The translations under genes and the position numbers were made by a program. From the NCBI RefSeq assembly GCF_023238625.1, contig NZ_CP096670.1, positions 1,973,501 to 2,037,500 of the forward strand: DNA of 64,000 nt. Reading direction: 5' to 3'. Shown here piece by piece: positions 1 to 64,000 of the stretch; the first letter of the stretch is position 1, and every line of letters starts with the position of its first letter. The stretch is from Agarivorans sp. TSD2052. GTDB taxonomy: Bacteria > Pseudomonadota > Gammaproteobacteria > Enterobacterales > Celerinatantimonadaceae. A model generated the notes under the pieces. That model was not told the DNA's origin. It saw only the letters and a list, made by a program, of their open reading frames with translations, and made no database searches.

Positions 1-782
1 ACTAAGTCATTTTTATCTGCGACTAGATAGGCTAAGTCGGCAGGAACAGTAATAATAACGGGGACTTTGTCAGCGATAGCGGTTGCAGCTTCAAGGTGGT
101 AAGCCCTTAGTAACATTTGAGGCTTGGGATAACTAGCAAGAGCATTGTCGATTAGCGATTTAACCCCATCACTGATCGCAATCATCGCGTGAGGATATTG
201 CAGGTAATCTTTTATCGTTAGTGTTTTTTCGGCTACTGGGTGTTGTTTGGCTACCATACAAAAAACCCCAACTAAACCCAGACTGTCTTTTTGCAAGGGT
301 TTAATGCTTTGAGTTGGCCGGCAAATTGCCATGTCGCAACCATTAAAACTGAGTTGAGAATGGATATTGTCATGTTGAATTGGGGCAAATTCTAACGATA
401 TATTTGGCGCTTCTTGATAGATGCGCGGCAAGGCAAAGGGCAAAATGGTTTGCATCGCATAGTCAGTAGTGGCAATCACAAAATGTTGCTGGCAATCTCG
501 AGGTCTAAAATCGTTCGGGCTTAGTGTTTGTTTTAGTGCCTCTAGAGGCGGTGCTAATTGCTCGCAAAGTTCTATCGCTCGCTGTGTAGCCACCAGATGT
601 TGACCTTGGCGTATAAATAAAGGGTCGTTAAGCAGCTCACGTAAACGATTTAGCACTCGACTCATTGCTGATTGGCTTAAGTTTAAGCGAGTAGCCGCTT
701 TGCTAACACTGCCTTCTTCCAATAGAATTTTTAACGCGACCAGTAAATTTAGATCTCTGCGATAAATTTCTTCTAATTCCAT
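1..782 (-). CDS. LysR-family transcriptional regulator (3' end beyond window)
   Basis: The reading frame opens at an ATG at 782 and stays open to position 1, so the C-terminus is missing. The N-terminus (MELEEIYRRDLNLLVALKIL) runs into a LysR winged helix-turn-helix with the typical stretch SKAATRLNLSQSAMSRVLNR and then DPLFIRQG. The last visible residues (VPADLAYLVADKNDL) fit the effector-binding domain of LysR proteins. About 260 of the usual 300 residues are visible. The target is unknown: the gene it would normally regulate lies either beyond the left edge or across the gene-poor stretch to its right. The family call is firm and the function is not. Confidence 0.85.
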   Translation of the reverse strand, partial: MELEEIYRRDLNLLVALKILLEEGSVSKAATRLNLSQSAMSRVLNRLRELLNDPLFIRQGQHLVATQRAIELCEQLAPPLEALKQTLSPNDFRPRDCQQHFVIATTDYAMQTILPFALPRIYQEAPNISLEFAPIQHDNIHSQLSFNGCDMAICRPTQSIKPLQKDSLGLVGVFCMVAKQHPVAEKTLTIKDYLQYPHAMIAISDGVKSLIDNALASYPKPQMLLRAYHLEAATAIADKVPVIITVPADLAYLVADKNDL

Positions 783-1562
783 ACTGAAGGGTACTCATAT
801 GCTGGGCAGTTAAGGAGAAGCAAATGCTTATAGGGCAACTATAATAATGTAAAAGTACAGGGGCACATAGAATAAAGATTATGGGTAGCCAAGCCTAAAT
901 GCTAAGAAAGCACATACTAGACTGTGGCATCAGAGGAGCAAACACTGAAAACTAAATCGCTGCATATTACCGTTGAGTAATTGCAGCAATGATTAAATTT
1001 AATAGCAAACAAGGCGGTACACGCTTGTCTTGTTAAGCGCTGTTACTGTATTCGGGAAATCGTTTAAAAGCGATACCCCAGTCGAGTTGCAAGTTCTAAA
1101 GCTACTACATATACAGCTATCAGTGCTAGAAATAGTCCTACTAGTATCATATTGTGTTCTCGCGTTTAGTGTCTTTTATTTTGTTTTAATCATGTACGAG
1201 TTAGCAATTTGCATTGGTTTTGTCGATCTTATAATTGTTATGTTTGCTGACTTGTAATGCTATTTTACAAGTTAACCAGCTAAGTAATGATCTTACATTT
1301 TGGCGACATTTGTAATTGGAATGTGCAAATAATGTGATGCGTTTGGCGGAACATTGACTATTTTGTAATACAGATCATAAAAATGATTACTGCTCAACCG
1401 TCCTTTCATATTGTGATAGCTAGCTCAATAAGCGTCATGTTATCAATGGTTAGCGTTAATAGTGTATAAATAAGGAACTATTTTTCTTTAAGTTGACTGT
1501 ATCTATAGTAATCAAGTGATTAAAAAATATAATACTACTATTATATCGCGTAGGTTGAGCTC
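783..1562. other. Gene-poor intergenic region
   Basis: About 780 bases between the divergent LysR gene and the cNMP/CBS gene. No convincing coding region was seen. A frame at 1030-1257 starts at TTG, has no ribosome binding site, and has the biased hydrophobic composition of chance AT-rich sequence. TTGTAATACAG at 1363-1373 differs by one base from the alginate-cluster operator motif, but it lies well away from that cluster and may be chance. The promoter of the downstream gene should lie in the AT-rich stretch around 1490-1560. Confidence 0.5.
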
Positions 1563-3428
1563 ATGCCGCAAACACTATTACCAAATATCATAGAATTTCT
1601 TTCTCTGATTCATCCCTTTAATTTGCTGCCGCCGGCGGTTCAAAGAGAAGTGGCTGACTCCGTTCAAATAACCTACTTGGCACGCGGTGAACAAATTCAC
1701 TTCGACGCAGATAACAAACAGTGTTTTTTGTACATTATTCGCACAGGATCGATGGAGCAGCGTAAACCCGATGGGGTCTTACGCTCCAAGCTTGGCCCTG
1801 AAGATTTGTTTGGCTTTACATTTCTGGAGCCGCTAAAGGATGCCTTGGATGGTTATAGCGCCACGGCGATTGAAAATACTCTGTTATATATGGTGCCACA
1901 TGCAGAGCTAATTAAACTGCTCGAGCAATATCCTGAATATGCCGAGAGCTTTGCCTCTCAGGCTCGAGTTCGGCTGCAATCAGCACTAAATGTTGTTTGG
2001 TCAGATAACGAAAAAGGCTTATTTTTTAAGAAAGTGTCTGAAGTCGCTAGTGGCACTGTTGCGGTGGTCAATGCTGATATGTCTATTCAGGCGGTGGCCA
2101 AAGCAATGCGTGAAGATTGCCGCTCTTCTACTGCGCTAATTAAACAAGACGGTATCATCACTGGGCTCATAACTGATCGGGATATGACAAAACGGGTGAT
2201 CGGTAAAGGCTACGATATTACTAAACCTATCGCTGATGTGATGACATCGCCAGCAATAACCATAAAACCAAATGACCTTATTTTAACTGCCGCATCATTA
2301 ATGATGGAGCATAGCGTTAGAAGTTTACCAGTGGTTGACAATAATCAGGTATTAGGCTTGCTAACAACTTCACATTTAGTTCAAAAGCATCGTGTACAAG
2401 CAATATTTTTAATTGAAAAAATCAAATATACCGAAAGTGTGGAAGGGTTGGCGCGGTTAACGCCTGAGCGGCAAGCGATCTTTGAAGCTTTAGTTGAAGG
2501 GAAGGTGAGGGTAGAGGTTATTGGCAGAGTGATGGCAATGATCATGGACGCGTATAGTCGCCGCCTTATTCAAATGGCAGAGCTAAAACTTGGCGAGGCT
2601 CCTTGTAAATATACCTGGGTCGTCGCAGGCTCACACGCTCGTAATGAAGTTCATATGTTGTCAGACCAAGATAGCGCAATCATATTGTCCGATGATGTTT
2701 GTGATAAAGACCGTGTGTATTTCACCCATTTGGCGATGTATGTTTGTAATGCTTTAGATGCTTGTGGTTATCCCTTATGTAGCGGAAAGTTTATGGCTGC
2801 TACGCCTAAGTGGTGTCAGCCACTAAAAGTATGGAAAGAGTATTATCGTAAATGGGTGTCGAACCCAGAATACAGTATGCTGCTAAACGCAACGGTATTT
2901 ATGGAGGTAAGAGCTATATACGGTGAGTCTAGTTTATCCGAGCTTTTGCAAAGCCATCTATATGGTTTACTGGCAGACAATAAGAACTTCCTTACATCCT
3001 TGGTTAATGACTCGGTATCGGTACAGCCACCGCTGGGTATATTTAATAATCTCGTATTAGAAAAGGGTGGGGAACATAGCGAAATGCTTGATATTAAGAA
3101 GTATGCGCTGTTACTTATTGTTGATTTAGCGCGCATTTACGGTCTCGCAGTTAATTGTGATGAAACAGGCACTGAGCAACGTTTTAACAATGCCGCCAAA
3201 CAAAAAATACTCAGCGAAGATTCGCTGAAAGACGTGCTTGGAGCGTATCGCTTCATCACCCAATTACGCTTTCGTCATCAGCTTTCGGCGTTAAAACAAG
3301 GACTAGAAGCAAATAACTATATTGCTCCAAATAGTTTTGGCAGTTTTGAACGAAAGCACTTAAAGGATGCATTTCGCATTATTGGTAATTTACAGGACGC
3401 AGCAAAACTGCGTTTCAGTGAAAAGTAG
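1563..3428 (+). CDS. cNMP-binding / CBS pair / DUF294 putative nucleotidyltransferase
   Basis: A 621-residue protein with three parts. An N-terminal cyclic-nucleotide-binding-like beta-barrel spans about residues 15-140. A pair of CBS domains follows at about 160-275 (repeats containing TGLITDRDMTKRVIGKGYD and SLPVVDNNQVLGLLTTSHLV). A C-terminal DUF294 nucleotidyltransferase and its partner domain contain GSHARNE followed by DQDSAII, the glycine-serine and DxD-type motif of this superfamily. No transmembrane segments are visible, so it is cytoplasmic. Proteins of this build are thought to be ligand-regulated nucleotidyltransferases, but the substrate is not known. It is followed after 10 bases by a DEDDh exonuclease. 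In many gammaproteobacteria this pair sits beside the acetate permease gene actP, which is not seen here. Confidence 0.88.
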   Translation: MPQTLLPNIIEFLSLIHPFNLLPPAVQREVADSVQITYLARGEQIHFDADNKQCFLYIIRTGSMEQRKPDGVLRSKLGPEDLFGFTFLEPLKDALDGYSATAIENTLLYMVPHAELIKLLEQYPEYAESFASQARVRLQSALNVVWSDNEKGLFFKKVSEVASGTVAVVNADMSIQAVAKAMREDCRSSTALIKQDGIITGLITDRDMTKRVIGKGYDITKPIADVMTSPAITIKPNDLILTAASLMMEHSVRSLPVVDNNQVLGLLTTSHLVQKHRVQAIFLIEKIKYTESVEGLARLTPERQAIFEALVEGKVRVEVIGRVMAMIMDAYSRRLIQMAELKLGEAPCKYTWVVAGSHARNEVHMLSDQDSAIILSDDVCDKDRVYFTHLAMYVCNALDACGYPLCSGKFMAATPKWCQPLKVWKEYYRKWVSNPEYSMLLNATVFMEVRAIYGESSLSELLQSHLYGLLADNKNFLTSLVNDSVSVQPPLGIFNNLVLEKGGEHSEMLDIKKYALLLIVDLARIYGLAVNCDETGTEQRFNNAAKQKILSEDSLKDVLGAYRFITQLRFRHQLSALKQGLEANNYIAPNSFGSFERKHLKDAFRIIGNLQDAAKLRFSEK

Positions 3429-3438
3429 GTGCGTTATC

Positions 3439-4146
3439 ATGTTTAAACGCTTTACGCCTCTATATAAGCTAAACAGAGAACGAGAAAAGCTACTGACTAA
3501 TATTAGTTTAGCGCCATGCCTGCGCGATGTGTTAAGCCATCCTATCCCCCAAGCGGGGACCCCGTTAGCTGAGCTAGAGTTTTTAGTGTTTGATATCGAA
3601 ACAACCGGCTTAAATGCCGCGGTAGACAACATCTTGAGTGTTGGATATGTAACCTTAAAACAATCGGTTATTGATCTTAAAAGTGCCAAACACTTTTATG
3701 TTAGTAGTCAGCAAAGTGTTAAAGCTGAAACCGCCGTTATTAATCATATCGTTCCTGAGATGTTACAAGATGGGCTTGCTATAGATGAAGTGATGAACCA
3801 TCTGTTCGCTGCAATGTGCGGTAAAGTATTAGTGGTGCATGGGAGTAGTGTTGAAAAGCAGTTTATTGAGCGATATGTACGACAGCGGTATTTTTGCGAA
3901 AGACTACCGCTATTGTGGCTAGATACTTTAACGCTTGAGAAGTCTCTCATTGCCAATGCTAATCATCAAAAAAACGGTGATTATCGTTTAGCTTCAGTAA
4001 GAAGTCGTTATGGTTTACCTGAATATAACGCACACAGTGCACTGATTGATGCTATTGCCACCGCAGAGCTTTTTATGGCTCAAACTAAGCGAATATTTTC
4101 TAATACTCCGCAAGTACTGAATGGTGTTGTTAAGCCACAAGTCTAG
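3439..4146 (+). CDS. DEDDh-family 3'-5' exonuclease (DnaQ-like)
   Basis: A 235-residue protein of the DnaQ epsilon-like exonuclease superfamily. The first acidic motif is FLVFDIETTGL, with Asp52 and Glu54 counted from the chosen start. The final DEDDh motif is in HSALIDAIATAEL near the C-terminus, with the catalytic His and Asp. It should remove 3'-terminal nucleotides from DNA or RNA with two metal ions. The ATG at 3439 was chosen over an upstream in-frame start at 3367, because the latter lies inside the preceding gene and adds 24 residues unlike the family. The gene starts 10 bases after the stop of the cNMP/CBS gene, so the two are probably co-transcribed. The biological substrate is unknown. 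Confidence 0.87.
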   Translation: MFKRFTPLYKLNREREKLLTNISLAPCLRDVLSHPIPQAGTPLAELEFLVFDIETTGLNAAVDNILSVGYVTLKQSVIDLKSAKHFYVSSQQSVKAETAVINHIVPEMLQDGLAIDEVMNHLFAAMCGKVLVVHGSSVEKQFIERYVRQRYFCERLPLLWLDTLTLEKSLIANANHQKNGDYRLASVRSRYGLPEYNAHSALIDAIATAELFMAQTKRIFSNTPQVLNGVVKPQV

Positions 4147-4402
4147 TTCTATTTTTAAGCGATTTCTGTATTCACAACATTGGATTGGGTTAACCATCTT
4201 GTTAGTAATTCGCTAAAGGTAGCCATAGCGTAAACGGCGATGTTTGCATTGTGCTGGTGATAGAGTGCTGGGACGGCGAGTCACCGCGACTGATAAGCCA
4301 TCATGGTGAGGAATTTAGTACACTGGGTTAGAGGTGGTGCAATTCAGAGAGTGGTCAACATTGCCAGATTAAACGACTGGGGATGTGCATGGTGAATGGG
4401 AT

Positions 4403-4439
4403 AAAAAAGCAGTGTTCAAGCCAACACCTCGAACACTGC
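4403..4439 (-). terminator. Intrinsic terminator after SSS symporter 1
   Basis: Read on the minus strand, a 9-bp stem (GCAGTGTTC pairing with GAACACTGC) is followed by six T residues. It lies about 45 bases downstream of the stop codon of the symporter gene. The rest of 4147-4482 holds nothing recognisable. Confidence 0.8.
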
Positions 4440-4482
4440 AAAAGGAATGGTCAGTTCCGGTCTTACTTTAGTTAAGGACTTA

Positions 4483-6255
4483 CTATGAATCAGACTCTAT
4501 AGCATCACCCACATTAGGCTTATTGGTAGTATCGGCTTTTATCAGCAATATACCTACAGCCATGATGATGGCGCCACAAAGAACAAATACCATGCGGTCT
4601 CCAAAAGTATTAGGCAAGAATACCAGTAGGGTTACGAATCCACCTGCTGCTAAAATCAACTTGCCCAACATGCTACGCTGTTTGTTATCTAACACTTCTT
4701 GCTCAGCACTTTCGTTCACTAACGGTGTGTGTAAGTTATTAAAGAACTTATCTACATCTTTAGAACGCTCTTCGCTTAAGCCCTTGTAGAACAATTGAGA
4801 CACGATAAAGAAGCCACCAGTCAACACAATGTGACCAATCAAAGCGATAGCAACTTTAAGATCTTTCCACTCTCGGTTAGTTAAGTCTTGGTCAAGGTTA
4901 AAGATGTCTTGAATATGTTCAGGACCAATCACAAAACCAACAACGTAGGATACACATGCGCCTACTAGCAAGGTTCCCCAGCCTGCCCAGTCGGGTGTTT
5001 TCTTAATAAAGAAGCCTAAGAATGCTGGAATAGTCATTGGGAAGCCTAACATCGCGCCTGCAAACATCATTGCATCAAATAGGCTTAAGCCTTTTAACGA
5101 GTTAATGAATAGCGCGAACAAGATAATAAGAATACCAAACACCGTGGAGGTGATTTTAGATACTGCCACTAACTCGTTTTCTGACGCTTGAGGACGCAAT
5201 ATTGGTTCGTAGAAGTTTTTAACAAAAATACCCGAGTTACGGTTTAGACCTGAATCCATAGAGCTCATTGTAGCGGCAAACATGGCAGCAATTAATAGAC
5301 CGACCATACCGGCAGGCATATATAGCTCAACAAAGGCTAGATAGGCTGCGTCAGCTGCTTTACTGCCCATTTCTGGGTGCATAGCGGCTAAATCAATCCC
5401 TTGACCGGCCAAGAACCATGGCGGAATAAACCAAATTACTGGACCTAAGGTCATCAAACAACATGCAAGTAACGCGGCCTTTTTTGCATTTTTTGAATCT
5501 TTAGCAGCCAAGTAGCGGTAGGAATTTAGCATATTATTAGTAATGCTGAACTGCTTAACAAAGATGAAGAACGCCCAAATCGTTAGAATGCTTACATAAT
5601 TAAGGTTGTCACCAATCACGAAGTCACGTGGGAATTCTTCCAGAATGTTGCCTACGCCACCAGAGTGAATAATCGCAACGATACAACAGGTTACCGTTAC
5701 AGCCATGATCACGACCATTTGCATAAAGTCAGAAGCAATAACCGCCCATGACCCACCGGTAACTGACATTATCAGTACAACCAATCCCGTTAGGATAATT
5801 GTCCAAGTCATATCAAAACCAAAAATACCAGAAGCAATAATCGCCAAACCATTTAGCCAAATACCGGCAGATACCACACTGTTAGGCATACCAGACCAAG
5901 TGAAAACTTGTTCATTATGTTTACCAAAGCGCATGCGAATGGCCTGAATCACCGTTACTACACGAAGTTGACGGAATTTAGGTGCAAAGTAGGCATAGTT
6001 CATAAAGTAACCAAAGGCATTGGCTACAAAAATAATCGCAACAGCGAGGCCGTCGTTATAGGCTTTACCTGCGGCTCCAGTGAAGGTCCATGCACTAAAT
6101 TGTGTCATGAAGGCGGTTGCACCCACCATCCACCACAGCATTTTGCCGCCCCCTCTAAAGTAGTCACTGGTATTACTGGTAAATGTTCTGAACATCCAAC
6201 CAATTGCGATTAAAAAGCAAAAATAAATGAGTACAATAAGGACGTTTAAATCCAT
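4483..6255 (-). CDS. SSS-family Na+/solute symporter (alginate monomer transporter, copy 1)
   Basis: A 590-residue polytopic inner-membrane protein of the sodium:solute symporter family, with about 14 hydrophobic segments. It starts MDLNVLIVLIYFCFLIAIGW and carries the family stretch AAMFAATMSSMDSGLNRNSG. It is close to the protein encoded at 18619-20385 across its whole length, including the shared FRGGGKMLWWMVGATAFMTQ, so the two are paralogues. Related symporters in Vibrio alginate clusters (ToaA/ToaB) import DEH and short alginate products. The same role is inferred here from the neighbours: FadR, KdgF, PL7 and PL17 genes. A GAGG sequence 11 bases upstream of the ATG could serve as ribosome binding site. 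The gene is divergent from the FadR-type regulator at 6731, with a candidate operator at 6494-6504. Confidence 0.87.
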   Translation of the reverse strand: MDLNVLIVLIYFCFLIAIGWMFRTFTSNTSDYFRGGGKMLWWMVGATAFMTQFSAWTFTGAAGKAYNDGLAVAIIFVANAFGYFMNYAYFAPKFRQLRVVTVIQAIRMRFGKHNEQVFTWSGMPNSVVSAGIWLNGLAIIASGIFGFDMTWTIILTGLVVLIMSVTGGSWAVIASDFMQMVVIMAVTVTCCIVAIIHSGGVGNILEEFPRDFVIGDNLNYVSILTIWAFFIFVKQFSITNNMLNSYRYLAAKDSKNAKKAALLACCLMTLGPVIWFIPPWFLAGQGIDLAAMHPEMGSKAADAAYLAFVELYMPAGMVGLLIAAMFAATMSSMDSGLNRNSGIFVKNFYEPILRPQASENELVAVSKITSTVFGILIILFALFINSLKGLSLFDAMMFAGAMLGFPMTIPAFLGFFIKKTPDWAGWGTLLVGACVSYVVGFVIGPEHIQDIFNLDQDLTNREWKDLKVAIALIGHIVLTGGFFIVSQLFYKGLSEERSKDVDKFFNNLHTPLVNESAEQEVLDNKQRSMLGKLILAAGGFVTLLVFLPNTFGDRMVFVLCGAIIMAVGILLIKADTTNKPNVGDAIESDS

Positions 6256-6493
6256 CTGTGTAATTCCTCTTCCATAGTAGATAGCGCTACCTTAACAACC
6301 ACAATGGCAATATTGTATGACATATGGGGCTAAGTGCGATTTTGATCTCATTTTTATATCTACTCTCGCTGAAAACGTTATCTAGATCGCATCTAAAAAC
6401 AGCTGAAGCTAAGTATTTACAGAAACCTAATTGAAAATTGAAAGTAGATGACTCTCTAAGCCACATTTTGGTTTGTTTAATGATGGCGTTTAA

Positions 6494-6504
6494 TTGTAAT
6501 ACAT
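6494..6504. promoter_or_regulatory. Candidate operator TTGTAATACAT
   Basis: Ten of 11 bases match the near-palindrome TTGTAATACAA that recurs upstream of the alginate genes. It lies in the 475-bp divergent region between symporter 1 (minus) and the first FadR-type regulator (plus), where it could control both. The rest of this region is AT-rich without other clear structure. Binding is inference. Confidence 0.5.
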
Positions 6505-6730
6505 GATTGGTTTTTTTGCGCTTAGTGTGTATTAAAAAAAGCTGTAAATAAGACCCGTTTATGCCACGGGTGTAATAAAAAAAATACAGTTATATCAGAA
6601 TGATAAATGGTTTCTCATGAAGTGCTAATGAAAATCTGTTAGGGTAAGAGCACTAAAAGAGTGCTGAATTTTTTATCCCGCACTAGGTTAATATCTATGG
6701 TTTATTTCATAGGAAAGTAAAGGAACACCT

Positions 6731-7450
6731 ATGTCTAATGAATTTGCAATAATAGAAGGCGCTTCTCGCAGTTTACACCTTCAAGTCGCGAGGGAAATTG
6801 CCAAAAGTATTTTATCTGGGGCCTTGCCGCAAGAGAGTATTATTCCTTCAGAGATGGAACTATGTGAGCAGTTTGGTGTTAGTCGAACGGCATTGCGTGA
6901 GGCAATCAAGCACCTTAGCTCAAAAGGATTACTAGAATCTAGGCCGAAAATAGGCACCCGTGTTAAGAGCAGAGAGCATTGGAACATGCTTGATTCACAG
7001 CTATTAGGGTGGATGGCAGGCATTGGCGATTTACAAGATACTCTGGCTGAGTTCTTGGCGTTACGCCGCGCCATTGAGCCCGAAGCTGCAGCGTTAGCTG
7101 CGATAAATGCTACTGCTGAGCAGCGCGTTTTACTGTCGGAGTATTTTCAAAAGATGTTAGCGATTGCTAAGGGAGATGATTCTTCAGATTGGGTCGAGGT
7201 CGATTTGCAGTTTCATCGGTTAATCTATCTTGCCACCGGAAATAATTTTTATATTCCTTTTGCTAACGTACTCCAAGTTATGTTCATCGGATTCTTTAAA
7301 CACTCTTCAAAAGAAGGTGGTACCTGCATCGAAGAGCATACTGCTATTTACCAGGCAATAATGGCTGGTGATGCAAATAAGGCCAGAGAAGCGAACTTAG
7401 CATTACTGAATAATAGTAATCACCGATTACCTGCAGAAGATGTTGCTTAA
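6731..7450 (+). CDS. FadR-type GntR regulator (alginate utilisation, copy 1)
   Basis: A 239-residue regulator. The N-terminal GntR winged helix-turn-helix spans about residues 10-80 and contains ELCEQFGVSRTALREAIKHL. The C-terminal FCD domain has the Asp and His residues that bind metal and ligand (DLQFHRLIYLATGN and EEHTAIYQAIMAGD). It is roughly 70-75 percent identical by eye to the regulator at 12732-13454. FadR-subfamily proteins in uronate pathways usually repress and are released by a pathway intermediate such as KDG or DEH; that role is inferred from context. The ATG follows an AAAGGA ribosome binding site, and an intrinsic terminator follows the gene. It probably binds the TTGTAWTACAA motif found across the cluster. 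Confidence 0.88.
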   Translation: MSNEFAIIEGASRSLHLQVAREIAKSILSGALPQESIIPSEMELCEQFGVSRTALREAIKHLSSKGLLESRPKIGTRVKSREHWNMLDSQLLGWMAGIGDLQDTLAEFLALRRAIEPEAAALAAINATAEQRVLLSEYFQKMLAIAKGDDSSDWVEVDLQFHRLIYLATGNNFYIPFANVLQVMFIGFFKHSSKEGGTCIEEHTAIYQAIMAGDANKAREANLALLNNSNHRLPAEDVA

Positions 7451-7470
7451 ACGCCATTCGTGAGCACATA

Positions 7471-7497
7471 AAAAAACCTCGCCATGCGAGGTTTTTT
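7471..7497 (+). terminator. Intrinsic terminator after first FadR-type gene
   Basis: AAAAAACCTCG and CGAGGTTTTTT form an 11-bp stem with a 5-base loop, and the right arm ends in a T run. It lies 20 bases after the regulator's stop codon. It separates the regulator from kdgF copy 1, which must have its own promoter in 7500-7827. That interval is very AT-rich and has only a weak operator match (8 of 11) at 7732-7742. Confidence 0.9.
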
Positions 7498-7827
7498 TAT
7501 GTTTATAGATGTAAGCCATTCTCTGGCCAATATCGTATAGCAACTTGGCCATTGCTACAGGCTCATTTGTCAGACATATAGCGTTCACCCATGAATGCAA
7601 CTTGGCCTTCCTAAATAATTTCAAGTTTTTCAATTACGATAATTGTTAGCCGAATGCTGTTAATTCTTTAGTTAATGTCTAATTAAACTTAAATTCAATT
7701 AGCTATTGAAATTTATGCTTACAAGGTTTATATGTATTATTATATAATATTTATTTTATGTTTGTTTTAGTGAAAGCTCGGTTTCACTATTACTGGCGAG
7801 AAACCATAAATCAATGGAATGGAAATT

Positions 7828-8166
7828 ATGTATAGTGGTACTTTTTTTAGTTCGGAAGATACACCTTGGGAAGATTTAGGCGAGGGAATTAAACGGAAAA
7901 TAGTGGGCTTTACCGATACTTTAATGGTGGTGCATGTTTGCTTTGCAAAGGGGGCTATAGGCACTGCACATAGCCATGAACTTCATGACCAAATTGCCTA
8001 TGTCGCAGCGGGAAGCTTCGAAGCTGAGGTTGATGGTGAAAAGCAGACGCTACAAGTTGGTGACGCTTTTATTGCGCGCAAACATTCTAAGCACGGCGCT
8101 GTTGCTTTGGAAGAAAACAGTGTTTTAATCGATACATTTTCTCCACCAAGGGCAGACTTCTTATAG
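7828..8166 (+). CDS. kdgF: KdgF-like cupin, copy 1
   Basis: A 112-residue single-domain cupin. KdgF converts the 4,5-unsaturated uronate released by lyases into the linear keto sugar (DEH/DKI), which feeds the KDG pathway. The cupin metal-binding pattern is visible as GTAHSHELHDQIAYVAAGSFE with later His residues (KHSKHGAVALEE). It aligns end to end with the second copy at 20501-20836. The ATG at 7828 was chosen over one at 7819, because it has GGAATGGA at good spacing and because its N-terminus (MYSGTFFSSEDTPW) aligns with that of the second copy. Unlike copy 2 it is monocistronic and separated from the kdgK-eda operon. Confidence 0.85.
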   Translation: MYSGTFFSSEDTPWEDLGEGIKRKIVGFTDTLMVVHVCFAKGAIGTAHSHELHDQIAYVAAGSFEAEVDGEKQTLQVGDAFIARKHSKHGAVALEENSVLIDTFSPPRADFL

Positions 8167-8343
8167 GGATGGGCTAAAGAGGTTAATCCTGCCTTAATAA
8201 TGTGGCAGTAGCGGTCTAACCTCTAATGGCTTAGCCAACTAATGGGCCATGTTTACATTAAGCTATGCTTAAGACCTGTTGCGCGAACGGCCCGTATATA
8301 TCACTGGCTCACTGTCGCAGTGGCTTAAACATGAACCATTGAG

Positions 8344-8439
8344 TTAATCTGCTGAATCCTTCTTTTTTAGTAGCGTCATTATGTCGATTAACACTAGGCA
8401 AACTATAATAAACGCTAGAAACACGCCTATATGTATCAT
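8344..8439 (-). CDS. Putative 31-residue single-pass membrane peptide
   Basis: Read on the minus strand, GAAGGAG lies seven bases before an ATG that opens a 31-codon frame ending in TAA. The product begins MIHIGVFLAFIIVCLVLIDI and ends TLLKKKDSAD. That is one hydrophobic helix of about 18 residues with a positively charged, hydrophilic C-terminal tail, the usual build of bacterial small membrane proteins. A 17-base palindrome lies 31 bases upstream. No family is recognised. Support is the strong ribosome binding site, the sensible topology and the clean stop. Nothing shows that it is expressed or conserved. Confidence 0.5.
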   Translation of the reverse strand: MIHIGVFLAFIIVCLVLIDIMTLLKKKDSAD

Positions 8440-8469
8440 GGTTTTTCTCCTTCGCTTGCTTTTCCCTTG

Positions 8470-8486
8470 TCAATCACAGTGATTGA
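8470..8486. repeat. 17-base perfect palindrome upstream of the small membrane peptide
   Basis: TCAATCAC, one central base, then GTGATTGA. It sits in the presumed promoter or leader region of the 31-residue peptide on the minus strand. It could be an operator for a dimeric regulator or a leader hairpin. It does not match the cluster's TTGTAWTACAA motif. Confidence 0.45.
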
Positions 8487-8639
8487 AATTAATTTTATTT
8501 ATCGTTTATCATTAAATAATGAATGTTTTGTAGTGATGTGTAAACAAGTGTTTAATCCTATTTGCTGTTTTTGTGAGCGCTGCTGAATGATAGGTACTTT
8601 ATCGTCAACACAATGAGGTCATGATTACAGCTCTAGAAT

Positions 8640-8680
8640 GGTTAGTGGCTTAAGCTAAGTCACTAACCAATTTAATTTTT
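8640..8680 (+). terminator. Orphan terminator-like hairpin
   Basis: GGTTAGTGGCTTA pairs with TAAGTCACTAACC at 12 of 13 positions around a 3-base loop, and is followed by AATTTAATTTTT. It lies about 470 bases after kdgF copy 1 with no gene directly before it. It may end a long kdgF transcript or an unrecognised RNA from roughly 8480-8640. Confidence 0.45.
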
Positions 8681-9618
8681 AGTTATAATATTACAATTTA
8701 TGTGATCGGAATAAGTATTCGTCTGTGAGTCTGGTCTTGTTTTTCTGCTACTCTAAAGTCCACTAACCATTCTTGCGGTACTCAATTCTTGTCATTTGGC
8801 TGTTTAACTGCAGTATAGTTAACCACTCTGATATGACAGGCTTTATAAAAATTGTCTGACAGTATTGGCCGTGATTCTTGCCGCCTGGCTTGTATTACGA
8901 CGACTTATGTTTCAGATAATCTGAGCACTTTTAGTGGGGGCGTGCCAGACAGCTGGGGCCCTAAAATTAGACTTATTACCTATTTCAACATTGTTACCGC
9001 CTATGCCTTGGCTGCACTTGCAATAGCCCACAGAGAGCCCTAGAGCTCATTATCGATAACAAAGCACTGCCTTTATTGATGGTATGACCAAGCGTGTTAC
9101 TGCTATTAGCTTCAACGTGGAAAATGCAAATATGATTTCTATATCACCTATAACAGGTAATGGTGAGAAGCGGCAATTGAACATGGTTGTCTGTTGTTAG
9201 TGGTGATCCTCTGGTTTGGGAGGGCAAATACCCAACAGTGTTTGTTGTGGCAAAATAAGCGCCACAAGATGTCACAATCAGCGTACTTAAATCATTCATT
9301 TGTGACTCAGTTCATATTGGTAGTAATGTAATACAAATAATTCTAGCCTTTATCGTTTCAAGGATTAAAATATAGTTGATTGGGCTGCTCAGCTATGTCA
9401 CTGACTGCTCAATCAAAAATTGAATGTTCTGATTTTGAATTTCATAAAGCTTAAATAGAAAATGGAAACGTCGCCGACCAGCGTTTTGAGATACTTGAAG
9501 CTAATTTGTCTGAGGGTATACATTCCAAACATTGTGAGTTCATTGTTCATAGCCTTTCAGTTTTTCCTAGTTGGTTTACGCATTGCTTAGGCAGTGCGTT
9601 TTTTTTGGGAGTTCTAAA
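8681..9618. other. Gene-poor region before the PL7 lyase
   Basis: About 940 bases with no convincing gene. Short frames at 8852-9043 and about 9087-9200 lack ribosome binding sites and family likeness. The interval could hold decayed coding sequence, but nothing is recognisable. A cluster-type operator match lies at 9326-9336, and the PL7 promoter is probably between there and 9600. Confidence 0.4.
9326..9336. promoter_or_regulatory. Candidate operator ATGTAATACAA
   Basis: Ten of 11 bases match TTGTAATACAA. It lies about 280 bases upstream of the PL7 lyase start, farther away than the operators of the other alginate genes, so a link to PL7 is plausible but weaker. Confidence 0.4.
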
Positions 9619-10467
9619 ATGACAAATAATAATGTAGCTCACCTTGTAATGCTTACCGTAACGCTGGGCTTGTTAGCTGGGTGCGGTTCAGGCTCTGACA
9701 ATTCGGTTGTTTTGCCGCCGGTTGACCCTGATAGTTCATGGGCCTTAAGTCAATGGAAATTAACCCTGCCAGAAAGTAAAGACAGCTACTTTGGTAGCGG
9801 GGGAAGCGGAGCCGCAGAGGTAATTCCCGGTGGTTGTAGCCTTGATGGTAGCTCTCTGAATGAAGATTTGTCTAATGACTATTTTTGGGTAACCGAGGAT
9901 GCGCTTCATTTTCGAGTACCTCTAAATGGTGGTGTTTCTACGCCGAATTCTAGTTATCTGCGCTCAGAGTTGAGAGAGTTATTTACATGGTCTCCTTGTG
10001 AAAGTAATGGTGATGCAGCGAGCACTTGGCCTGTTAGCGGACAGCATCAGTTGTCTGCGGTGCTACAAATTGACGACTACGTGCAGAACACCCGACCAAA
10101 AGTCGTCGTCGGGCAGATACACGCATTAGATGTTGACCAAGCTTTGGTTAAACTATTGTGGGAAGGTTATGACAGGCCTGTACGAGTAATTTTAAATCAA
10201 CAACCAGGAAAAGACAGTGCTTTTAGTGTCGACTTAGGCGTGGTGAATACTGATTATTGGAGCTATGACATTACCATGACAGCGACCGGTGTGATAGTTA
10301 CCGCAGGGGGGGTCAGCCAAACGCTGAAATTCAATGGTGTCGATTTAAGTACGGATTGGTTAGCGCTGCAGTATTACTTTAAAGCGGGGCTATATCCCCA
10401 AGTGGACAAAAACAATGGTGGTGTTTTTGAAGCCAGCTTTCGACAAGTGGTCATAAACCATCAATGA
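9619..10467 (+). CDS. PL7 alginate lyase, outer-membrane lipoprotein
   Basis: A 282-residue secreted lipoprotein. The signal peptide ends in the lipobox LLAGC (lipidated Cys22), followed by a short Gly/Ser linker. The single alginate lyase 2 (PL7) domain shows all three family motifs: RSELREL at 115-121, QIHA at 166-169 and YFKAGLYPQ at 253-261. These hold the catalytic Arg, Gln, His and Tyr of the beta-jelly-roll lyase. It should cut alginate by beta-elimination to oligosaccharides with a 4,5-unsaturated end. In PL7 the QIH form, rather than QVH, is usually linked to activity on guluronate-containing blocks. The ATG at 9619 follows GGGAG and gives a proper signal peptide; an upstream start at 9571 would not. 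It is the only exported alginate depolymerase seen in this window. Confidence 0.92.
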   Translation: MTNNNVAHLVMLTVTLGLLAGCGSGSDNSVVLPPVDPDSSWALSQWKLTLPESKDSYFGSGGSGAAEVIPGGCSLDGSSLNEDLSNDYFWVTEDALHFRVPLNGGVSTPNSSYLRSELRELFTWSPCESNGDAASTWPVSGQHQLSAVLQIDDYVQNTRPKVVVGQIHALDVDQALVKLLWEGYDRPVRVILNQQPGKDSAFSVDLGVVNTDYWSYDITMTATGVIVTAGGVSQTLKFNGVDLSTDWLALQYYFKAGLYPQVDKNNGGVFEASFRQVVINHQ

Positions 10468-10505
10468 CCCCAAAACACCGTTTTTAGTACTAATTTTATG
10501 TGAAT

Positions 10506-10530
10506 AACCAGCATTATTGCTGGTTTATTT
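10506..10530 (+). terminator. Probable terminator after PL7 lyase
   Basis: AACCAGCA and TGCTGGTT form an 8-bp stem with a TTAT loop, followed by TATTT. The T run is short, so termination strength is uncertain. Confidence 0.6.
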
Positions 10531-10699
10531 GAATATAGTCCCACTGGCATTTATCTCTTCACCAAATGATTGCTCTGTAATATAGGGGTTAACTGGGATT
10601 TCGCGTTGAAAATTCGTGATCTTAAGCAATCTTTAACTAATTGCTTGATGAGTGATCACAAAACCATCAAAAAAAAGTTGGACTCGCCTGTAAATAGTA

Positions 10700-10710
10700 T
10701 TGTAATACAA
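10700..10710. promoter_or_regulatory. Operator TTGTAATACAA upstream of the KdgM-like porin
   Basis: A perfect copy of the cluster motif, extended here to the 13-base palindrome ATTGTA-A-TACAAT. It ends 28 bases before the porin ATG, where a bound repressor would block transcription or the early transcript. Confidence 0.65.
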
Positions 10711-10738
10711 TTGATGATTACTAAATATAGAGAGAAAT

Positions 10739-11419
10739 ATGAAACCTAATAGCCTAGTTTTGTTGGTCGCTAGTCTTGGCTTCGTCAGCGCCAATGCAGC
10801 AGCTACTTCGGTAGACTTTCGTCACGAATACAAAAGTGACACAAAGCAACATGCTAGCCGAGTGAAAATGGCTCACACCTTTGACAACAATTTTGCTTTA
10901 GCGCTAGAGCTGAAATTTAAAGGTGAAGAGGGCAAGTTCATGGAAGATTTACAGTCAAACGGATCAGAAATAGATCTCGGTTACCGTTACAAAATTAATG
11001 ACCAGTGGGCACTAATTCCTGGCATGCCTATTGAGTTTAGTGACGCCGGCACGACTTTTAAGCCGCAATTACGTCTTACCTATACCCCTGAGAATCTAAG
11101 TGGCTTCTCGCTTAGTGGGCGTTACCGTTTAGATATAAAGCCTAGCGAAGATATCAATAAGTATCGCCATCGTTATACCGCTAATATAGCGTATAAATAT
11201 CAACAGTGGGCCTTTGGTCTAGAGGGCAACTATTATTATTCAGATAACCCTGAGTATCTGCTGTTTGACAATGGCCGCACCAATTACGAAAACAACTTTA
11301 CCGTTCATTACTCAATGGGGGATTGGACACCGTGGTTGGAGTTTGGTGACGTTTCTGTATCGAGTAACTCTAGCCAAAGAGAGCTTAGAAGCCGCATTGG
11401 TTTACGTTACAGTTTTTAA
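10739..11419 (+). CDS. kdgM: KdgM-family outer-membrane porin for acidic oligosaccharides
   Basis: A 226-residue protein with a cleavable signal peptide (about residues 1-21, ending ANAAA). Alternating hydrophobic residues follow, consistent with a small beta-barrel, and the chain ends in an aromatic residue (GLRYSF), typical of outer-membrane proteins. The first strand DFRHEYK is characteristic of the KdgM oligogalacturonate porin family. KdgM-type porins in alginate degraders pass anionic alginate oligomers from outside to periplasm; the substrate here is inferred from the neighbours. It lies between the PL7 lyase and the DEH reductase, and each of these genes has its own upstream operator motif, so they look separately promoted. 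The ATG follows AGAGAGAAAT. Confidence 0.85.
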   Translation: MKPNSLVLLVASLGFVSANAAATSVDFRHEYKSDTKQHASRVKMAHTFDNNFALALELKFKGEEGKFMEDLQSNGSEIDLGYRYKINDQWALIPGMPIEFSDAGTTFKPQLRLTYTPENLSGFSLSGRYRLDIKPSEDINKYRHRYTANIAYKYQQWAFGLEGNYYYSDNPEYLLFDNGRTNYENNFTVHYSMGDWTPWLEFGDVSVSSNSSQRELRSRIGLRYSF

Positions 11420-11435
11420 AATGTGATCTAGGTAT

Positions 11436-11446
11436 TTGTAATACAA
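11436..11446. promoter_or_regulatory. Operator TTGTAATACAA upstream of the SDR gene
   Basis: A perfect match to the cluster motif between the porin stop and the SDR start, 87 bases before the SDR ATG. Confidence 0.65.
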
Positions 11447-11533
11447 TAAATAGTTTTATAATCTTATTGTATGAATAAAGGGGCTTACTCTTTTAATTGA
11501 GATCACTATAAACTAATCAATGAGAGCATAAAT

Positions 11534-12289
11534 ATGGCTAATAAAATCGCATTAATCACCGGTGCAACCGGTGGTATCGGCTTCCAAGTGGCTAAACGCT
11601 TAGGTCAAGAAGGTTATACCGTTATTCTAAATGGTATTGAAGACGAGCGGGGAGCCGAGCGTGTTGCTCAGCTGACCGCTGCGGGTATTGAAGCGGAGTA
11701 CTATGGCTTTGATGTGACCGACGATGCTGCTGTGGCAGAAAACGTGACTAAAATTGGTGAAAAATTCGGTAAAATTGATGTCGTAGTGAACAATGCTGGA
11801 GGCCTAGGCGGCCGCAGCCCTATGGAAGAAATGACCACTGAATTCTACCGGTTCGTGATGGCGCTTAATTTAGACAGTGCCTTTTTCGTGTCGCGCGCCG
11901 CCATTCCATTTTTAAAGAAAGCTGAAAATGCGTCAATCATTAACTTTACATCAAATGCAGCTTGGAATGCCGGTGGTCCTGGTGCAGGAATATACGGTGT
12001 TTCTAAGGGTGCAGTTCACACCTTAACGCGTGCTTTAGCTAAGGAATTAGCGCCAGCGGGCATTCGTGTTAATGCTGTGTCGCCCGGTACCATTGACACG
12101 CCATTTCACGCTCAAATAAAAGAAAGTAAACCCGAAGTATTCGCTTCATGGAAAGACAGTATCATGCTCGGTCGTTTAGGCCAACCCGAAGAAGTTGCCT
12201 CTACGATTGCTTTTTTGGTCAGTGACAACGCTTCTTTTATCACTGCTGAAACGGTGCAAATCGGAGGCGGACAAGCCTTAGGTATCTAG
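11534..12289 (+). CDS. SDR-family DEH reductase (4-deoxy-L-erythro-5-hexoseulose uronate to KDG)
   Basis: A 251-residue classical short-chain dehydrogenase/reductase. The Rossmann motif TGATGGIG begins at about residue 9, NNAGG is at about 87, a Ser precedes the catalytic pair YGVSK, and SPGTIDTPF follows. In alginate pathways an SDR reduces DEH with NADPH or NADH to 2-keto-3-deoxygluconate, the KdgK substrate. That specific role is inferred from position between the lyase/porin genes and the second FadR-type regulator, and from its operator. Cofactor preference cannot be settled from the residues after strand 2 (NGIEDERGAE). A strong intrinsic terminator follows. Confidence 0.82.
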   Translation: MANKIALITGATGGIGFQVAKRLGQEGYTVILNGIEDERGAERVAQLTAAGIEAEYYGFDVTDDAAVAENVTKIGEKFGKIDVVVNNAGGLGGRSPMEEMTTEFYRFVMALNLDSAFFVSRAAIPFLKKAENASIINFTSNAAWNAGGPGAGIYGVSKGAVHTLTRALAKELAPAGIRVNAVSPGTIDTPFHAQIKESKPEVFASWKDSIMLGRLGQPEEVASTIAFLVSDNASFITAETVQIGGGQALGI

Positions 12290-12345
12290 GCATTTAGTTG
12301 CTTGGGCGGCTAGAAACGCTATTAATAGTAATCCTTGCCAGTTCT

Positions 12346-12378
12346 AAAAGACCACACAGTAAACGGTGTGGTCTTTTT
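12346..12378 (+). terminator. Intrinsic terminator after the SDR gene
   Basis: AAAAGACCACAC and GTGTGGTCTTTT form a 12-bp perfect stem with an 8-base loop and a terminal T run. Confidence 0.9.
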
Positions 12379-12488
12379 GTTTTTAAGACTGAAGTTTGGC
12401 TCGGTGGTCACAAAGTAGAATGCACTGCTATGTTTGTGCTTGATTGACCGCTATATACAACCTGATTTATGTTCTAACAGTAAACATA

Positions 12489-12499
12489 TTGTAATATCT
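12489..12499. promoter_or_regulatory. Weak operator-like site TTGTAATATCT
   Basis: Eight of 11 bases match, with the left half intact. It is 233 bases upstream of the second FadR-type gene and could be an autoregulatory half-site or chance. Confidence 0.25.
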
Positions 12500-12731
12500 T
12501 TCATTAATTTCTCGCAGCTTTCAAGGTAAAGCAATATTGATTATCTTTCTAATGGACGGCCTTTGAATAGGGCCTTAAGTGTTATAAATAAAGCGATCAA
12601 GCCAGCAATTGCTAGCTTTTTTTGTTTATGATAGCGAGCAAATCAGGTAGGATTAATAATACTTAATGAGTAGCAGTAATCTCAGATCGATTAGTCTGGG
12701 ATTACTAATATTTATTTTTTAGGGTTTTTTC

Positions 12732-13454
12732 ATGTCTAATGAATTCGATTTAATCAAAGGTTCTTCCCGTAGCCTTCATTTACAAGTTGCCAGAGATATT
12801 GCTCGTGGCATTCTATCCGGCCAATTACCGCAAGGAAGTATCATTCCAGGTGAGTTAGACCTTTGCGAGCAGTTTGGGGTGAGTAGAACGGCCTTAAGAG
12901 AAGCTATTAAATTATTGAACTCGAAAGGTCTGCTCGAATCTCGTCCAAAAATCGGCACTAGAGTAAGAGACCGCGAATATTGGAATTTTCTCGATTCCCA
13001 ATTATTAGATTGGATGATGGGCTTAGAAAATACCGAGCGCTCATATCAAGAATTTTTGGCGCTACGACGGGCAATTGAACCTGAAGCTGCAGCGTTAGCA
13101 GCTAGAAATGCCACGGCTGAGCAGCGCATGTTGTTATCTGAAGTTTTCCAGAAGATGGCTGACGTAGCGAGCGGTAAAGATGTTACTCACCAGTGGACCG
13201 ATGTTGACATGGAGTTCCACCGGTTGGTTTTCCTCTCTACCGGCAATAGTTTCTATATTCCTTTCGCGAACGTATTACGTACTATGTTTGTGGGCTTTAT
13301 TGACCATTCATCTAAAGAGGGTGGCACCTGTATTGAAGAACATAAAGCTATCTATGATGCGATAATGATAGGCAATGCCGACAAAGCACGTGAAGCAAAC
13401 TTAGCGTTACTTAATAATAGCAATCACCGTTTGCCTTCAAATAATGCTGCATAG
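12732..13454 (+). CDS. FadR-type GntR regulator (alginate utilisation, copy 2)
   Basis: A 240-residue regulator with an N-terminal GntR helix-turn-helix (LCEQFGVSRTALREAIKLLN) and a C-terminal FCD domain (VDMEFHRLVFLSTGNSFYI, then EGGTCIEEHKAIYDAI). It aligns without gaps over nearly all its length with the regulator at 6731-7450, including almost identical recognition-helix residues, so both should read the same DNA motif. The differences fall mostly in the linker and the FCD domain, which leaves room for different ligands. It sits at the centre of the cluster, monocistronic between two hairpin terminators. Role inferred: repressor of the TTGTAWTACAA regulon. Confidence 0.88.
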   Translation: MSNEFDLIKGSSRSLHLQVARDIARGILSGQLPQGSIIPGELDLCEQFGVSRTALREAIKLLNSKGLLESRPKIGTRVRDREYWNFLDSQLLDWMMGLENTERSYQEFLALRRAIEPEAAALAARNATAEQRMLLSEVFQKMADVASGKDVTHQWTDVDMEFHRLVFLSTGNSFYIPFANVLRTMFVGFIDHSSKEGGTCIEEHKAIYDAIMIGNADKAREANLALLNNSNHRLPSNNAA

Positions 13455-13486
13455 TTATAGTTAATCGCTCCATTCCCCCCATCTCA

Positions 13487-13515
13487 ATGCCGAACTCACT
13501 CTGTGATTTCGGCAT
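13487..13515 (+). terminator. Hairpin after second FadR-type gene
   Basis: ATGCCGAACTCAC pairs with GTGATTTCGGCAT (one mismatch) around a 3-base loop, followed by CTATTTGTTG. A convincing stem but a weak T run. Confidence 0.55.
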
Positions 13516-13984
13516 CTATTTGTTGCCAACTTTGTAACGCTTGTGCTTTCGGTTTTGGCTAGTTGGCCAGAATAACCTGCTTAATACGGTGAAATAATGT
13601 CGGTGTTACTCACAACATTAATCGAATATTGTTCGTGGCGTACATTGTCGTTCACCTAACACACTCGATGACTAAACCCACACTGATAATGCCCCTTGTC
13701 AGTGCTGTTTGGAAATCGGCAGCCACTAAGATAGCTAAACGACTTAGTCTTATTGCGGCTGATTTTGTGGAGTAGGGTATTGTTACTTGTTGACGATGTA
13801 CCAACACCTTCCTGCCCATCAGGGCACCGTCTGCAGGGGCGAAATGTCGAGTGCTATTGGCGAAGTGTCGAGAGCTATTTACAGTAGCCTTAAGAAACAC
13901 GATATGACATACAAGTAGATGTGAATGACCGCTAAGTATTGTTTGCCAATGATTTGAGACTTAGGTTTGCTGATTATTAAACAC
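13516..13984. other. Intergenic region between convergent genes
   Basis: About 470 bases between the second FadR-type gene and the end of the PL17 operon. A minus-strand frame at 13652-13900 (82 residues) has no ribosome binding site or recognisable family. No repeats or RNA genes were seen. Confidence 0.4.
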
Positions 13985-14007
13985 AAAAAAGCCCCGCGAT
14001 GCGGGGC
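13985..14007 (-). terminator. Intrinsic terminator of the PL17 operon
   Basis: On the minus strand GCCCCGC and GCGGGGC form a 7-bp GC stem with a 3-base loop followed by six T residues, starting 22 bases after the PL17 stop codon. Confidence 0.92.
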
Positions 14008-14028
14008 CAAATAAATAAGCCAGCAAGC

Positions 14029-16176
14029 TTATTTCACTAGTATAGGACCACTCCAGCGAAGCGTTTCACCATTAAGCTCTAATTGGTGTTGGGTCGCCTC
14101 TTGTACGTTGGCTTGGTTAGATACACAAACCAAAATTTGCTTTCCTGACAGCAAATGAATAGCTACTGCCGATGCTACTTTGTTATGTGCCAATACTTCT
14201 ACAGATGCAACTTGTCCACGCGCATCGGTGCTTGCTTCAATTGCTTCATTGAAATAACCGTGCGTTTCAAAAACGTTTGCGAATAGATGTGATTTACCCT
14301 GTTGACGTAATATCAAAACAGGTTCGCTGCGTAAGTTGAAGTCTGGGTCATTAGCGCCAGTGCGCGCCATAATCACTTGGCTATTGTCTACTGCTGAACT
14401 AATCATTGAGTAGTAACTGTTGCCTTGCAACCAAGTGACTAAGCTAGAACCGCTTACTTCTGCGCTAGCTTGGTTCCACAAATGCTGGTAACCATTACTA
14501 TCACCTAGGGGTTTTAAGCGGGCGTTACATTCGTAGTTAAAGTCGCTGCGAATAAACTGACCTGAATAATGTAAGGTGTAATCGTAGTTGTGCTGTTCTT
14601 CGCTGACTAAGCGAAATAAATCTAGCACTAATGGTTTGGCGAAACCTTCAGCTTCAAACATAATCACACTGCGCTGCTGGTCTACCCCTGGGTAGTAGTT
14701 TCGTACTATCGCACTCATGGCCTGCAGCTTGCTGTCGTCGGTAACGAAGAAGTGTTTCTCGCCCCATTTTTCTTCGGCGGTGGCGGTATCGCCTTGGTTT
14801 TGGCTTTGAAAATCAACCACTACAGTGTTGTGAGCAATAGTTTGCTTGGCGTAGCTTTTGTTTTCAGGGATGTATCGACCACCAAACTTAGGCTCAACAT
14901 TTACCCAGCGACCAAAGCCGTAATCATGCAGGACTTCTTGGCCACGGTTGAATAGGTTGAAATGCAAACCATCGAAGTGCCCATGGTCTAGCGCAGAGTG
15001 CAATTTGTGGTCACTGCCATGTTGGCCAAACCACAATAGTGCCATGCTGTCGTCTTGTGTTGCATCGCGGTGACGCAAAATAGCTACGCCGCCACGGTCG
15101 CCTTCGGCGCCATCGCTGAGTATTAAGCTGCCCCAGTTAAAGCCACCAATGTTGTCGGCGTTGTCACTGGCTTCAGACAAACTTGCACCTGAGGCATGAA
15201 CCCATACTTTAGCTTGATGTTTGGCCATTGCTACTAGGTTGGCATCACGTTGATAGCGGCTAAAACACATGCTGGTAGCGATTAAGATACCCTCGTCGTT
15301 GATGTCCATGGTTTTAGATGAATCATTTAACGCTGGTAATACACCATTTGGAAAGGCTGTTGCCATTACTGCATAGGTGGTGGTTTTAATTACTTGGTCT
15401 TTAAGCTGGTAAATGCCTATTTCTGGTTGGCGACGCTCAATAGCTTCGGCAAATAAGAAAATAGGGCGCAGTGAGAAACGGTGATAATACGGGCCTTCCA
15501 TGTAATAGCCGTCTGGCGAAAACAGTTGAGTAAGTTGAGCAATAAAGCCACCGCTTACACTGTCGCCTTTTAAGCCATACATTGCTTTGTCTACACTGGC
15601 TTGGTCTTGAATGGCATAACCACAAATGCCTACACCTGCAACAGCCCATAAACCATGGTTGTGTACAATGTCGAAATCATGCGCATATACATCAACAAAT
15701 AGCTCAATCATTAGTTTGAACAGATCGTTTTCGATCAGTGTTTGTTCGTCAGCAGGCAGTTTATGGCGAATACACGAATAAGCACATGAGGCATACAACA
15801 TCCACATGTTCTCGTTCAGCGTTTGGTGGAATAAACGCCCAGGAGGATTTGAATCTCGGCTAGTGTTTAGCTCTAAAGTAGGGTACACCTTGGCATATTC
15901 AACCAACATGCTACGCGCATAATCAAGGTAGCGTTGGTCTTCGGTAATCAAGTACAAACGGCCCGCTAAATCCAAGTGGATGTAGTTTTGCTTGTGGCGG
16001 TTGTGTTCGTAACCGCCAGCTTCACCGTGGCCTGGGATCTCAATGCCAATAGGCATGTAGGCTTCTAAAGCGGCCATTTCGGCTGCAATCGATTGGCCGA
16101 TTAGCGTGTCGGTATTTAGGTGCTTAGCGAGCTCTTTTGCTTCTTCAAAGCTGATCAATAAGGGTTGGTAAGTCAT
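14029..16176 (-). CDS. PL17 exo-oligoalginate lyase, copy A (cytoplasmic)
   Basis: A 715-residue polysaccharide lyase of family 17 with an N-terminal alpha/alpha-barrel and C-terminal heparinase II/III-like beta-sheet domains. The catalytic residues known from Saccharophagus Alg17c are visible: Asn173-His174 in HNHGLW, and Tyr230 in YYMEGPYYHR with the same 57-residue spacing. The enzyme removes unsaturated monomers from the end of alginate oligomers. No signal peptide is present, so it acts in the cytoplasm on imported oligomers. The ATG at 16176 was chosen because GAGG precedes it and because a longer start would overlap the upstream gene. The gene follows the second PL17 gene after 2 bases, so the two are co-transcribed and translationally coupled. 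Confidence 0.9.
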   Translation of the reverse strand: MTYQPLLISFEEAKELAKHLNTDTLIGQSIAAEMAALEAYMPIGIEIPGHGEAGGYEHNRHKQNYIHLDLAGRLYLITEDQRYLDYARSMLVEYAKVYPTLELNTSRDSNPPGRLFHQTLNENMWMLYASCAYSCIRHKLPADEQTLIENDLFKLMIELFVDVYAHDFDIVHNHGLWAVAGVGICGYAIQDQASVDKAMYGLKGDSVSGGFIAQLTQLFSPDGYYMEGPYYHRFSLRPIFLFAEAIERRQPEIGIYQLKDQVIKTTTYAVMATAFPNGVLPALNDSSKTMDINDEGILIATSMCFSRYQRDANLVAMAKHQAKVWVHASGASLSEASDNADNIGGFNWGSLILSDGAEGDRGGVAILRHRDATQDDSMALLWFGQHGSDHKLHSALDHGHFDGLHFNLFNRGQEVLHDYGFGRWVNVEPKFGGRYIPENKSYAKQTIAHNTVVVDFQSQNQGDTATAEEKWGEKHFFVTDDSKLQAMSAIVRNYYPGVDQQRSVIMFEAEGFAKPLVLDLFRLVSEEQHNYDYTLHYSGQFIRSDFNYECNARLKPLGDSNGYQHLWNQASAEVSGSSLVTWLQGNSYYSMISSAVDNSQVIMARTGANDPDFNLRSEPVLILRQQGKSHLFANVFETHGYFNEAIEASTDARGQVASVEVLAHNKVASAVAIHLLSGKQILVCVSNQANVQEATQHQLELNGETLRWSGPILVK

Positions 16177-16178
16177 GA

Positions 16179-18317
16179 TTAACCTCGGTTCTTTAGTAAA
16201 GCCAGAGATCCCTGCCAGCAATAGGTTTGTTGATTAAATTCAATAGAGTGTTGTGTATTGGGTGTAACATCGCGCTGATTACTTATCATAATCGTGAAGT
16301 TGATGTCTTCCCCCTGCACAGTAATAACACTGCCGATGTCATTGCTAACAATCACCGTCACTTGGTTTACTTTACCGCGAGCATTGGTACTTGCTTCTAC
16401 CGCTTCGTTAAAGTACCCGTGGGTTTCTAATACGTTAGCAAATACCGTAGATTTAGCCTTACGGCGTAAGATAAAACTGGTTTCGTTACGCAGGTTAAAT
16501 TGTGGGTCGTTAGCGCCAACACGCGTAAAAAACAGTTCATCGTTGGCTTCACTCGCACTAATCCACGAGTAATAACTGCTGCCTTGTAGCCAGCTAACTA
16601 AGCTGTTATCCGCGGCTTTACCTTGCGCTTCATTCCACAGGTGTTGATAACCATAATTGTCACCCATTGGGGCTAATTCAGTGTGGGTTTGGTAGTCGCT
16701 ATTACAGCGTACAATTTGCCCTTGGTATTGCAGGGCGTAATCGTAGCTATGTTCTTGTTCGCTGCTTAAACGGAATACATCAACTAGCAAGGGAGCTTCA
16801 AGGGCTTCATCGTTAATTAGTACTAAACTGCGCTGTTGTTGAACGCCGGGGTAGAAATCATCGGCAAAGGCACTGACGGCCTGTAAGTCTTGATTGTCTG
16901 TATTAAAGAAATGGGGAATACCATGTTTGCTGTCGGCTAACTTAACGTCAAAGTTATTTTGACAGCCTTGATCTACCGCTACTGCATTATGGGCTATGGT
17001 TTGGCGTGCGTAAGATTTATTTTCGTCTAGGTAACGCCCACCAAATTTAGGCTCTACATTTACCCAGCGACCAAATCCGTATTCTTTTAACACTTCTTGG
17101 CCGCGGTTAAAGAAGCTAATACCCAAGGTATCAAAATGGCCATGGCCCATGCCATGTTGGCCATAGTTCATCACTAACTGGCTAACGTCACCACCTTTGC
17201 TTTGCATACGAACAAAACCTTGAGCTCCGCGGTCGCCATTGGGGCCTTCGTTTAACTCTACGCTTGGCCAGTGTGGCAGGCTTGGGTTGGTGCTTTGCTC
17301 ATAAGCATCGGAAAGTGTTAAGCCACAACTATGTAGCCAAACGCCTTGCTGAATCTGTGCCATAGCTAATAAGCGTTCATCATGACCGTAATGTTTGTAG
17401 GCTAAGCTGACGGCAACCACCACGCCTTGATCTTTGATATCCATTGATAATGAAGCATCATTTAGCGCAGGGAATACGCCATTAGGGTAGGCGGTAGCAA
17501 GCATCGCTTTTATGGTTTTGCCGATGACTTGATCTTTATATTCAAAGATATTTAGTTCTGGGCGGTGGCGGTGTAATACCTCGGCAAATAAACACAGTGG
17601 TCTAATGGCGTAACGGTGATAATAGGGGCCTTCCATATAGTAGCCAGAGGGAGCAAATAGTTGGCTAATTTGAGCTAGAAAACCGCCAGTCACATCATCG
17701 CCTTTCAAGCCATGCACTGACATCTCTATGTATTCGGGTTTATCAATGGCGAGCCCACATATACCGACGGCGGCAACAGCCCATAAACCATGGTTATGAA
17801 TGCGGTCAAAGTCGAAGCCATATTTGTCGGTGAACATGTCCAGCATCGGTTGAAATAACTGGCCTTCGATGTGTTGGCGCTGTTCTTCGTTTAACCAATG
17901 TTTAATACAGCTGTATCCTAGGCTGGCATATAAAAGCCAAACGTGTTCGTTTAAGATCTGGTGGAACAAGCGCCCAGGAGGATTAGTATTACGCTGAATA
18001 TGGAAACCAAAACCTAAATATTTGTCAGCGTATTCACTTAACATATCAGCTGCGTAATGAGCGTATTGGTCTTCACCTGTAATTAGAAATAGGCGGCCTG
18101 CTTGGTTAATATACTGGTAGTTCTGTTTGTGGCGGTTATGCTCATACCCGCCAGCTTCACCGTGTCCAGGCACTTCAATAGGATTGGCCATGTAAGTTTG
18201 GGTATCGCTAATCATGCTAGCTAAGGTTTTACCCATTAAGCTATCGCGCCCCAGTTGATTACGCATATCTAATATTTCGTGATGACTCATTAACACTGCA
18301 TTTACGTTCTCAAGCAT
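16179..18317 (-). CDS. PL17 exo-oligoalginate lyase, copy B (cytoplasmic)
   Basis: A 712-residue PL17 protein, first gene of a two-gene operon with the adjacent copy A. Catalytic residues are preserved: Asn175-His176 in HNHGLW and Tyr232 in YYMEGPYYHR. It is similar to copy A over the whole length, for example in the shared EVPGHGEAGGYEHNRHKQNY region (copy A has EIPGHGEAGG), but diverged enough in the middle and C-terminal parts that a recent duplication is unlikely. There is no signal peptide, so it is cytoplasmic. The ATG at 18317 is preceded by GAGG; a longer frame to 18371 would overrun the operator region. It is divergent from symporter 2 across a 300-bp region with two operator matches. 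Confidence 0.9.
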   Translation of the reverse strand: MLENVNAVLMSHHEILDMRNQLGRDSLMGKTLASMISDTQTYMANPIEVPGHGEAGGYEHNRHKQNYQYINQAGRLFLITGEDQYAHYAADMLSEYADKYLGFGFHIQRNTNPPGRLFHQILNEHVWLLYASLGYSCIKHWLNEEQRQHIEGQLFQPMLDMFTDKYGFDFDRIHNHGLWAVAAVGICGLAIDKPEYIEMSVHGLKGDDVTGGFLAQISQLFAPSGYYMEGPYYHRYAIRPLCLFAEVLHRHRPELNIFEYKDQVIGKTIKAMLATAYPNGVFPALNDASLSMDIKDQGVVVAVSLAYKHYGHDERLLAMAQIQQGVWLHSCGLTLSDAYEQSTNPSLPHWPSVELNEGPNGDRGAQGFVRMQSKGGDVSQLVMNYGQHGMGHGHFDTLGISFFNRGQEVLKEYGFGRWVNVEPKFGGRYLDENKSYARQTIAHNAVAVDQGCQNNFDVKLADSKHGIPHFFNTDNQDLQAVSAFADDFYPGVQQQRSLVLINDEALEAPLLVDVFRLSSEQEHSYDYALQYQGQIVRCNSDYQTHTELAPMGDNYGYQHLWNEAQGKAADNSLVSWLQGSSYYSWISASEANDELFFTRVGANDPQFNLRNETSFILRRKAKSTVFANVLETHGYFNEAVEASTNARGKVNQVTVIVSNDIGSVITVQGEDINFTIMISNQRDVTPNTQHSIEFNQQTYCWQGSLALLKNRG

Positions 18318-18351
18318 TGTAACCTCGTAATACTCATATCTATTGGCTATA

Positions 18352-18362
18352 AAGTAATACAA
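18352..18362. promoter_or_regulatory. Candidate operator AAGTAATACAA upstream of the PL17 operon
   Basis: Nine of 11 bases match the cluster motif, 35 bases upstream of the PL17 copy B start codon. Confidence 0.45.
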
Positions 18363-18537
18363 ATAGACCAACTAGTCAGCATAAAGATTTAAAAGAGTGA
18401 GCTTACTCACAATATATCTAACAGGGAGCTTCGAGCTGTCTCTAAGCCCTTTTATACGGGGCTTATACGGTACTTGATTGCAAATAACTTTTCTGACAAT
18501 TAAAAACAATTCGATCTCCATCACATATAATGTGCTT

Positions 18538-18548
18538 TTGTATTACAA
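18538..18548. promoter_or_regulatory. Operator TTGTATTACAA upstream of symporter 2
   Basis: A perfect match to the cluster motif read on the opposite strand, 70 bases before the symporter ATG. A CRP-like sequence, TTCGA-N6-TCACA, lies just upstream at 18510-18525. Confidence 0.65.
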
Positions 18549-18618
18549 TAAGATGATATTGCTTTTAAACTACGTCTGTTCTTTAATTTTCAGTTTCAAT
18601 TAACCTTCAGAGGCAGTT

Positions 18619-20385
18619 ATGAGTATTGATATCGTTGTTGTACTAGCCTACTTCGTATTTTTGATTGCGATAGGCTGGATGTTTCGTACTTTTACCTCTT
18701 CCACCAGTGATTACTTTAGAGGCGGCGGTAAAATGCTGTGGTGGATGGTAGGTGCGACAGCATTTATGACTCAATTTTCAGCATGGACCTTTACTGGAGC
18801 AGCAGGGAAAGCATTTACCGATGGTTTTGCCATCGTTATCTTGTTCTTGGCCAACGCGTTTGGCTATTTTATGAATTACATTTATTTCGCACCTAAGTTT
18901 AGGCAGCTTCGCGTTGTTACGGCCATTGAGGCGATTAAAAAGCGCTTTGGCCGTACCTCTGAGCAGTTTTTTACTTGGTTAGGTATGCCTGACAGCTTGA
19001 TTTCTGCGGGTGTCTGGTTGAACGGTTTGGCCATTTTTGTTGCCGCCGTATTTAACATCCCGATGGAAACAACCATTATCTTTACCGGTGTAGTACTCGT
19101 GATTATGGCCGTAACTGGTGGATCTTGGGCCGTTGTAGCTTCTGATTTTATGCAGATGTTAGTGATTATGGCTGTGACAATTACGTGTGCTATTGCCGCT
19201 TACTTCCATGGCGGCGGTTTAACCAATATCGTTAGTAATTTCCATGGCGATTTCGTTGTAGGCAGTAACTTAAACTACATTAGTATTTTCTTACTTTGGA
19301 TCGTGTTCATCTTTGTTAAGCAATTCGGTGTCATGAATAACAGCATTAATGCCTACCGTTATTTGTGTGCCAAAGACAGTGACAATGCGCGTAAAGCTGC
19401 AGGTCTTGCTTGTATCTTAATGATTGTTGGTCCGCTAATTTGGTTCTTACCGCCTTGGTATGTGAACGCGTTCATGCCTGACTTTGCCGAAGCTTATGGC
19501 TCGGTGGGGGGCAGTGATGCAGCTTATTTAGCCTTTGTTCAAAATGTGATGCCTGCGGGCATGGTAGGTTTGTTAATGTCGGCAATGTTTGCGGCTACGA
19601 TGAGCTCAATGGATTCAGGTTTAAACCGTAATGCAGGCATTTTTATACGTAATTTCTATTCGCCGATCGTACGAAAAGAAGCGGCCAGTGAAAAAGAGCT
19701 GATTGTAGCGAGTAAGTTAGCCACGATATTTATGGGCTTTGTGATTATCGCAATAGGCTTGTTTATAAATTCATTACGTCATTTAAGTTTGTTCGATATT
19801 GTGTTGAACATTGGTGCTCTAATTGGCTTCCCAATGTTAATTCCTGTGTTATTAGGCATGTGGGTGCGTAACACGCCTGATTGGGCTGGATGGGCCACCT
19901 TGATAGTTGGTGGTGTGGTGTCTTACGTATTCGGTGTGGCACTTACAGCAGATGATATCCAAAACTGGTTCGGTTTAGAGCAGCAACTAACAAGCCGCGA
20001 ATGGGCAGACCTTAAAGTTGGCTTAAGCTTGGCTGCACACGTAATTGTTACCGGTGGATTCTTCCTTGCAACAACCAAGTTCTACCGTGGCCGCACCCCT
20101 GAGCGTCAAGCTGAGGTTGATGAACTATTTCGTGATTGGAATACGCCGGTTTATGCAGAAAGCGAAGAGCAACAAAACCTTGATACTCGCCAACGTTCAA
20201 TGTTGGGCAACCTCATTAGCGTAGCAGGCTTCGGAATTATCGCGATGGCTTTGATTCCAAACGATATATCAGGCAGAGCTTTATTCGTATTATGTGGAAC
20301 TATCGTGTTAACGGCGGGGATACTGTTGGTTCAAGCAGCACGTAAACCTAATAAAACCTTAACCGTTGAACCTGCAACTGAATAA
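18619..20385 (+). CDS. SSS-family Na+/solute symporter (alginate monomer transporter, copy 2)
   Basis: A 588-residue polytopic inner-membrane symporter starting MSIDIVVVLAYFVFLIAIGW, paralogous to the protein at 4483-6255. Both share the LeuT-fold core stretch SAMFAATMSSMDSGLNRN (AAMFAATM in copy 1) and TGGSWAV. It should couple inward Na+ flow to uptake of DEH or short unsaturated alginate products, as the ToaA/ToaB symporters of Vibrio do; the substrate is inferred. It is the first gene of the apparent operon symporter-kdgF-kdgK-eda, with 115 bases to kdgF and short gaps after that. AGAGG precedes the ATG. Confidence 0.88.
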   Translation: MSIDIVVVLAYFVFLIAIGWMFRTFTSSTSDYFRGGGKMLWWMVGATAFMTQFSAWTFTGAAGKAFTDGFAIVILFLANAFGYFMNYIYFAPKFRQLRVVTAIEAIKKRFGRTSEQFFTWLGMPDSLISAGVWLNGLAIFVAAVFNIPMETTIIFTGVVLVIMAVTGGSWAVVASDFMQMLVIMAVTITCAIAAYFHGGGLTNIVSNFHGDFVVGSNLNYISIFLLWIVFIFVKQFGVMNNSINAYRYLCAKDSDNARKAAGLACILMIVGPLIWFLPPWYVNAFMPDFAEAYGSVGGSDAAYLAFVQNVMPAGMVGLLMSAMFAATMSSMDSGLNRNAGIFIRNFYSPIVRKEAASEKELIVASKLATIFMGFVIIAIGLFINSLRHLSLFDIVLNIGALIGFPMLIPVLLGMWVRNTPDWAGWATLIVGGVVSYVFGVALTADDIQNWFGLEQQLTSREWADLKVGLSLAAHVIVTGGFFLATTKFYRGRTPERQAEVDELFRDWNTPVYAESEEQQNLDTRQRSMLGNLISVAGFGIIAMALIPNDISGRALFVLCGTIVLTAGILLVQAARKPNKTLTVEPATE

Positions 20386-20500
20386 TTCAATTAACAACAA
20401 TCGAGCAGCAAGGTCGCGCGCGGCCTTGCGATTCGATAATTAGATAGCCGTCTATCTATTGATAGGCAGTAAGTACAATTAGATAATAACGAGAAACACT

Positions 20501-20836
20501 ATGACAGCATTTTTTAATTCAGCAGAAGCCACTTGGGACGACCTTGGCGATGGCATCACCCGTAAAATTGTCGGTTATACCGAGCAGTTAATGGTTGTTC
20601 ATGTTCGCTTTGAGAAGGGGGCCATTGGTGTACCTCACGCTCATGAACTACATGATCAAATTGGTTACGTTGCTGAAGGCAGCTTTGAAGCTGAAGTTAA
20701 CGGCGAAAAGAAAATTGTTAAAAAAGGCGATGCCTATATCGCTTCAAAAACCTTTATGCATGGGGCCGTGGCGCTTGAAGAAGGCAGTGTACTAGTAGAT
20801 TGTTTCTCACCCCCGCGTGAGGATTTCTTGGCTTAA
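20501..20836 (+). CDS. kdgF: KdgF-like cupin, copy 2
   Basis: A 111-residue cupin that linearises unsaturated uronate monomers to DEH. The cupin metal motif is VPHAHELHDQIGYVAEGSFE and the later His is in KTFMHGAVALEEGSV. It is about three-quarters identical by eye to copy 1 at 7828-8166. It lies 115 bases after the symporter and 12 bases before kdgK, inside the catabolic operon, so this copy is probably the main pathway enzyme. Confidence 0.9.
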   Translation: MTAFFNSAEATWDDLGDGITRKIVGYTEQLMVVHVRFEKGAIGVPHAHELHDQIGYVAEGSFEAEVNGEKKIVKKGDAYIASKTFMHGAVALEEGSVLVDCFSPPREDFLA

Positions 20837-20848
20837 GAGGAAACATTC

Positions 20849-21793
20849 ATGACTGAGTTAAAAGTCGCTTTTATTGGCGAATGCATGGTTGAGTTACAAC
20901 AGCAACAGCAGGGCTTACGCCAAAGCTTTGGTGGTGACACCTTAAATACAGCGGTGTATTTTTCGCGGTTAGTGAACAGTGCTACCGTGAGTTATGTTAC
21001 TGCCTTAGGTACCGATCAATTAAGCGACCAGATGCTTGCTATATGGCATCAAGAGCAAATTGACACTCAATTGGTACAGAGGTTGGGTGACAAATTACCT
21101 GGTATTTACATGGTGCAGGTTGATGAGACCGGTGAGCGTAGCTTTCTATACTGGCGAAATGATTCTGCGGCCAAATACTGGCTGGATAATGTAAGTGATG
21201 CATTGTTAGAACAATTGTATGCTTACGATGTTGTGTATTTATCGGGGATCAGTGTCGCTATTCTCTCTGAAGGGATGCGCGAGAAACTTTACCATGTTTT
21301 AGCTCAGTGCCAAGCTAATGGAGCTAAAGTAATGTTTGATAACAACTTCAGACCAGCACTTTGGCAAAGTAAGCAACAGGCGATTGATGCTTACGCAAAA
21401 ATTTTAGCTTGTACTCATACAGCGATGCTTACCTTTGATGACGAGCAAGCTATTTATGGTGATGAACACATAGAACAATGTATTGAACGTACCTTAGCGC
21501 TAGGTGTCAGTGAGTTGGTGATAAAGCGTGGCAGCAAAGACTGCCTAATTGTCACTGAAGAGGGTGCTATTAGTGTGCCTGCCACCAAGGTAGCCAATGT
21601 AGTGGATACTAATGCAGCAGGGGATTCTTTTGCAGCTGGTTATTTGGCGGCTCGTCTGCAAGGTGCTAACGCTAAACAAGCAGCGTTAACCGGCCATAAA
21701 ATGGCAGGAACCGTTATACAGCATAAAGGTGCCATTATTGATGCTAAGCACATGCCTACCATTCAGCTATTATCTACCGCAGATGCGGTATAA
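20849..21793 (+). CDS. kdgK: 2-keto-3-deoxygluconate kinase
   Basis: A 314-residue PfkB-family sugar kinase that phosphorylates KDG to KDPG with ATP in the cytoplasm. The N-terminal PfkB glycine motif is FGGDTLNTAVYFSRL. The C-terminal signature DTNAAGDSFAAGYLAARL contains the catalytic Asp in the anion-hole GD. The length matches KdgK. Position between kdgF and eda supports the substrate over other PfkB options. An AGAGGAAA ribosome binding site precedes the ATG. Confidence 0.93.
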   Translation: MTELKVAFIGECMVELQQQQQGLRQSFGGDTLNTAVYFSRLVNSATVSYVTALGTDQLSDQMLAIWHQEQIDTQLVQRLGDKLPGIYMVQVDETGERSFLYWRNDSAAKYWLDNVSDALLEQLYAYDVVYLSGISVAILSEGMREKLYHVLAQCQANGAKVMFDNNFRPALWQSKQQAIDAYAKILACTHTAMLTFDDEQAIYGDEHIEQCIERTLALGVSELVIKRGSKDCLIVTEEGAISVPATKVANVVDTNAAGDSFAAGYLAARLQGANAKQAALTGHKMAGTVIQHKGAIIDAKHMPTIQLLSTADAV

Positions 21794-21809
21794 CTATTAG
21801 GATAGAAAA

Positions 21810-22424
21810 ATGACATTAAATGAACAACTTCAGAAGCTTAAAGTAATTCCTGTTATTGCCATTGATAACGCCGATGATGCAGTACCGCTAGCAAAAGTTT
21901 TGGTTGATAACGGTTTACCTTGTGCCGAAATTACGTTTAGAACTCCTGCTGCAGCCCAAGCCATTGCCAATATGCGTGAAGCCTACCCTGATATGTTAAT
22001 CGGTGCTGGTACGGTGTTAACGAGTGAGCAAGTAGACCAAGCTATTGATGCGGGTGTAGATTTTGTTGTAAGCCCAGGTTTTAACCCGACCACCGTTCTT
22101 TACTGCCAACAACGAAATATGCCAATTATTCCAGGTGTAAATAACCCTTCGTTGGTTGAGCAAGCGATGGAAATGGGCTTAGATACCTTGAAGTTTTTCC
22201 CTGCTGAGCCTTCTGGCGGCGTAGGCATGTTGAAAGCATTGACTGCGGTTTATCCTGTTAAGTTCATGCCTACGGGCGGAGTATCAGTAAAAAACATTAA
22301 CGACTACTTAAGCATTAATGCAGTTCTTGCTTGCGGTGGTACGTGGATGGTACCGGCCAATTTAATTAAAGAACAAAACTGGGATGCCATTGCGGAGTTG
22401 GTTAAAGCTATCGACTTAAGTTAA
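21810..22424 (+). CDS. eda: KDPG aldolase (2-dehydro-3-deoxyphosphogluconate aldolase)
   Basis: A 204-residue class I aldolase that cleaves KDPG to pyruvate and glyceraldehyde-3-phosphate. Visible family marks are the catalytic Glu in CAEITFRTPAA, GAGTVLTSEQ, and the Schiff-base Lys in LKFFPAEPSGG, followed by the phosphate-binding FMPTGGVS. Length is as usual for Eda. It is the last gene of the symporter-kdgF-kdgK-eda operon, 16 bases after kdgK and followed by an intrinsic terminator. Confidence 0.95.
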   Translation: MTLNEQLQKLKVIPVIAIDNADDAVPLAKVLVDNGLPCAEITFRTPAAAQAIANMREAYPDMLIGAGTVLTSEQVDQAIDAGVDFVVSPGFNPTTVLYCQQRNMPIIPGVNNPSLVEQAMEMGLDTLKFFPAEPSGGVGMLKALTAVYPVKFMPTGGVSVKNINDYLSINAVLACGGTWMVPANLIKEQNWDAIAELVKAIDLS

Positions 22425-22447
22425 CAACGCTAATTCTTCGTTTTCAG

Positions 22448-22479
22448 AAGCTCTAAAGGTTAGCCCTTTAGAGCTTTTT
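22448..22479 (+). terminator. Intrinsic terminator of the kdgK-eda operon
   Basis: AAGCTCTAAAGG and CCTTTAGAGCTT form a 12-bp stem with a 5-base loop, ending in a T run. Confidence 0.92.
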
Positions 22480-22658
22480 CATATCTGCCGTTTGAGCTTC
22501 ATGTACCCACACATTGTTTGGCTAGGTGTGGTGATTATTAAGCTGACATTATGTTAACAATGTCAAAGAATGTTTAAAAATCATCGTTGTGTAATGTCAT
22601 TTTATTGAGCAAGTTAGCAGTATTTCAACAGTTATCCGATATACAATTGCTGGATATA

Positions 22659-22669
22659 TAATAATACAA
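22659..22669. promoter_or_regulatory. Candidate operator TAATAATACAA upstream of the chemoreceptor
   Basis: Nine of 11 bases match the cluster motif with an intact right half, ending 12 bases before the chemoreceptor ATG. If real, it places chemotaxis in the alginate regulon. Confidence 0.4.
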
Positions 22670-22681
22670 ATGTGAGGGTGT

Positions 22682-24592
22682 ATGAAGCAATTGGGATTTA
22701 AGGCTAGCCTATTAACCGCAATAACCAGTTTGATGATTTTATCGCTTTTAGTAAGTAGTTATTTGTCTTATAGTCTATTAAAACAGCAAATAACACTCGG
22801 CTTAACAGATGATATACATCATACAATTGATACTAAGGTGAGTGAGATTCAGGCCTCCTTTAGTAGAACCACTGCTGCGGTAACTGAGCTAGCAGCTTTG
22901 TATAAGCAAGGTGAACATAGCAACGACCATGTAAAGATGACTCAATACACTGCAAAATTAGGCGGAGTAGTTAAAGTTATTATAGGTTTTGATGATGGTT
23001 CGTCTTTTGTATCTAAAGCTTCTGAGTCATTTCCTGATGGCGTTGGCATTCCGAGTAAATACGATCCTCGTTCAAGACCTTGGTACCAAGCAGGCAAACG
23101 TAATGGTGTACTGTCTTTGAGCGATGTTTTTTTCACTCGCTCAGAGGGGATCCCGATGGTGGGCGTAATGCACCCGATTCAAGATGGGATTATCATGGCT
23201 GATCTGCGCTTTGACCAATTACAGCAGCAACTAGATTCTTTAAGTGAGATTGAGGGTGCCACTGGCTTTATCATCGACAAGCAGGGCTTGGTACTCGCTT
23301 CGAATACCCGTTTTATAAACCAGAAAGACAATATTAAGCAAAGTGAAAATTTGCTCGATGTGTTTTCTGCGGTGGTTGGTAGAGATGAATCGTTTGAGAC
23401 CGTTGAAATTGAAAGCATTGCCACTTTGATCGCTAGTCAGAAAATACCATTACTTGGCGACAACGAGTGGTATGTGGTTACGGTTGTAGATGAAGCCGTG
23501 GCGTTTGCTCCATTAACGGCTGCAACCTATAAGTTAGCGATGATCATCGCTTTAGCAGTGATCGTATCGGTGTTAATTTTGCTGTTTGTCATGAATAAAC
23601 TCTATCAGCCGATAAATAAACTGAGAGACTTAGTGACTGAGTTAGGCCAAGGTAATGCCGATTTAACACAGCGACTAGAGGTCAATAACGACGACGATAT
23701 TGGCAAAATAGCGTCGGGCATCAACAACTTTATTTCTCAATTACAAACCATGTTAGTTGATATCAATAATGCCACATTAAAACTGTCTAATGGCGTTAAT
23801 ACACTTCAACAGTATAGTCGTAGTAGTGAGCAAATTTTGGTACAACACTCTAGTGAAACAACACAAATTGTGACTGCCATAGAGGAGTTATCAAACACCG
23901 CGGTGATGGTTGCCGAACATACCAGCTCTGCAGCGCAATATACCAGTGATGCCAATCAAACGGGTGAGTTGTCAATTGATACTATCAAATCTACCCAGCA
24001 AAAAATTCAAGCGCTGGCAGCACAAATTCATGAAACTTCTAGCAACATTGAGAACATGAACAATGAGACCAGCAGTATTCAAAGTATTGTTGAGGTGATC
24101 GGTAGTATTGCAGAACAAACTAACTTATTGGCCTTGAATGCTTCCATTGAAGCGGCCAGAGCGGGCGATCAAGGCCGTGGTTTTGCGGTAGTTGCAGATG
24201 AGGTTCGTGCATTGGCAAGCCGCACTCAAACCAGCACTAGTGAGATTGAAACCGCACTTTCAAAACTTAAAAATGAAGCGTCGTTAGTTGTCTCTTCTAT
24301 TGGTAGCACTGAGCACACTTGTAACGACACGGTAGGAGAGGCGGCTAATACCTCTGATAATTTACAGGAAATGAGCGTTATTGTTACTAAAATCAACGAA
24401 CTGAATTCACAAGTATCAACCTCAGCTAATGAGCAAAATGTGGTTATTCAAGACATCAACAAAAGCATGCACCAAATCCATGACATGGTTGAAAAACTGA
24501 ATAATGAAGGGAGCTTACAACGCGTTGAAACTGAAAATATCGCCACAATCAATCGTGATTTAAGCGACATGATCGGAAAATTCAGACTATAA
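22682..24592 (+). CDS. Methyl-accepting chemotaxis protein with dCache sensor
   Basis: A 636-residue chemoreceptor. A first transmembrane helix spans about residues 9-30. A periplasmic double-Cache domain follows (the dCache stretch [11 protein letters not shown], then [17 protein letters not shown]). A second helix is at about 283-305, then HAMP and a long cytoplasmic coiled coil. The hairpin tip is [20 protein letters not shown], the CheA/CheW-contacting region of all MCPs. No CheR-binding pentapeptide is seen at the C-terminus. The ligand is unknown. Position directly after eda, with an operator-like site just before its start, suggests it senses alginate products or a metabolite made from them (inference). 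It has its own promoter, as terminators flank it. Confidence 0.9.
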
Positions 24593-24604
24593 AAAATCAC
24601 AACT

Positions 24605-24648
24605 GCCTATGTGTAGTGAATGTTGCTACACATAGGCTTTGTTTATTT
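24605..24648 (+). terminator. Intrinsic terminator between chemoreceptor and tandem phospholipase genes
   Basis: A perfect 12-bp stem (GCCTATGTGTAG and CTACACATAGGC) with a 9-base loop, followed by TTTGTTTATTT on the plus strand. The two flanking genes converge on it. Confidence 0.85.
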
Positions 24649-24653
24649 CGCGA

Positions 24654-26276
24654 TTAATTATTTAGCGCAAAGCCTATACCTAAGCTTTGGTTGTGTTTGT
24701 TGTAGTCAATCAGCGATTCACCGTAACCATTGAAATATTTTAAGTATAAGGCCAGTTCTTTGGTGATTGGGTAGGCCCACCTCACGTCAATAGCACCTTT
24801 ATTATCTGTTTTTAGATTGTTGCGAGCCATCAAGCTTAAGCGATGATTGTCGTTTATTTGCCAATTTGCGGTTAATTCTCCGTAGCCATAATAATCTTCA
24901 ATATTAGGGTTGTCGTCTTCGCTGGCATCTTCTTTTAGTCGGTACCAAGGTTTAATGCCAATAGTGACCGGCTTGGCATCAAAGCTAAGTTCGGTATAGA
25001 TACGATTCCAAGAGCGCGAACGTATCTGAGTTTGACCATTTGACTCATGTACGAATCCAAACCTTACCCATTCTGGAAGCCACACGGAACTGTCCTGCTG
25101 CTGTTGCTGGGCATTCCACTGGTAAAACAATTCTGGTTCGTAGTTGGTTTCTCTAATGGCATCTCCATCGCGGCCATAAGGTTGCCAGAATGTTTGCTGG
25201 CTATAAGCGAAGCTTAGATTGTCACTGCTGGTAAATAGGGTAAAAGGAAACGTGAGTCGAAAACTCAACTGAAACTCAAGCTCAACTTTCTCGGGCGTGT
25301 CACCTGTAAGCCCTCCGGCTAGATCTGGCGCTGCAGGTGAAGGGTTGTACTTTACGGGAAGTATATAATTGTCTCTAAATATGCTCATGCCGGCAAAGGT
25401 CCATTTGCTGCTTTGCGATGCCATTTCTCGCCTGTCGCCGATTCGATTTAAGGATACCCCTAAACCAAAAGATTGATTATGAATATTGTAATCAATCATT
25501 GATTCGCCATAACCGTTGAAGTACTTAGCATACAGCGAAATAGTTGGAGACATACAGTAGGAGAAGCGCAGATCAATCGCCCCTTTGTTATCAGACTTGA
25601 GGTTGTTGCGCCCCATCGCTTTAATCGCGTGGTTGCACTGGTCGTCGCCAAACAGATAAGCGACAGACACCTCTCCATAGCCATAATAGTCAGTGAATGA
25701 TTCGCCAGCGTTGATTTCTGGACCAACGGGTAGCCAAGGTTTCACGCGAAAAAGCCAACTATCATAGTTGGCATCTAACTGTGCGTAAATTCTGTCCCAT
25801 GAGCGGTCGAATTCATCATATGAGCCGTTAGCTTTGTGGCTATAACCAATGCTAACAGCACGGAAGTGTAATTTATTTTGGCTTATCGCGAACTCTGAAG
25901 GGCGCCATGTATAAATAAGCTCGGGTTCGTAGTTGGTATCTCGGAAAGGAGAAGAGAATGGCTTGTTGTAGACTTGCCAAAAGCTTTGTTGGGTATAAGC
26001 AAAGCTTAAATAATCACGATTAGCTAACATGCCCTCGGCGACAATCAATTTACCACTAATTTGAAATTCTGCTTCAAGATTATCTAGTCGTTGACCGTCA
26101 CTGCCATCTTTCGTAGCAAAAACGCTTGAATACTCACTTAAAGAAGGAGGGTTAGGGTTGTATTTCGCCAGCAGAATATAGGTGTCGTGATGAGCTACCA
26201 GTCTGGGTCCCGCGGCTTCAACAGAGAGAGCCAAAGTGGAACCAAACACAGCCAGTGCTAAATAGCATTTTTTCAT
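24654..26276 (-). CDS. Tandem-duplicated outer-membrane phospholipase A (OMPLA), first half catalytically dead
   Basis: A 540-residue protein with a signal peptide (about 1-21) and then two consecutive copies of the PldA/OMPLA beta-barrel, about 22-285 and 290-540. Each copy alone matches the roughly 270 residues of mature E. coli OMPLA. Each carries the family stretches FRDTNYEPE or IRETNYEPE, KPW, and GYGESxIDYNxHNQS near its end. Copy 2 keeps the catalytic triad: His410 and Ser412 in HESNGQ, and Asn424 in SRSWNR. In copy 1 the same positions are His147, Ala149 and Asp161 (HKANGS and DRSWDR), so it cannot hydrolyse. Normal OMPLA is activated by dimerisation, so this looks like a covalent pseudo-dimer of one active and one inactive barrel. 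It is monocistronic and convergent with the chemoreceptor gene. Confidence 0.88.
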   Translation of the reverse strand: MKKCYLALAVFGSTLALSVEAAGPRLVAHHDTYILLAKYNPNPPSLSEYSSVFATKDGSDGQRLDNLEAEFQISGKLIVAEGMLANRDYLSFAYTQQSFWQVYNKPFSSPFRDTNYEPELIYTWRPSEFAISQNKLHFRAVSIGYSHKANGSYDEFDRSWDRIYAQLDANYDSWLFRVKPWLPVGPEINAGESFTDYYGYGEVSVAYLFGDDQCNHAIKAMGRNNLKSDNKGAIDLRFSYCMSPTISLYAKYFNGYGESMIDYNIHNQSFGLGVSLNRIGDRREMASQSSKWTFAGMSIFRDNYILPVKYNPSPAAPDLAGGLTGDTPEKVELEFQLSFRLTFPFTLFTSSDNLSFAYSQQTFWQPYGRDGDAIRETNYEPELFYQWNAQQQQQDSSVWLPEWVRFGFVHESNGQTQIRSRSWNRIYTELSFDAKPVTIGIKPWYRLKEDASEDDNPNIEDYYGYGELTANWQINDNHRLSLMARNNLKTDNKGAIDVRWAYPITKELALYLKYFNGYGESLIDYNKHNQSLGIGFALNN

Positions 26277-26537
26277 ATCGTCCCTAAATACTTAATAAGC
26301 CTTACATGGCGTTTACTCAACGAAATGTTTTTTGCATCGCGCGTTTGTTTTATTTTATGTTAGCGATATATAACCAAATAAGCGAGAAAACCTAAGCTTA
26401 TAAAGTTTATCGCTCATCTTGCTAAGACCACAAGTCATAGAGAGTAAAAAGAGCGTATCATGAAGGAGGGTTAATTCTTAGCGTTGACTAACCCTTATAT
26501 TTAGCGCTTATCAAACAACTCACGTTTTAAGGACATA

Positions 26538-27011
26538 ATGGCAAAAATCTATTTTATCTGTGGATTTATTGGATCAGGCAAAACCACTTACGCTAAAAAA
26601 CTAGCGAAACAACAACCGGCTTTTCGCTTTACCATCGATGAGTGGATGATCCCCCTTTATGGTGAACATATGGAACGCGAAGTGTTTGACGCGCGTTTTG
26701 ACACTCTCACTGCGTTGTTCAAAGCGTCGGCCGAAGAACTACTCGGTTTAGGGACCTCGGTAATTTTTGACTTTGGGTTGTGGGGCGAGGCTGAAAGGCG
26801 GGCGATGTCTTGCTGGGCTAAGTCAATTAATGTGGAGTATGAGATGATTTATCTTGATGTAAGTTATCAGGCGTGTTGTGAAAGAGCCTACTCCCGCAAC
26901 TTAAAAAGGGGCGACCAAGCCTACGAAATGACCCCTGAAATGATGGCCATGTTTTGGGATAAATTTGAAAAACCCTCTGCCAATGAGAAAATAACTTGGC
27001 TTGAACTATAA
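26538..27011 (+). CDS. P-loop ATPase/kinase of zeta-toxin/APH-associated type
   Basis: A 157-residue soluble protein starting MAKIYFICGFIGSGKTTYAK, with the Walker A motif GFIGSGKTT at about residues 8-16. A DEW motif follows (FTIDEWMIPLYG), along with the small-kinase lid region rich in Arg (CCERAYSRNLKRGD). It belongs to the group of small P-loop kinases (AAA_33-like) that phosphorylate small molecules or nucleotides. There is no antitoxin partner beside it, so a toxin role is unlikely. AAGGA precedes the ATG. The substrate is unknown. Confidence 0.75.
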   Translation: MAKIYFICGFIGSGKTTYAKKLAKQQPAFRFTIDEWMIPLYGEHMEREVFDARFDTLTALFKASAEELLGLGTSVIFDFGLWGEAERRAMSCWAKSINVEYEMIYLDVSYQACCERAYSRNLKRGDQAYEMTPEMMAMFWDKFEKPSANEKITWLEL

Positions 27012-27135
27012 GCCGTAAGCTTCGGGACATAAGCGACATTCATGTCGTTTTACAAAGCAGCGATACAGACATTTAGCTTTAATGTTACAGATGTTGTAAT
27101 TTAGTTGTATTGCTGCTGATTAGAAAACGACTTTG

Positions 27136-28281
27136 ATGCTTAAACAACCTAACGACACCGCCCAAGCAAGTGATTTTAAGGTGCACGCTAATCTAAGTGG
27201 CGTCGCGCTTCAGTCAGTTGAGCCTAGCTCTCCGTTTAGTAACCCTATTTTTCTTATCGCTTTAGAAGAGCAGAGGTGTGTAGGTGAAAATAGCGGATGG
27301 GTTGCCAATCATATTGAGTTACCCGATCATCAGATTGTTATTCCCAGCTATTTGAAGCACCACAGTTATGGAGAGTATGTGTTTGATTGGGCCTGGGCAG
27401 ATGCCTATCAGCGGCATGGACTAGAGTATTATCCCAAGTTGGTGACGATGCAGCCGTTCACCCCTATCACCAATGCTAAGCACTTTGGTCCAACTTTAAA
27501 CAGTAAAGCCATAAAAGCTTGGGCTGACAGTGTGTTTGCTATCTGTGAGCAACAGCAACTCAGCTCTTGGCATTGTAATTTCATTCACCAACAACTGGCG
27601 AATGAGTTGGCAGAGTCAGGTTGTATGATTCGCCATGGTGTGCAGTTTGAATGGTACAACAAGGGGTATCAACATTTTGACCAGTTTGTTGCAACCTTTA
27701 CCTCTCGCAAACGAAAAAACACCAATAAAGAGCGACGTATAGCTCAGGCTAGTGTTGACCAAATACACTGGAAAATAGGTGCGGATATATGCCAGACCTC
27801 TTTAGAGGCCTTTTATCTGTGTTACCAATCAACCTATTTGAAGCGCGGGCAGCAAGGCTATCTAAGTTTTGAGTTTTTTGATCAGTTAAGTAAACGGATG
27901 GGCGACTCCATGTTGTTAGTCACCGCTGAGAAAAACCAAAAAACCATTGCGTCAGCGTTGTTTTTCTTTGACAAAGACAACCTATATGGGCGCTATTGGG
28001 GCTGTATACAAGACATCGATATGTTGCATTTTGAATTGTGTTTTTACCAAGGGATAGAGTTTGCCATATCACGCCAAATTAAACGCTTTAATCCTGGTAC
28101 GCAAGGGGAGCATAAGTTGTATAGGGGGTTTGAGCCGACCACCACTTATTCAGCTCACTATATTAAGCAGCCTGATTTTGCTGCAGCTATTAACAACTTT
28201 TGTCAGCAAGAAAAGCAACAAATTTTCCAATATAAACAGCAATGTTTACAGCTACTGCCATTCAAGTCTGTGAGCAGTTAA
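27136..28281 (+). CDS. DUF482/COG3146 GNAT-fold acyltransferase
   Basis: A 381-residue protein of the DUF482 family, often annotated as an acyl-CoA N-acyltransferase or peptidoglycan-related protein. Visible family marks are the N-terminal NPIFLIALEE region, the central QFEWYNKGYQHFDQF and RKRKNTNKERR, and the C-terminal FNPGTQGEHKLYRGFEPT. No signal or membrane segment is visible, so it is cytoplasmic. The ATG at 27136 was chosen over a TTG three bases upstream. Its exact reaction is not established. The DUF6151 gene follows after 26 bases. Confidence 0.8.
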   Translation: MLKQPNDTAQASDFKVHANLSGVALQSVEPSSPFSNPIFLIALEEQRCVGENSGWVANHIELPDHQIVIPSYLKHHSYGEYVFDWAWADAYQRHGLEYYPKLVTMQPFTPITNAKHFGPTLNSKAIKAWADSVFAICEQQQLSSWHCNFIHQQLANELAESGCMIRHGVQFEWYNKGYQHFDQFVATFTSRKRKNTNKERRIAQASVDQIHWKIGADICQTSLEAFYLCYQSTYLKRGQQGYLSFEFFDQLSKRMGDSMLLVTAEKNQKTIASALFFFDKDNLYGRYWGCIQDIDMLHFELCFYQGIEFAISRQIKRFNPGTQGEHKLYRGFEPTTTYSAHYIKQPDFAAAINNFCQQEKQQIFQYKQQCLQLLPFKSVSS

Positions 28282-28307
28282 CTAACATTCATAAAAATGG
28301 GGTACTA

Positions 28308-28886
28308 ATGACGGATTTATCTTTACAGTGTCAATGTGGAAAAGTGGCCGGTTCGGTGAGCAAGGTTAAACGTAGCTGTTGCAACCGAATAGTATGTTAT
28401 TGCAAAGATTGTCAAAAGTTTGCTCACTACCTATCCAGTGAAACAACGACTTTAGATGCTTATGGCGGTACAGAGGTTTATCAACTCGCTCCGAGCTCTA
28501 TACACATCGAGCACGGTATTGAACAACTGAGGTGCGCAAGGTTAACCAGTAAGGGCATTTATCGTTGGTATAGTGCTTGTTGTAATACTCCTATTGCCAA
28601 TACGGTTGGCTTAAAGGTGCCTTTTGTAGCCATTTATCATAACTTTATTGTTTCTGAGCCGAATGCAGAGGAGGTTTTGGGACCGGTAATTGGCATGTTG
28701 TACCCTGAACAAGCTCTCACCCCGATCCCGAGCGAGCAACAAGTGACCACCTCATCGTTCATGCTAAAAGCTAAAGTGCTTACCAAGTTATTTTTGTGGA
28801 AACTAACAGGGCAAGGTAAACCAAGCCCATTTTATCAAGCTTCGGGTAAAGCCATTGTTAAGCCGATAGTGCTTGAAAAACAATAG
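28308..28886 (+). CDS. DUF6151 family protein (cysteine-rich, GFA-like)
   Basis: A 192-residue protein with a zinc-binding, GFA-like N-terminus: LQCQCGKVAG, then VCYCKDCQKFAHYL, and later SACCNTPIANT. These cysteines are arranged as in glutathione-dependent formaldehyde-activating-like folds. Function is unknown. The ATG at 28308 was chosen because it follows GGGG and starts directly before the conserved Cys motif; an earlier in-frame start lies within the DUF482 gene. It is probably co-transcribed with that gene. Confidence 0.72.
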   Translation: MTDLSLQCQCGKVAGSVSKVKRSCCNRIVCYCKDCQKFAHYLSSETTTLDAYGGTEVYQLAPSSIHIEHGIEQLRCARLTSKGIYRWYSACCNTPIANTVGLKVPFVAIYHNFIVSEPNAEEVLGPVIGMLYPEQALTPIPSEQQVTTSSFMLKAKVLTKLFLWKLTGQGKPSPFYQASGKAIVKPIVLEKQ

Positions 28887-28916
28887 TTAGATCACTTCCT
28901 ATCCTGGCTGACGCTG

Positions 28917-29312
28917 TTAGCGGTTGTCAGCTAGGTCGATGTTTCTTTCTTCAAAAACGTGTTTGGCGACTAACATGCCGTTAATCGCAGCAGGAAAACC
29001 TGCGTATACCGCCATTTGAAGTATCACTTCGGTTATTTCTGTAGGCTTACAGCCTACATTAAGCGCGCCATGTATGTGTACTGCTAGTTGCGGGGCGCTA
29101 TTGGCCATCGCTGTAAGGGCCGCTACCGTTGCTATTTCTCGGGATCTTAAGTCAAGCTCTGGGCGGCTATAGATATCGCCAAACGGAAATTCGATGGTAT
29201 ATTTGGCCAAGTCTGGAGATATTTTAGCGAGGCTTTCTATCACCTTATGGCCTGCATCTCCGTCAATTTCACTGAGTTTATCTAGGCCTTGTTGGTATCT
29301 AGTTTGTTGCAT
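28917..29312 (-). CDS. Carboxymuconolactone decarboxylase-family protein
   Basis: A 131-residue all-helical protein of the CMD/AhpD-like family. Visible marks are ELDLRSREIATVAALTAMAN, the HIHGALNVGCKPTEITEVI region and YAGFPAAINGMLVAKHVF, as in PcaC-type proteins. It lacks the CxxC pair of AhpD peroxidases, so it is closer to the decarboxylase-like branch. The specific substrate is unknown. It lies downstream of, and in the same direction as, the LysR gene at 29410-30300. Confidence 0.85.
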   Translation of the reverse strand: MQQTRYQQGLDKLSEIDGDAGHKVIESLAKISPDLAKYTIEFPFGDIYSRPELDLRSREIATVAALTAMANSAPQLAVHIHGALNVGCKPTEITEVILQMAVYAGFPAAINGMLVAKHVFEERNIDLADNR

Positions 29313-29409
29313 AATAACGTCCTACTATTTATTGACTAAATAAATAGTGTAAACCTTGGAGCTTACTCCCAGTCAAGCCAGATTTTGGTCGGCTTGCTTC
29401 GCTTACAAA

Positions 29410-30300
29410 TTATAGGCTTAACCTTGGCTGGATAAATTCTATAAAGGCGCTGATTCTACGGGCTACAGCAGAAGACTTGTAATAAACCGCATTTATTTGT
29501 TCGCGGCTGGTATGGGTGAGTTGTTGGTTTTCTAATAATGAAATGAGTCGACCTTGAGCAATATCTTGCTTCACCATAAAGCCAGATAAACACGCAACGC
29601 CATTATTGCTTAGGGCTAGCTGGCGAACCGCTTCACCGTTACTGGCACTGATGCTAGGCGTAAACGCACTAAAGCCTTTTAGCGGCCATTGATTAAGTAC
29701 CTTCGCACCGCTAAAACCAATTAAATCATGCTGACTAAGCTGCTCAACGCGAAGAGGAAGGCCTCGTTTGCTTAAGTAGTCTGCTGACGCCACTATGTAT
29801 AAGGGGCTAGTACCTAATGGGCGGGCATGTAAGGTCGAATCGCTTAATTTACCGATACGAATAGCAAGGTCAGTTTTCTTTTCTAATAAATCTACATAAC
29901 CTTCATTCGAGCTTAGCACGAGGTCGATGTTTGGAAAGGTTTGTTTAAATTCGCTGATTAGCGGTATTAGTTGGTGCAGTATAAAGGGGCTGGCGGCATC
30001 GACTCGTAAGCTACCTTTGGGTAATTCTCCGCGCGCAATGATGTCTTCTTCCGCTTGCTGTATGTGCGCGAGTCCTTGGCGAACCGCTGCTATAAAGTGA
30101 CGACCTTCGTCGGTTTGCTCAATCCGGCGGGTGGTTCGATTTAAAATGCTGGTGCCTAACTTTACCTCTACTCTTTTCACTGCCCGTGAAACTTTAGCGA
30201 CTTGAATGTCCAACGCTTCAGCAGCAGCAGAAAACCCACCGTGGTCTACCACTGCGAGTAATATTTCCAATTCATCTGAACGGTTCTTGAGAGAGAACAT
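29410..30300 (-). CDS. LysR-family transcriptional regulator
   Basis: A 296-residue LysR regulator. The N-terminal helix-turn-helix contains GGFSAAAEALDIQVAKVSRAVKRV and the C-terminal periplasmic-binding-like effector domain contains DLAIRIGKLSDSTLHARPLG. It resembles the AaeR/PerR/DmlR branch. It is divergent from the MFS gene at 30501 across a 200-bp region, the typical place for a LysR operator, and lies upstream of the CMD-family gene. It probably controls one or both. The ligand is unknown. Confidence 0.88.
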   Translation of the reverse strand: MFSLKNRSDELEILLAVVDHGGFSAAAEALDIQVAKVSRAVKRVEVKLGTSILNRTTRRIEQTDEGRHFIAAVRQGLAHIQQAEEDIIARGELPKGSLRVDAASPFILHQLIPLISEFKQTFPNIDLVLSSNEGYVDLLEKKTDLAIRIGKLSDSTLHARPLGTSPLYIVASADYLSKRGLPLRVEQLSQHDLIGFSGAKVLNQWPLKGFSAFTPSISASNGEAVRQLALSNNGVACLSGFMVKQDIAQGRLISLLENQQLTHTSREQINAVYYKSSAVARRISAFIEFIQPRLSL

Positions 30301-30500
30301 CTCACTTCCTATTTATATGTATGGTCAATTTTAAGGGGAGCCAGTGACCTTTTTGGCCAAGCTTTTACGATTACCTATAAATTATACAAAAGTATTTTGT
30401 ATTAACCGCTATTTTTTACAATGGTTTTTTGGCAAATAATGTTTACCTTCAATGGTTGCTGATAGCAACATTAACCTAGAGATGAGTAGAGATTACTATT

Positions 30501-31697
30501 ATGCCATTAGCTTTATTTGCACTGACCTTAAGTGCTTTCGCCATAGGGACCACTGAGTTTGTTATTGTGGGGCTTATACCGACCATGGCTCAAGACCTTG
30601 GCGTATCGGTACCTTCCGCCGGATTATTGGTGAGTTTATACGCCTTGGGCGTGGCGATTGGTGCGCCGGTGTTAACTGCACTGACAGGTCAGTGGAATCG
30701 AAAACATGTACTACTGGCGGTGATGGGCCTGTTTGTCGCCGGTAACCTGTTAGCATGGCAGGCGCCAAGTTATGAAACCTTGGTGGGGGCGCGAATTCTT
30801 ACCGGTTTAGCTCATGGTGTGTTTTTCTCAATTGGTTCAACGATAGCAACGGGATTAGTAGCGAAAGAAAAGGCGGCGAGTGCGATCGCAATTATGTTTA
30901 CCGGATTAACGGTTGCCTTAGTCACTGGGGTACCACTAGGTACTTATATCGGTCAAAATTTTGGCTGGGAAACTACGTTTTTGGTGGTGGCTATACTCGG
31001 CCTTATTGCTTTGATAGGCAGTGCTTTTTTGGTACCCAATAACCTAAAGCAAGCGCCTGAAACCAAACTCAAGGATCTGCTCAGTGTAATAACGCAACCG
31101 CGATTGTTATTGGTATATGCAATTACAGCCATAGGTTATGGCGGGTCGTTTACGGCGTTTACCTTTTTAGCGTCAATTTTGCAGGATGTCAGCGGGTTTG
31201 ATGCCAGCGCGATTAGCTTAATTATGTTGGTTTACGGTGTATCGGTTGCGGTGGGCAATATTTGGGGGGGCAAAATGGCTGATAAACTTGGCCCGGTTAA
31301 AGCGCTTAGTTGGATTTTCTTGGGTTTGGCTATGGTGTTGATGGTGTTTAATTTTACTGCTTATAACCCAGTAGCCGCAGTCGCTACTATTTTAATATGG
31401 GGTGCCTTTGCTTTTGGCAATGTTCCTGGCCTACAAGTCTATGTGGTAAAACTGGCAGAGCAATATACACCGAACGCCGTTGATGTAGCTTCGGGATTGA
31501 ATATCGCGGCCTTTAATGTAGGGATTGCTTTAGGTGCTTGGGGGGGAGGGATGATTGTTGCCAACGCTGGCGTCATGCACACGCCATGGGCGGGTTCACT
31601 AATAGTGTTAGTGGCTTTGTTATTGACTCTGGTCAGCGGGGCATTGGATAAACGGGCTAAGCAGCTAAACGCCTCTAAGCTTTGCCCTCAGGCTTAA
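30501..31697 (+). CDS. MFS efflux transporter (AraJ/YdhP-like)
   Basis: A 398-residue inner-membrane protein with about 12 hydrophobic helices. It starts MPLALFALTLSAFAIGTTEF, as in the DHA1-type drug/sugar exporters AraJ and YdhP. The motif GRxLTGLAHGVFFSIGS-like segment and the internal loop GGKMADKLGP fit this group. It is likely a proton-coupled exporter of small organic compounds; the substrate is unknown. It is divergent from the LysR regulator at 29410-30300. Confidence 0.87.
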   Translation: MPLALFALTLSAFAIGTTEFVIVGLIPTMAQDLGVSVPSAGLLVSLYALGVAIGAPVLTALTGQWNRKHVLLAVMGLFVAGNLLAWQAPSYETLVGARILTGLAHGVFFSIGSTIATGLVAKEKAASAIAIMFTGLTVALVTGVPLGTYIGQNFGWETTFLVVAILGLIALIGSAFLVPNNLKQAPETKLKDLLSVITQPRLLLVYAITAIGYGGSFTAFTFLASILQDVSGFDASAISLIMLVYGVSVAVGNIWGGKMADKLGPVKALSWIFLGLAMVLMVFNFTAYNPVAAVATILIWGAFAFGNVPGLQVYVVKLAEQYTPNAVDVASGLNIAAFNVGIALGAWGGGMIVANAGVMHTPWAGSLIVLVALLLTLVSGALDKRAKQLNASKLCPQA

Positions 31698-31739
31698 TTT
31701 TTGATAAAGGTTTCAGTCGATTGACTGCTAGATAACGCG

Positions 31740-31785
31740 AACTCAATCCCCCTTTAAGGTTCTTGGCTTAAAGGGGGATTGAGTT
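31740..31785. repeat. Perfect 19-bp inverted repeat between convergent genes
   Basis: The arms at 31740-31758 and 31767-31785 are exact reverse complements with an 8-base loop. The right arm overlaps the stop codon of the M14 gene. No T run follows on either strand, so it may act as a transcript-end stabiliser or a bidirectional terminator without a U tract. Confidence 0.8.
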
Positions 31786-34450
31786 ATGGATTATCTAAGC
31801 TTTGAAAATACTCATCTTGTTGTGGTTCCCAATCTTCGGGATCCAGTTCCACTACTGGCACTGCTTGGTTGGCACTAAAGAAAATGCAAGCTGGGGCTGA
31901 ATATAATGGCACGCCATCATAAGAGAATACTGAATAGTACTTAGGAATATTCGGGTTACCAAAATCATCAAAGGTATATTCGTCTTTACCACCGTAAATT
32001 TTAACGCCATCTTGAGGCGATCTAGGGGGATGAAATCGATTTCGAACAACAAAAGCACCGACAAAATCCGCGTCATCTGGGTTCTTCCAGGTCAGTTTTG
32101 CCAAGTTTTTCTCTAGGCTAACAGTGAAGCTAGTGGGCGCGTCTAAGGGTGTTTTAGGTCTTTCTATATATTCAATGACCAGCTTGGGTTGCTGTTGTTT
32201 ACTGGGCTTATTTAACCAGTGAATTAAGTCATCTTGGCCTTTTTTGCTCGCTGATGTTGAGCGGATCAAAAAACAAATAGGGCTATGTTCACTGTACAGT
32301 CGTTCTAGTTCACTTCGGCTAAAGCTGTCGAAGTTAAACACTTGCGGCTTTTTATCCCGTAGCTCTGAATTGCTGACTTCATAACCAATGTACTGGATGC
32401 GTTGGCGTTGTTTCACCGCTTCATAACTCAAGTTATCGAACTCAGCCAGTTCTACGGTGAAACGAATATCCTTTTTGGCCGCCAAAGAGTTGGTATTTTG
32501 TAGCAGTAAATAGGCATCAGTAATTATGGTGCGCTGTGGATCTGGCATTGCTTGCATCGCAAAGGCCAATTGCCCATATACTTTTTCACCTTGCGGATCG
32601 TAACCCGCAGACAACTTTCCGCTTTCGGTGCCAGCTTGGTAAATACTGTTGACCATTGTGGGGTAAAGTTCAGCCACTTGGGGGCGTCGTGTATAGGTCA
32701 ATTCTATGCTTGGTCGGTAATGGATTCCTGATCCGAAGCGGCCAAAACCGATGTCAAATTGCATCATTTGCGACTCATGACCCCGCGGAAGGGTGTTGGG
32801 GCCATCAATACGGATAAGCACACTGCCTTGCTCTATCTGCTGCTCGAACAGTTTACGCTCTGCGCCGTTAAACGACCAATTACTCCAAACGCCTTGGGTG
32901 AGTTTATCTGATTCAATTGCTTGGCCTGTATGTAATACCTTCGCATTTTGGATCGCATCGAAATCGCGAATGTCAGAGACACTTGTAGGGTCAAGTATGG
33001 ATATCCCCCATTCTCCATAGTTCTCAATTTTTGCGCCTACTCGATTAAGTGGGTAGAGCGAAAATGATGCGGCTTCGATTTGTGCGTCGTCGGGTATCCG
33101 GTCTAATTTAAACTCGATAACCCCATAGCAAATGCCTCGCGATTTATTCACGCCAATGAATAAAGAGTTATTACCAAAGTGATCGCGGTTTTTGTCGAGG
33201 GTATATTCTCCTACATAGCCAACATCGCTGCGCAGTGGAAATAAGGTTCTACTAAATTGGTGATGAGCAAGATTGGTTTTTAGTTTGACTTCTGGTGCAT
33301 AAGGTCCGCTGATTTTTTGCCTGGCATCAACGGCTCTTATTTTGTAGTAATAGTAACTGCCACTTTGTAATTGTACATCGGTGAAGCTGGTAGACTTGGT
33401 TAAGCCCACCAAGTTGTCGTCGGTGCAAGGGCTTTTATGTTGTTGATTACGATAAACTTCAAAGAAAACGTCCTCATCGTTTGGATATTCCCACTCCAAC
33501 GTGGCTTGGTTGTCTGCAATGTCTTTAATGGTAAAGTTGGTTACGCGAGCGGGTGCTAGCGGTGAATAGCTAATCGCACAATCGAGAGCATGCACCAGTG
33601 CAGGGATATTCTCATTAACACTTTGCGCCATGTTTTCCATGTAGTCGGGGATGTTACGGGTGCCCACTTCTACAACAGTGGCGATGATGCCTTTATCATA
33701 ATAATACTCGCGACCACTGCCGTTGATTAAATTGGTGGGGGGTTTACCTCGATGAATACCGTATTTAGTGCCCGAGACCTTGTTAATTTCGTGGGCCATG
33801 TTGGCGCAAAGGGTATTCAGATCAGTGGTGTCAACTTCAGCTTCATGATTAAACTTATGCGCTGGGAAAAATACGTTACCTTGAGAGTGGTAATCTAAGG
33901 CCACTGTAATATTGCTATGGGCATCGACAAAGTCTCTAATGGCCCGTGTTTCTGGTTCAGAAAAAGCCTCTGGACCACCGTAGGTGGTGGCGTTGGTATC
34001 GTTACGGCGTTTAAAGCGTGTGCCAAAATTTCTGTTCAGGTCTACGCCAAAGGTACCATCTCCATTATTCCGACGGTTTTTTCGCCAAAAAGAGAAGTGA
34101 GTACGCGAAAACTCAAAACCGTCGGGGTTAAGACAGGGCACTATATATAAAGTATTGCGACTTAGGGCTTGTTGTAACTTAGGGTTAAACTGATGATTAT
34201 CAAGGATGTATTTGATAAAGCTGTTGGCCAGCTCAATACCTATCCATTCGCGCGCATGAATAGTTCCAGTATACAAAAGCGCGGGTTTGCTGTCCGCATT
34301 GGCTAAGCCTAAAGATATCGTTGCAAGTAATATTGGTCTACCTTCCCAGGTTTCTCCGATACTTTGCACCCGGATTAAGTCGGGATATTCAGCCATAGCT
34401 TGATCGAGAAATGCCATGGTTTCTTTGTAAGAAGTATATTGTTTTTTCAT
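31784..34450 (-). CDS. M14 zinc carboxypeptidase with FN3 and DNRLRE-type domains, no signal peptide
   Basis: An 888-residue protein. The N-terminal M14 peptidase domain (about 5-290) has zinc ligands His65 and Glu68 in HAREW and His188 in DYHSQG, the substrate-binding Asn139-Arg140 in DLNRNFG, and catalytic Glu261 in VVEVGTR. A fibronectin type III domain follows at about 303-390, then a DNRLRE/disaggregatase-like beta domain containing FIGVN and GVIEFKLDRIP. A related repeat and a second FN3-like segment lie toward the C-terminus. The chain starts MKKQYTSYKETMAFLDQAMA with no signal peptide or membrane helix. It should release C-terminal residues or cut isopeptides. It follows two ATP-grasp ligase genes, which suggests processing of a ligase product. 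Confidence 0.83.
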   Translation of the reverse strand: MKKQYTSYKETMAFLDQAMAEYPDLIRVQSIGETWEGRPILLATISLGLANADSKPALLYTGTIHAREWIGIELANSFIKYILDNHQFNPKLQQALSRNTLYIVPCLNPDGFEFSRTHFSFWRKNRRNNGDGTFGVDLNRNFGTRFKRRNDTNATTYGGPEAFSEPETRAIRDFVDAHSNITVALDYHSQGNVFFPAHKFNHEAEVDTTDLNTLCANMAHEINKVSGTKYGIHRGKPPTNLINGSGREYYYDKGIIATVVEVGTRNIPDYMENMAQSVNENIPALVHALDCAISYSPLAPARVTNFTIKDIADNQATLEWEYPNDEDVFFEVYRNQQHKSPCTDDNLVGLTKSTSFTDVQLQSGSYYYYKIRAVDARQKISGPYAPEVKLKTNLAHHQFSRTLFPLRSDVGYVGEYTLDKNRDHFGNNSLFIGVNKSRGICYGVIEFKLDRIPDDAQIEAASFSLYPLNRVGAKIENYGEWGISILDPTSVSDIRDFDAIQNAKVLHTGQAIESDKLTQGVWSNWSFNGAERKLFEQQIEQGSVLIRIDGPNTLPRGHESQMMQFDIGFGRFGSGIHYRPSIELTYTRRPQVAELYPTMVNSIYQAGTESGKLSAGYDPQGEKVYGQLAFAMQAMPDPQRTIITDAYLLLQNTNSLAAKKDIRFTVELAEFDNLSYEAVKQRQRIQYIGYEVSNSELRDKKPQVFNFDSFSRSELERLYSEHSPICFLIRSTSASKKGQDDLIHWLNKPSKQQQPKLVIEYIERPKTPLDAPTSFTVSLEKNLAKLTWKNPDDADFVGAFVVRNRFHPPRSPQDGVKIYGGKDEYTFDDFGNPNIPKYYSVFSYDGVPLYSAPACIFFSANQAVPVVELDPEDWEPQQDEYFQSLDNP

Positions 34451-34596
34451 AGTTGGCCTATTGCCAGGATTTTCGCAAAGCCTGTATTCTTTCCTTGAAT
34501 ATGTCGCATGGCCTAGCGCAGCGTAGTTGTCTGTTGCTAGGTTTACTATTTTGCATCCCCTATTTTATAGAATAAGGGAAGCAGATAGTTAACTTT

Positions 34597-35796
34597 TTAG
34601 CTAGATGGATGTAAAGGACTTGATTCATCAGCTTCTTCTAGAGAGGGTATGTCTCCTTGGTCTGGTTTCTCAGCCATTTGGGTCATTACCGTGGACTGGT
34701 TATGGGGCTTTATTAGCCGATAGTTGTCTTGCCTATTCCATGTTTCACTGGGCCATTCTTCATCAACAGGCGCGGTATCTAATGAAACGATTGGGTAATT
34801 GTCTTCGCTAAGCTGGTTAAAGGTTTCACCGCTATCACAGCTTGGAAATACTTCTTTTCCAAAGGTAATATATCGCATGGTTCGTAGAATAGATGAGCTC
34901 ATTTTGCCCAGTTCTTCCCAGTTATATAAGGGGATGTTCGGTAGCTTGAATTGTCCCTCAGATAAATGCCACATCAGATATTGGCCTATCCAATCTCTAA
35001 TATAAGGGAAGGCCGCGAAAGCCGTGGCGCATTCGAGTATACGCAATTTTCCATCTATACCCACTGCCACATCACAAGCCCAATATTCAGCGTTAGCCGC
35101 CTTTGATACCTTAACGGCTAAATCTAATACCGCTTTGGGAACATCTTGGTAGTCCATGCTGCCACCTTGGCTAGTATTGGTTAACCAATCGCCTTCCGGT
35201 GGTCTACGCCAAAAGGCACAAACTGGTTTATGGCCAATTAACATCACTCTAATATCCGCGCTCATTGGCACAAAGTCTTGCAAGTAGACTGGGTAATACT
35301 TTTTCTGTTCTAACAACTGGGTTGCTTGTTGGTAGCTATCAACTTTATGTACAAAATAGCCGCCATAATTAGACGGTCCGTAAGATTTTTTAATGATTTT
35401 TGGATAGGTGGTTGCTTGTAAGAAAGCATCCGCGTCTTTGGGTTCATAAAAAATGTTAGTAGGGGGGATTGGGATCTGGTACTTTTCGCAAAAGTGAGTC
35501 ACATTTTCTTTAGACTTGTTGCTAAATTGGGTATCAAGAGAGGGGATAAATCTTACCTCGGGTAGAGCCCGAGCAATTTCTCGAAAGGTTTCATAGGCTG
35601 TAGCGGGGATATTACCCACTAATACCTCAATATTCTTTTGTTTTACTTCTTCGATGAATCGTTGTTTGTCATTGCCCCAGTGATATACCACTGTTTCAAT
35701 TTTATTTGGCCATCCTTTGAAGTTCGACTTATCAAAAAATCGCAAGACGTGATCAAGGTAAAGTAAACCTAACTTAGGCAGTTTGCTGTTGCTCAT
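34597..35796 (-). CDS. RimK-like ATP-grasp ligase, copy 2
   Basis: A 399-residue cytoplasmic protein of the ATP-grasp superfamily (RimK/glutathione synthetase type). The ATP-binding Lys region is KIIKKSYGPSNYGGYFVHKV, followed by RVMLIGHKPVCAFWRRPPEG. The Mg-binding C-terminal part is ACDVAVGIDGKLRILECATAF, in which Cys replaces the Asn usually following the acidic residue (typically E-x-N), so metal binding may be altered. It should join an amino acid or amine to a carboxylate via an acyl-phosphate. The start overlaps the preceding ATP-grasp gene by 23 bases, which implies translational coupling. The proline- and acid-rich C-terminal tail (about 360-399) is unlike the family core. Substrate unknown. 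Confidence 0.8.
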   Translation of the reverse strand: MSNSKLPKLGLLYLDHVLRFFDKSNFKGWPNKIETVVYHWGNDKQRFIEEVKQKNIEVLVGNIPATAYETFREIARALPEVRFIPSLDTQFSNKSKENVTHFCEKYQIPIPPTNIFYEPKDADAFLQATTYPKIIKKSYGPSNYGGYFVHKVDSYQQATQLLEQKKYYPVYLQDFVPMSADIRVMLIGHKPVCAFWRRPPEGDWLTNTSQGGSMDYQDVPKAVLDLAVKVSKAANAEYWACDVAVGIDGKLRILECATAFAAFPYIRDWIGQYLMWHLSEGQFKLPNIPLYNWEELGKMSSSILRTMRYITFGKEVFPSCDSGETFNQLSEDNYPIVSLDTAPVDEEWPSETWNRQDNYRLIKPHNQSTVMTQMAEKPDQGDIPSLEEADESSPLHPSS

Positions 35797-36766
35797 ATAT
35801 GCTGTCTTCTATTCGGTCTAATAAGGGGAGAGGCTGTGCTTTGGTGAACACGGTACGCTCTATTAATTCAACAATGGCGTTGATTTTTTTCGGGTTAAAA
35901 TCAATACCTAACTTTTCTTGTTCTGGTGTGGCGAAGGCGGGGATGCCGTTAACCTCTAGCACCACGTACTCTTCGGCATCAAGATCATAGAGTAGATCTA
36001 CGCCGGCCACTTCCAAGCCGGTTACTTTGGCCGCTTGTATTGCCAGTTCTATCACATCATCTGATGGGTGGCGTGTAATCACACTGCCGCCGCTGGTGAT
36101 GTTTGTTTTCCAGCTGTCGGTAGGGGCTTTTCTGCCATAGCAACCGATATACTGACCATCGACAATGTCTACTCGATAGTCAGATTTATCATAATTAATG
36201 TACTTCTCTAGATAGAAATGCGGAACATCTAAACGATTTAAGAAGGGGACTAATACGTCTAAAGAGCGCTCATCTTCTATTTTTACAATGCCAGTGCCAC
36301 CCCAACCGTCAGTAGGTTTGTAGACAACTCGGCCGTCCCATTCTCTTACTGTTTCACGTAAACCTGAAATATCATCTCGGTTAAACAGTCGATAATCGGG
36401 GCTGCGGATCCCCGCCTGGTTAAGTGCATAAGCGGTTAGAAACTTGTCCTCACAAAGTGAGAAGGCTTCATAGTTATTAATCGTTGGCACTAGCTTGTTT
36501 ATCGCTTGGTATAAGTACAATTGATAAGGTGTTTGTTCACCAGCATTATAAGAAAAAAATAAATCGAGCTGTTCCATGGCTATGCCGTTACAAATGATCT
36601 CTCCATTTTTTGCTGATGCGTGGGCTAAATCTAAGCCGGTAATGACACTAATGCCTCGTTTGGCTAGCTTGCTAATTATTTGGTTTTGAATATCTTCGCC
36701 GCCACTATTTTGGTACATCCACATCCCTATAGTAGGGCCACTATTAGCTATTAGCGTTCTATTCAT
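35774..36766 (-). CDS. RimK-like ATP-grasp ligase, copy 1
   Basis: A 330-residue ATP-grasp protein with a complete active-site layout. The ATP-binding stretch is VVYKPTDGWGGTGIVKIEDE, followed by DYRVDIVDGQYIGCYGRKAP. The metal site is VAGVDLLYDLDAEEYVVLEV followed by NGIPAF, giving the usual ExN. It should form a peptide or amide bond with ATP. The ATG at 36766 follows AAGGGG. It is the first gene of a probable three-gene operon (this gene, second ATP-grasp, M14 peptidase), and an M20 peptidase lies divergently upstream. The products of this ligase pair are not known. Confidence 0.83.
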   Translation of the reverse strand: MNRTLIANSGPTIGMWMYQNSGGEDIQNQIISKLAKRGISVITGLDLAHASAKNGEIICNGIAMEQLDLFFSYNAGEQTPYQLYLYQAINKLVPTINNYEAFSLCEDKFLTAYALNQAGIRSPDYRLFNRDDISGLRETVREWDGRVVYKPTDGWGGTGIVKIEDERSLDVLVPFLNRLDVPHFYLEKYINYDKSDYRVDIVDGQYIGCYGRKAPTDSWKTNITSGGSVITRHPSDDVIELAIQAAKVTGLEVAGVDLLYDLDAEEYVVLEVNGIPAFATPEQEKLGIDFNPKKINAIVELIERTVFTKAQPLPLLDRIEDSIYEQQQTA

Positions 36767-37028
36767 ACACACCCCTTAAGACCAAAATATTTCGTAGTTA
36801 CAAGGCTTAACCCCTTTTAAACCTTGTATCTAAAACAGCAATATTAGTGCCATCAGATGTCGTTAGTATTTCACTGGTTCACTTTTTGCACCGCCACTGT
36901 GTTGTTCGGTGGCAATAATCACTTGCAGCATAATGTGTTTGTAGGGAGTGGAACTCGCTGCTGTGCTACCTCATAAGGGGTATTGACTAAGTTTGAAAGC
37001 ATTGAATAGAGATAAGGGTTACTGCGCT

Positions 37029-38132
37029 ATGGTTAACTTTACCCAGCTAAAAAGCATCATTGATTTAAACTCATATACCAAAAATAAACAGGGTGTGGAC
37101 CAAAATGGTGCAATGTTCCGTTCTTGGATGGAGCAGTTAGGCTACTGCACCGAAGTATTTGTCCGGGAAAATATTGGTAATCACTTACATTTTCGTAGTG
37201 CATATAATCCCAAATTACCAAGGGTATTGCTGCTTGGTCATTTAGACACCGTATTTCCACCAAAGACCTTTGAAGGCTTTCGTGAAGATGCCGAGTGGGT
37301 TTATGGACCTGGTGTTTGCGATATGAAAGGAGGCAATATTGTCGCATTGGAAGCCTTAAAAGCGGTGAAACAAACACGTGGGACCATCGCAAACATTGAT
37401 ATGTTATTAGTGAGTGATGAAGAAAGTGGCAGTGATGACAGCAAGTACTTAAGTGCCGAATTAGCCAAAGAGTATGATATCTGTTTAGTGTTTGAAGCCG
37501 CTGGGCCAGACCATGAAGTCGTGATAGAGCGCAAAGGCGTGGGCACTTTTACCATTTCATTAGAAGGTAAAGCCGCGCATGCCGGTAATCACTATGCCCA
37601 AGGATGTAACGCGAATTTAGCGGCTGCCCATATGATTATAGCGTTGACTGAGCTCACTGATCTAACGCAGGGCAGCACCGTAAATGCGGGAAAATTTTCA
37701 GGTGGCATCGGTGCCAACACGATTTCCCCTAAAGCCTCGATAGTGGTTGAAGTTCGCTATACCCAAACAAAAGAAAGAGATCGCTTGTTAACCGCACTCA
37801 AAGAGATTGTAGCTACACCTAAAGTGCGCGGGGTGAGCGCTGAGCTTGAAGGAGGCATTCAACGAGACGTTATGCAGGCATCCGCTAAACAAGCTGCATT
37901 GCTGTCAAGCATTGCTGAGATCTTGGATTATCCACTAAAGACTGAAAAACGAGGAGGGGTGAGTGATGCCAACATAGTGTCTTCGGTGGGGGTGGCAACC
38001 TTAGATGGCTTTGGTCCTTTTGGCGACGGTGACCATACGATACATGAGCGAGCGAATAAACAGAGTTTTGTAAGGCGCATCGGCGAAGTTACCCAAATAC
38101 TCTTAGCCTTTAATGCTGAAGTATCAGCTTAA
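37029..38132 (+). CDS. M20-family metallopeptidase (glutamate carboxypeptidase-like)
   Basis: A 367-residue M20 peptidase of the carboxypeptidase G2 type. Metal ligands are visible: His71 in GHLDTVF, Asp98 in GVCDMKGG, catalytic Glu131 and ligand Glu132 in SDEESGS, and the final His in DHTIHERANKQ. The dimerisation domain contains KAAHAGNHYAQGCNAN. No signal peptide, so it acts in the cytoplasm and should hydrolyse an amide to release an amino acid such as glutamate. The ATG at 37029 follows AAGGG; an upstream in-frame TTG at 36993 is possible. It is divergent from the ATP-grasp/M14 operon, which suggests a shared pathway. A bidirectional terminator follows. Confidence 0.85.
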   Translation: MVNFTQLKSIIDLNSYTKNKQGVDQNGAMFRSWMEQLGYCTEVFVRENIGNHLHFRSAYNPKLPRVLLLGHLDTVFPPKTFEGFREDAEWVYGPGVCDMKGGNIVALEALKAVKQTRGTIANIDMLLVSDEESGSDDSKYLSAELAKEYDICLVFEAAGPDHEVVIERKGVGTFTISLEGKAAHAGNHYAQGCNANLAAAHMIIALTELTDLTQGSTVNAGKFSGGIGANTISPKASIVVEVRYTQTKERDRLLTALKEIVATPKVRGVSAELEGGIQRDVMQASAKQAALLSSIAEILDYPLKTEKRGGVSDANIVSSVGVATLDGFGPFGDGDHTIHERANKQSFVRRIGEVTQILLAFNAEVSA

Positions 38133-38142
38133 GGTTTTTATA

Positions 38143-38170
38143 AAAACGGCAAGTCTTAGCTTGCCGTTTT
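38143..38170. terminator. Bidirectional terminator between M20 and citramalate synthase genes
   Basis: AAAACGGCAAG and CTTGCCGTTTT form a perfect 11-bp stem with a 6-base loop. A and T runs on the two flanks serve both convergent genes. Confidence 0.85.
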
Positions 38171-38177
38171 AACGGGA

Positions 38178-39713
38178 CTAAACTGTCTGACGTTGATGTA
38201 AGCGCACATTAAGCATACGTAGGGTAGCTTGAATGCCGGCAAATACTTGGTTGGAGTTAATCCCGCGAGTGTGGAATTGTTTGCCTTCATCACGCCATTG
38301 AATGACACATTCGGTTAAGGCATTGGCTTGCCCACCGGGTGGAATTCTCACTTCGTAGTCAATCAATTCTGGCAAAGAGAGATCAGCGTCTGATAAGGGA
38401 TAAGCTAGGGCTTTCATAAACGCATCGAAGCCCCCGTTTCCATGACCGGAGCTTTTGTAAACTTCATCACCAATACGCAGACGAATGTTAGCCGAAGATT
38501 CTAAATCTAAGCCACTGGTTATTGAACAGTTTAGCATTTCAATGTGGGCAAAGTCGTTGCTTTCCATAATGTCGGCAATAATAAAGGGGAGATCCTCTTG
38601 GGTAATCGTGGCCTTTTGGTCGCCTAATTGAACGATTTTTTTCAATAATTTTTGCTGATTTTCAGCAGACAGCTCTATCTCCATGGCTTCAAGGTTTTTT
38701 AATACCGACGCTTTACCAGCCAATTTACCTAAAGCATAACTGCGCTCACGGCCAAAGCGTTCTGGGCTAAGCTCGGTGATATATAGGCCACCTTTTTGAT
38801 CACCGTCGGCGTGAATTCCCGCTGTTTGGGTAAATACATCGGCGCCCACAATCGGCGTGTTGGCCGCTAAGCGTTTACCAGAAAAGCTCTCTACTAATTT
38901 GGCGATATTGTGAATTTCTTTCTCATCAATATTTAACTTAAAGCCAAGTTTATCTTTTAGCACTACCGAGACTTCGGCTAAGGAAGCGTTACCGGCACGC
39001 TCGCCTAAACAGTTCATGGTGCAGTGCAAAGCGGCTACGCCAGCTTGGGCGGCTGCCATACTATTGGCTGTCGCTAAGCCGTAATCATTATGTGGATGAA
39101 AGTTAAACTGAATACCTGGAAAACGAGCTATCATGTCGCTTAAGCTATCGAACACTTCTTTTGGTGCCATCACACCGAGGGTATCGGGTAGCATGAAGTG
39201 CTGTATGCCTAAGTCTTTTAACGCTGCTACTAGCTGATAGACATAATCGGGGCTATTGGCGTAACCGTTTGACCAATCTTCAAGGTAGACATTTACGTTT
39301 AAACCTTGTTTTTTCGCGTAAGTGACCGTTTGTTTAATATCGACAATGTGTTGCTCAAGGGTTTTGTTGAGCTGGTTAGTGCAATGGTTTAAGCTGCCTT
39401 TAGTGAGTAAGTTAATCACTTTAGCGCCAGATTGTACGATCCAGTCAACACTTTTAGTGTTATCAACAAAACCAAGAATTTCAATTTGATTTAAGTGGCC
39501 CGCATCTTTAGCCCAAGCGGTGAGTTGTTGCACGGCGGCTTTTTCACCGTCGGAAACACGTGCAGAAGCGACTTCAATACGATCGACTTTTAACAACTGA
39601 AGAAGGGCTTTGCCGATGGCTACTTTTTCTTGGGGGAAATAAGACACACCTTGAGTTTGCTCGCCGTCGCGAAGGGTAGTGTCCATGAGTTGTATTGAGC
39701 GGTTCTGCTCCAT
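38178..39713 (-). CDS. cimA: (R)-citramalate synthase (LeuA/CimA family)
   Basis: A 511-residue protein with an HMGL-like TIM barrel (LMDTTLRDGEQTQGV at the start, FHPHNDYGLATANS at about 205-218) and a C-terminal LeuA-type allosteric domain (about 380-511). In Leptospira citramalate synthase, pyruvate is bound by Arg16, Asp17, Leu81, Leu104, Tyr144 and Thr179. Here Arg15, Asp16, Leu80, Leu103, Tyr143 and Thr178 occur at the same spacing, whereas isopropylmalate synthases differ in the hydrophobic pocket. It is therefore predicted to condense pyruvate and acetyl-CoA to citramalate, the first step of a threonine-independent route to isoleucine. It follows leuC and leuD, which can isomerise citramalate. 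2-isopropylmalate synthase activity remains possible. Confidence 0.75.
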   Translation of the reverse strand: MEQNRSIQLMDTTLRDGEQTQGVSYFPQEKVAIGKALLQLLKVDRIEVASARVSDGEKAAVQQLTAWAKDAGHLNQIEILGFVDNTKSVDWIVQSGAKVINLLTKGSLNHCTNQLNKTLEQHIVDIKQTVTYAKKQGLNVNVYLEDWSNGYANSPDYVYQLVAALKDLGIQHFMLPDTLGVMAPKEVFDSLSDMIARFPGIQFNFHPHNDYGLATANSMAAAQAGVAALHCTMNCLGERAGNASLAEVSVVLKDKLGFKLNIDEKEIHNIAKLVESFSGKRLAANTPIVGADVFTQTAGIHADGDQKGGLYITELSPERFGRERSYALGKLAGKASVLKNLEAMEIELSAENQQKLLKKIVQLGDQKATITQEDLPFIIADIMESNDFAHIEMLNCSITSGLDLESSANIRLRIGDEVYKSSGHGNGGFDAFMKALAYPLSDADLSLPELIDYEVRIPPGGQANALTECVIQWRDEGKQFHTRGINSNQVFAGIQATLRMLNVRLHQRQTV

Positions 39714-39781
39714 AAACCATGTCTCGCAGTAATGAAAATTGCTAAAAAATAGACGCAGCCTAAGCTGCGTCTAAATTACAA

Positions 39782-40399
39782 CTAGGCGCTTGGCCACAAC
39801 CAAGGTAGTTGTTGTTTGTGTTTTGCTTCAAATTCAGTAATTTTATCTTCGAATTTTAAAGTCCAACCGATGTCATCAAGACCCTTTGACAAGGTCTCTT
39901 TACGGAAGGGGTCAACATCAAACGCAATCTCTTTACCGGCAGGGGTTTTAATCACTTGATTCTCTAGATCGATAGTAATTGAAATTCCCGGTGCAGCTTC
40001 TACTTCATCCATTAATGCTTGCAGTGTTTCGGCATCAACTTTAATTGGCAATATGCCATTTTTAAAGCAGTTGCTAAAGAAAATGTCAGCGTAACTAGTT
40101 GAAATGATGGTATTAAAACCATAGTCGGCAATTGACCAAGGTGCGTGCTCACGTGAGCTACCACAACCAAAGTTATCACCAGCGATTAGGATTTTTGCGC
40201 CTTTAAACTCAGGGCGGTTTAACTCAAATTCTGGATTGTCAGAACCGTCTTCTAGGTAACGCCAATCGTGGAATAAGTGGATACCAAAACCGGTGCGCTC
40301 AACCTTTTTCAAGAATTGCTTTGCAATAATTTGGTCGGTATCAACGTTGCTGCGGTTCATTACCGCGGCAATAGAATCGTGTTTATCATATGGTTGCAT
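39782..40399 (-). CDS. leuD: Isopropylmalate/citramalate isomerase small subunit
   Basis: A 205-residue LeuD. The swivelling-domain marks are MNRSNVDTDQIIAKQFLKKV near the N-terminus and GDNFGCGSSREHAPW in the middle. Length is normal. It forms the isomerase with LeuC. The ATG at 40399 follows GGAG with a 6-base spacer; an upstream TTG would add four residues. It lies 49 bases after leuC and 68 bases before the citramalate synthase gene, in one probable operon. Confidence 0.93.
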   Translation of the reverse strand: MQPYDKHDSIAAVMNRSNVDTDQIIAKQFLKKVERTGFGIHLFHDWRYLEDGSDNPEFELNRPEFKGAKILIAGDNFGCGSSREHAPWSIADYGFNTIISTSYADIFFSNCFKNGILPIKVDAETLQALMDEVEAAPGISITIDLENQVIKTPAGKEIAFDVDPFRKETLSKGLDDIGWTLKFEDKITEFEAKHKQQLPWLWPSA

Positions 40400-40448
40400 A
40401 TCTAACTCCAAAAATTTAACTCACATCGATTAACTCAATGTGTTTACA

Positions 40449-41852
40449 TTATTTCCAAGTACGTAAATCGACGAACTTACCTTCTACGGCAGCTGCTGCG
40501 GCCATGGCTGGTGAAACAAGGTGGGTACGACCCCCTTTGCCTTGTCGTCCTTCGAAGTTTCGGTTTGAAGTAGAAGCACAACGTTGCTCAGGCTGAAGGT
40601 AATCACCATTCATAGCTAAACACATTGAACAACCTGGCTCACGCCATTCCCAACCCGCATCAATGAAGATTTTATCTAAACCTTCTTTCTCGGCTTGTTC
40701 TTTTACTGGGTAAGACCCTGGTACGGCAATAGCTTGTACGCCTTGGGCAACCTTTTTGCCTTTGGTCATTTCAGCGGCTGCACGGAAGTCTTCGATGCGA
40801 CCATTAGTACAAGAGCCTACGAATACCACATCAACTGAGAAATCTGTCATTTTCTTGCCAGCTTCTAGGCCCATGTAGTTAAGGGCGCTTTTAGCGGCGA
40901 GTGACTTGATAGAGTCTTCGATTTGAGCTGGATCTGGAATGGCTTGATCCACTGGAAGTACTTGCTCAGGCGAAGTGCCCCAAGTGATTTGCGGAGCGAT
41001 GTCAGCGGCAGCTAATTCTACTACTGCGTCGTACTCTGCGCCTTCATCGGTGGTTAGTGATTCCCAGTAAGCAACTGCTTGTTCCCAGTGCTCGCCTTTT
41101 GGCGCAAATTCTTTACCTGCTAAGAAATCATAGGTTTTTTGATCTGGAGCGATAAGGCCAGCACGTGCGCCGCCTTCAATAGCCATGTTACACACGGTCA
41201 TACGACCTTCCATGCTAAGGGCTTCAATAGCGCTACCGGCAAATTCAATAACGTACCCAGTACCACCAGCAGTACCAATTTTACCAATAATGGCTAACAC
41301 TATGTCTTTGGCGGTAGCAAATGACGACAGTTCGCCATCTACTTTAACTAACATGGTTTTTGACTTTTGCTGCTGGATAGTCTGAGTAGCCATAATGTGC
41401 TCTACTTCAGAAGTACCGATACCGAAGGCTAGGGCACCAAAAGCACCATGGGTAGCTGTATGGCTATCACCACAACACACTACCATACCTGGGTGAACGA
41501 AGCCGTGCTCTGGTACGACGATGTGAATAACGCCGTTGTTGACACTGCTCATGTCGTAAAGATTAATACTGTTATCGGCACAGTTTTGCGCCATAACTTC
41601 AATTTGTTTCTTGCCGATTGGATCTGGCAAGTTGATGCGGTCGGCAGCTTTGGTTGGCACACAGTGGTCCATTGTTGCCAGAATGCTATGGGGGTTGCGA
41701 ACCGGGCGATTAGCAATGCGCAAGCCTTCAAATGCTTGCGGGCTAGTTACTTCGTGCATGAGGTGACGATCAACAAAAAGGATAGATGCGCTACCTTTTG
41801 GTTCGTGGACTACATGCGCGTCCCAGATCTTTTCGTACATTGTTTTTTTCAT
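40449..41852 (-). CDS. leuC: Isopropylmalate/citramalate isomerase large subunit
   Basis: A 467-residue aconitase-family protein. The 4Fe-4S cysteines are visible in VGSCTNGR and [11 protein letters not shown], with the active-site region [20 protein letters not shown]. It hydrates and dehydrates isopropylmalate or citramalate together with LeuD. The ATG at 41852 follows AAGGAAGC and gives the usual length; a longer frame to 41987 is less likely. It is the first gene of leuC-leuD-cimA. No leucine-rich leader peptide was found upstream. Confidence 0.93.
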
Positions 41853-42236
41853 TGCTTCCTTTACACCCTGTCTGTTGCTCTCTACTCGCGCTGTTTCTAT
41901 TTCTTTGTCAAGATTTAAGCGACTACTATCGTAAACTGTTTCTTTTATTTGTTTGCACATTACGGTTTCTGAACCAACACTAAGCACTCAAATAACCACA
42001 ATTAAGACCCAACATCATAAAACAACATCTTAGGTCCAGCAAGGGGCACGAGGGAATCAGTGTCGATATGATGGCGAACTTGTTGTTTTGCCAAATGAAA
42101 GCGCTGTCAGTCATAAAATTAACAAATAATCATGCTTTGTTAGTGAAAACTTCAGTAGCTTTTGTTTTCATCAATTCAATTAGTTGAACGAGGGGTTTAC
42201 TCGCGGTTTGCGATGTACAAATTCCATGGAGGTTGA
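41853..42236. other. Divergent promoter region of leuC and the amylase gene
   Basis: About 380 bases between leuC (minus) and the alpha-amylase gene (plus). No gene, leader peptide rich in leucine or strong hairpin was seen. It should hold both promoters; the AT-rich stretch at 42115-42185 is a reasonable place for one. Confidence 0.4.
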
Positions 42237-44378
42237 ATGAAAGGTTTTAAACTAGGTTTATTGAGTGCGGCGCTAGTTATGGCGGGTGGTTCGGCGGGTG
42301 TGTCGGCAGCGATGATCAAAACCCCTTTGTACATGAATTATGCTGAAAGCGGCGTAAATGTTGAACAACGTTTAAAGTTTGCAGGTAAGAGTCGCTATAA
42401 AATCACGGTTCCTTTAGAGAAACGTATCTACAACATCCAAATCTCAGATGAAGGGCAACAATGTGGTTTACGCTATGGCCCTGTAGACGAAAGCAAGCTT
42501 CGCTTCTCAAAAGCGCAAGGCCTTGATGATTGTGCTAAAGACAAGTTTTTTGAGTTGAATATTCGGTTTGCGGGTGATTATGAGTTAATTTTGGATAACT
42601 CTGACGCCGACAAACCTACGTTACAAGTATCCCGTAAGGCGCAAGCTTCGACGTTTAAACGTAAACCACCAGCGGTTGAGTGTATCGCTTGGGATGGAAA
42701 GCCAGTAACTGTTGATGTGAGCTCTACCTTTAAAGATGGCCAAACCGTTAAAGACTTCTATTCAGGCCAAACTCAAAAAGTACTTAACGGCCAAGTCAGT
42801 ATGCAACCAGACCCAGCCAGCGGTGGCGTGTTGTTGCTTGAAGCCGCCGACGCTAAAGCCAGTGAGTTTTCTTGGGATAACGCTAGCGTTTATTTCATCA
42901 TGACTGATCGCTTTAATAACGGCGATACCAGTAATGATTTTCCGTTAAACCGTAAAGCAGATGGCAAGCAAGAAACCGGAACTTTCCAAGGTGGAGACTT
43001 TAGCGGTATTACAGCCAAGCTAGATTACATTAAAGATCTTGGCATGAACGCTATATGGGTAACCCCTATAGTAGAGCAGATTCATGGCTTTATTGGTGGT
43101 GGTGAAAAGGGCAGCTTTCCGTTTTATGGCTACCATGGGTATTGGGCATTAGACTTTACTAAGATTGATCCTAATTTGGGTAGTGAAGAAGATTTTGGCC
43201 GATTTGTAGATGAAGCGCACAAGCGTGGAATACGCGTATTGGTCGATGTAGTGGTAAACCATGTGGGTTATCCAACCATGGATGACATGCAAACGTTTGG
43301 TATTAACGCTATGGCGCCTGGTGCCCCAGTGCCCAAAAAATGGACTGATTGGCAACCCGATTTTGATAAAGGCCATAACTGGCATCGTTATAACAACTTC
43401 ATTCGCTGGAGCTCGAGCGAGTGGGTAGAAAATTGGTGGGGCCCTGATTGGGTGCGCAGTGGTATGGCTGGATACACTCCTCCTGGCGGCGACGATATCA
43501 CCATGAATTTAGCGGGCTTACCAGACCTATTAACAGAAAGTACTAAGCATGTTGGTTTGCCGCCAATCTTGAAAAACAAGAAAGATACTAAAGCGGTAGA
43601 GCGTGAAGGTTATACAGTTTTAGATTATTTGGTTGAGTGGCATACCAACTGGGTTCGAGATTACGGTATTGATGGCTTTAGGGCTGACACAGTAAAACAC
43701 GTAGAAGCCGAAGTGTGGGCGCAGCTAAAAGACACTGCTACTGAAGCCTTGGCAGAATGGAAGAAGAATAATCCTGAAAAAGCCTTAGATGACAAGCCAT
43801 TTTGGATGGTAGGCGAAGTATGGCACCACGGAGCTTATCGAGACTTCTACTTTGACAATGGCATGGATAGCTTAATCAACTTTGAGTACGCGGGTGACAG
43901 TGCAGCACTGAAAGGCTCACAATGCTTAGCGCAAAACGAAAATATGTACGCTACTTATGCGAAAGACATTAATAGTGACCCTACTTTCAATTTGTTAACT
44001 TACATTAGCTCACACGATACTAAGTTGTTCTACTCGAACTACGAAGATATTCCGCTACAAGCGGGTGCGGGTACCGCCTTGTTGATGATGCCGGGTGGTG
44101 TGCAGTTGTATTATGGCGATGAAAGCGCAAGGCCTCGTGGCCCTCAAACCGACGCTTTCGATTCGCCGACCCGTTCTTTTATGAACTGGGCGCAAATAGA
44201 AAAAGAAGCGGATCGCCAAGCCTTGGTTAAACACTGGCAAAAAGTAGGTCAGTTCCGCGACCGTCACGTAGCGATTGGCGCAGGTGAGCATAATAAGATT
44301 AGTGACCAACCTTACGCCTTTAGCCGCGTTAAAGGCGACGATAAAGTGGTCGTCGTATTCGCAGGTAATAAACAATAA
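42237..44378 (+). CDS. Periplasmic alpha-amylase (GH13, MalS-like)
   Basis: A 713-residue glycoside hydrolase with a signal peptide (about 1-24, ending VSAA) and an N-terminal domain of about 200 residues before the GH13 barrel (SVYFIMTDRFNNGD). Barrel motifs are DVVVNH, the nucleophile Asp484 in GFRADTVKH, the acid/base Glu527 in VGEVWH, and Asp594 in SSHDT. The domain order and the motif DTVKHVE resemble E. coli MalS, which cuts maltodextrins in the periplasm. No other maltose genes are beside it. A strong terminator follows. MalS identity is likely but not certain, so no symbol is given. Confidence 0.87.
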   Translation: MKGFKLGLLSAALVMAGGSAGVSAAMIKTPLYMNYAESGVNVEQRLKFAGKSRYKITVPLEKRIYNIQISDEGQQCGLRYGPVDESKLRFSKAQGLDDCAKDKFFELNIRFAGDYELILDNSDADKPTLQVSRKAQASTFKRKPPAVECIAWDGKPVTVDVSSTFKDGQTVKDFYSGQTQKVLNGQVSMQPDPASGGVLLLEAADAKASEFSWDNASVYFIMTDRFNNGDTSNDFPLNRKADGKQETGTFQGGDFSGITAKLDYIKDLGMNAIWVTPIVEQIHGFIGGGEKGSFPFYGYHGYWALDFTKIDPNLGSEEDFGRFVDEAHKRGIRVLVDVVVNHVGYPTMDDMQTFGINAMAPGAPVPKKWTDWQPDFDKGHNWHRYNNFIRWSSSEWVENWWGPDWVRSGMAGYTPPGGDDITMNLAGLPDLLTESTKHVGLPPILKNKKDTKAVEREGYTVLDYLVEWHTNWVRDYGIDGFRADTVKHVEAEVWAQLKDTATEALAEWKKNNPEKALDDKPFWMVGEVWHHGAYRDFYFDNGMDSLINFEYAGDSAALKGSQCLAQNENMYATYAKDINSDPTFNLLTYISSHDTKLFYSNYEDIPLQAGAGTALLMMPGGVQLYYGDESARPRGPQTDAFDSPTRSFMNWAQIEKEADRQALVKHWQKVGQFRDRHVAIGAGEHNKISDQPYAFSRVKGDDKVVVVFAGNKQ

Positions 44379-44403
44379 CAGCAAATAGTAAACGGTAATA
44401 GCA

Positions 44404-44438
44404 AAGCGACGCCTTGGTAAAACAAGCGTCGCTTTTTT
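44404..44438 (+). terminator. Intrinsic terminator after the amylase gene
   Basis: AGCGACGCCTTG pairs with CAAGCGTCGCT (one bulge) around a short loop and is followed by seven T residues. The stretch 44440-44637 downstream holds no recognisable gene. Confidence 0.9.
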
Positions 44439-44637
44439 TGTGTTTGGTTGTTAGTAAGACTAAGGCCAACGGGTTCGTGTCGACTAAATTTCGATCTGGG
44501 CGACCCCATAGATGTAGCGACGAACAGGGCATCATTAGACGGGGGATAGGGGTACTTGTGGCTCACTATAAGCCGGGGTGGACCGGCCAAACCGAGGGTA
44601 AATAAACGATCGGTTTTCTTAAAGGCCGTTGATTTTG

Positions 44638-44871
44638 CTAAATTAAGCCGTTTCTCAGTAGGTCAATAACCACCAACGCGATGACTAACCATAGGCCATA
44701 TTTAATGCGTTGGTATTCTCTGGCAGTGAGGTCGTTAACAGGTTTAAAAAAAACCAAGAAAGGTCGCAGCCACTCTTGGTGGCGTTGAGAGTGCCAATAT
44801 ATTGCTTGCAAGAAACACGCTGTTGAAAGCGCAACTAGAACAACTTCTAGTCCTAAAATAAGCTTGTTCAT
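44638..44871 (-). CDS. Small two-helix membrane protein of the narQP operon
   Basis: A 77-residue protein with two predicted membrane helices, about residues 4-24 (LILGLEVVLVALSTACFLQA) and 60-74 (LWLVIALVVIDLL). A basic loop lies between them (HSQRHQEWLRPFLVFFKPV). The ATG at 44871 follows AAGG; a GTG two codons earlier is possible. It starts 15 bases after the narP stop codon on the same strand, so it is probably co-transcribed with narQ and narP. No family is recognised. Confidence 0.65.
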   Translation of the reverse strand: MNKLILGLEVVLVALSTACFLQAIYWHSQRHQEWLRPFLVFFKPVNDLTAREYQRIKYGLWLVIALVVIDLLRNGLI

Positions 44872-44886
44872 TAGCACCTTAACCGC

Positions 44887-45522
44887 TTAAGCCATGTGCT
44901 CTAGGTACATAACCGTTAACTCTACCCGAGATTTAGCGTTAAGTTTTCTGAGTAAACTTTTTACGTGAACCTTGACAGTACCTTCGGTTATTTTGAGGCT
45001 AGATGCCACTTCTCGATTACTCGCTCCTTTAGCTATCTCATTGAGTGTTTGCAGTTCTCGTTTGGTTACGGTAGCCAATTTGTCTGCAAATTCATCATTC
45101 TCGTGCAAGCAATTTAAGTAAGGGAGTAATTCGTCGCTAAGGACTTGTTGCCCTGCTGCGGCTTTCTTCAGCTGTTCATGAAGTTGTTCTGGCTCCATAT
45201 CTTTTAGCAAGTAGCCATCGGCGCCAGCATTAATCAATTTAATCACATCTTGTTTTGCATCGGACACGGTTAAAATAATGATGGTAGATGATATTTGCTT
45301 TTCCCGTAATAGCTTTAGTGTGTCTAAGCCAGACAGGCCTTTCATATTGAGGTCTAACAATATTACATCAGGCTCTAATTCGTTACATAACTCGACTGCT
45401 TGAGCGCCACTTCCTGCTTCAGCGATTACATTGAAGTCAGGTTCAATACTTAAAAATTGTACGATCCCTTTACGCATAAGAGGGTGGTCGTCGACAACAA
45501 GAATGCTAATAGTATTGCTCAT
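44887..45522 (-). CDS. narP: Nitrate/nitrite response regulator NarP
   Basis: A 211-residue NarL/FixJ response regulator. The receiver domain has the acidic pocket at Asp11-Asp12 and phosphoacceptor Asp57 in ILLDLNMKG. The LuxR-type helix-turn-helix at the C-terminus contains GASNREVASSLKITEGTVKV. The gene overlaps the sensor gene by 4 bases. NarP binds 7-2-7 inverted heptamers, and such a site is present upstream of napF at 48490-48505. NarP rather than NarL is preferred because it pairs with a NarQ-like sensor and a nap operon. Confidence 0.88.
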   Translation of the reverse strand: MSNTISILVVDDHPLMRKGIVQFLSIEPDFNVIAEAGSGAQAVELCNELEPDVILLDLNMKGLSGLDTLKLLREKQISSTIIILTVSDAKQDVIKLINAGADGYLLKDMEPEQLHEQLKKAAAGQQVLSDELLPYLNCLHENDEFADKLATVTKRELQTLNEIAKGASNREVASSLKITEGTVKVHVKSLLRKLNAKSRVELTVMYLEHMA

Positions 45523-47225
45523 AGTTCGGTAGTTCCTTGTTTACTGAGAAGCGGGAAACTTAGTTTAACGGAAACTCCGCCACTTAAAGATTGATCGAAA
45601 TTAATTTGACCGTTTAAACGTTGAGCTCGTTCTTGCATTATCTGCAGCCCGTAATGGTCATTAACTTGTTTTAGTTTATTTCCTCGTAGTCCATCATCAG
45701 AGACTTCTAAGGTTATTTGTTCAGTATCACCAATACAAGTGACTGAAATTGTATCACAATCAGCATGTTTGAGAGCGTTAATGATAGCTTCTCTAACGAT
45801 TTGGATAATATGGATTTGTTTATCTGCTTCCACCATGTCATTACTCAGATCACTGGATAATACAATGGTTTGGGGGTGCTGATTGTTAAGCTCTTTCACT
45901 AATACTTTTAGAGATTCGGTAAGTAAGGCATTCTTAATGGTCAATCTGAAAGTGGACAGTAGCTCTCGTAGCTGAGCGTAAGCCGCGCCAAGTACATTTT
46001 TTATTTCTTCGCTGATGATCCAGCTTTGCTCGACATCTGCAGGGTGGTTTTTAAGTTGCCTCTGTAACAAGCTGGTTTGTATTTTTAAATAAGATAGAGT
46101 CTGAGCGAGTGAATCATGCAACTCACGCGCGATAGTGGCACGTTCTTCCATTAACAATAATTTTTGTTTTTGCAGTAAGCTCTGTTCAAATCTTAAAACT
46201 TTGGTCACGGTTCGACTGTAGCTATTTACAATAGCTTGTTGGCTATGGGCAATAGCGGGTAACTGTAAATACCCGTAATGTTCGTTTTCAAGTCTCAACT
46301 CTCTAGGCGATACCAAGCTTTCATTCGTTTCACCAATTTCTATGCTTATATCCAATTTTTCTAAGTAAAGCTTCGCATCACTAACCGCTAAGGTTTCGCA
46401 TAGTAATTTTAACGATCGCTCTAGATGCTGTTGGTTTAAGTCGCTGTTAAACAACTCTTGTTCTAGTTGGTATAAGAAGTTTAGGTCGCGATTTGCGTGC
46501 CTCAATTCTTTGGTTTTATCTTTTACTTGGTTTTCTAGGTTCTGGTAAGAACGTTCTAAGTCTTTAGACATAGAAATGATGGCTTTAGACAAAGTTTCCA
46601 TTTCGATACTGTCATAACGGGTTGCTAAATCTAACTTAAAATCACCGTTTTGCACTTGCTTAGCTGCTTCAACTAGCTTGTATATAGGCTTGGAGATATT
46701 TCTTCGCATATACCACAAGGTATAAATAGCAATAATGGTGATAATTGCGAAGGCGATGAGCTGTAGCAAGGTTAAAGAGAACACTTTTTGTTCAGAGCTA
46801 TATTGCGTTTGGGCTACAAAATCGTCGATAAGGTCGACAAAAGCGACGATTTCTAAATCAAAAGCGGCTACATCGCGAGAGCTTACCACTGGCTTCAATT
46901 GTTTCCATCTGTCTTGTACGGCTTGATAATGTTGCAAAATCGTATCGTCTTGTTTGGCAACTTTTTTCAACGAAGGGCTGTTTAGAGAGTTTTCAAATTG
47001 GCTGATCTTTGGCTTAATATCGGTAGCGCCTATATTTAAAGCGTGCGCCATACGGTAGCTTTGCATGCGCAGTGAGCCGGCAACGTTGATTGCTTCGGCA
47101 TCTTTTAAACTGTTTACCAAAGTGGTTAATGAACTTACCGCTACCAATGCAAATAAAAACATCATCAGGCTAAGTAAGCGAATAATCGCTATGCCAATAG
47201 AGCGTTTGCCAAAAAAACGTTTCAA
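45519..47225 (-). CDS. narQ: Nitrate/nitrite sensor histidine kinase NarQ
   Basis: A 568-residue membrane sensor kinase. The first membrane helix is at about 13-35, followed directly by the nitrate-binding P-box GSLRMQSYR at 50-58. A periplasmic four-helix sensor domain, a second helix at about 148-168, and a HAMP domain follow. The phosphoacceptor His370 lies in ARELHDSLAQTL of the HisKA_3 type, and an ATPase domain forms the C-terminus. Length matches E. coli NarQ. The first gene of narQ-narP-small membrane protein, divergent from moaA. Confidence 0.9.
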   Translation of the reverse strand: MKRFFGKRSIGIAIIRLLSLMMFLFALVAVSSLTTLVNSLKDAEAINVAGSLRMQSYRMAHALNIGATDIKPKISQFENSLNSPSLKKVAKQDDTILQHYQAVQDRWKQLKPVVSSRDVAAFDLEIVAFVDLIDDFVAQTQYSSEQKVFSLTLLQLIAFAIITIIAIYTLWYMRRNISKPIYKLVEAAKQVQNGDFKLDLATRYDSIEMETLSKAIISMSKDLERSYQNLENQVKDKTKELRHANRDLNFLYQLEQELFNSDLNQQHLERSLKLLCETLAVSDAKLYLEKLDISIEIGETNESLVSPRELRLENEHYGYLQLPAIAHSQQAIVNSYSRTVTKVLRFEQSLLQKQKLLLMEERATIARELHDSLAQTLSYLKIQTSLLQRQLKNHPADVEQSWIISEEIKNVLGAAYAQLRELLSTFRLTIKNALLTESLKVLVKELNNQHPQTIVLSSDLSNDMVEADKQIHIIQIVREAIINALKHADCDTISVTCIGDTEQITLEVSDDGLRGNKLKQVNDHYGLQIMQERAQRLNGQINFDQSLSGGVSVKLSFPLLSKQGTTEL

Positions 47226-47351
47226 GCTGAAATCCTTGTATTTATGAGAGATTAGCTAGCAGTATCAAGATTTATAATTGTATCTTGAACACAAAGCACT
47301 TAACAAATCCGGTTTTATTGCATAGCATTAAACCTATCACCGAAGTCTAAA

Positions 47352-47365
47352 ATGACCTAAGTCAG
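47352..47365. promoter_or_regulatory. Possible FNR box upstream of moaA
   Basis: ATGAC-CTAA-GTCAG resembles the FNR consensus TTGAT-N4-ATCAA in its inner positions and shares its core with the better site at 48463-48476. It lies 90 bases before moaA in the 229-bp region divergent from narQ. Confidence 0.35.
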
Positions 47366-47394
47366 AATGATATGGCGTTTAGACCCTTAGCAAT

Positions 47395-47454
47395 AGACTA
47401 AGCAGGGTAGAGTTCAGAAATGGCTTTGCCTCCCGCATTTGGAAAGGTTGATTT
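47395..47454 (+). ncRNA. moaA leader, possible cofactor-sensing RNA
   Basis: The last 60 bases before moaA contain GCCTCCC followed closely by GGAAAGG, which also serves as ribosome binding site. The CC-rich segment can partly pair with the ribosome binding site, as in a translation-controlling leader. Moco (RF01055) RNAs occur before moaA in related bacteria, but membership could not be shown by eye. Confidence 0.25.
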
Positions 47455-48429
47455 ATGTTATCGGATTCGTTTGACCGAAAGTTTTTCTATTTGCGTCTTT
47501 CTCTGACTGACGTCTGTAACTTTAAGTGTGATTATTGTCTGCCCGACGGTTATCACTGTGAAACACCCCATGCCAATTTGTCTCTATCAGAGATCGAACT
47601 ACTCGCTCGTTGCTTTGCGAAGTTAGGTACCAATAAAATCCGTTTAACCGGAGGCGAACCTAGTTTGCGCAAAGACCTCGTTGAGGTAATGCAAATTTGC
47701 TCTCAAACCGAAGGTATTAAGCAACTCGCCATGACCACTAATGGTTTTAAATTGGCCAGTCATGCCAAGCGATGGAAAGAAGCAGGCTTAAGCCATGTGA
47801 ATGTTAGTGTTGACAGTTTAGACCCTCGCCAGTTTGAGTTGATAACTGGGACTAAGACCTTTAGTAAAGTAATGCGAGGAGTAGACGAAGCCTTAAATCA
47901 AGGGTTTGAAGCGGTTAAGCTTAATGCCGTTCTTATTAAACACATGGCTGAAACGAATTTTATAAAGTATCTCGAGTGGATTAAACACCGCCCCGTAGAG
48001 GTTCGTTTTATTGAATTGATGCAAATGGGTGATCACCCAGAGTATTTTGAACAGCACCATATAGCAGGGGATGGCTTCAAAACTCTCTTGCTACGACAGG
48101 GGTGGGAGCAGCAAATTAGAGCTCACAATGCCGGCCCTGCTCAAGTTTTTCATCACCCCGATTACGCCGGTAAAATTGGTTTAATCATGCCATACTCTAA
48201 CGATTTTTGTGCCAGCTGCAATCGCTTAAGAATTTCATCACTTGGAAAATTACACCTTTGTTTATTTGGTGAAGAGGGCGTCGACTTACGAGATTTATTG
48301 TCAAATAGCGCCCAGCAAGATCAGTTAATGCAACGAATTGAAACCGCCTTGCAAACCAAAAAAGTGAGTCATTTCCTTCACGACGGCAACACCGGCGCTA
48401 CTCCCCACCTCGCTTCTATCGGCGGCTAA
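47455..48429 (+). CDS. moaA: GTP 3',8-cyclase MoaA
   Basis: A 324-residue radical SAM enzyme, first step of molybdenum cofactor synthesis, which converts GTP to 3',8-cyclo-dihydro-GTP. The N-terminal cluster is CNFKCDYC (Cys21, 25, 28). The C-terminal cluster is CASCNRLRISSLGKLHLC. The chain ends in GG, as required for activity. It stands apart from moaBCDE at 53775-55472, separated by the nap operon. GGAAAGG precedes the ATG. Confidence 0.95.
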   Translation: MLSDSFDRKFFYLRLSLTDVCNFKCDYCLPDGYHCETPHANLSLSEIELLARCFAKLGTNKIRLTGGEPSLRKDLVEVMQICSQTEGIKQLAMTTNGFKLASHAKRWKEAGLSHVNVSVDSLDPRQFELITGTKTFSKVMRGVDEALNQGFEAVKLNAVLIKHMAETNFIKYLEWIKHRPVEVRFIELMQMGDHPEYFEQHHIAGDGFKTLLLRQGWEQQIRAHNAGPAQVFHHPDYAGKIGLIMPYSNDFCASCNRLRISSLGKLHLCLFGEEGVDLRDLLSNSAQQDQLMQRIETALQTKKVSHFLHDGNTGATPHLASIGG

Positions 48430-48434
48430 GTTTA

Positions 48435-48458
48435 AGTGCGTGATAGAAATCACGCACT
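48435..48458 (+). terminator. Hairpin after moaA without T run
   Basis: AGTGCGTGAT and ATCACGCACT form a perfect 10-bp stem with a 4-base loop, starting 6 bases after the moaA stop codon. No T run follows, so termination is uncertain. It directly precedes the napF FNR box. Confidence 0.5.
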
Positions 48459-48462
48459 ATAC

Positions 48463-48476
48463 TTGATCTAAGTCAA
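48463..48476. promoter_or_regulatory. FNR box of the nap promoter
   Basis: TTGAT-CTAA-GTCAA matches the FNR consensus TTGAT-N4-ATCAA at 9 of 10 fixed positions. It lies 122 bases before napF, and the NarP site is centred 28 bases downstream. Confidence 0.75.
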
Positions 48477-48489
48477 TCATTCACACAAA

Positions 48490-48505
48490 CACCTCTTTAG
48501 AGGTA
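48490..48505. promoter_or_regulatory. NarP 7-2-7 site of the nap promoter
   Basis: CACCTCT-TT-AGAGGTA is an inverted pair of NarL/NarP heptamers (consensus TACYNMT) with the 2-base spacing that NarP requires. Only the first base departs from consensus. It lies between the FNR box and the napF start. Confidence 0.7.
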
Positions 48506-48598
48506 TGTTATTGAATGTTAATAACTTCTACGCTTATTCCAATAGAAACCTAAGGGGTTTTGTCGTTTGGGTAAAGCCCAGTTTGGAAAGGAACGAGG

Positions 48599-49087
48599 AT
48601 GTCGGTAGATCTGTCTAAACGGCGTATGTTTGGAAGCAGTCCAACGGCTCACAATAAACAACATCACTCTTTGCCTTGGTTAATCGAAGCAATCGACAAG
48701 GGCTGTAGCCAATGTGGAGAATGCTCAAAAGCGTGCCCAGAGAAGATTATTGTCAAAGGAAGTGGTGGTTTTCCTACCATTGATTTTACAAAAGGTGAAT
48801 GTACGTTTTGTTACCAGTGTGCCGAATCTTGCCCTGAATCTTTGTTTCATCTTGAAGAACACCCCGCTTGGACTAATTCAGTCGTGGTTAATGGCGCTAA
48901 CTGCTTAGCTCAAAATGGCGTTTATTGTCGTACTTGCAGTGATAGCTGTGATCAACGAGCGATATCGATTAAACCATTGTTAGCCGGAAAAGCTGAGGTC
49001 AATATCGACTCGGTAGAATGTAATAGTTGTGGTGCTTGTATTTCTGTATGCCCCAGCAATGCCATTGAAATTAAGGAAGTTGGATGA
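48599..49087 (+). CDS. napF: NapF ferredoxin-type protein
   Basis: A 162-residue iron-sulfur protein with four 4Fe-4S cysteine groups (CSQCGECSKACP, CTFCYQCAESCP, CLAQNGVYCRTCSDSC and CNSCGACISVCP). NapF is a cytoplasmic protein thought to help insert or activate cofactors in NapA. It is the first gene of napFDABC, preceded by GAGG and by FNR and NarP sites. Its stop overlaps the napD start by 4 bases. Confidence 0.93.
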   Translation: MSVDLSKRRMFGSSPTAHNKQHHSLPWLIEAIDKGCSQCGECSKACPEKIIVKGSGGFPTIDFTKGECTFCYQCAESCPESLFHLEEHPAWTNSVVVNGANCLAQNGVYCRTCSDSCDQRAISIKPLLAGKAEVNIDSVECNSCGACISVCPSNAIEIKEVG

Positions 49088-49344
49088 ACGACGAGTACCA
49101 CATTAGTAGCGCAGTGGTGATGTGTCAGCCTGACCGAATCACTGAAGTTATCGACCAAATAAGCAGTTTAGCTGGATTAGAGGTACATGGTTTTAACCCC
49201 GAGGGAAAAATTGTTGTCTCTATCGAAAGTGAAATGCGCAACAACATCGTAACGACCCTAGAAGATATCGGAAAGTTGGAAGCGGTGCTAAGCAGTAATT
49301 TAGTATTCCACCAATTTGAATCAGCCAATGAGGACGCATCATGA
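49084..49344 (+). CDS. napD: NapD, NapA-specific Tat chaperone
   Basis: An 86-residue ferredoxin-fold protein that binds the twin-arginine signal peptide of NapA and holds export until the molybdenum cofactor is in place. The stretch [19 protein letters not shown] and the length match NapD. It overlaps napF and napA by 4 bases at each end. Confidence 0.9.
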
Positions 49345-51830
49345 AATGGACACGCCGACAATTTGTTAAAGCGAATGCGGTCAGTGCCGCCGCCACCGTG
49401 GCCGGTATCACTATACCGGCCAGTGCGACAAATCTAATTACCACTTCTGAAGAAACAAAAGTGACCTGGGATAAGGCCGCCTGTCGATTTTGTGGTACTG
49501 GTTGTAGTGTGTTAGTCGGCTCGCAAAATGGCAAAGTAGTCGCTACCCAAGGTGACCCTGAATCGCCGGTAAACAAAGGTTTAAACTGTATTAAAGGTTA
49601 CTTCCTTTCTAAAATTATGTACGGAAAAGACCGCTTAACTACGCCTTTATTGCGTATGAAAGACGGTAAATTTGACAAAAATGGCGAGTTTGCTCCGGTT
49701 TCTTGGGACCAAGCTTTCGATATTATGGCTGAAAAATGGAAACAGGCGCTTGCTGATAAAGGGCCAACCTCTGTCGGTATGTTTGGTTCAGGCCAGTGGA
49801 CTGTTTGGGAGGGTTACGCTGCCGCCAAGTTACATAAAGCGGGGTTCTTAACCAATAACCTCGATCCTAATGCACGCCATTGTATGGCTTCAGCAGTAGG
49901 GGGCTTTATGCGTACCTTCGGGATCGATGAGCCGATGGGTTGTTACGATGATCTTGAAGCGGCTGATTCGTTTGTGCTTTGGGGCTCGAATATGGCCGAA
50001 ATGCATCCGATTCTATGGTCACGATTAACCGATCGTCGTTTATCTGCTCCTCACGTTAAAGTTCATGTCTTATCTACCTTTGAACATCGTAGTTTTGAGT
50101 TGGCGGATAACGGGATGGTATTTACCCCGCAAACAGATTTAGCCATTCTCAACTATATCGCCCATTACATAATTGAGAATGACAAAGTTAACTGGGATTT
50201 TGTTAACAAACATACTCATTTTAAACGCGGTGAAACGGATATCGGTTATGGTTTACGCCCAGAACATCCCTTGCAGAAAGCCGCTGCGAACCCCGATTCT
50301 GGAAAAATGACCGATATGAGTTTCGATGAATATCGCGAGTTCCTAAAAGACTACAATCTAGACGCGGTGGTTAAACTGTCAGGCGTACCAGCAGAAAAAC
50401 TCGAAGCGTTAGCAAAAGATTACGCCGATCCCAATGTCAAAGTGACGTCGTTCTGGACTATGGGCTTTAACCAGCATACCCGTGGCGTTTGGGCAAACTG
50501 TTCTTGTTACAATATTCATTTGTTAACGGGCAAAATTTCCGAGCCGGGTAATAGCCCGTTCTCGTTAACAGGGCAACCATCGGCCTGTGGCACTGCACGC
50601 GAAGTGGGAACATTCTCGCATCGTTTACCTGCCGATATGGTGGTGAATAACCCCAAACATAGAAAAATTGCAGAAGATATTTGGCAGCTTCCCGAAGGTG
50701 CTATTCCGCCCAAACCTGGCTACCACGCCGTATTACAAAATCGGATGCTGAAAGACGGTAAACTTAACGCATATTGGGTCATGTGTAACAACAATATGCA
50801 GGCCGCACCCAATATTAATGAGGAAGGTTTACCCGGTTACCGAAATCCTGAAAACTTTATTGTGGTCTCTGACCCGTACCCCACGGTGACAGCTCAAGCC
50901 GCGGATTTGATTTTGCCAACCGCCATGTGGGTTGAAAAAGAAGGCGCTTATGGTAACGCTGAACGTCGTACTCAATTCTGGCATCAACAGGTGTCACCAC
51001 CAGGTGACGCTAAATCTGATTTATGGCAGTTAGTTGAGTTTTCGAAACGCTTCACTGTAGAAGAAGTATGGCCAGCTGAGCTAATAGCTAAGAAGCCTGA
51101 GTATAAAGGTAAAACCCTCTATGATGTGCTTTACCGTAACGGTGTGGTGGATCAATATCCAGTCGAACAGGTTGATGCTAAGTTAAATGATGAATCAAAA
51201 GACTTTGGTTTTTACCTGCAAAAAGGGTTATTTGAAGAATACGCCTTGTTTGGCCGTGGCCATGCCCATGACTTAGCCCCATTTGATACCTACCACAAAG
51301 TGCGTGGACTACGTTGGCCCGTCGTGAATGGAGAAGAAACGCGGTGGCGTTTCCGTGAAGGCTCAGACCCTTATGTAAAACCAGGTCAAGAAGTACACTT
51401 TTATGGTAAGCCAGATGGTAAAGCGTTCATTATTGCTACGCCTTTTGAGCCTGCTGCAGAGTCTCCAGATGAAGAGTTTGATTTGTGGCTAAGCACGGGG
51501 CGTGTTTTGGAGCATTGGCACTCTGGGTCGATGACACGACGTGTACCGGAACTCTATCGAGCCTTTCCTGATGCAGTGTTATTTATTCATCCAGAGGATG
51601 CAAAGCAACGTGGATTTAAACGAGGTGATGAAGTACTCATTCAATCACGCCGCGGTGAAGTTAAATCACGTATTGAAACTCGCGGCCGAAACCGTCCGCC
51701 AAAAGGCCTTGTATTTATGCCTTGGTTCGATGCCAAGCAGCTAACCAATAAGCTCACTTTAGATGCCACAGACCCTCTCTCAAAAGAGACTGACTTTAAA
51801 AAGTGTGCCGTGAAGTTAGTGAAGGTTTAA
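49341..51830 (+). CDS. napA: Periplasmic nitrate reductase catalytic subunit
   Basis: An 829-residue molybdopterin oxidoreductase. The Tat signal is [10 protein letters not shown] near the N-terminus, cut after about residue 29 (ASA). The 4Fe-4S ligands are Cys48, Cys51, Cys55 and Cys83, and Cys181 in ARHCMAS is the molybdenum ligand. It reduces nitrate to nitrite in the periplasm with a Mo-bis-MGD cofactor, taking electrons from NapB. Length is normal. Confidence 0.97.
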
Positions 51831-51908
51831 CGCAATTGAGAAGTATTGAGAGCCCCTCGCTGTTAATACTTCGTTAGAAAAGTTTGCCAAGGTGGCGGAG
51901 AGAGTATT

Positions 51909-52364
51909 ATGAAAATGCGAGTATTAATGTCCGGCTTTATAACCAGCCTTCTGCTTTGCGGAGCCGTTGTAGCCAATGATTACGTAAGTAATGGTGGGGT
52001 CGCCTCATTAAGAGGTGATACTGAGTTAAATACTCAGAAACAGGCCGCCAATCTAAAACATGTCGTAGAACAGGATAAACCTTACGAAAGTGACTATGTG
52101 TTTCAACCACCGTTGATACCGCATCAAATACGTCACTATGAAATGAGTTTAAACGCCAATAAATGTTTGTCTTGTCATAGTTGGAAGAATGCTCGCGAAA
52201 GTGGAGCAACTAAGATCAGTGTGACTCACTATGAAGCTCGAGATGGTCAAGTGTTAGCGGATGTGTCTCCTCGTCGTTATTTCTGTTTACAGTGCCATGT
52301 GCCTCAAAATGAAGCCGCGCCGTTGATAGAAAATGATTACCAACGTGTTGAGTCATTACGCTAA
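51909..52364 (+). CDS. napB: Periplasmic nitrate reductase diheme cytochrome c subunit
   Basis: A 151-residue protein with a cleavable signal peptide (about 1-22) and two heme-binding motifs, CLSCH and CLQCH. NapB passes electrons from NapC to NapA in the periplasm. It starts 78 bases after napA, with GGAG before the ATG. Confidence 0.95.
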   Translation: MKMRVLMSGFITSLLLCGAVVANDYVSNGGVASLRGDTELNTQKQAANLKHVVEQDKPYESDYVFQPPLIPHQIRHYEMSLNANKCLSCHSWKNARESGATKISVTHYEARDGQVLADVSPRRYFCLQCHVPQNEAAPLIENDYQRVESLR

Positions 52365-52390
52365 ATACAAGTTTAACCAGAGGCTAAATT

Positions 52391-52966
52391 ATGAAGTTAC
52401 TAAAAGCATTTTGGCGAAAACTCAGTACACCCAGCAAAGCTGCTGTGGGTGTAGTGTTAGCGCTCGGTTTTACCGGTGGTATTCTATTTTGGGGTGCCTT
52501 TAACACGGGAATGGAAGCCACTAATACCGAGGCTTTTTGTTCAGGTTGTCATGCGCCGATTGTTGCTGAAATTCAAGAAACTATTCACTACTCTAACCGT
52601 TCAGGAGTGCGGGCTATCTGTTCCGATTGCCATGTACCACATAATTGGACCGATAAAATTGTTCGTAAGGTACAAGCCAGTAAAGAGTTGATAGCCTTTG
52701 CTATGGGAACAATTAGCACCCAAGAGAAATTTGAGGAACGGCGCGGTTACTTAGCTGGCAGAGAATGGCATCGTATGAAAGAAAATGATTCACAGGAATG
52801 TCGTAACTGTCATGAGTTTGAATTTATGGACTTTTCTGAACAACGCCCCCGAAGCGTGGCGCAACACTCAGACGCTTTAGCTAGCGGAGAGAAAACCTGT
52901 GTAGATTGCCATAAAGGAATTGCACACCGCTTACCCGATATGAGTGGCGTTGAAGGTTGGCAGTAA
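52391..52966 (+). CDS. napC: NapC tetraheme quinol dehydrogenase
   Basis: A 191-residue cytochrome of the NapC/NirT family. One N-terminal membrane helix (about residues 18-37) is followed by a periplasmic part with four motifs, CSGCH, CSDCH, CRNCH and CVDCH. It oxidises quinol in the membrane and reduces NapB. As napG and napH are absent, NapC is the only visible quinol link. Confidence 0.95.
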   Translation: MKLLKAFWRKLSTPSKAAVGVVLALGFTGGILFWGAFNTGMEATNTEAFCSGCHAPIVAEIQETIHYSNRSGVRAICSDCHVPHNWTDKIVRKVQASKELIAFAMGTISTQEKFEERRGYLAGREWHRMKENDSQECRNCHEFEFMDFSEQRPRSVAQHSDALASGEKTCVDCHKGIAHRLPDMSGVEGWQ

Positions 52967-52980
52967 ATTAAGGAAAACAC

Positions 52981-53112
52981 ATGAGTACTTTAGAATCAGT
53001 TTTTTGGCATGTGTTAGGTTATGCCGCTATGCCGACTATTTTTGTGATGGGTTTTGTTGGAGTTGCGGTTATTTCTCTAGCTATTCTATCTAAATGGGAT
53101 AAAGACCAATAA
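52981..53112 (+). CDS. TIGR02808-like single-pass small protein of the nap operon
   Basis: A 43-residue protein starting MSTLESVFWHVLGYAAMPTI and ending SKWDKDQ, with one membrane helix at about 15-36. It matches what is known of TIGR02808, a very small single-helix family found beside nap genes in Vibrio and Photobacterium. It begins 14 bases after napC with AAGGA before the ATG and ends before a strong terminator, so it is the last gene of the nap operon. A role in the NapC/NapB membrane complex is a guess. Confidence 0.82.
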   Translation: MSTLESVFWHVLGYAAMPTIFVMGFVGVAVISLAILSKWDKDQ

Positions 53113-53140
53113 CTTAGGCTTGATTAAGCCTTTTCATCCT

Positions 53141-53179
53141 AACACTTAGTAGGCATTATTGGCCTACTAAGTGTTTTTA
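53141..53179 (+). terminator. Intrinsic terminator of the nap operon
   Basis: AACACTTAGTAGGC and GCCTACTAAGTGTT form a perfect 14-bp stem with a 7-base loop, ending in a T run. The mobA start lies only 11 bases further, so the mob/moa promoter must overlap this region or some read-through occurs. Confidence 0.92.
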
Positions 53180-53190
53180 CTTTTTAGAGC

Positions 53191-53778
53191 ATGCAAAAAA
53201 AAATTCATACAATCATTCATGGGGTGGTGTTAGCCGGCGGACAATCTCGCCGTATGGGCACCGACAAAGCAATGCTCTCATTAAAGGGCAAAACCCTATT
53301 GGCGACGAAAGTGAATCAACTTGAAGCGGTACTGGCTAGTCCCTGTTATGTTAGTGGTTATTATCCAGCGTTTCGCTGCATCGCGGATAAAGGGGAGTCA
53401 CATGGTCCTCTATCCGGTATATTAAGTTGTTTAGAAACCTTAGAGGGCGATGCCTGTTTGATTGTACCGGTTGATATGCCTTTGCTAAGTAATCAGGTTA
53501 TCGACTGTTTAGTTCAGCACTACACTGACCAACCAGCTAACTATTCTTGTTTGAATAGCGTTTTCCCTTTAGTCGTTCAAGCGAACGCTAGTAATATTCA
53601 ATTACTGAAAGATGTTCTTGATTATTCAGAGCAAAAACAGCGGTCAATTAAAGCATTTTTGTCACTTATTCAAGCAACTGCCGTAGATTTACCCCAAGCT
53701 ATGCAAGCTTCTTTGATAAACACCAATACACCCGAGCAATGGCAGTTCGTTGTAAATTCACTTGGAGAAAATTCATGA
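53191..53778 (+). CDS. mobA: Molybdenum cofactor guanylyltransferase MobA
   Basis: A 195-residue nucleotidyltransferase that adds GMP to the molybdenum cofactor to form MGD, the form needed by NapA. The signature VVLAGGQSRRMGTDKAML is near the N-terminus, and VPVDMPLLS is the metal and GTP site. First gene of mobA-moaBCDE-modABC. The ribosome binding site is weak (AGAG). It overlaps moaB by 4 bases. Confidence 0.93.
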   Translation: MQKKIHTIIHGVVLAGGQSRRMGTDKAMLSLKGKTLLATKVNQLEAVLASPCYVSGYYPAFRCIADKGESHGPLSGILSCLETLEGDACLIVPVDMPLLSNQVIDCLVQHYTDQPANYSCLNSVFPLVVQANASNIQLLKDVLDYSEQKQRSIKAFLSLIQATAVDLPQAMQASLINTNTPEQWQFVVNSLGENS

Positions 53779-54293
53779 GCCATTTGGCGAATAATACTCA
53801 AACATTCCTAAATATTGCCGTACTGACGGTTTCAGATACTCGAGATGAACAAACAGATACCTCTGGACAGTACTTAGTCAGTGCATTGCAACAGGCTGGG
53901 CACAACTTAGCCGATAAGCAAATTGTAATCGATGACGTGTATAAAATAAGAGCTGTGTTGAGTCAATGGATCGCAGACCCTGAAGTGGATTGCGTTATTT
54001 CGACCGGCGGTACAGGGTTTACAGCAAGAGATAATACGCCTGAAGCGGTGAGTGTGTTATTTGATAAAGACATTGAAGGCTTTGGCGAATTGTTTCGTTA
54101 TATCTCGTATACCGAAATAGGAACATCCACCGTTCAAAGTAGAGCCTTGGGTGGCTTTGCCAATAAAACCGTCATTTTTTGTGTACCCGGCTCAACCAAT
54201 GCGTGTAAAACAGCGTGGCAAAAAATACTGTTAGAGCAACTGAATAGCACTCACAAGCCCTGTAACTTCGTACCGCACATAGGGCAAAAATAA
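53775..54293 (+). CDS. moaB: Molybdopterin adenylyltransferase MoaB
   Basis: A 172-residue MogA/MoaB-fold protein ([20 protein letters not shown] at the start, [16 protein letters not shown] for the cofactor site) that adenylates molybdopterin before metal insertion by MoeA. The ATG at 53775 follows GGAG and overlaps the mobA stop as ATGA. No separate mogA is seen, so MoaB probably fills that role. Confidence 0.92.
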
Positions 54294-54769
54294 TGAGCGA
54301 CTTTAGCCATATCAATGCATCAGGAGAAGCGATTATGGTCGATGTTTCTGATAAGTCAGAAACAAGCCGAATAGCCAAGGCTCAAGCTCTAGTTGAAATT
54401 AATCAACAAACAGTGGCTAGCTTAATCAGTGGCGAGCAACATAAAGGTGATGTATTTGCTTGTGCGCGTATCGCGGGTATCCAAGCGGCTAAAAAAACCT
54501 CAGAGTTAATTCCGCTTTGTCATCCTTTGATGCTGAGTAAAGTCACGGTTGAGTTGGACTTGAACGAAACTGCAGGACTTATCACCGTAATCAGTACAGC
54601 CAAATTAAAAGGGCAAACGGGCGTAGAAATGGAAGCACTTACGGCCGCCAGTGTTGCAGCTTTAACCATTTACGATATGTGTAAAGCGATCCAAAAAGAT
54701 ATTGTGATTAAAGATATTAAGCTTCTGGAGAAGCATGGTGGAAAATCAGGATCTTTTTGCGCCCAATAA
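54293..54769 (+). CDS. moaC: Cyclic pyranopterin monophosphate synthase MoaC
   Basis: A 158-residue protein acting after MoaA. Visible marks are [20 protein letters not shown] at the start, [13 protein letters not shown], and [20 protein letters not shown] with the active-site residues. Length is normal. Its start shares one base with the moaB stop. Confidence 0.95.
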
Positions 54770-54782
54770 TTAAGGTGAGCTT

Positions 54783-55031
54783 ATGTTAATCAAGGTACTA
54801 TTTTTTGCTCGGCTAAAAGAACAGCTTGGCTGCTCAAGTATAAATATAGAGCTGGTAGAAGGCAGTAATACTGAAAATTTAACTGAACAGTTAATTAACA
54901 CTGGCTCCGCTTGGTCGGTGTTAGCTGATGATTCCGTGCTTGTTGCGCTAAATCAACAACAGATAAATGATGTACAGCGACTTAAAAATGGTGATGAGGT
55001 CGCTTTTTTCCCCCCGGTGACAGGAGGCTAA
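54783..55031 (+). CDS. moaD: Molybdopterin synthase small subunit MoaD
   Basis: An 82-residue ubiquitin-fold protein ending in PPVTGG. The terminal Gly-Gly is thiocarboxylated and supplies sulfur to molybdopterin synthase. Activation normally needs MoeB, which is not in this window. The stop is directly followed by the moaE start. Confidence 0.94.
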   Translation: MLIKVLFFARLKEQLGCSSINIELVEGSNTENLTEQLINTGSAWSVLADDSVLVALNQQQINDVQRLKNGDEVAFFPPVTGG

Positions 55032-55472
55032 ATGATTCGTGTACAACAACAAGATTTTGATGTTGGCGAGGAGTATCAACGCTTAAGAAATCGAGCCAGT
55101 GCGGGAGCGATAGTGTTTTTTGTTGGTTTAGTCAGGGACATGAATTTGGGTGAACAAGTACAAGGCTTGCACCTAGAGCACTATCCTGGCATGACTGAAT
55201 CACAATTAGCTCGGATTGTAGATCAAGCTCGAACGCGGTGGCCAATTCAAGATGCTAGTGTTGTGCATCGAGTGGGAGATTTAGATGTTAACGAGCAAAT
55301 AGTATTTGTTGGGGTTAACAGTGCGCACCGTGAAGCATCTTTTGAAGCCTGCCACTTCATTATGGATTACTTAAAAACTCAGGCAACGTTTTGGAAAAAA
55401 GAACGTACTTCACAAGGCGATATTTGGTTAGATGCTAGAGAGTCTGATCTAAAAGCGAAGAACAAATGGTAA
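55032..55472 (+). CDS. moaE: Molybdopterin synthase large subunit MoaE
   Basis: A 146-residue protein. Marks are GAIVFFVGLVRDMN, the LEHYPGMTE segment, HRVGDLDVNEQIVFVGV, and the catalytic Lys in FWKKERTSQG. It forms the heterotetramer with MoaD. It abuts moaD and overlaps modA by 7 bases. Confidence 0.95.
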   Translation: MIRVQQQDFDVGEEYQRLRNRASAGAIVFFVGLVRDMNLGEQVQGLHLEHYPGMTESQLARIVDQARTRWPIQDASVVHRVGDLDVNEQIVFVGVNSAHREASFEACHFIMDYLKTQATFWKKERTSQGDIWLDARESDLKAKNKW

Positions 55473-56185
55473 AACTGTTGGTTACTGTGTTACTCATGGT
55501 CATGGCTAACATCGTCAATGCAGCTCCGGTTACGATGGCGGTTGCTGCTAACTTCAAAGCCACGCTAGAATTGCTAGCGAAAGATTACCAAGCAGTAAAT
55601 TCCAATTTTGTTTACCGCATTTCCAGTGCGTCTACTGGTGTACTGTATAATCAGGTGCTGCATGGCGCGCCCTTTGACTTGTTTTTTTCAGCAGATGAGC
55701 AGCGTGCCAAATTGCTGTTTACAAACCAATACGCATTAGCACAGAAACCATACGCTGTTGGTCAGTTAGTGTTTTGGGCCCCTAACTATACCAATGCTTA
55801 CGGGCAGCCTGTAATGGGCGAACAATTATGGCGAGAGTGGCAATTTGGTGTTGCTTATGCCAATCCTAAACTGGCGCCGTACGGCTTAGCAGCAGATCAA
55901 TTAGTGAAACAAAAAGGCCTAACCAGCAAGCTTATTCTCGCTAACAATGTCTCACAGGTTTATCAATTTATTGTAACCGGTAACGTAGCGGGCGGTTTTG
56001 TCGCTCGCTCAACGCACGCGTTGTTTGATGGTTCTTATTGGTTGGTGCCTACCCACTTTCATCAAAGGCTTGCTCAACATGTTGCATTGCTTGAAGATAC
56101 TCCACAAGCTTTGGGCTTTTATCAATATTTATCGAGCGCTAAGGCGCAGACTATTATTACTGACAACGGATATTTATTACCTTAA
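55466..56185 (+). CDS. modA: Molybdate-binding periplasmic protein ModA
   Basis: A 239-residue periplasmic binding protein with a signal peptide (about 1-19, ending VNA). The start of the mature protein (VTMAVAANFKATLELLAKDY) and the ligand site (ISSASTGVLYNQVLHGAPFD) are typical of ModA. It overlaps moaE by 7 bases, so transport and synthesis genes form one operon. Confidence 0.93.
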   Translation: MVKLLVTVLLMVMANIVNAAPVTMAVAANFKATLELLAKDYQAVNSNFVYRISSASTGVLYNQVLHGAPFDLFFSADEQRAKLLFTNQYALAQKPYAVGQLVFWAPNYTNAYGQPVMGEQLWREWQFGVAYANPKLAPYGLAADQLVKQKGLTSKLILANNVSQVYQFIVTGNVAGGFVARSTHALFDGSYWLVPTHFHQRLAQHVALLEDTPQALGFYQYLSSAKAQTIITDNGYLLP

Positions 56186-56188
56186 GCA

Positions 56189-56881
56189 ATGACCGAAGCA
56201 GAATTTCAAGCCATCCTATTATCGATTAAACTTGCTTCACTAAGCTGTTTAATATTGCTGCTGCTTGGTACGCCTTTAGCTTGGTGGCTAGCGAGAAGCG
56301 AATCTAAGTTAAAGCATATTGTGGAAGCGATTGTCGCGTTACCGATTGTGTTACCACCCACCGTCCTCGGTTTTTATCTACTTATTGGTTTCGCCCCAGA
56401 TAGCATGCTAGGCCAATGGTGGCTGCAATTGACCGGCAATCAACTCGCGTTCAGTTTTTCAGGTTTGGTATTTGCTTCTTGTCTCTATTCCTTGCCATTT
56501 GTGGTTCAGCCCATACAAAGTGCATTCAAACAAATAGAACCTGGCGTATTAGATGCCGCTAAAGTGCTGAGAATGGCCAAGTGGAAGCAACTAGTCGCAG
56601 TAGAATTGCCCTTAGCTAAAAATGGGTTTTTGGTGGCAATGGTTTTAGGCTTCGCTCATACTTTAGGCGAATTTGGGGTGGTATTGATGATTGGCGGTAA
56701 TATTCCTGGTGAAACCCAAGTTATTGCAATCGCCTTATTTGACCATGTAGAAAGCCTGAATTTTGCGGCTGCTCATCGTCTCGCTATTGTGTTGCTAGGT
56801 TTTTCGTTTGTTGCTTTGCTGATGACTTATTTTTTCTCTGCTAAAAGCAAGCGAGTAGGGAGCATCGGTGTTAAGTTTTAG
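56189..56881 (+). CDS. modB: Molybdate ABC transporter permease ModB
   Basis: A 230-residue inner-membrane protein with about five helices. The conserved cytoplasmic EAA loop is visible (LDAAKVLRMAKWKQLVAVEL, then PLAKNGFLVAMVLGFAHTLG). It forms the channel of the molybdate importer. It begins 3 bases after modA and overlaps modC by 14 bases. Confidence 0.93.
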   Translation: MTEAEFQAILLSIKLASLSCLILLLLGTPLAWWLARSESKLKHIVEAIVALPIVLPPTVLGFYLLIGFAPDSMLGQWWLQLTGNQLAFSFSGLVFASCLYSLPFVVQPIQSAFKQIEPGVLDAAKVLRMAKWKQLVAVELPLAKNGFLVAMVLGFAHTLGEFGVVLMIGGNIPGETQVIAIALFDHVESLNFAAAHRLAIVLLGFSFVALLMTYFFSAKSKRVGSIGVKF

Positions 56882-57905
56882 CCTAGTTTACCGCAGAGAA
56901 GATTTTCTTTTAGAAACAAGTAAATTAGATTTACCCTCTTTAACTGGCGTTTTTGGCGCCTCTGGAGTGGGTAAAACAACCTTACTACGAATATTGTCTG
57001 GCTTAGAATCGCCATCTCGTGGTGAGATACAGTTTAATGGGCAAAGCTGGTTAAACGCTTCCTGTAATATCCCACCCCACCGTCGACCTATAGCCTTTGT
57101 GACTCAAGGCAGTCATCTATTTCCTCATTTAAGTGTTAAAGCGAATATAAAATTAGTACAACGCGTCAATAATGAAGAGCTGTTACAGCTTATCAATTTA
57201 TTTGAATTAGTCCCTTTATTGGATAAAAAAGCGACTCAGTTATCGGGTGGACAAGCACAGAGGGTGGCGTTAGTGAGAGCGTTAGCTAGCCAACCCAAAT
57301 TGTTGTTGCTAGACGAAGTATTCTCTGCACTGGATAGGAGCAGCGCGATAGCTTTACTCAAAGGTTTAAAAAGGTGGTTAACCGCTCGCCACATTGATTG
57401 CTTAATGATATCGCATAACCCGGAGGACTTAGTCTATTTCAGCGACAAAGTATTGCTGTTAACTGCGGACAAGCCCGTAGCACTGGGTGATAGTTTACAG
57501 ATGATTAATCGATACAACGATCAGCAGCAACAGGCTTTAGTTATCAAGGTGGTTCAATCGGATAGAAAAGCCGATCGCGGCTGGCGATGGTTTAAGTTCG
57601 GACAACAATACCTACTCGCTGAGAGCGATCAGCTATTAGATCAAAGCTTTCATTTAGTTAGCTTTAAACCTAAAAATTTGGTGATTTCTAGTCACTTTGT
57701 AGAAAACTGCAGTGCGCAAAACCAGTGGCAAGCAAAGGTTGTGGGGCTTAGTCAACGAGCGAATGAATGTTTAATCGAAGTGGATTTAGAGGGGCTGGTA
57801 TTTTCTGTACCTATCTCTCCAAGAGCCCAACAAACCTTATGCTTGGCTAAAGACCAAATGGTGTTTTTGCTGCATAAGGCTGTAAAATTACATAATCAGT
57901 TTTAA
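56868..57905 (+). CDS. modC: Molybdate ABC transporter ATPase ModC
   Basis: A 345-residue ABC ATPase. Walker A is GASGVGKTT at about 30-38, the signature LSGGQAQRVALVRAL follows, and Walker B is LLLLDEVFSALD. A C-terminal TOBE/MOP-type domain (about 280-345) may sense molybdate. The start is GTG with GGGAG before it. It is the last gene of the operon and ends directly against the convergent moeA gene, with no terminator visible between them. Confidence 0.93.
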   Translation: MLSFSLVYRREDFLLETSKLDLPSLTGVFGASGVGKTTLLRILSGLESPSRGEIQFNGQSWLNASCNIPPHRRPIAFVTQGSHLFPHLSVKANIKLVQRVNNEELLQLINLFELVPLLDKKATQLSGGQAQRVALVRALASQPKLLLLDEVFSALDRSSAIALLKGLKRWLTARHIDCLMISHNPEDLVYFSDKVLLLTADKPVALGDSLQMINRYNDQQQQALVIKVVQSDRKADRGWRWFKFGQQYLLAESDQLLDQSFHLVSFKPKNLVISSHFVENCSAQNQWQAKVVGLSQRANECLIEVDLEGLVFSVPISPRAQQTLCLAKDQMVFLLHKAVKLHNQF

Positions 57906-59138
57906 CTAGGTCATTGGGTTGGCGAACATTTCGATATTCACTGGTTCGCCAGCACTCACTTTACCGCGGGTTTCTTCTAAAACAATAAAGCAATTGGCGT
58001 CGGTGAGACTGGTGAAAATGGCACTTCCTTGAGCACCCGTTGAGCGTACTTGGAGCTGACCTTGTTCATTGATACTGGCGTAACCCCGCTGGAAGTCGGT
58101 GCGCCCAGGAGACTTTTTAAAACTTTGTAAAGACGTAGCTTTTAGACTTAATGGTTCTTGGTAGTTCCAGTCACTGGCTTTTGCTATCACCAACATCGCA
58201 AGTTTGTAGAACGTAACGAAGGCTGACACTGGATTACCTGGTAAGCCGACGAAATAAGAATTTGCTAACTGTCCAAATGCGAAAGGTTTTCCAGGTTTAA
58301 TGGCTAATTTCCAAAAACCAATATCGCCAATTTCATCCAGTACTAATTTAGTGTAATCAGCTTCGCCAACGGATACTCCGCCACTACAAATAACAATATC
58401 GGCCTGTTGATCAGCATTAATGAAAGCCTCGTTTACCTGCTGTTTATCATCGGGTATCACCCCTAAATCGATGATTTCTACAGGCAATTTATTTAGTAGC
58501 GCTCTTATTGCAAAGCGATTGCTATCGTATATCTGGCCGTGTTTAAGTGGCAGCCCTGGTTGGATTAGTTCATCCCCGCTAGAAAATATGGCAACTTTCA
58601 ACAGGCTTTGAACAACAACATTTTTAATACCTAAGGTTGCAAGTAATCCAATATGGCTTGAATTTAGGCGTGTTCTCGCAGGGATAACGACCTGCCCTTG
58701 CTTGACATCTTCTCCAGCAAACCTAACGTTTTTCCCCTTGGTAATTGGCTGTTTAAAATGAACTAAGTTACCGACTGTTTCGGTGTTTTCTTGCATTTCG
58801 ACCGCATCACAGTCCGTCGGCAAAGGGGCTCCTGTCATAATCCTTACACAATGACCGGCTTCTACACTAAGTTTGCGCGTATCGCCGGCAAATACTTTGT
58901 GGCTTAAAGGGAGTTGCTTATCTTCTGGTAATTGTTCAACGCAAATAGCGTATCCATCCATTGCGCTGTTATCAAATGGAGGAATATCTAATGGAGAAAC
59001 AATATCTTCAGCCAAAATTCTGTCCAAGGCCTCATCTACACCAATTGTTTGTGGTGTTGTTTTGATGTTAACGCTGTTGGTAAGCGTTGATTTGGCTTGT
59101 TCTATTGGCATAAGGCCTGGCTGACTGCAGCAATCCAT
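57906..59138 (-). CDS. moeA: Molybdopterin molybdenumtransferase MoeA
   Basis: A 410-residue enzyme that inserts molybdate into adenylated molybdopterin. Marks are PPFDNSAMDGYAI, RIMTGAPLPTDCDAVEMQE, SSGDEL, and VICSGGVSVGEADYT with FVGLPGNPVSAFVTF. The ATG at 59138 gives MDCCSQPGLMPIEQAKSTL, like Vibrio MoeA; a GTG at 59183 would add 15 residues. It is convergent with modC and not in the moa operon. Upstream, 59139-59497 (about 360 bases) holds no gene and no clear site. Confidence 0.93.
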   Translation of the reverse strand: MDCCSQPGLMPIEQAKSTLTNSVNIKTTPQTIGVDEALDRILAEDIVSPLDIPPFDNSAMDGYAICVEQLPEDKQLPLSHKVFAGDTRKLSVEAGHCVRIMTGAPLPTDCDAVEMQENTETVGNLVHFKQPITKGKNVRFAGEDVKQGQVVIPARTRLNSSHIGLLATLGIKNVVVQSLLKVAIFSSGDELIQPGLPLKHGQIYDSNRFAIRALLNKLPVEIIDLGVIPDDKQQVNEAFINADQQADIVICSGGVSVGEADYTKLVLDEIGDIGFWKLAIKPGKPFAFGQLANSYFVGLPGNPVSAFVTFYKLAMLVIAKASDWNYQEPLSLKATSLQSFKKSPGRTDFQRGYASINEQGQLQVRSTGAQGSAIFTSLTDANCFIVLEETRGKVSAGEPVNIEMFANPMT

Positions 59139-59497
59139 TGAGTGTGTTACCTCGGTGTTGTTGAGTGGTACTAATAGCGACACTTACTACATATAAGACT
59201 GAATTATCACATTTTTATTGAATATTATCAGTTACAAAATGCAATATTTACGACAGATGATTGCGTTTTATAGGTACGCTCAGACATCACATTTAGTCTG
59301 CAATATAAGCATAGCTTAGCCGTTTTATTGGTTTTAGCTTGAATTTACTGATTTTCCCATTTAGTTGGTAATATTAGAAATAGCAAATCTCAACGTTATT
59401 TAAGCTCACAGTTCTTTTAACTTATACTTAATGTGTGTAACATAATCTTCACAACTGGGTGTTGGTCACAGTTTGGGCGTTTATCAAGGGAGTTGAT

Positions 59498-60097
59498 ATG
59501 TCTTCAAAAGCCACAAGCCACATGGTGGTTCGTGCTATATCAAGTATAGAGTTATATCAATTTTGTGAGTTACTTATGGAGGCCGCTAGCTGGTTCGAAT
59601 CACGAGGTGAGCCACTGTGGAAGTTAAATCAAATAACCCCTCATTCCTTACTCGCTAATCATCGATTAGATGAAATGTTTATGGGATATGTGGCTGGTAG
59701 GCCGGTAGCAGCAATGATTTTGAATACTCGTTGTGGAGCCATTGAAGTAAACAGTGAAGTAAAAAATGAAAGCCTATTTATGCATAAACTTACAGTTTGC
59801 CGTAATAGTGCGGGGCAAGGTCTAGCAAAGCTGATGGTCGACTGGGCGCGCTGTTATGCATTAAAGCAAGGTTATAGTTTGCTTAGCTTAATCTGCAATT
59901 GTCGAGATGAGAGGCTACGCTGGACATTGAGTCAGTTTGGCTTTGAAGAGGTTGAGCAACTCAATGCGCAATATCAATTGCAACGATATTTTTGTTTAGA
60001 GCTGGATCATTGCAAAGTACCTCTAGACGCTTTACCCCTTGAATCGATAGGCTTTGACTTTTCTATTTTAGGTAAACCAAAACCATTAATGGGGTGA
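59498..60097 (+). CDS. GNAT-family acetyltransferase
   Basis: A 199-residue protein with a GNAT fold. The core strand-helix region is FMHKLTVCRNSAGQGLAKLM, with the acetyl-CoA loop (NSAGQGLAK) in place of the usual Q/RxxGxG/A. The C-terminal part (RWTLSQFGFEEVEQ) matches the family. The ATG at 59498 follows GGGAG; upstream starts add 13 residues without a signal. The substrate is unknown. The acylphosphatase gene follows after 1 base, so the two are coupled. Confidence 0.78.
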   Translation: MSSKATSHMVVRAISSIELYQFCELLMEAASWFESRGEPLWKLNQITPHSLLANHRLDEMFMGYVAGRPVAAMILNTRCGAIEVNSEVKNESLFMHKLTVCRNSAGQGLAKLMVDWARCYALKQGYSLLSLICNCRDERLRWTLSQFGFEEVEQLNAQYQLQRYFCLELDHCKVPLDALPLESIGFDFSILGKPKPLMG

Positions 60098-60098
60098 T

Positions 60099-60380
60099 AT
60101 GTCGTTAATCCGCTTAACTGTTTTAGCCAAAGGAAAAGTACAGGGCGTAGGATACAGATACCATATTATGCTCAAGGCAAATCAGCTATCAATAACCGGT
60201 TATGCCAAAAATCTTAGTGATGGTGATGTTGAAATTGTCGCTGAAGGTAATGAAACAGACGTGATGGTTTTAATGGGGTTTCTGCAAACAGCTTCTCCGT
60301 CTTCGGTGGTTGAAGATATCGTCACTGAAGAGCTAATTAAGCTAGATACCTTAACGTTTAGTCAGTTTAATAGTTATTAA
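60099..60380 (+). CDS. Acylphosphatase
   Basis: A 93-residue protein. The catalytic Arg lies in GKVQGVGYRYHIM and the catalytic Asn in ITGYAKNLSDGDVEIVAEG. It hydrolyses acyl-phosphates such as acetyl-phosphate or carbamoyl-phosphate in the cytoplasm. The usual family length is 90-100. It ends just before a bidirectional terminator shared with metG. Confidence 0.9.
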   Translation: MSLIRLTVLAKGKVQGVGYRYHIMLKANQLSITGYAKNLSDGDVEIVAEGNETDVMVLMGFLQTASPSSVVEDIVTEELIKLDTLTFSQFNSY

Positions 60381-60405
60381 AAAAGGCGCCATTGGCGCCA
60401 TTTTT
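60381..60405. terminator. Bidirectional terminator between acylphosphatase and metG
   Basis: GGCGCC and GGCGCC around a 3-base loop form a GC stem. It is flanked by A residues on the left and ATTTTT on the right, so it can serve both convergent genes. Confidence 0.85.
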
Positions 60406-60414
60406 AGTGCTGAA

Positions 60415-62466
60415 TTACATTACTCGCATACCGGGCTGGGCGCCGTCATCAGGGCTTAATATCCATAGTTCTTTACCTCCAGGTCCCGCCGCTAATACCA
60501 TGCCCTGAGATTCGCCAAAGCGCATTTTTCTCGGCGCTAAGTTTGCGACCATCACCGTCAATTTACCTTCTAAGTCTTCAGGCGCATAGGCAGATTTGAT
60601 GCCTGCAAATACTTGGCGGGTTTCGGTGCCTATATCTAGCTCTAAACGAAGTAGTTTTTCAGCTTTTTCTACATGTTCAGCTTTTACGATACGGGCGATA
60701 CGTAAATCAATTTTTGCAAATTCGTCAAAACTAATTGTTTCTGCGATAGGTTCGAACGCGGCTTTTTCAGTTTTGTCTATTTGAGGTTTCTGTTCGTTTG
60801 CAGCCGGAGCAGCAAGCAAATTGTCTTTTGACGCGTCTACCATTGCTTCAACTTTCGTCATATCAATGCGTTGCATTAAGGCTTTAAAAGTTTGGATTTC
60901 ATGGTTTACCAAGGTATTACCAATATCAGACCATTTTAGCTCTATGTTTAAGAATTGCTCAACTTTGCCACTTAACTCTGGTAACACCGGTTTTAAATAA
61001 GTGATCAGAACGCGGAATAAGTGAATACCCATTGAACATACGTGGTGAGCACGTTCTAAGGTTTCTTCATTTTTCGCTAATTGCCAAGGTGCTTCTTCTG
61101 CTATGTATTGGTTAGCTTTATCTGCTAGCGCCATGATTTCGCGCATGGCTTTACCAAACTCACGGCCTTCGTATAACGAGGCGATGGTTTGCTCAGCTGC
61201 AATAAATTCATCTAATAGCGCTTGGTTACTTACTTCATTTGATAAGGTAGAGTTGAAACGCTTACTGATGAAGCCAGCTGTGCGGCTAGCAATATTGATT
61301 ACTTTACCGACTAGATCTGAGTTAACCCTTTGAGCAAAGTCTTCTAGGTTTAAATCTAAGTCATCAATTCTGTTGTTCAATTTGGCCGCGTAGTAATAAC
61401 GCAAGTATTCAGGGTCTAAATGGTCTAGGTAAGTGCGTGCTTTAATAAAGGTGCCACGAGACTTTGACATTTTAGCGCCATTTACCGTGACGTAACCATG
61501 TGCATATACACTCGTTGGTTTGCGGTATCCGGCTCCTTCGAGCATTGCTGGCCAAAATAAGCTGTGGAAGTAAATGATGTCTTTACCGATGAAGTGGTAA
61601 ACCTCTGCGTCAGAGTCTTTATTCCAGTAACTATCGAAATCTAGATCGTCACGTTTGTCACAAAGATTTTTGAAACTCCCCATATAGCCGATAGGTGCAT
61701 CTAGCCATACATAGAAGTATTTATCTTCTGTACCTGGTATCTTGAAACCAAAATAGGGGGCGTCTCGGCTAATATCCCACTGTTGTAATCCTTGCTCAAA
61801 CCATTCGTTTAGTTTGTTTGACATTTCGTCTTGTAAAGACCCTGAAACAGTCCAGTCTTTTAACATTGTTTGGAATGCAGGCAAATCAAAGAAGTAATGT
61901 TCTGAATCTTTCAGTACCGGTTCAGCGCCAGAGATAACCGATTTTGGCGATACCAAATCGGTTGGACTATAGGTTGCACCGCAATTATCACAGTTATCGC
62001 CATTTTGGTCTTCGCTGCCACATTTGGGACATGTTCCTTTGACAAAACGGTCGGGCAAAAACATGTTTTTCTCAGGGTCAAATAACTGAGAAATGGTTCT
62101 GGTTTTAATATGCCCAGCTTCATTCAACTTATTGTAAATGCCTTCAGATAAGGTTTGGTTTTCTGGGCTATGGGTCGAGTGATAGTTATCAAACTCAATA
62201 TTAAATTCTTTGAAGTCAGCACTGTGTTCAAGGTGAACTTGATTGATCATTTCTTCGGGTGAAATTCCCATTTGCTGAGCTTTAAGCATGATCGGAGTGC
62301 CATGGGCATCATCGGCACATACGTAGGTGCAGGTATTACCACGAAGTTTTTGGAAACGAACCCAAATATCAGTTTGAATATATTCCAGTAAGTGTCCTAA
62401 GTGAATAGGACCATTTGCATAAGGTAAGGCACTGGTGACCAGTATTTTTCGTTGTTCGTTTGTCAT
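60415..62466 (-). CDS. metG: Methionyl-tRNA synthetase
   Basis: A 683-residue class I aminoacyl-tRNA synthetase. The HIGH-type motif is [10 protein letters not shown] near the N-terminus. The zinc knuckle is [18 protein letters not shown], the KMSKS motif is [10 protein letters not shown], and a C-terminal tRNA-binding OB domain ([20 protein letters not shown]) supports dimerisation. The length is that of the E. coli type. The ATG at 62466 was chosen over a TTG eight codons upstream; the ribosome binding site is weak in either case. Confidence 0.96.
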
Positions 62467-62669
62467 GTGATCTACTGTAAGCTCAGTCAATTAACAGGTG
62501 ATTCTAGGGAGCCAATCTTACCCTAAGCGGCTGTTGATGCCTAGTGGGTGAGTAGCCAGCTGAATAACTTATGGCTAATCAGCATCAAATATTTATTTGT
62601 AGTCTAATCCAGTAATGACTAATAGTGGCTTTGCACCTATAATTGCCGCAAAAGTACTAGGTTAATTCT

Positions 62670-63314
62670 ATGAAAAATCAAGATCATAATACTGTCGTTA
62701 TCGGCATCTCTGGAGCTTCAGCCTCAGGTAAAAGCCTTTTTTCTAAAACCATTGTAAACGACATTCGTAGTGAGCTTGGTGATAGCTGTATTGCCGTTAT
62801 AAATGAAGATAGTTATTACAACGACCAAAGTCATATTACCCCTGAGCAACGAAAAAAAACCAATTATGACCACCCAAAGTCGATGGACCACGCGCTATTA
62901 GTCAGTCACCTTAAACAGCTAAAACAGGGGCTTACGATTGAGCAGCCTCAATATAGCTACACTGTAAATAACCGAATGGAACAAACTAAAACCGTTCAAC
63001 CCACAAAAATAATAGTTCTGGAGGGGATCCTTCTATTTACCGACCCGGCGATACGTGACCAATTAGATATTAGCATTTTCGTTGATACCCCCCTCGATAT
63101 TTGTTTGGCGCGTCGCATTCAACGTGACCTTAAAGAGCGCGGTAGAACATTAGATTCAGTATTGTCTCAATACCACCATACGGTTCGCCCTATGTTTTTA
63201 CAGTTTGTTGAACCCTCAAAACAGTATGCTGATGTAATCGTCCCACGAGGCGGAAAAAATCGAATTGCAATTGACATCATTAACGCAAAAATAAGACATC
63301 TGCTGGCGTCGTAG
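62670..63314 (+). CDS. udk: Uridine kinase
   Basis: A 214-residue P-loop kinase that phosphorylates uridine and cytidine. Walker A is GASASGKS at about 15-22. [22 protein letters not shown] and the lid [13 protein letters not shown] follow as in Udk proteins. It is divergent from metG across 203 bases without other features. Confidence 0.88.
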
Positions 63315-63444
63315 AGTTGTTTAGTAGACGCTACAGGGTAAGAAAGTTTATCTAATCAAGCGAAAAACAACGCAAACCCAGCTGAATGTGATTATTATAA
63401 ATTAATTACATATTATTCAACGATTTTGATAAATAGGGAAGATC

Positions 63445-64000
63445 ATGAAAAAGCTGCTATATGGACTAGCCATTGTATTTGTTGTAATTATTTTAGCGGT
63501 GGTTATAGCCGTCTCCTTAGTGAATACCGATGACATCAAGCAGTTGCTTGTAGAAAAAACTAAACAAGCAACGGGGCGCGAGCTGATCATTGAAGGTGAT
63601 TTAGGCTGGCGGTTCTTCCCAAGCATTGGTTTTGAGCTTGGAGAAGTACGTTTACTTGATCACCCTGAGTTTGGCGATGGTGATACTTTTAGTATTAACA
63701 GTGCCGAAATGTCAGTGGCTTTGATGCCTTTGTTTAGTAAAAACGTAGAAGTTGGCGATATTTCAGTTGAAGGTTTACGCTTACGCCATCAAACCAACGC
63801 TGATGGCTCTAGTAATCTTGATGATTTAACTAAGGGTGACGCACAACCCGCGCCAACAACTGGGGAAACAGCTGACACTTCAGCTTCTTCGGCTACGAGC
63901 GAATGGAGCATTAGCCTGTCAGGTATTACCCTCAGTGACGCCAATATCGAGCTCATCGATCTTAAACAAAACAAAACGCAGAAGCTTGGCCCAGTAAACT
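63445..64000 (+). CDS. AsmA-family protein (3' end beyond window)
   Basis: Only the first 185 residues are visible. One N-terminal membrane helix (about 4-27, in MKKLLYGLAIVFVVIILAVV) is followed by a periplasmic AsmA domain (GREL, GDLGWRFFPSIGFELGEV, and EVGDISVEGLRLR). AsmA-like proteins are thought to move phospholipid between the membranes. AGGGA precedes the ATG. A stretch rich in Thr, Ser and Ala (about 135-153) is a low-complexity insertion. Whether this is AsmA itself or a paralogue cannot be told from the part visible. Confidence 0.85.
   Translation, partial: MKKLLYGLAIVFVVIILAVVIAVSLVNTDDIKQLLVEKTKQATGRELIIEGDLGWRFFPSIGFELGEVRLLDHPEFGDGDTFSINSAEMSVALMPLFSKNVEVGDISVEGLRLRHQTNADGSSNLDDLTKGDAQPAPTTGETADTSASSATSEWSISLSGITLSDANIELIDLKQNKTQKLGPVN

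Follow-up and report, generated by a model that had tools for sequence, protein, structure and literature searches.

OMPLA is a textbook membrane enzyme that is said to be activated by reversible dimerisation, and in the dimer of the E. coli enzyme the catalytic calcium is bound by Ser152 of one monomer together with the Ser106 loop of the other. What becomes of such a shared site when two OMPLA barrels are encoded in a single chain? The question is raised by a gene of Agarivorans sp. TSD2052 that lies in a window (the whole stretch of DNA analysed, 64,000 nucleotides) covering positions 1973501–2037500 of the genome. Judging from the residues of its two halves, the product is rather likely to be an OMPLA dimer that occurs naturally as one asymmetric chain, with a single live site composed from both halves, and that arose by duplication and fusion.

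Gene layout, predicted fold and distribution

As shown in Table 1, the gene is read from the reverse strand, and its open reading frame (24654–26276) has no internal stop. The first-pass annotation, made from the letters alone, had proposed two full OMPLA domains in one chain, and this is borne out by two adjacent PLA1 matches in one frame and 12 + 12 predicted strands, which place the protein among the multi-barrel outer-membrane proteins, i.e., those with at least two complete barrels per chain. Pfam recognises only PLA1 (PF02253) in the 540-aa protein, with 495 bits over two stretches; in the profile search of the whole genome, the two matches score 278.5 and 226.4 bits, both above the curated cut-off of 27 bits, and share one open frame of 545 codons. 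The same search gave no third PLA1 match in the complete, single-contig 4.6 Mb genome, in which the tandem gene is the sole PLA1 gene found.

Table 1. Coordinates of the tandem OMPLA gene and its parts within the window; corresponding E. coli residues are in parentheses.
Feature	Position	Strand	Basis or remark
Tandem OMPLA gene, 540 aa	24654..26276	−	Including stop codon; ATG start; kept in 7/7 genus genomes
Signal-peptide-like N-terminus, residues 1–22	26211..26276	−	By eye; residues 1–21 with pLDDT <50 in the model
Copy 1, residues 23–278, predicted OMPLA barrel of 12 strands, dead by sequence	25443..26210	−	Pfam PLA1, AlphaFold2, Foldseek
Copy 1 loop L2, residues 107–113 (FSSPFRD), Ser-x-Pro-Phe kept	25938..25958	−	Alignment
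Copy 1 dead site, residues 147–161: His147, Ala149 (Ser144), Asp157 (Ser152), Asp161 (Asn156)	25794..25838	−	
Linker, residues 279–302, from copy 1 strand 12 to copy 2 strand 1	25371..25442	−	Mostly low model confidence
Copy 2, residues 303–540, predicted OMPLA barrel of 12 strands, catalytic triad	24657..25370	−	Pfam PLA1, AlphaFold2
Copy 2 loop L2, residues 369–376 (RDGDAIRE), Ser-x-Pro-Phe lost, invariant Asp372	25149..25172	−	Alignment
Copy 2 active-site segment, residues 410–424: His410, Ser412, Ser420 (Ser152), Asn424	25005..25049	−	All four residues 7/7

The structure prediction of the two barrels that the annotation had called for gave 12 strands in each half. In the AlphaFold2 model of the full protein, built with 9 sequences, 24 strands of at least 8 residues are predicted, 12 per half, with moderate confidence (pLDDT 69.9, pTM 0.59), and copy 1 modelled alone also has 12 long strands (pLDDT 75.2, pTM 0.74). 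The best Foldseek rows for the full model are OMPLA entries, with TMt of 0.79–0.88 over one half (which half is not given), and OMPLA entries are likewise on top for the copy 1 model (TMt 0.80–0.88); with its 12 strands, each half is by prediction an OMPLA-like barrel. The linker between them, which would be periplasmic, keeps a RIGD-R-E stretch in 7/7 Agarivorans proteins. Two minor features were also observed. Cysteines at residues 214 and 241 of copy 1 (window 25554–25637, reverse strand) are kept in 7/7 proteins, and copy 2 has none; by strand order the two may lie in adjacent periplasmic turns, and a disulfide is conceivable. At the other end of the protein (window 24654–24670, reverse strand), the last residue is Asn or Gln in 7/7 fused proteins and Leu in 61/76 single OMPLAs, the fused proteins ending two residues before the hydrophobic position that usually closes the singles; the Gly-x-Gly-x-x-Leu pattern ahead of the C-terminal end is retained.

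The homology search for other tandem PldA proteins, another check proposed at the outset, found the gene in all seven Agarivorans genomes that the family search returned, and no tandem among the matches listed for other genera in the samples covered. The family search comprised 12 genomes: in each of the seven of the genus, two PLA1 matches lie side by side in an open frame of 545–550 codons, which encodes a fused protein of 539–541 aa, and four of these genomes, the present one included, are single-contig; of the five genomes that belong to other genera, four gave no PLA1 match and the fifth carries a lone PLA1 ORF of 339 aa. PLA1 occurs in 182/345 genomes of the order sample, where no open frame outside the genus exceeds 434 aa among the matches listed; 19 genomes outside the genus have at least two PLA1 matches, of which 13 showed no tandem on renewed search and the other 6 have ORFs of 294–371 aa among the matches listed. 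A junction profile, made from the second half of copy 1 and the first half of copy 2, had some match in 91 of the 369 genomes of the class sample and in 100 of the 398 genomes of the phylum sample; in both samples, which overlap, the genome studied here was the only one with a full match among the matches listed. Another match covers part of the junction (G1024, profile positions 44–258), but its ORF of 381 aa could not hold two barrels. When the ORFs of at least 200 aa in the collected loci were scanned with the HMM, no protein other than the seven from Agarivorans had two PLA1 domains, and a contig scan with two exact peptides returned 64 stretches, nine of which encode relatives, with one tandem, a full-length match from Agarivorans sp. 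Toyoura001 (NZ_BJEQ01000017.1).

A sequencing or assembly duplicate, which the first-pass annotation had named as a possible undoing of its claim, is ruled out for all practical purposes, because the halves are only ~41% identical in the TSD2052 protein (37.7–42.9% across the seven proteins, from two alignments) and the same fused gene stands in 7/7 genus genomes, including the four single-contig ones.

Catalytic and calcium-site residues of the two halves

Positions are given in the mature E. coli numbering, obtained through alignment with 1fw2 (chain number minus 6, catalytic His = 142). Single OMPLAs served for comparison in two sets. The first contains 76 singles; outside it are loci in which the search motif occurred in no ORF (L052, L058, L059, L067, L069, L070, L072 and L075) or whose ORF was short (L068, L071 and L074). 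The second, an HMM reselection of ORFs of at least 200 aa, contains 120 singles, with L068 left out as partial and the doubtful L059 and L070 included; it is biased to the top matches of the order, class, phylum and contig searches, plus 39 regions hand-picked from the class and phylum samples. L059 and L070 (genomes G150 and G320) are ORFs of 395–400 aa with weak, split PLA1 matches (~30 bits) and perhaps represent a barrel family distantly related to OMPLA. L068 and L074 (G037:C19) concern a second PLA1 gene that is apparently broken, its parts lying in separate ORFs (231 and 137 aa).

It has been reported that the triad of E. coli OMPLA is His142-Ser144-Asn156, with calcium as cofactor (PMC5043575). 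In the 120 singles, His142 and Ser144 are invariant (120/120 each), position 156 is Asn in 111, Asp in 8 and Ser in 1, and position 152 is Ser in 111 and Glu in 9. Copy 2 has His142, Ser144, Ser152 and Asn156 in all seven proteins of the genus, so the triad His410/Ser412/Asn424 noted by the annotation is present and kept throughout. Copy 1 (n = 7, likewise one genus) has His142 in 7/7, Ala at 144 in 7/7, Asp at 152 in 7/7 (Asp157 of the chain), and at 156 Glu in five, Asp in one (Agarivorans sp. TSD2052) and Asn in one. His147, Ala149 and Asp161 are thus found as described, at a spacing identical to that of the copy 2 triad; as for the conservation of the Ala/Asp change, it holds for Ala and fails for Asp161. 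The reverse possibility, that copy 1 keeps Ser/Asn in close relatives, is ruled out for Ser; Asn occurs in 1/7. Asp at 156 is by itself no sign of a dead enzyme, because 8 singles carry it. At the residue level, the fixed lesion of copy 1 is Ser144 to Ala, and the change at Asn156 is variable. The His-Ser-Asn triad is therefore complete in copy 2 and broken in copy 1, which has the mark of a pseudoenzyme, the loss of an otherwise invariant catalytic Ser144, conserved among 7 orthologues. Of the proposed pair of one dead and one intact site, the dead copy 1 and the copy 2 triad stand, with the refinement that by family standards the site of copy 2 is not self-sufficient.

This follows from loop L2, in which the 120 singles have Ser106 in 120, Pro108 in 110 and Phe109 in 116. 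Copy 1 has Ser106, Pro108 and Phe109 in 7/7 each. The Ser-x-Pro-Phe motif is found in none of the seven copy 2 sequences, where the loop has one residue fewer, Ile (6) or Val (1) stands in place of Phe109, and an invariant Asp (7/7) falls at 106 or 107; the gap placement is ambiguous, giving either Asp at 106 in 7/7 or Gly (5), Ser (1) and Val (1) at 106 with Asp at 107. If the calcium-site set is taken as Ser152 plus L2 with Ser106, following the ligand roles known for the E. coli dimer, copy 1 retains only L2 and copy 2 only Ser152. The losses of the two copies, as read from these residues, are reciprocal, a finding that is new here. The pattern can also be seen among 45 positions conserved to at least 92% in the 76 singles: copy 1 departs from the singles at 14 of these positions and copy 2 at 9; five changes are common to both (68, 187, 188, 230 and 240), those private to copy 1 are at 111, 116 (one sequence), 144, 152, 154 (one sequence), 156, 178, 185 and 250, and those private to copy 2 are at 93 (two sequences), 106, 108 and 109, three of the four lying in L2. 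Since the L2 motif is lost in copy 2 and kept in copy 1, the live site is probably shared by the halves: on these ligand roles, the triad and Ser152 of copy 2 would, with the L2 of copy 1, probably make up one complete site, and the opposite corner would be dead. Position 73, which is Leu in E. coli OMPLA and part of the dimer interface, is Gly in 7/7 copy 1 and Phe in 7/7 copy 2; a small-large fit between the halves is conceivable.

In the 120 singles, residue 152 and L2 vary together. All nine singles with Glu152 (L058, L064, L067; L088, L117, L119, L123, L127, L136) have an aromatic residue in place of Pro108 and an L2 of 10 residues, two shorter, and Pro108 is present in 110 of the 111 singles with Ser152. 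The combination found in copy 1 (Asp152 with canonical L2) occurs in 0/9 acidic singles, and that of copy 2 (Ser152 with altered L2) in 1/111 Ser152 singles; in terms of residues, each Agarivorans half breaks the rule in cis and obeys it in trans. The weight of this rule is limited, because the nine acidic singles possibly go back to one evolutionary event. In an unrooted tree they form two groups (UFBoot 100 and 99), and all that stands between these is a pair of divergent ORFs and nodes whose support is 58 and 52. An independent double origin of the acidic-152/altered-L2 state was dropped on account of these weak nodes and ORFs, and the coupling in singles may stem from a single event.

Origin of the fused pair, its proposed working and the alternatives

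In two trees, the sequences of both copies group in a single clade of 14 tips (UFBoot 100), also when the tested sites are excluded, which points to duplication and fusion before the radiation of the genus, although the copy stems are long and long-branch attraction is possible. A separate origin of the halves, through fusion of unrelated pldA genes, is not favoured by this single clade. Purifying selection is strong on both halves: for the 3 pairs with finite dS in each half (most of the 21 pairs being saturated at silent sites), dN/dS is 0.020–0.028 for copy 1 and 0.019–0.025 for copy 2. The low value for copy 1 indicates that this half is maintained and not decaying, and a recent duplication with relaxed selection on copy 1 is thereby ruled out.

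In the proposed scheme, an ancestral pldA gene would have undergone tandem duplication and then fusion, after which the halves specialised reciprocally. Copy 2 would bring the His-Ser-Asn triad and Ser152, and copy 1, having neither nucleophile nor Ser152, would be an obligate partner barrel that gives an intact L2 in trans; a single composite, calcium-dependent active site would then lie at the barrel-barrel interface, its mirror image being dead. The two barrels would pair within the same chain, copy 1 would provide the partner surface, copy 2 would hydrolyse outer-leaflet phospholipids, and the covalent link would free pairing from lateral diffusion. Permanent activity of the fusion is only one option.

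The residue pattern indicates complementary copy 1 and copy 2 faces and not that they belong to the same chain, and the linker of ~24 residues is poorly predicted, so that copy 2 of one protein could in principle pair with copy 1 of another in a swapped or chain-like arrangement whose activity would still be regulated by association; we regard this as unlikely, however, since a covalent neighbour is present at a much higher effective concentration, and the interface residues of the E. coli OMPLA dimer belong to strands 1 and 12, an arrangement that would bring the C-end of one barrel beside the N-end of the other. It is just as unlikely that copy 2 works alone, or as a copy 2–copy 2 dimer between chains, with copy 1 serving as a spacer, folding aid or anchor whose site is free to decay. 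The full triad and Ser152 of every copy 2 would suit such an arrangement, but copy 2 has lost the L2 motif, including a Ser106 that none of the 120 single OMPLAs lacks, so a copy 2–copy 2 dimer would be without it on both sides, and copy 1 is equally constrained and keeps exactly this motif, neither of which free decay predicts.

A slim chance is left for a protein that is no longer a phospholipase, with both halves impaired (copy 1 in the triad, copy 2 in L2) and the double barrel acting as a structural element or channel; the L2 change of copy 2 does hit a position invariant in singles, and the C-terminus lacks the last hydrophobic residue, but copy 2 keeps His-Ser-Asn and Ser152 in 7/7 while nearby residues drift, and the gene is the only PLA1 gene of the genome. 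A single large barrel made of all 24 strands, in place of two with 12 each, is very improbable: the full model has weak Foldseek matches to LptD and receptors (rmsd ~16–26), yet its best rows are OMPLA over one half, copy 1 modelled by itself gives an OMPLA barrel, and each half keeps the first and last strands of OMPLA, with a conserved linker between them.

Within the preferred reading of a single-chain asymmetric dimer, a further role for the dead site can be put forward tentatively, and we think it more doubtful than the dimer itself. Copy 1 Asp157 and the L2 residue Asp372 of copy 2, both 7/7, would face each other because of the dimer symmetry, and their carboxylates could bind calcium tightly as a structural metal staple that locks the barrels permanently, leaving the Ser/Ser site as the sole catalytic one. 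Against the staple counts the report that calcium adds little to the stability of the E. coli OMPLA dimer (PMC10153742). If the staple reading is true, the dimer would be constitutive, the arrival of substrate in the outer leaflet would be the only gate on activity, and the dimerisation switch of OMPLA would be naturally uncoupled from catalysis.

The protein resembles OMPLA/PldA (PF02253; E. coli 1QD5, 1QD6 and 1FW2; Salmonella 7EZZ) in its PLA1 domains, in the predicted 12-stranded barrel of each half and in the E. coli-type His-Ser-Asn triad of copy 2. OMPLA/PldA, however, has one barrel per chain and forms a dimer of identical chains, whereas in the Agarivorans protein two unlike barrels are fused, one is without the nucleophile, and L2 and Ser152 are divided between them. 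A covalent OMPLA dimer was reportedly engineered by Kingma and Egmond in 2002; it shares the covalently joined barrel pair but is a laboratory construct of identical subunits, and the Agarivorans pair is natural, genetically fused and asymmetric. In pseudoenzyme–enzyme heterodimers, a dead paralogue is retained to complete or regulate the live one, and a dead and a live paralogue are also combined here, both being integral beta-barrels in one chain. Multi-barrel outer-membrane proteins, of which a systematic survey is said to have been given by Solan in 2021, include GfcD/YjbH. These have more than one beta-barrel per chain and are thought to result from lineage-specific fusion, GfcD having barrels of 12 and 13 strands, a periplasmic domain and a proposed role in export (PMC8592465, PMC11494523); unlike the present case, no enzyme pair with a dead half is described for them in the cited passages. 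A literature search of titles and abstract openings, with the Solan survey and most subscription papers outside its scope, returned no fused or half-dead OMPLA. Two-barrel outer-membrane proteins are thus already known, and a fused, half-dead OMPLA would be a new form of OMPLA.

Whether dimerisation or substrate access is the switch of OMPLA is disputed: the E. coli enzyme has been described as dormant and monomeric in vivo, with calcium thought to align its two active sites (PMC10153742), and OMPLA has also been termed a constitutive dimer (PMC7617971). A naturally fused pair in which a single site is live would offer a direct test of dimerisation as the switch, since it would have no regulation by the lateral meeting of two chains, and it would mean that one active site per dimer is enough. 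The reciprocal losses would amount to an evolutionary map of the residues that serve in cis and in trans. The protein would in addition be a rare two-barrel outer-membrane enzyme, whose folding would pose a problem to the barrel assembly machinery.

Genomic surroundings

The tandem gene stands alone between a convergent chemotaxis receptor gene and a gene for an AAA_33 protein, and an inverted repeat (24594–24648) lies between it and the receptor gene. Nine neighbouring proteins were sought at six other loci of the genus (13.5 kb each); a FemAB-like protein was found at one of them, and the others at none. The OMPLA gene is thus maintained while its surroundings change, and operon or neighbour clues to function were of no help. 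One match to MlaA in the same genome indicates that it has at least part of the usual lipid-asymmetry pathway.

Elsewhere in the window, positions 4483–22424 hold an alginate-use cluster with near-duplicated genes, namely two sodium symporters, two cupin genes and two GntR-like regulators, as well as two adjacent 730-aa heparinase/alginate-lyase-like genes that overlap at 16179–16221. In this cluster, one member per pair, a PL7 lyase and a KdgM porin were identified with Pfam, the regulators were assigned by eye, and the rest are open reading frames.
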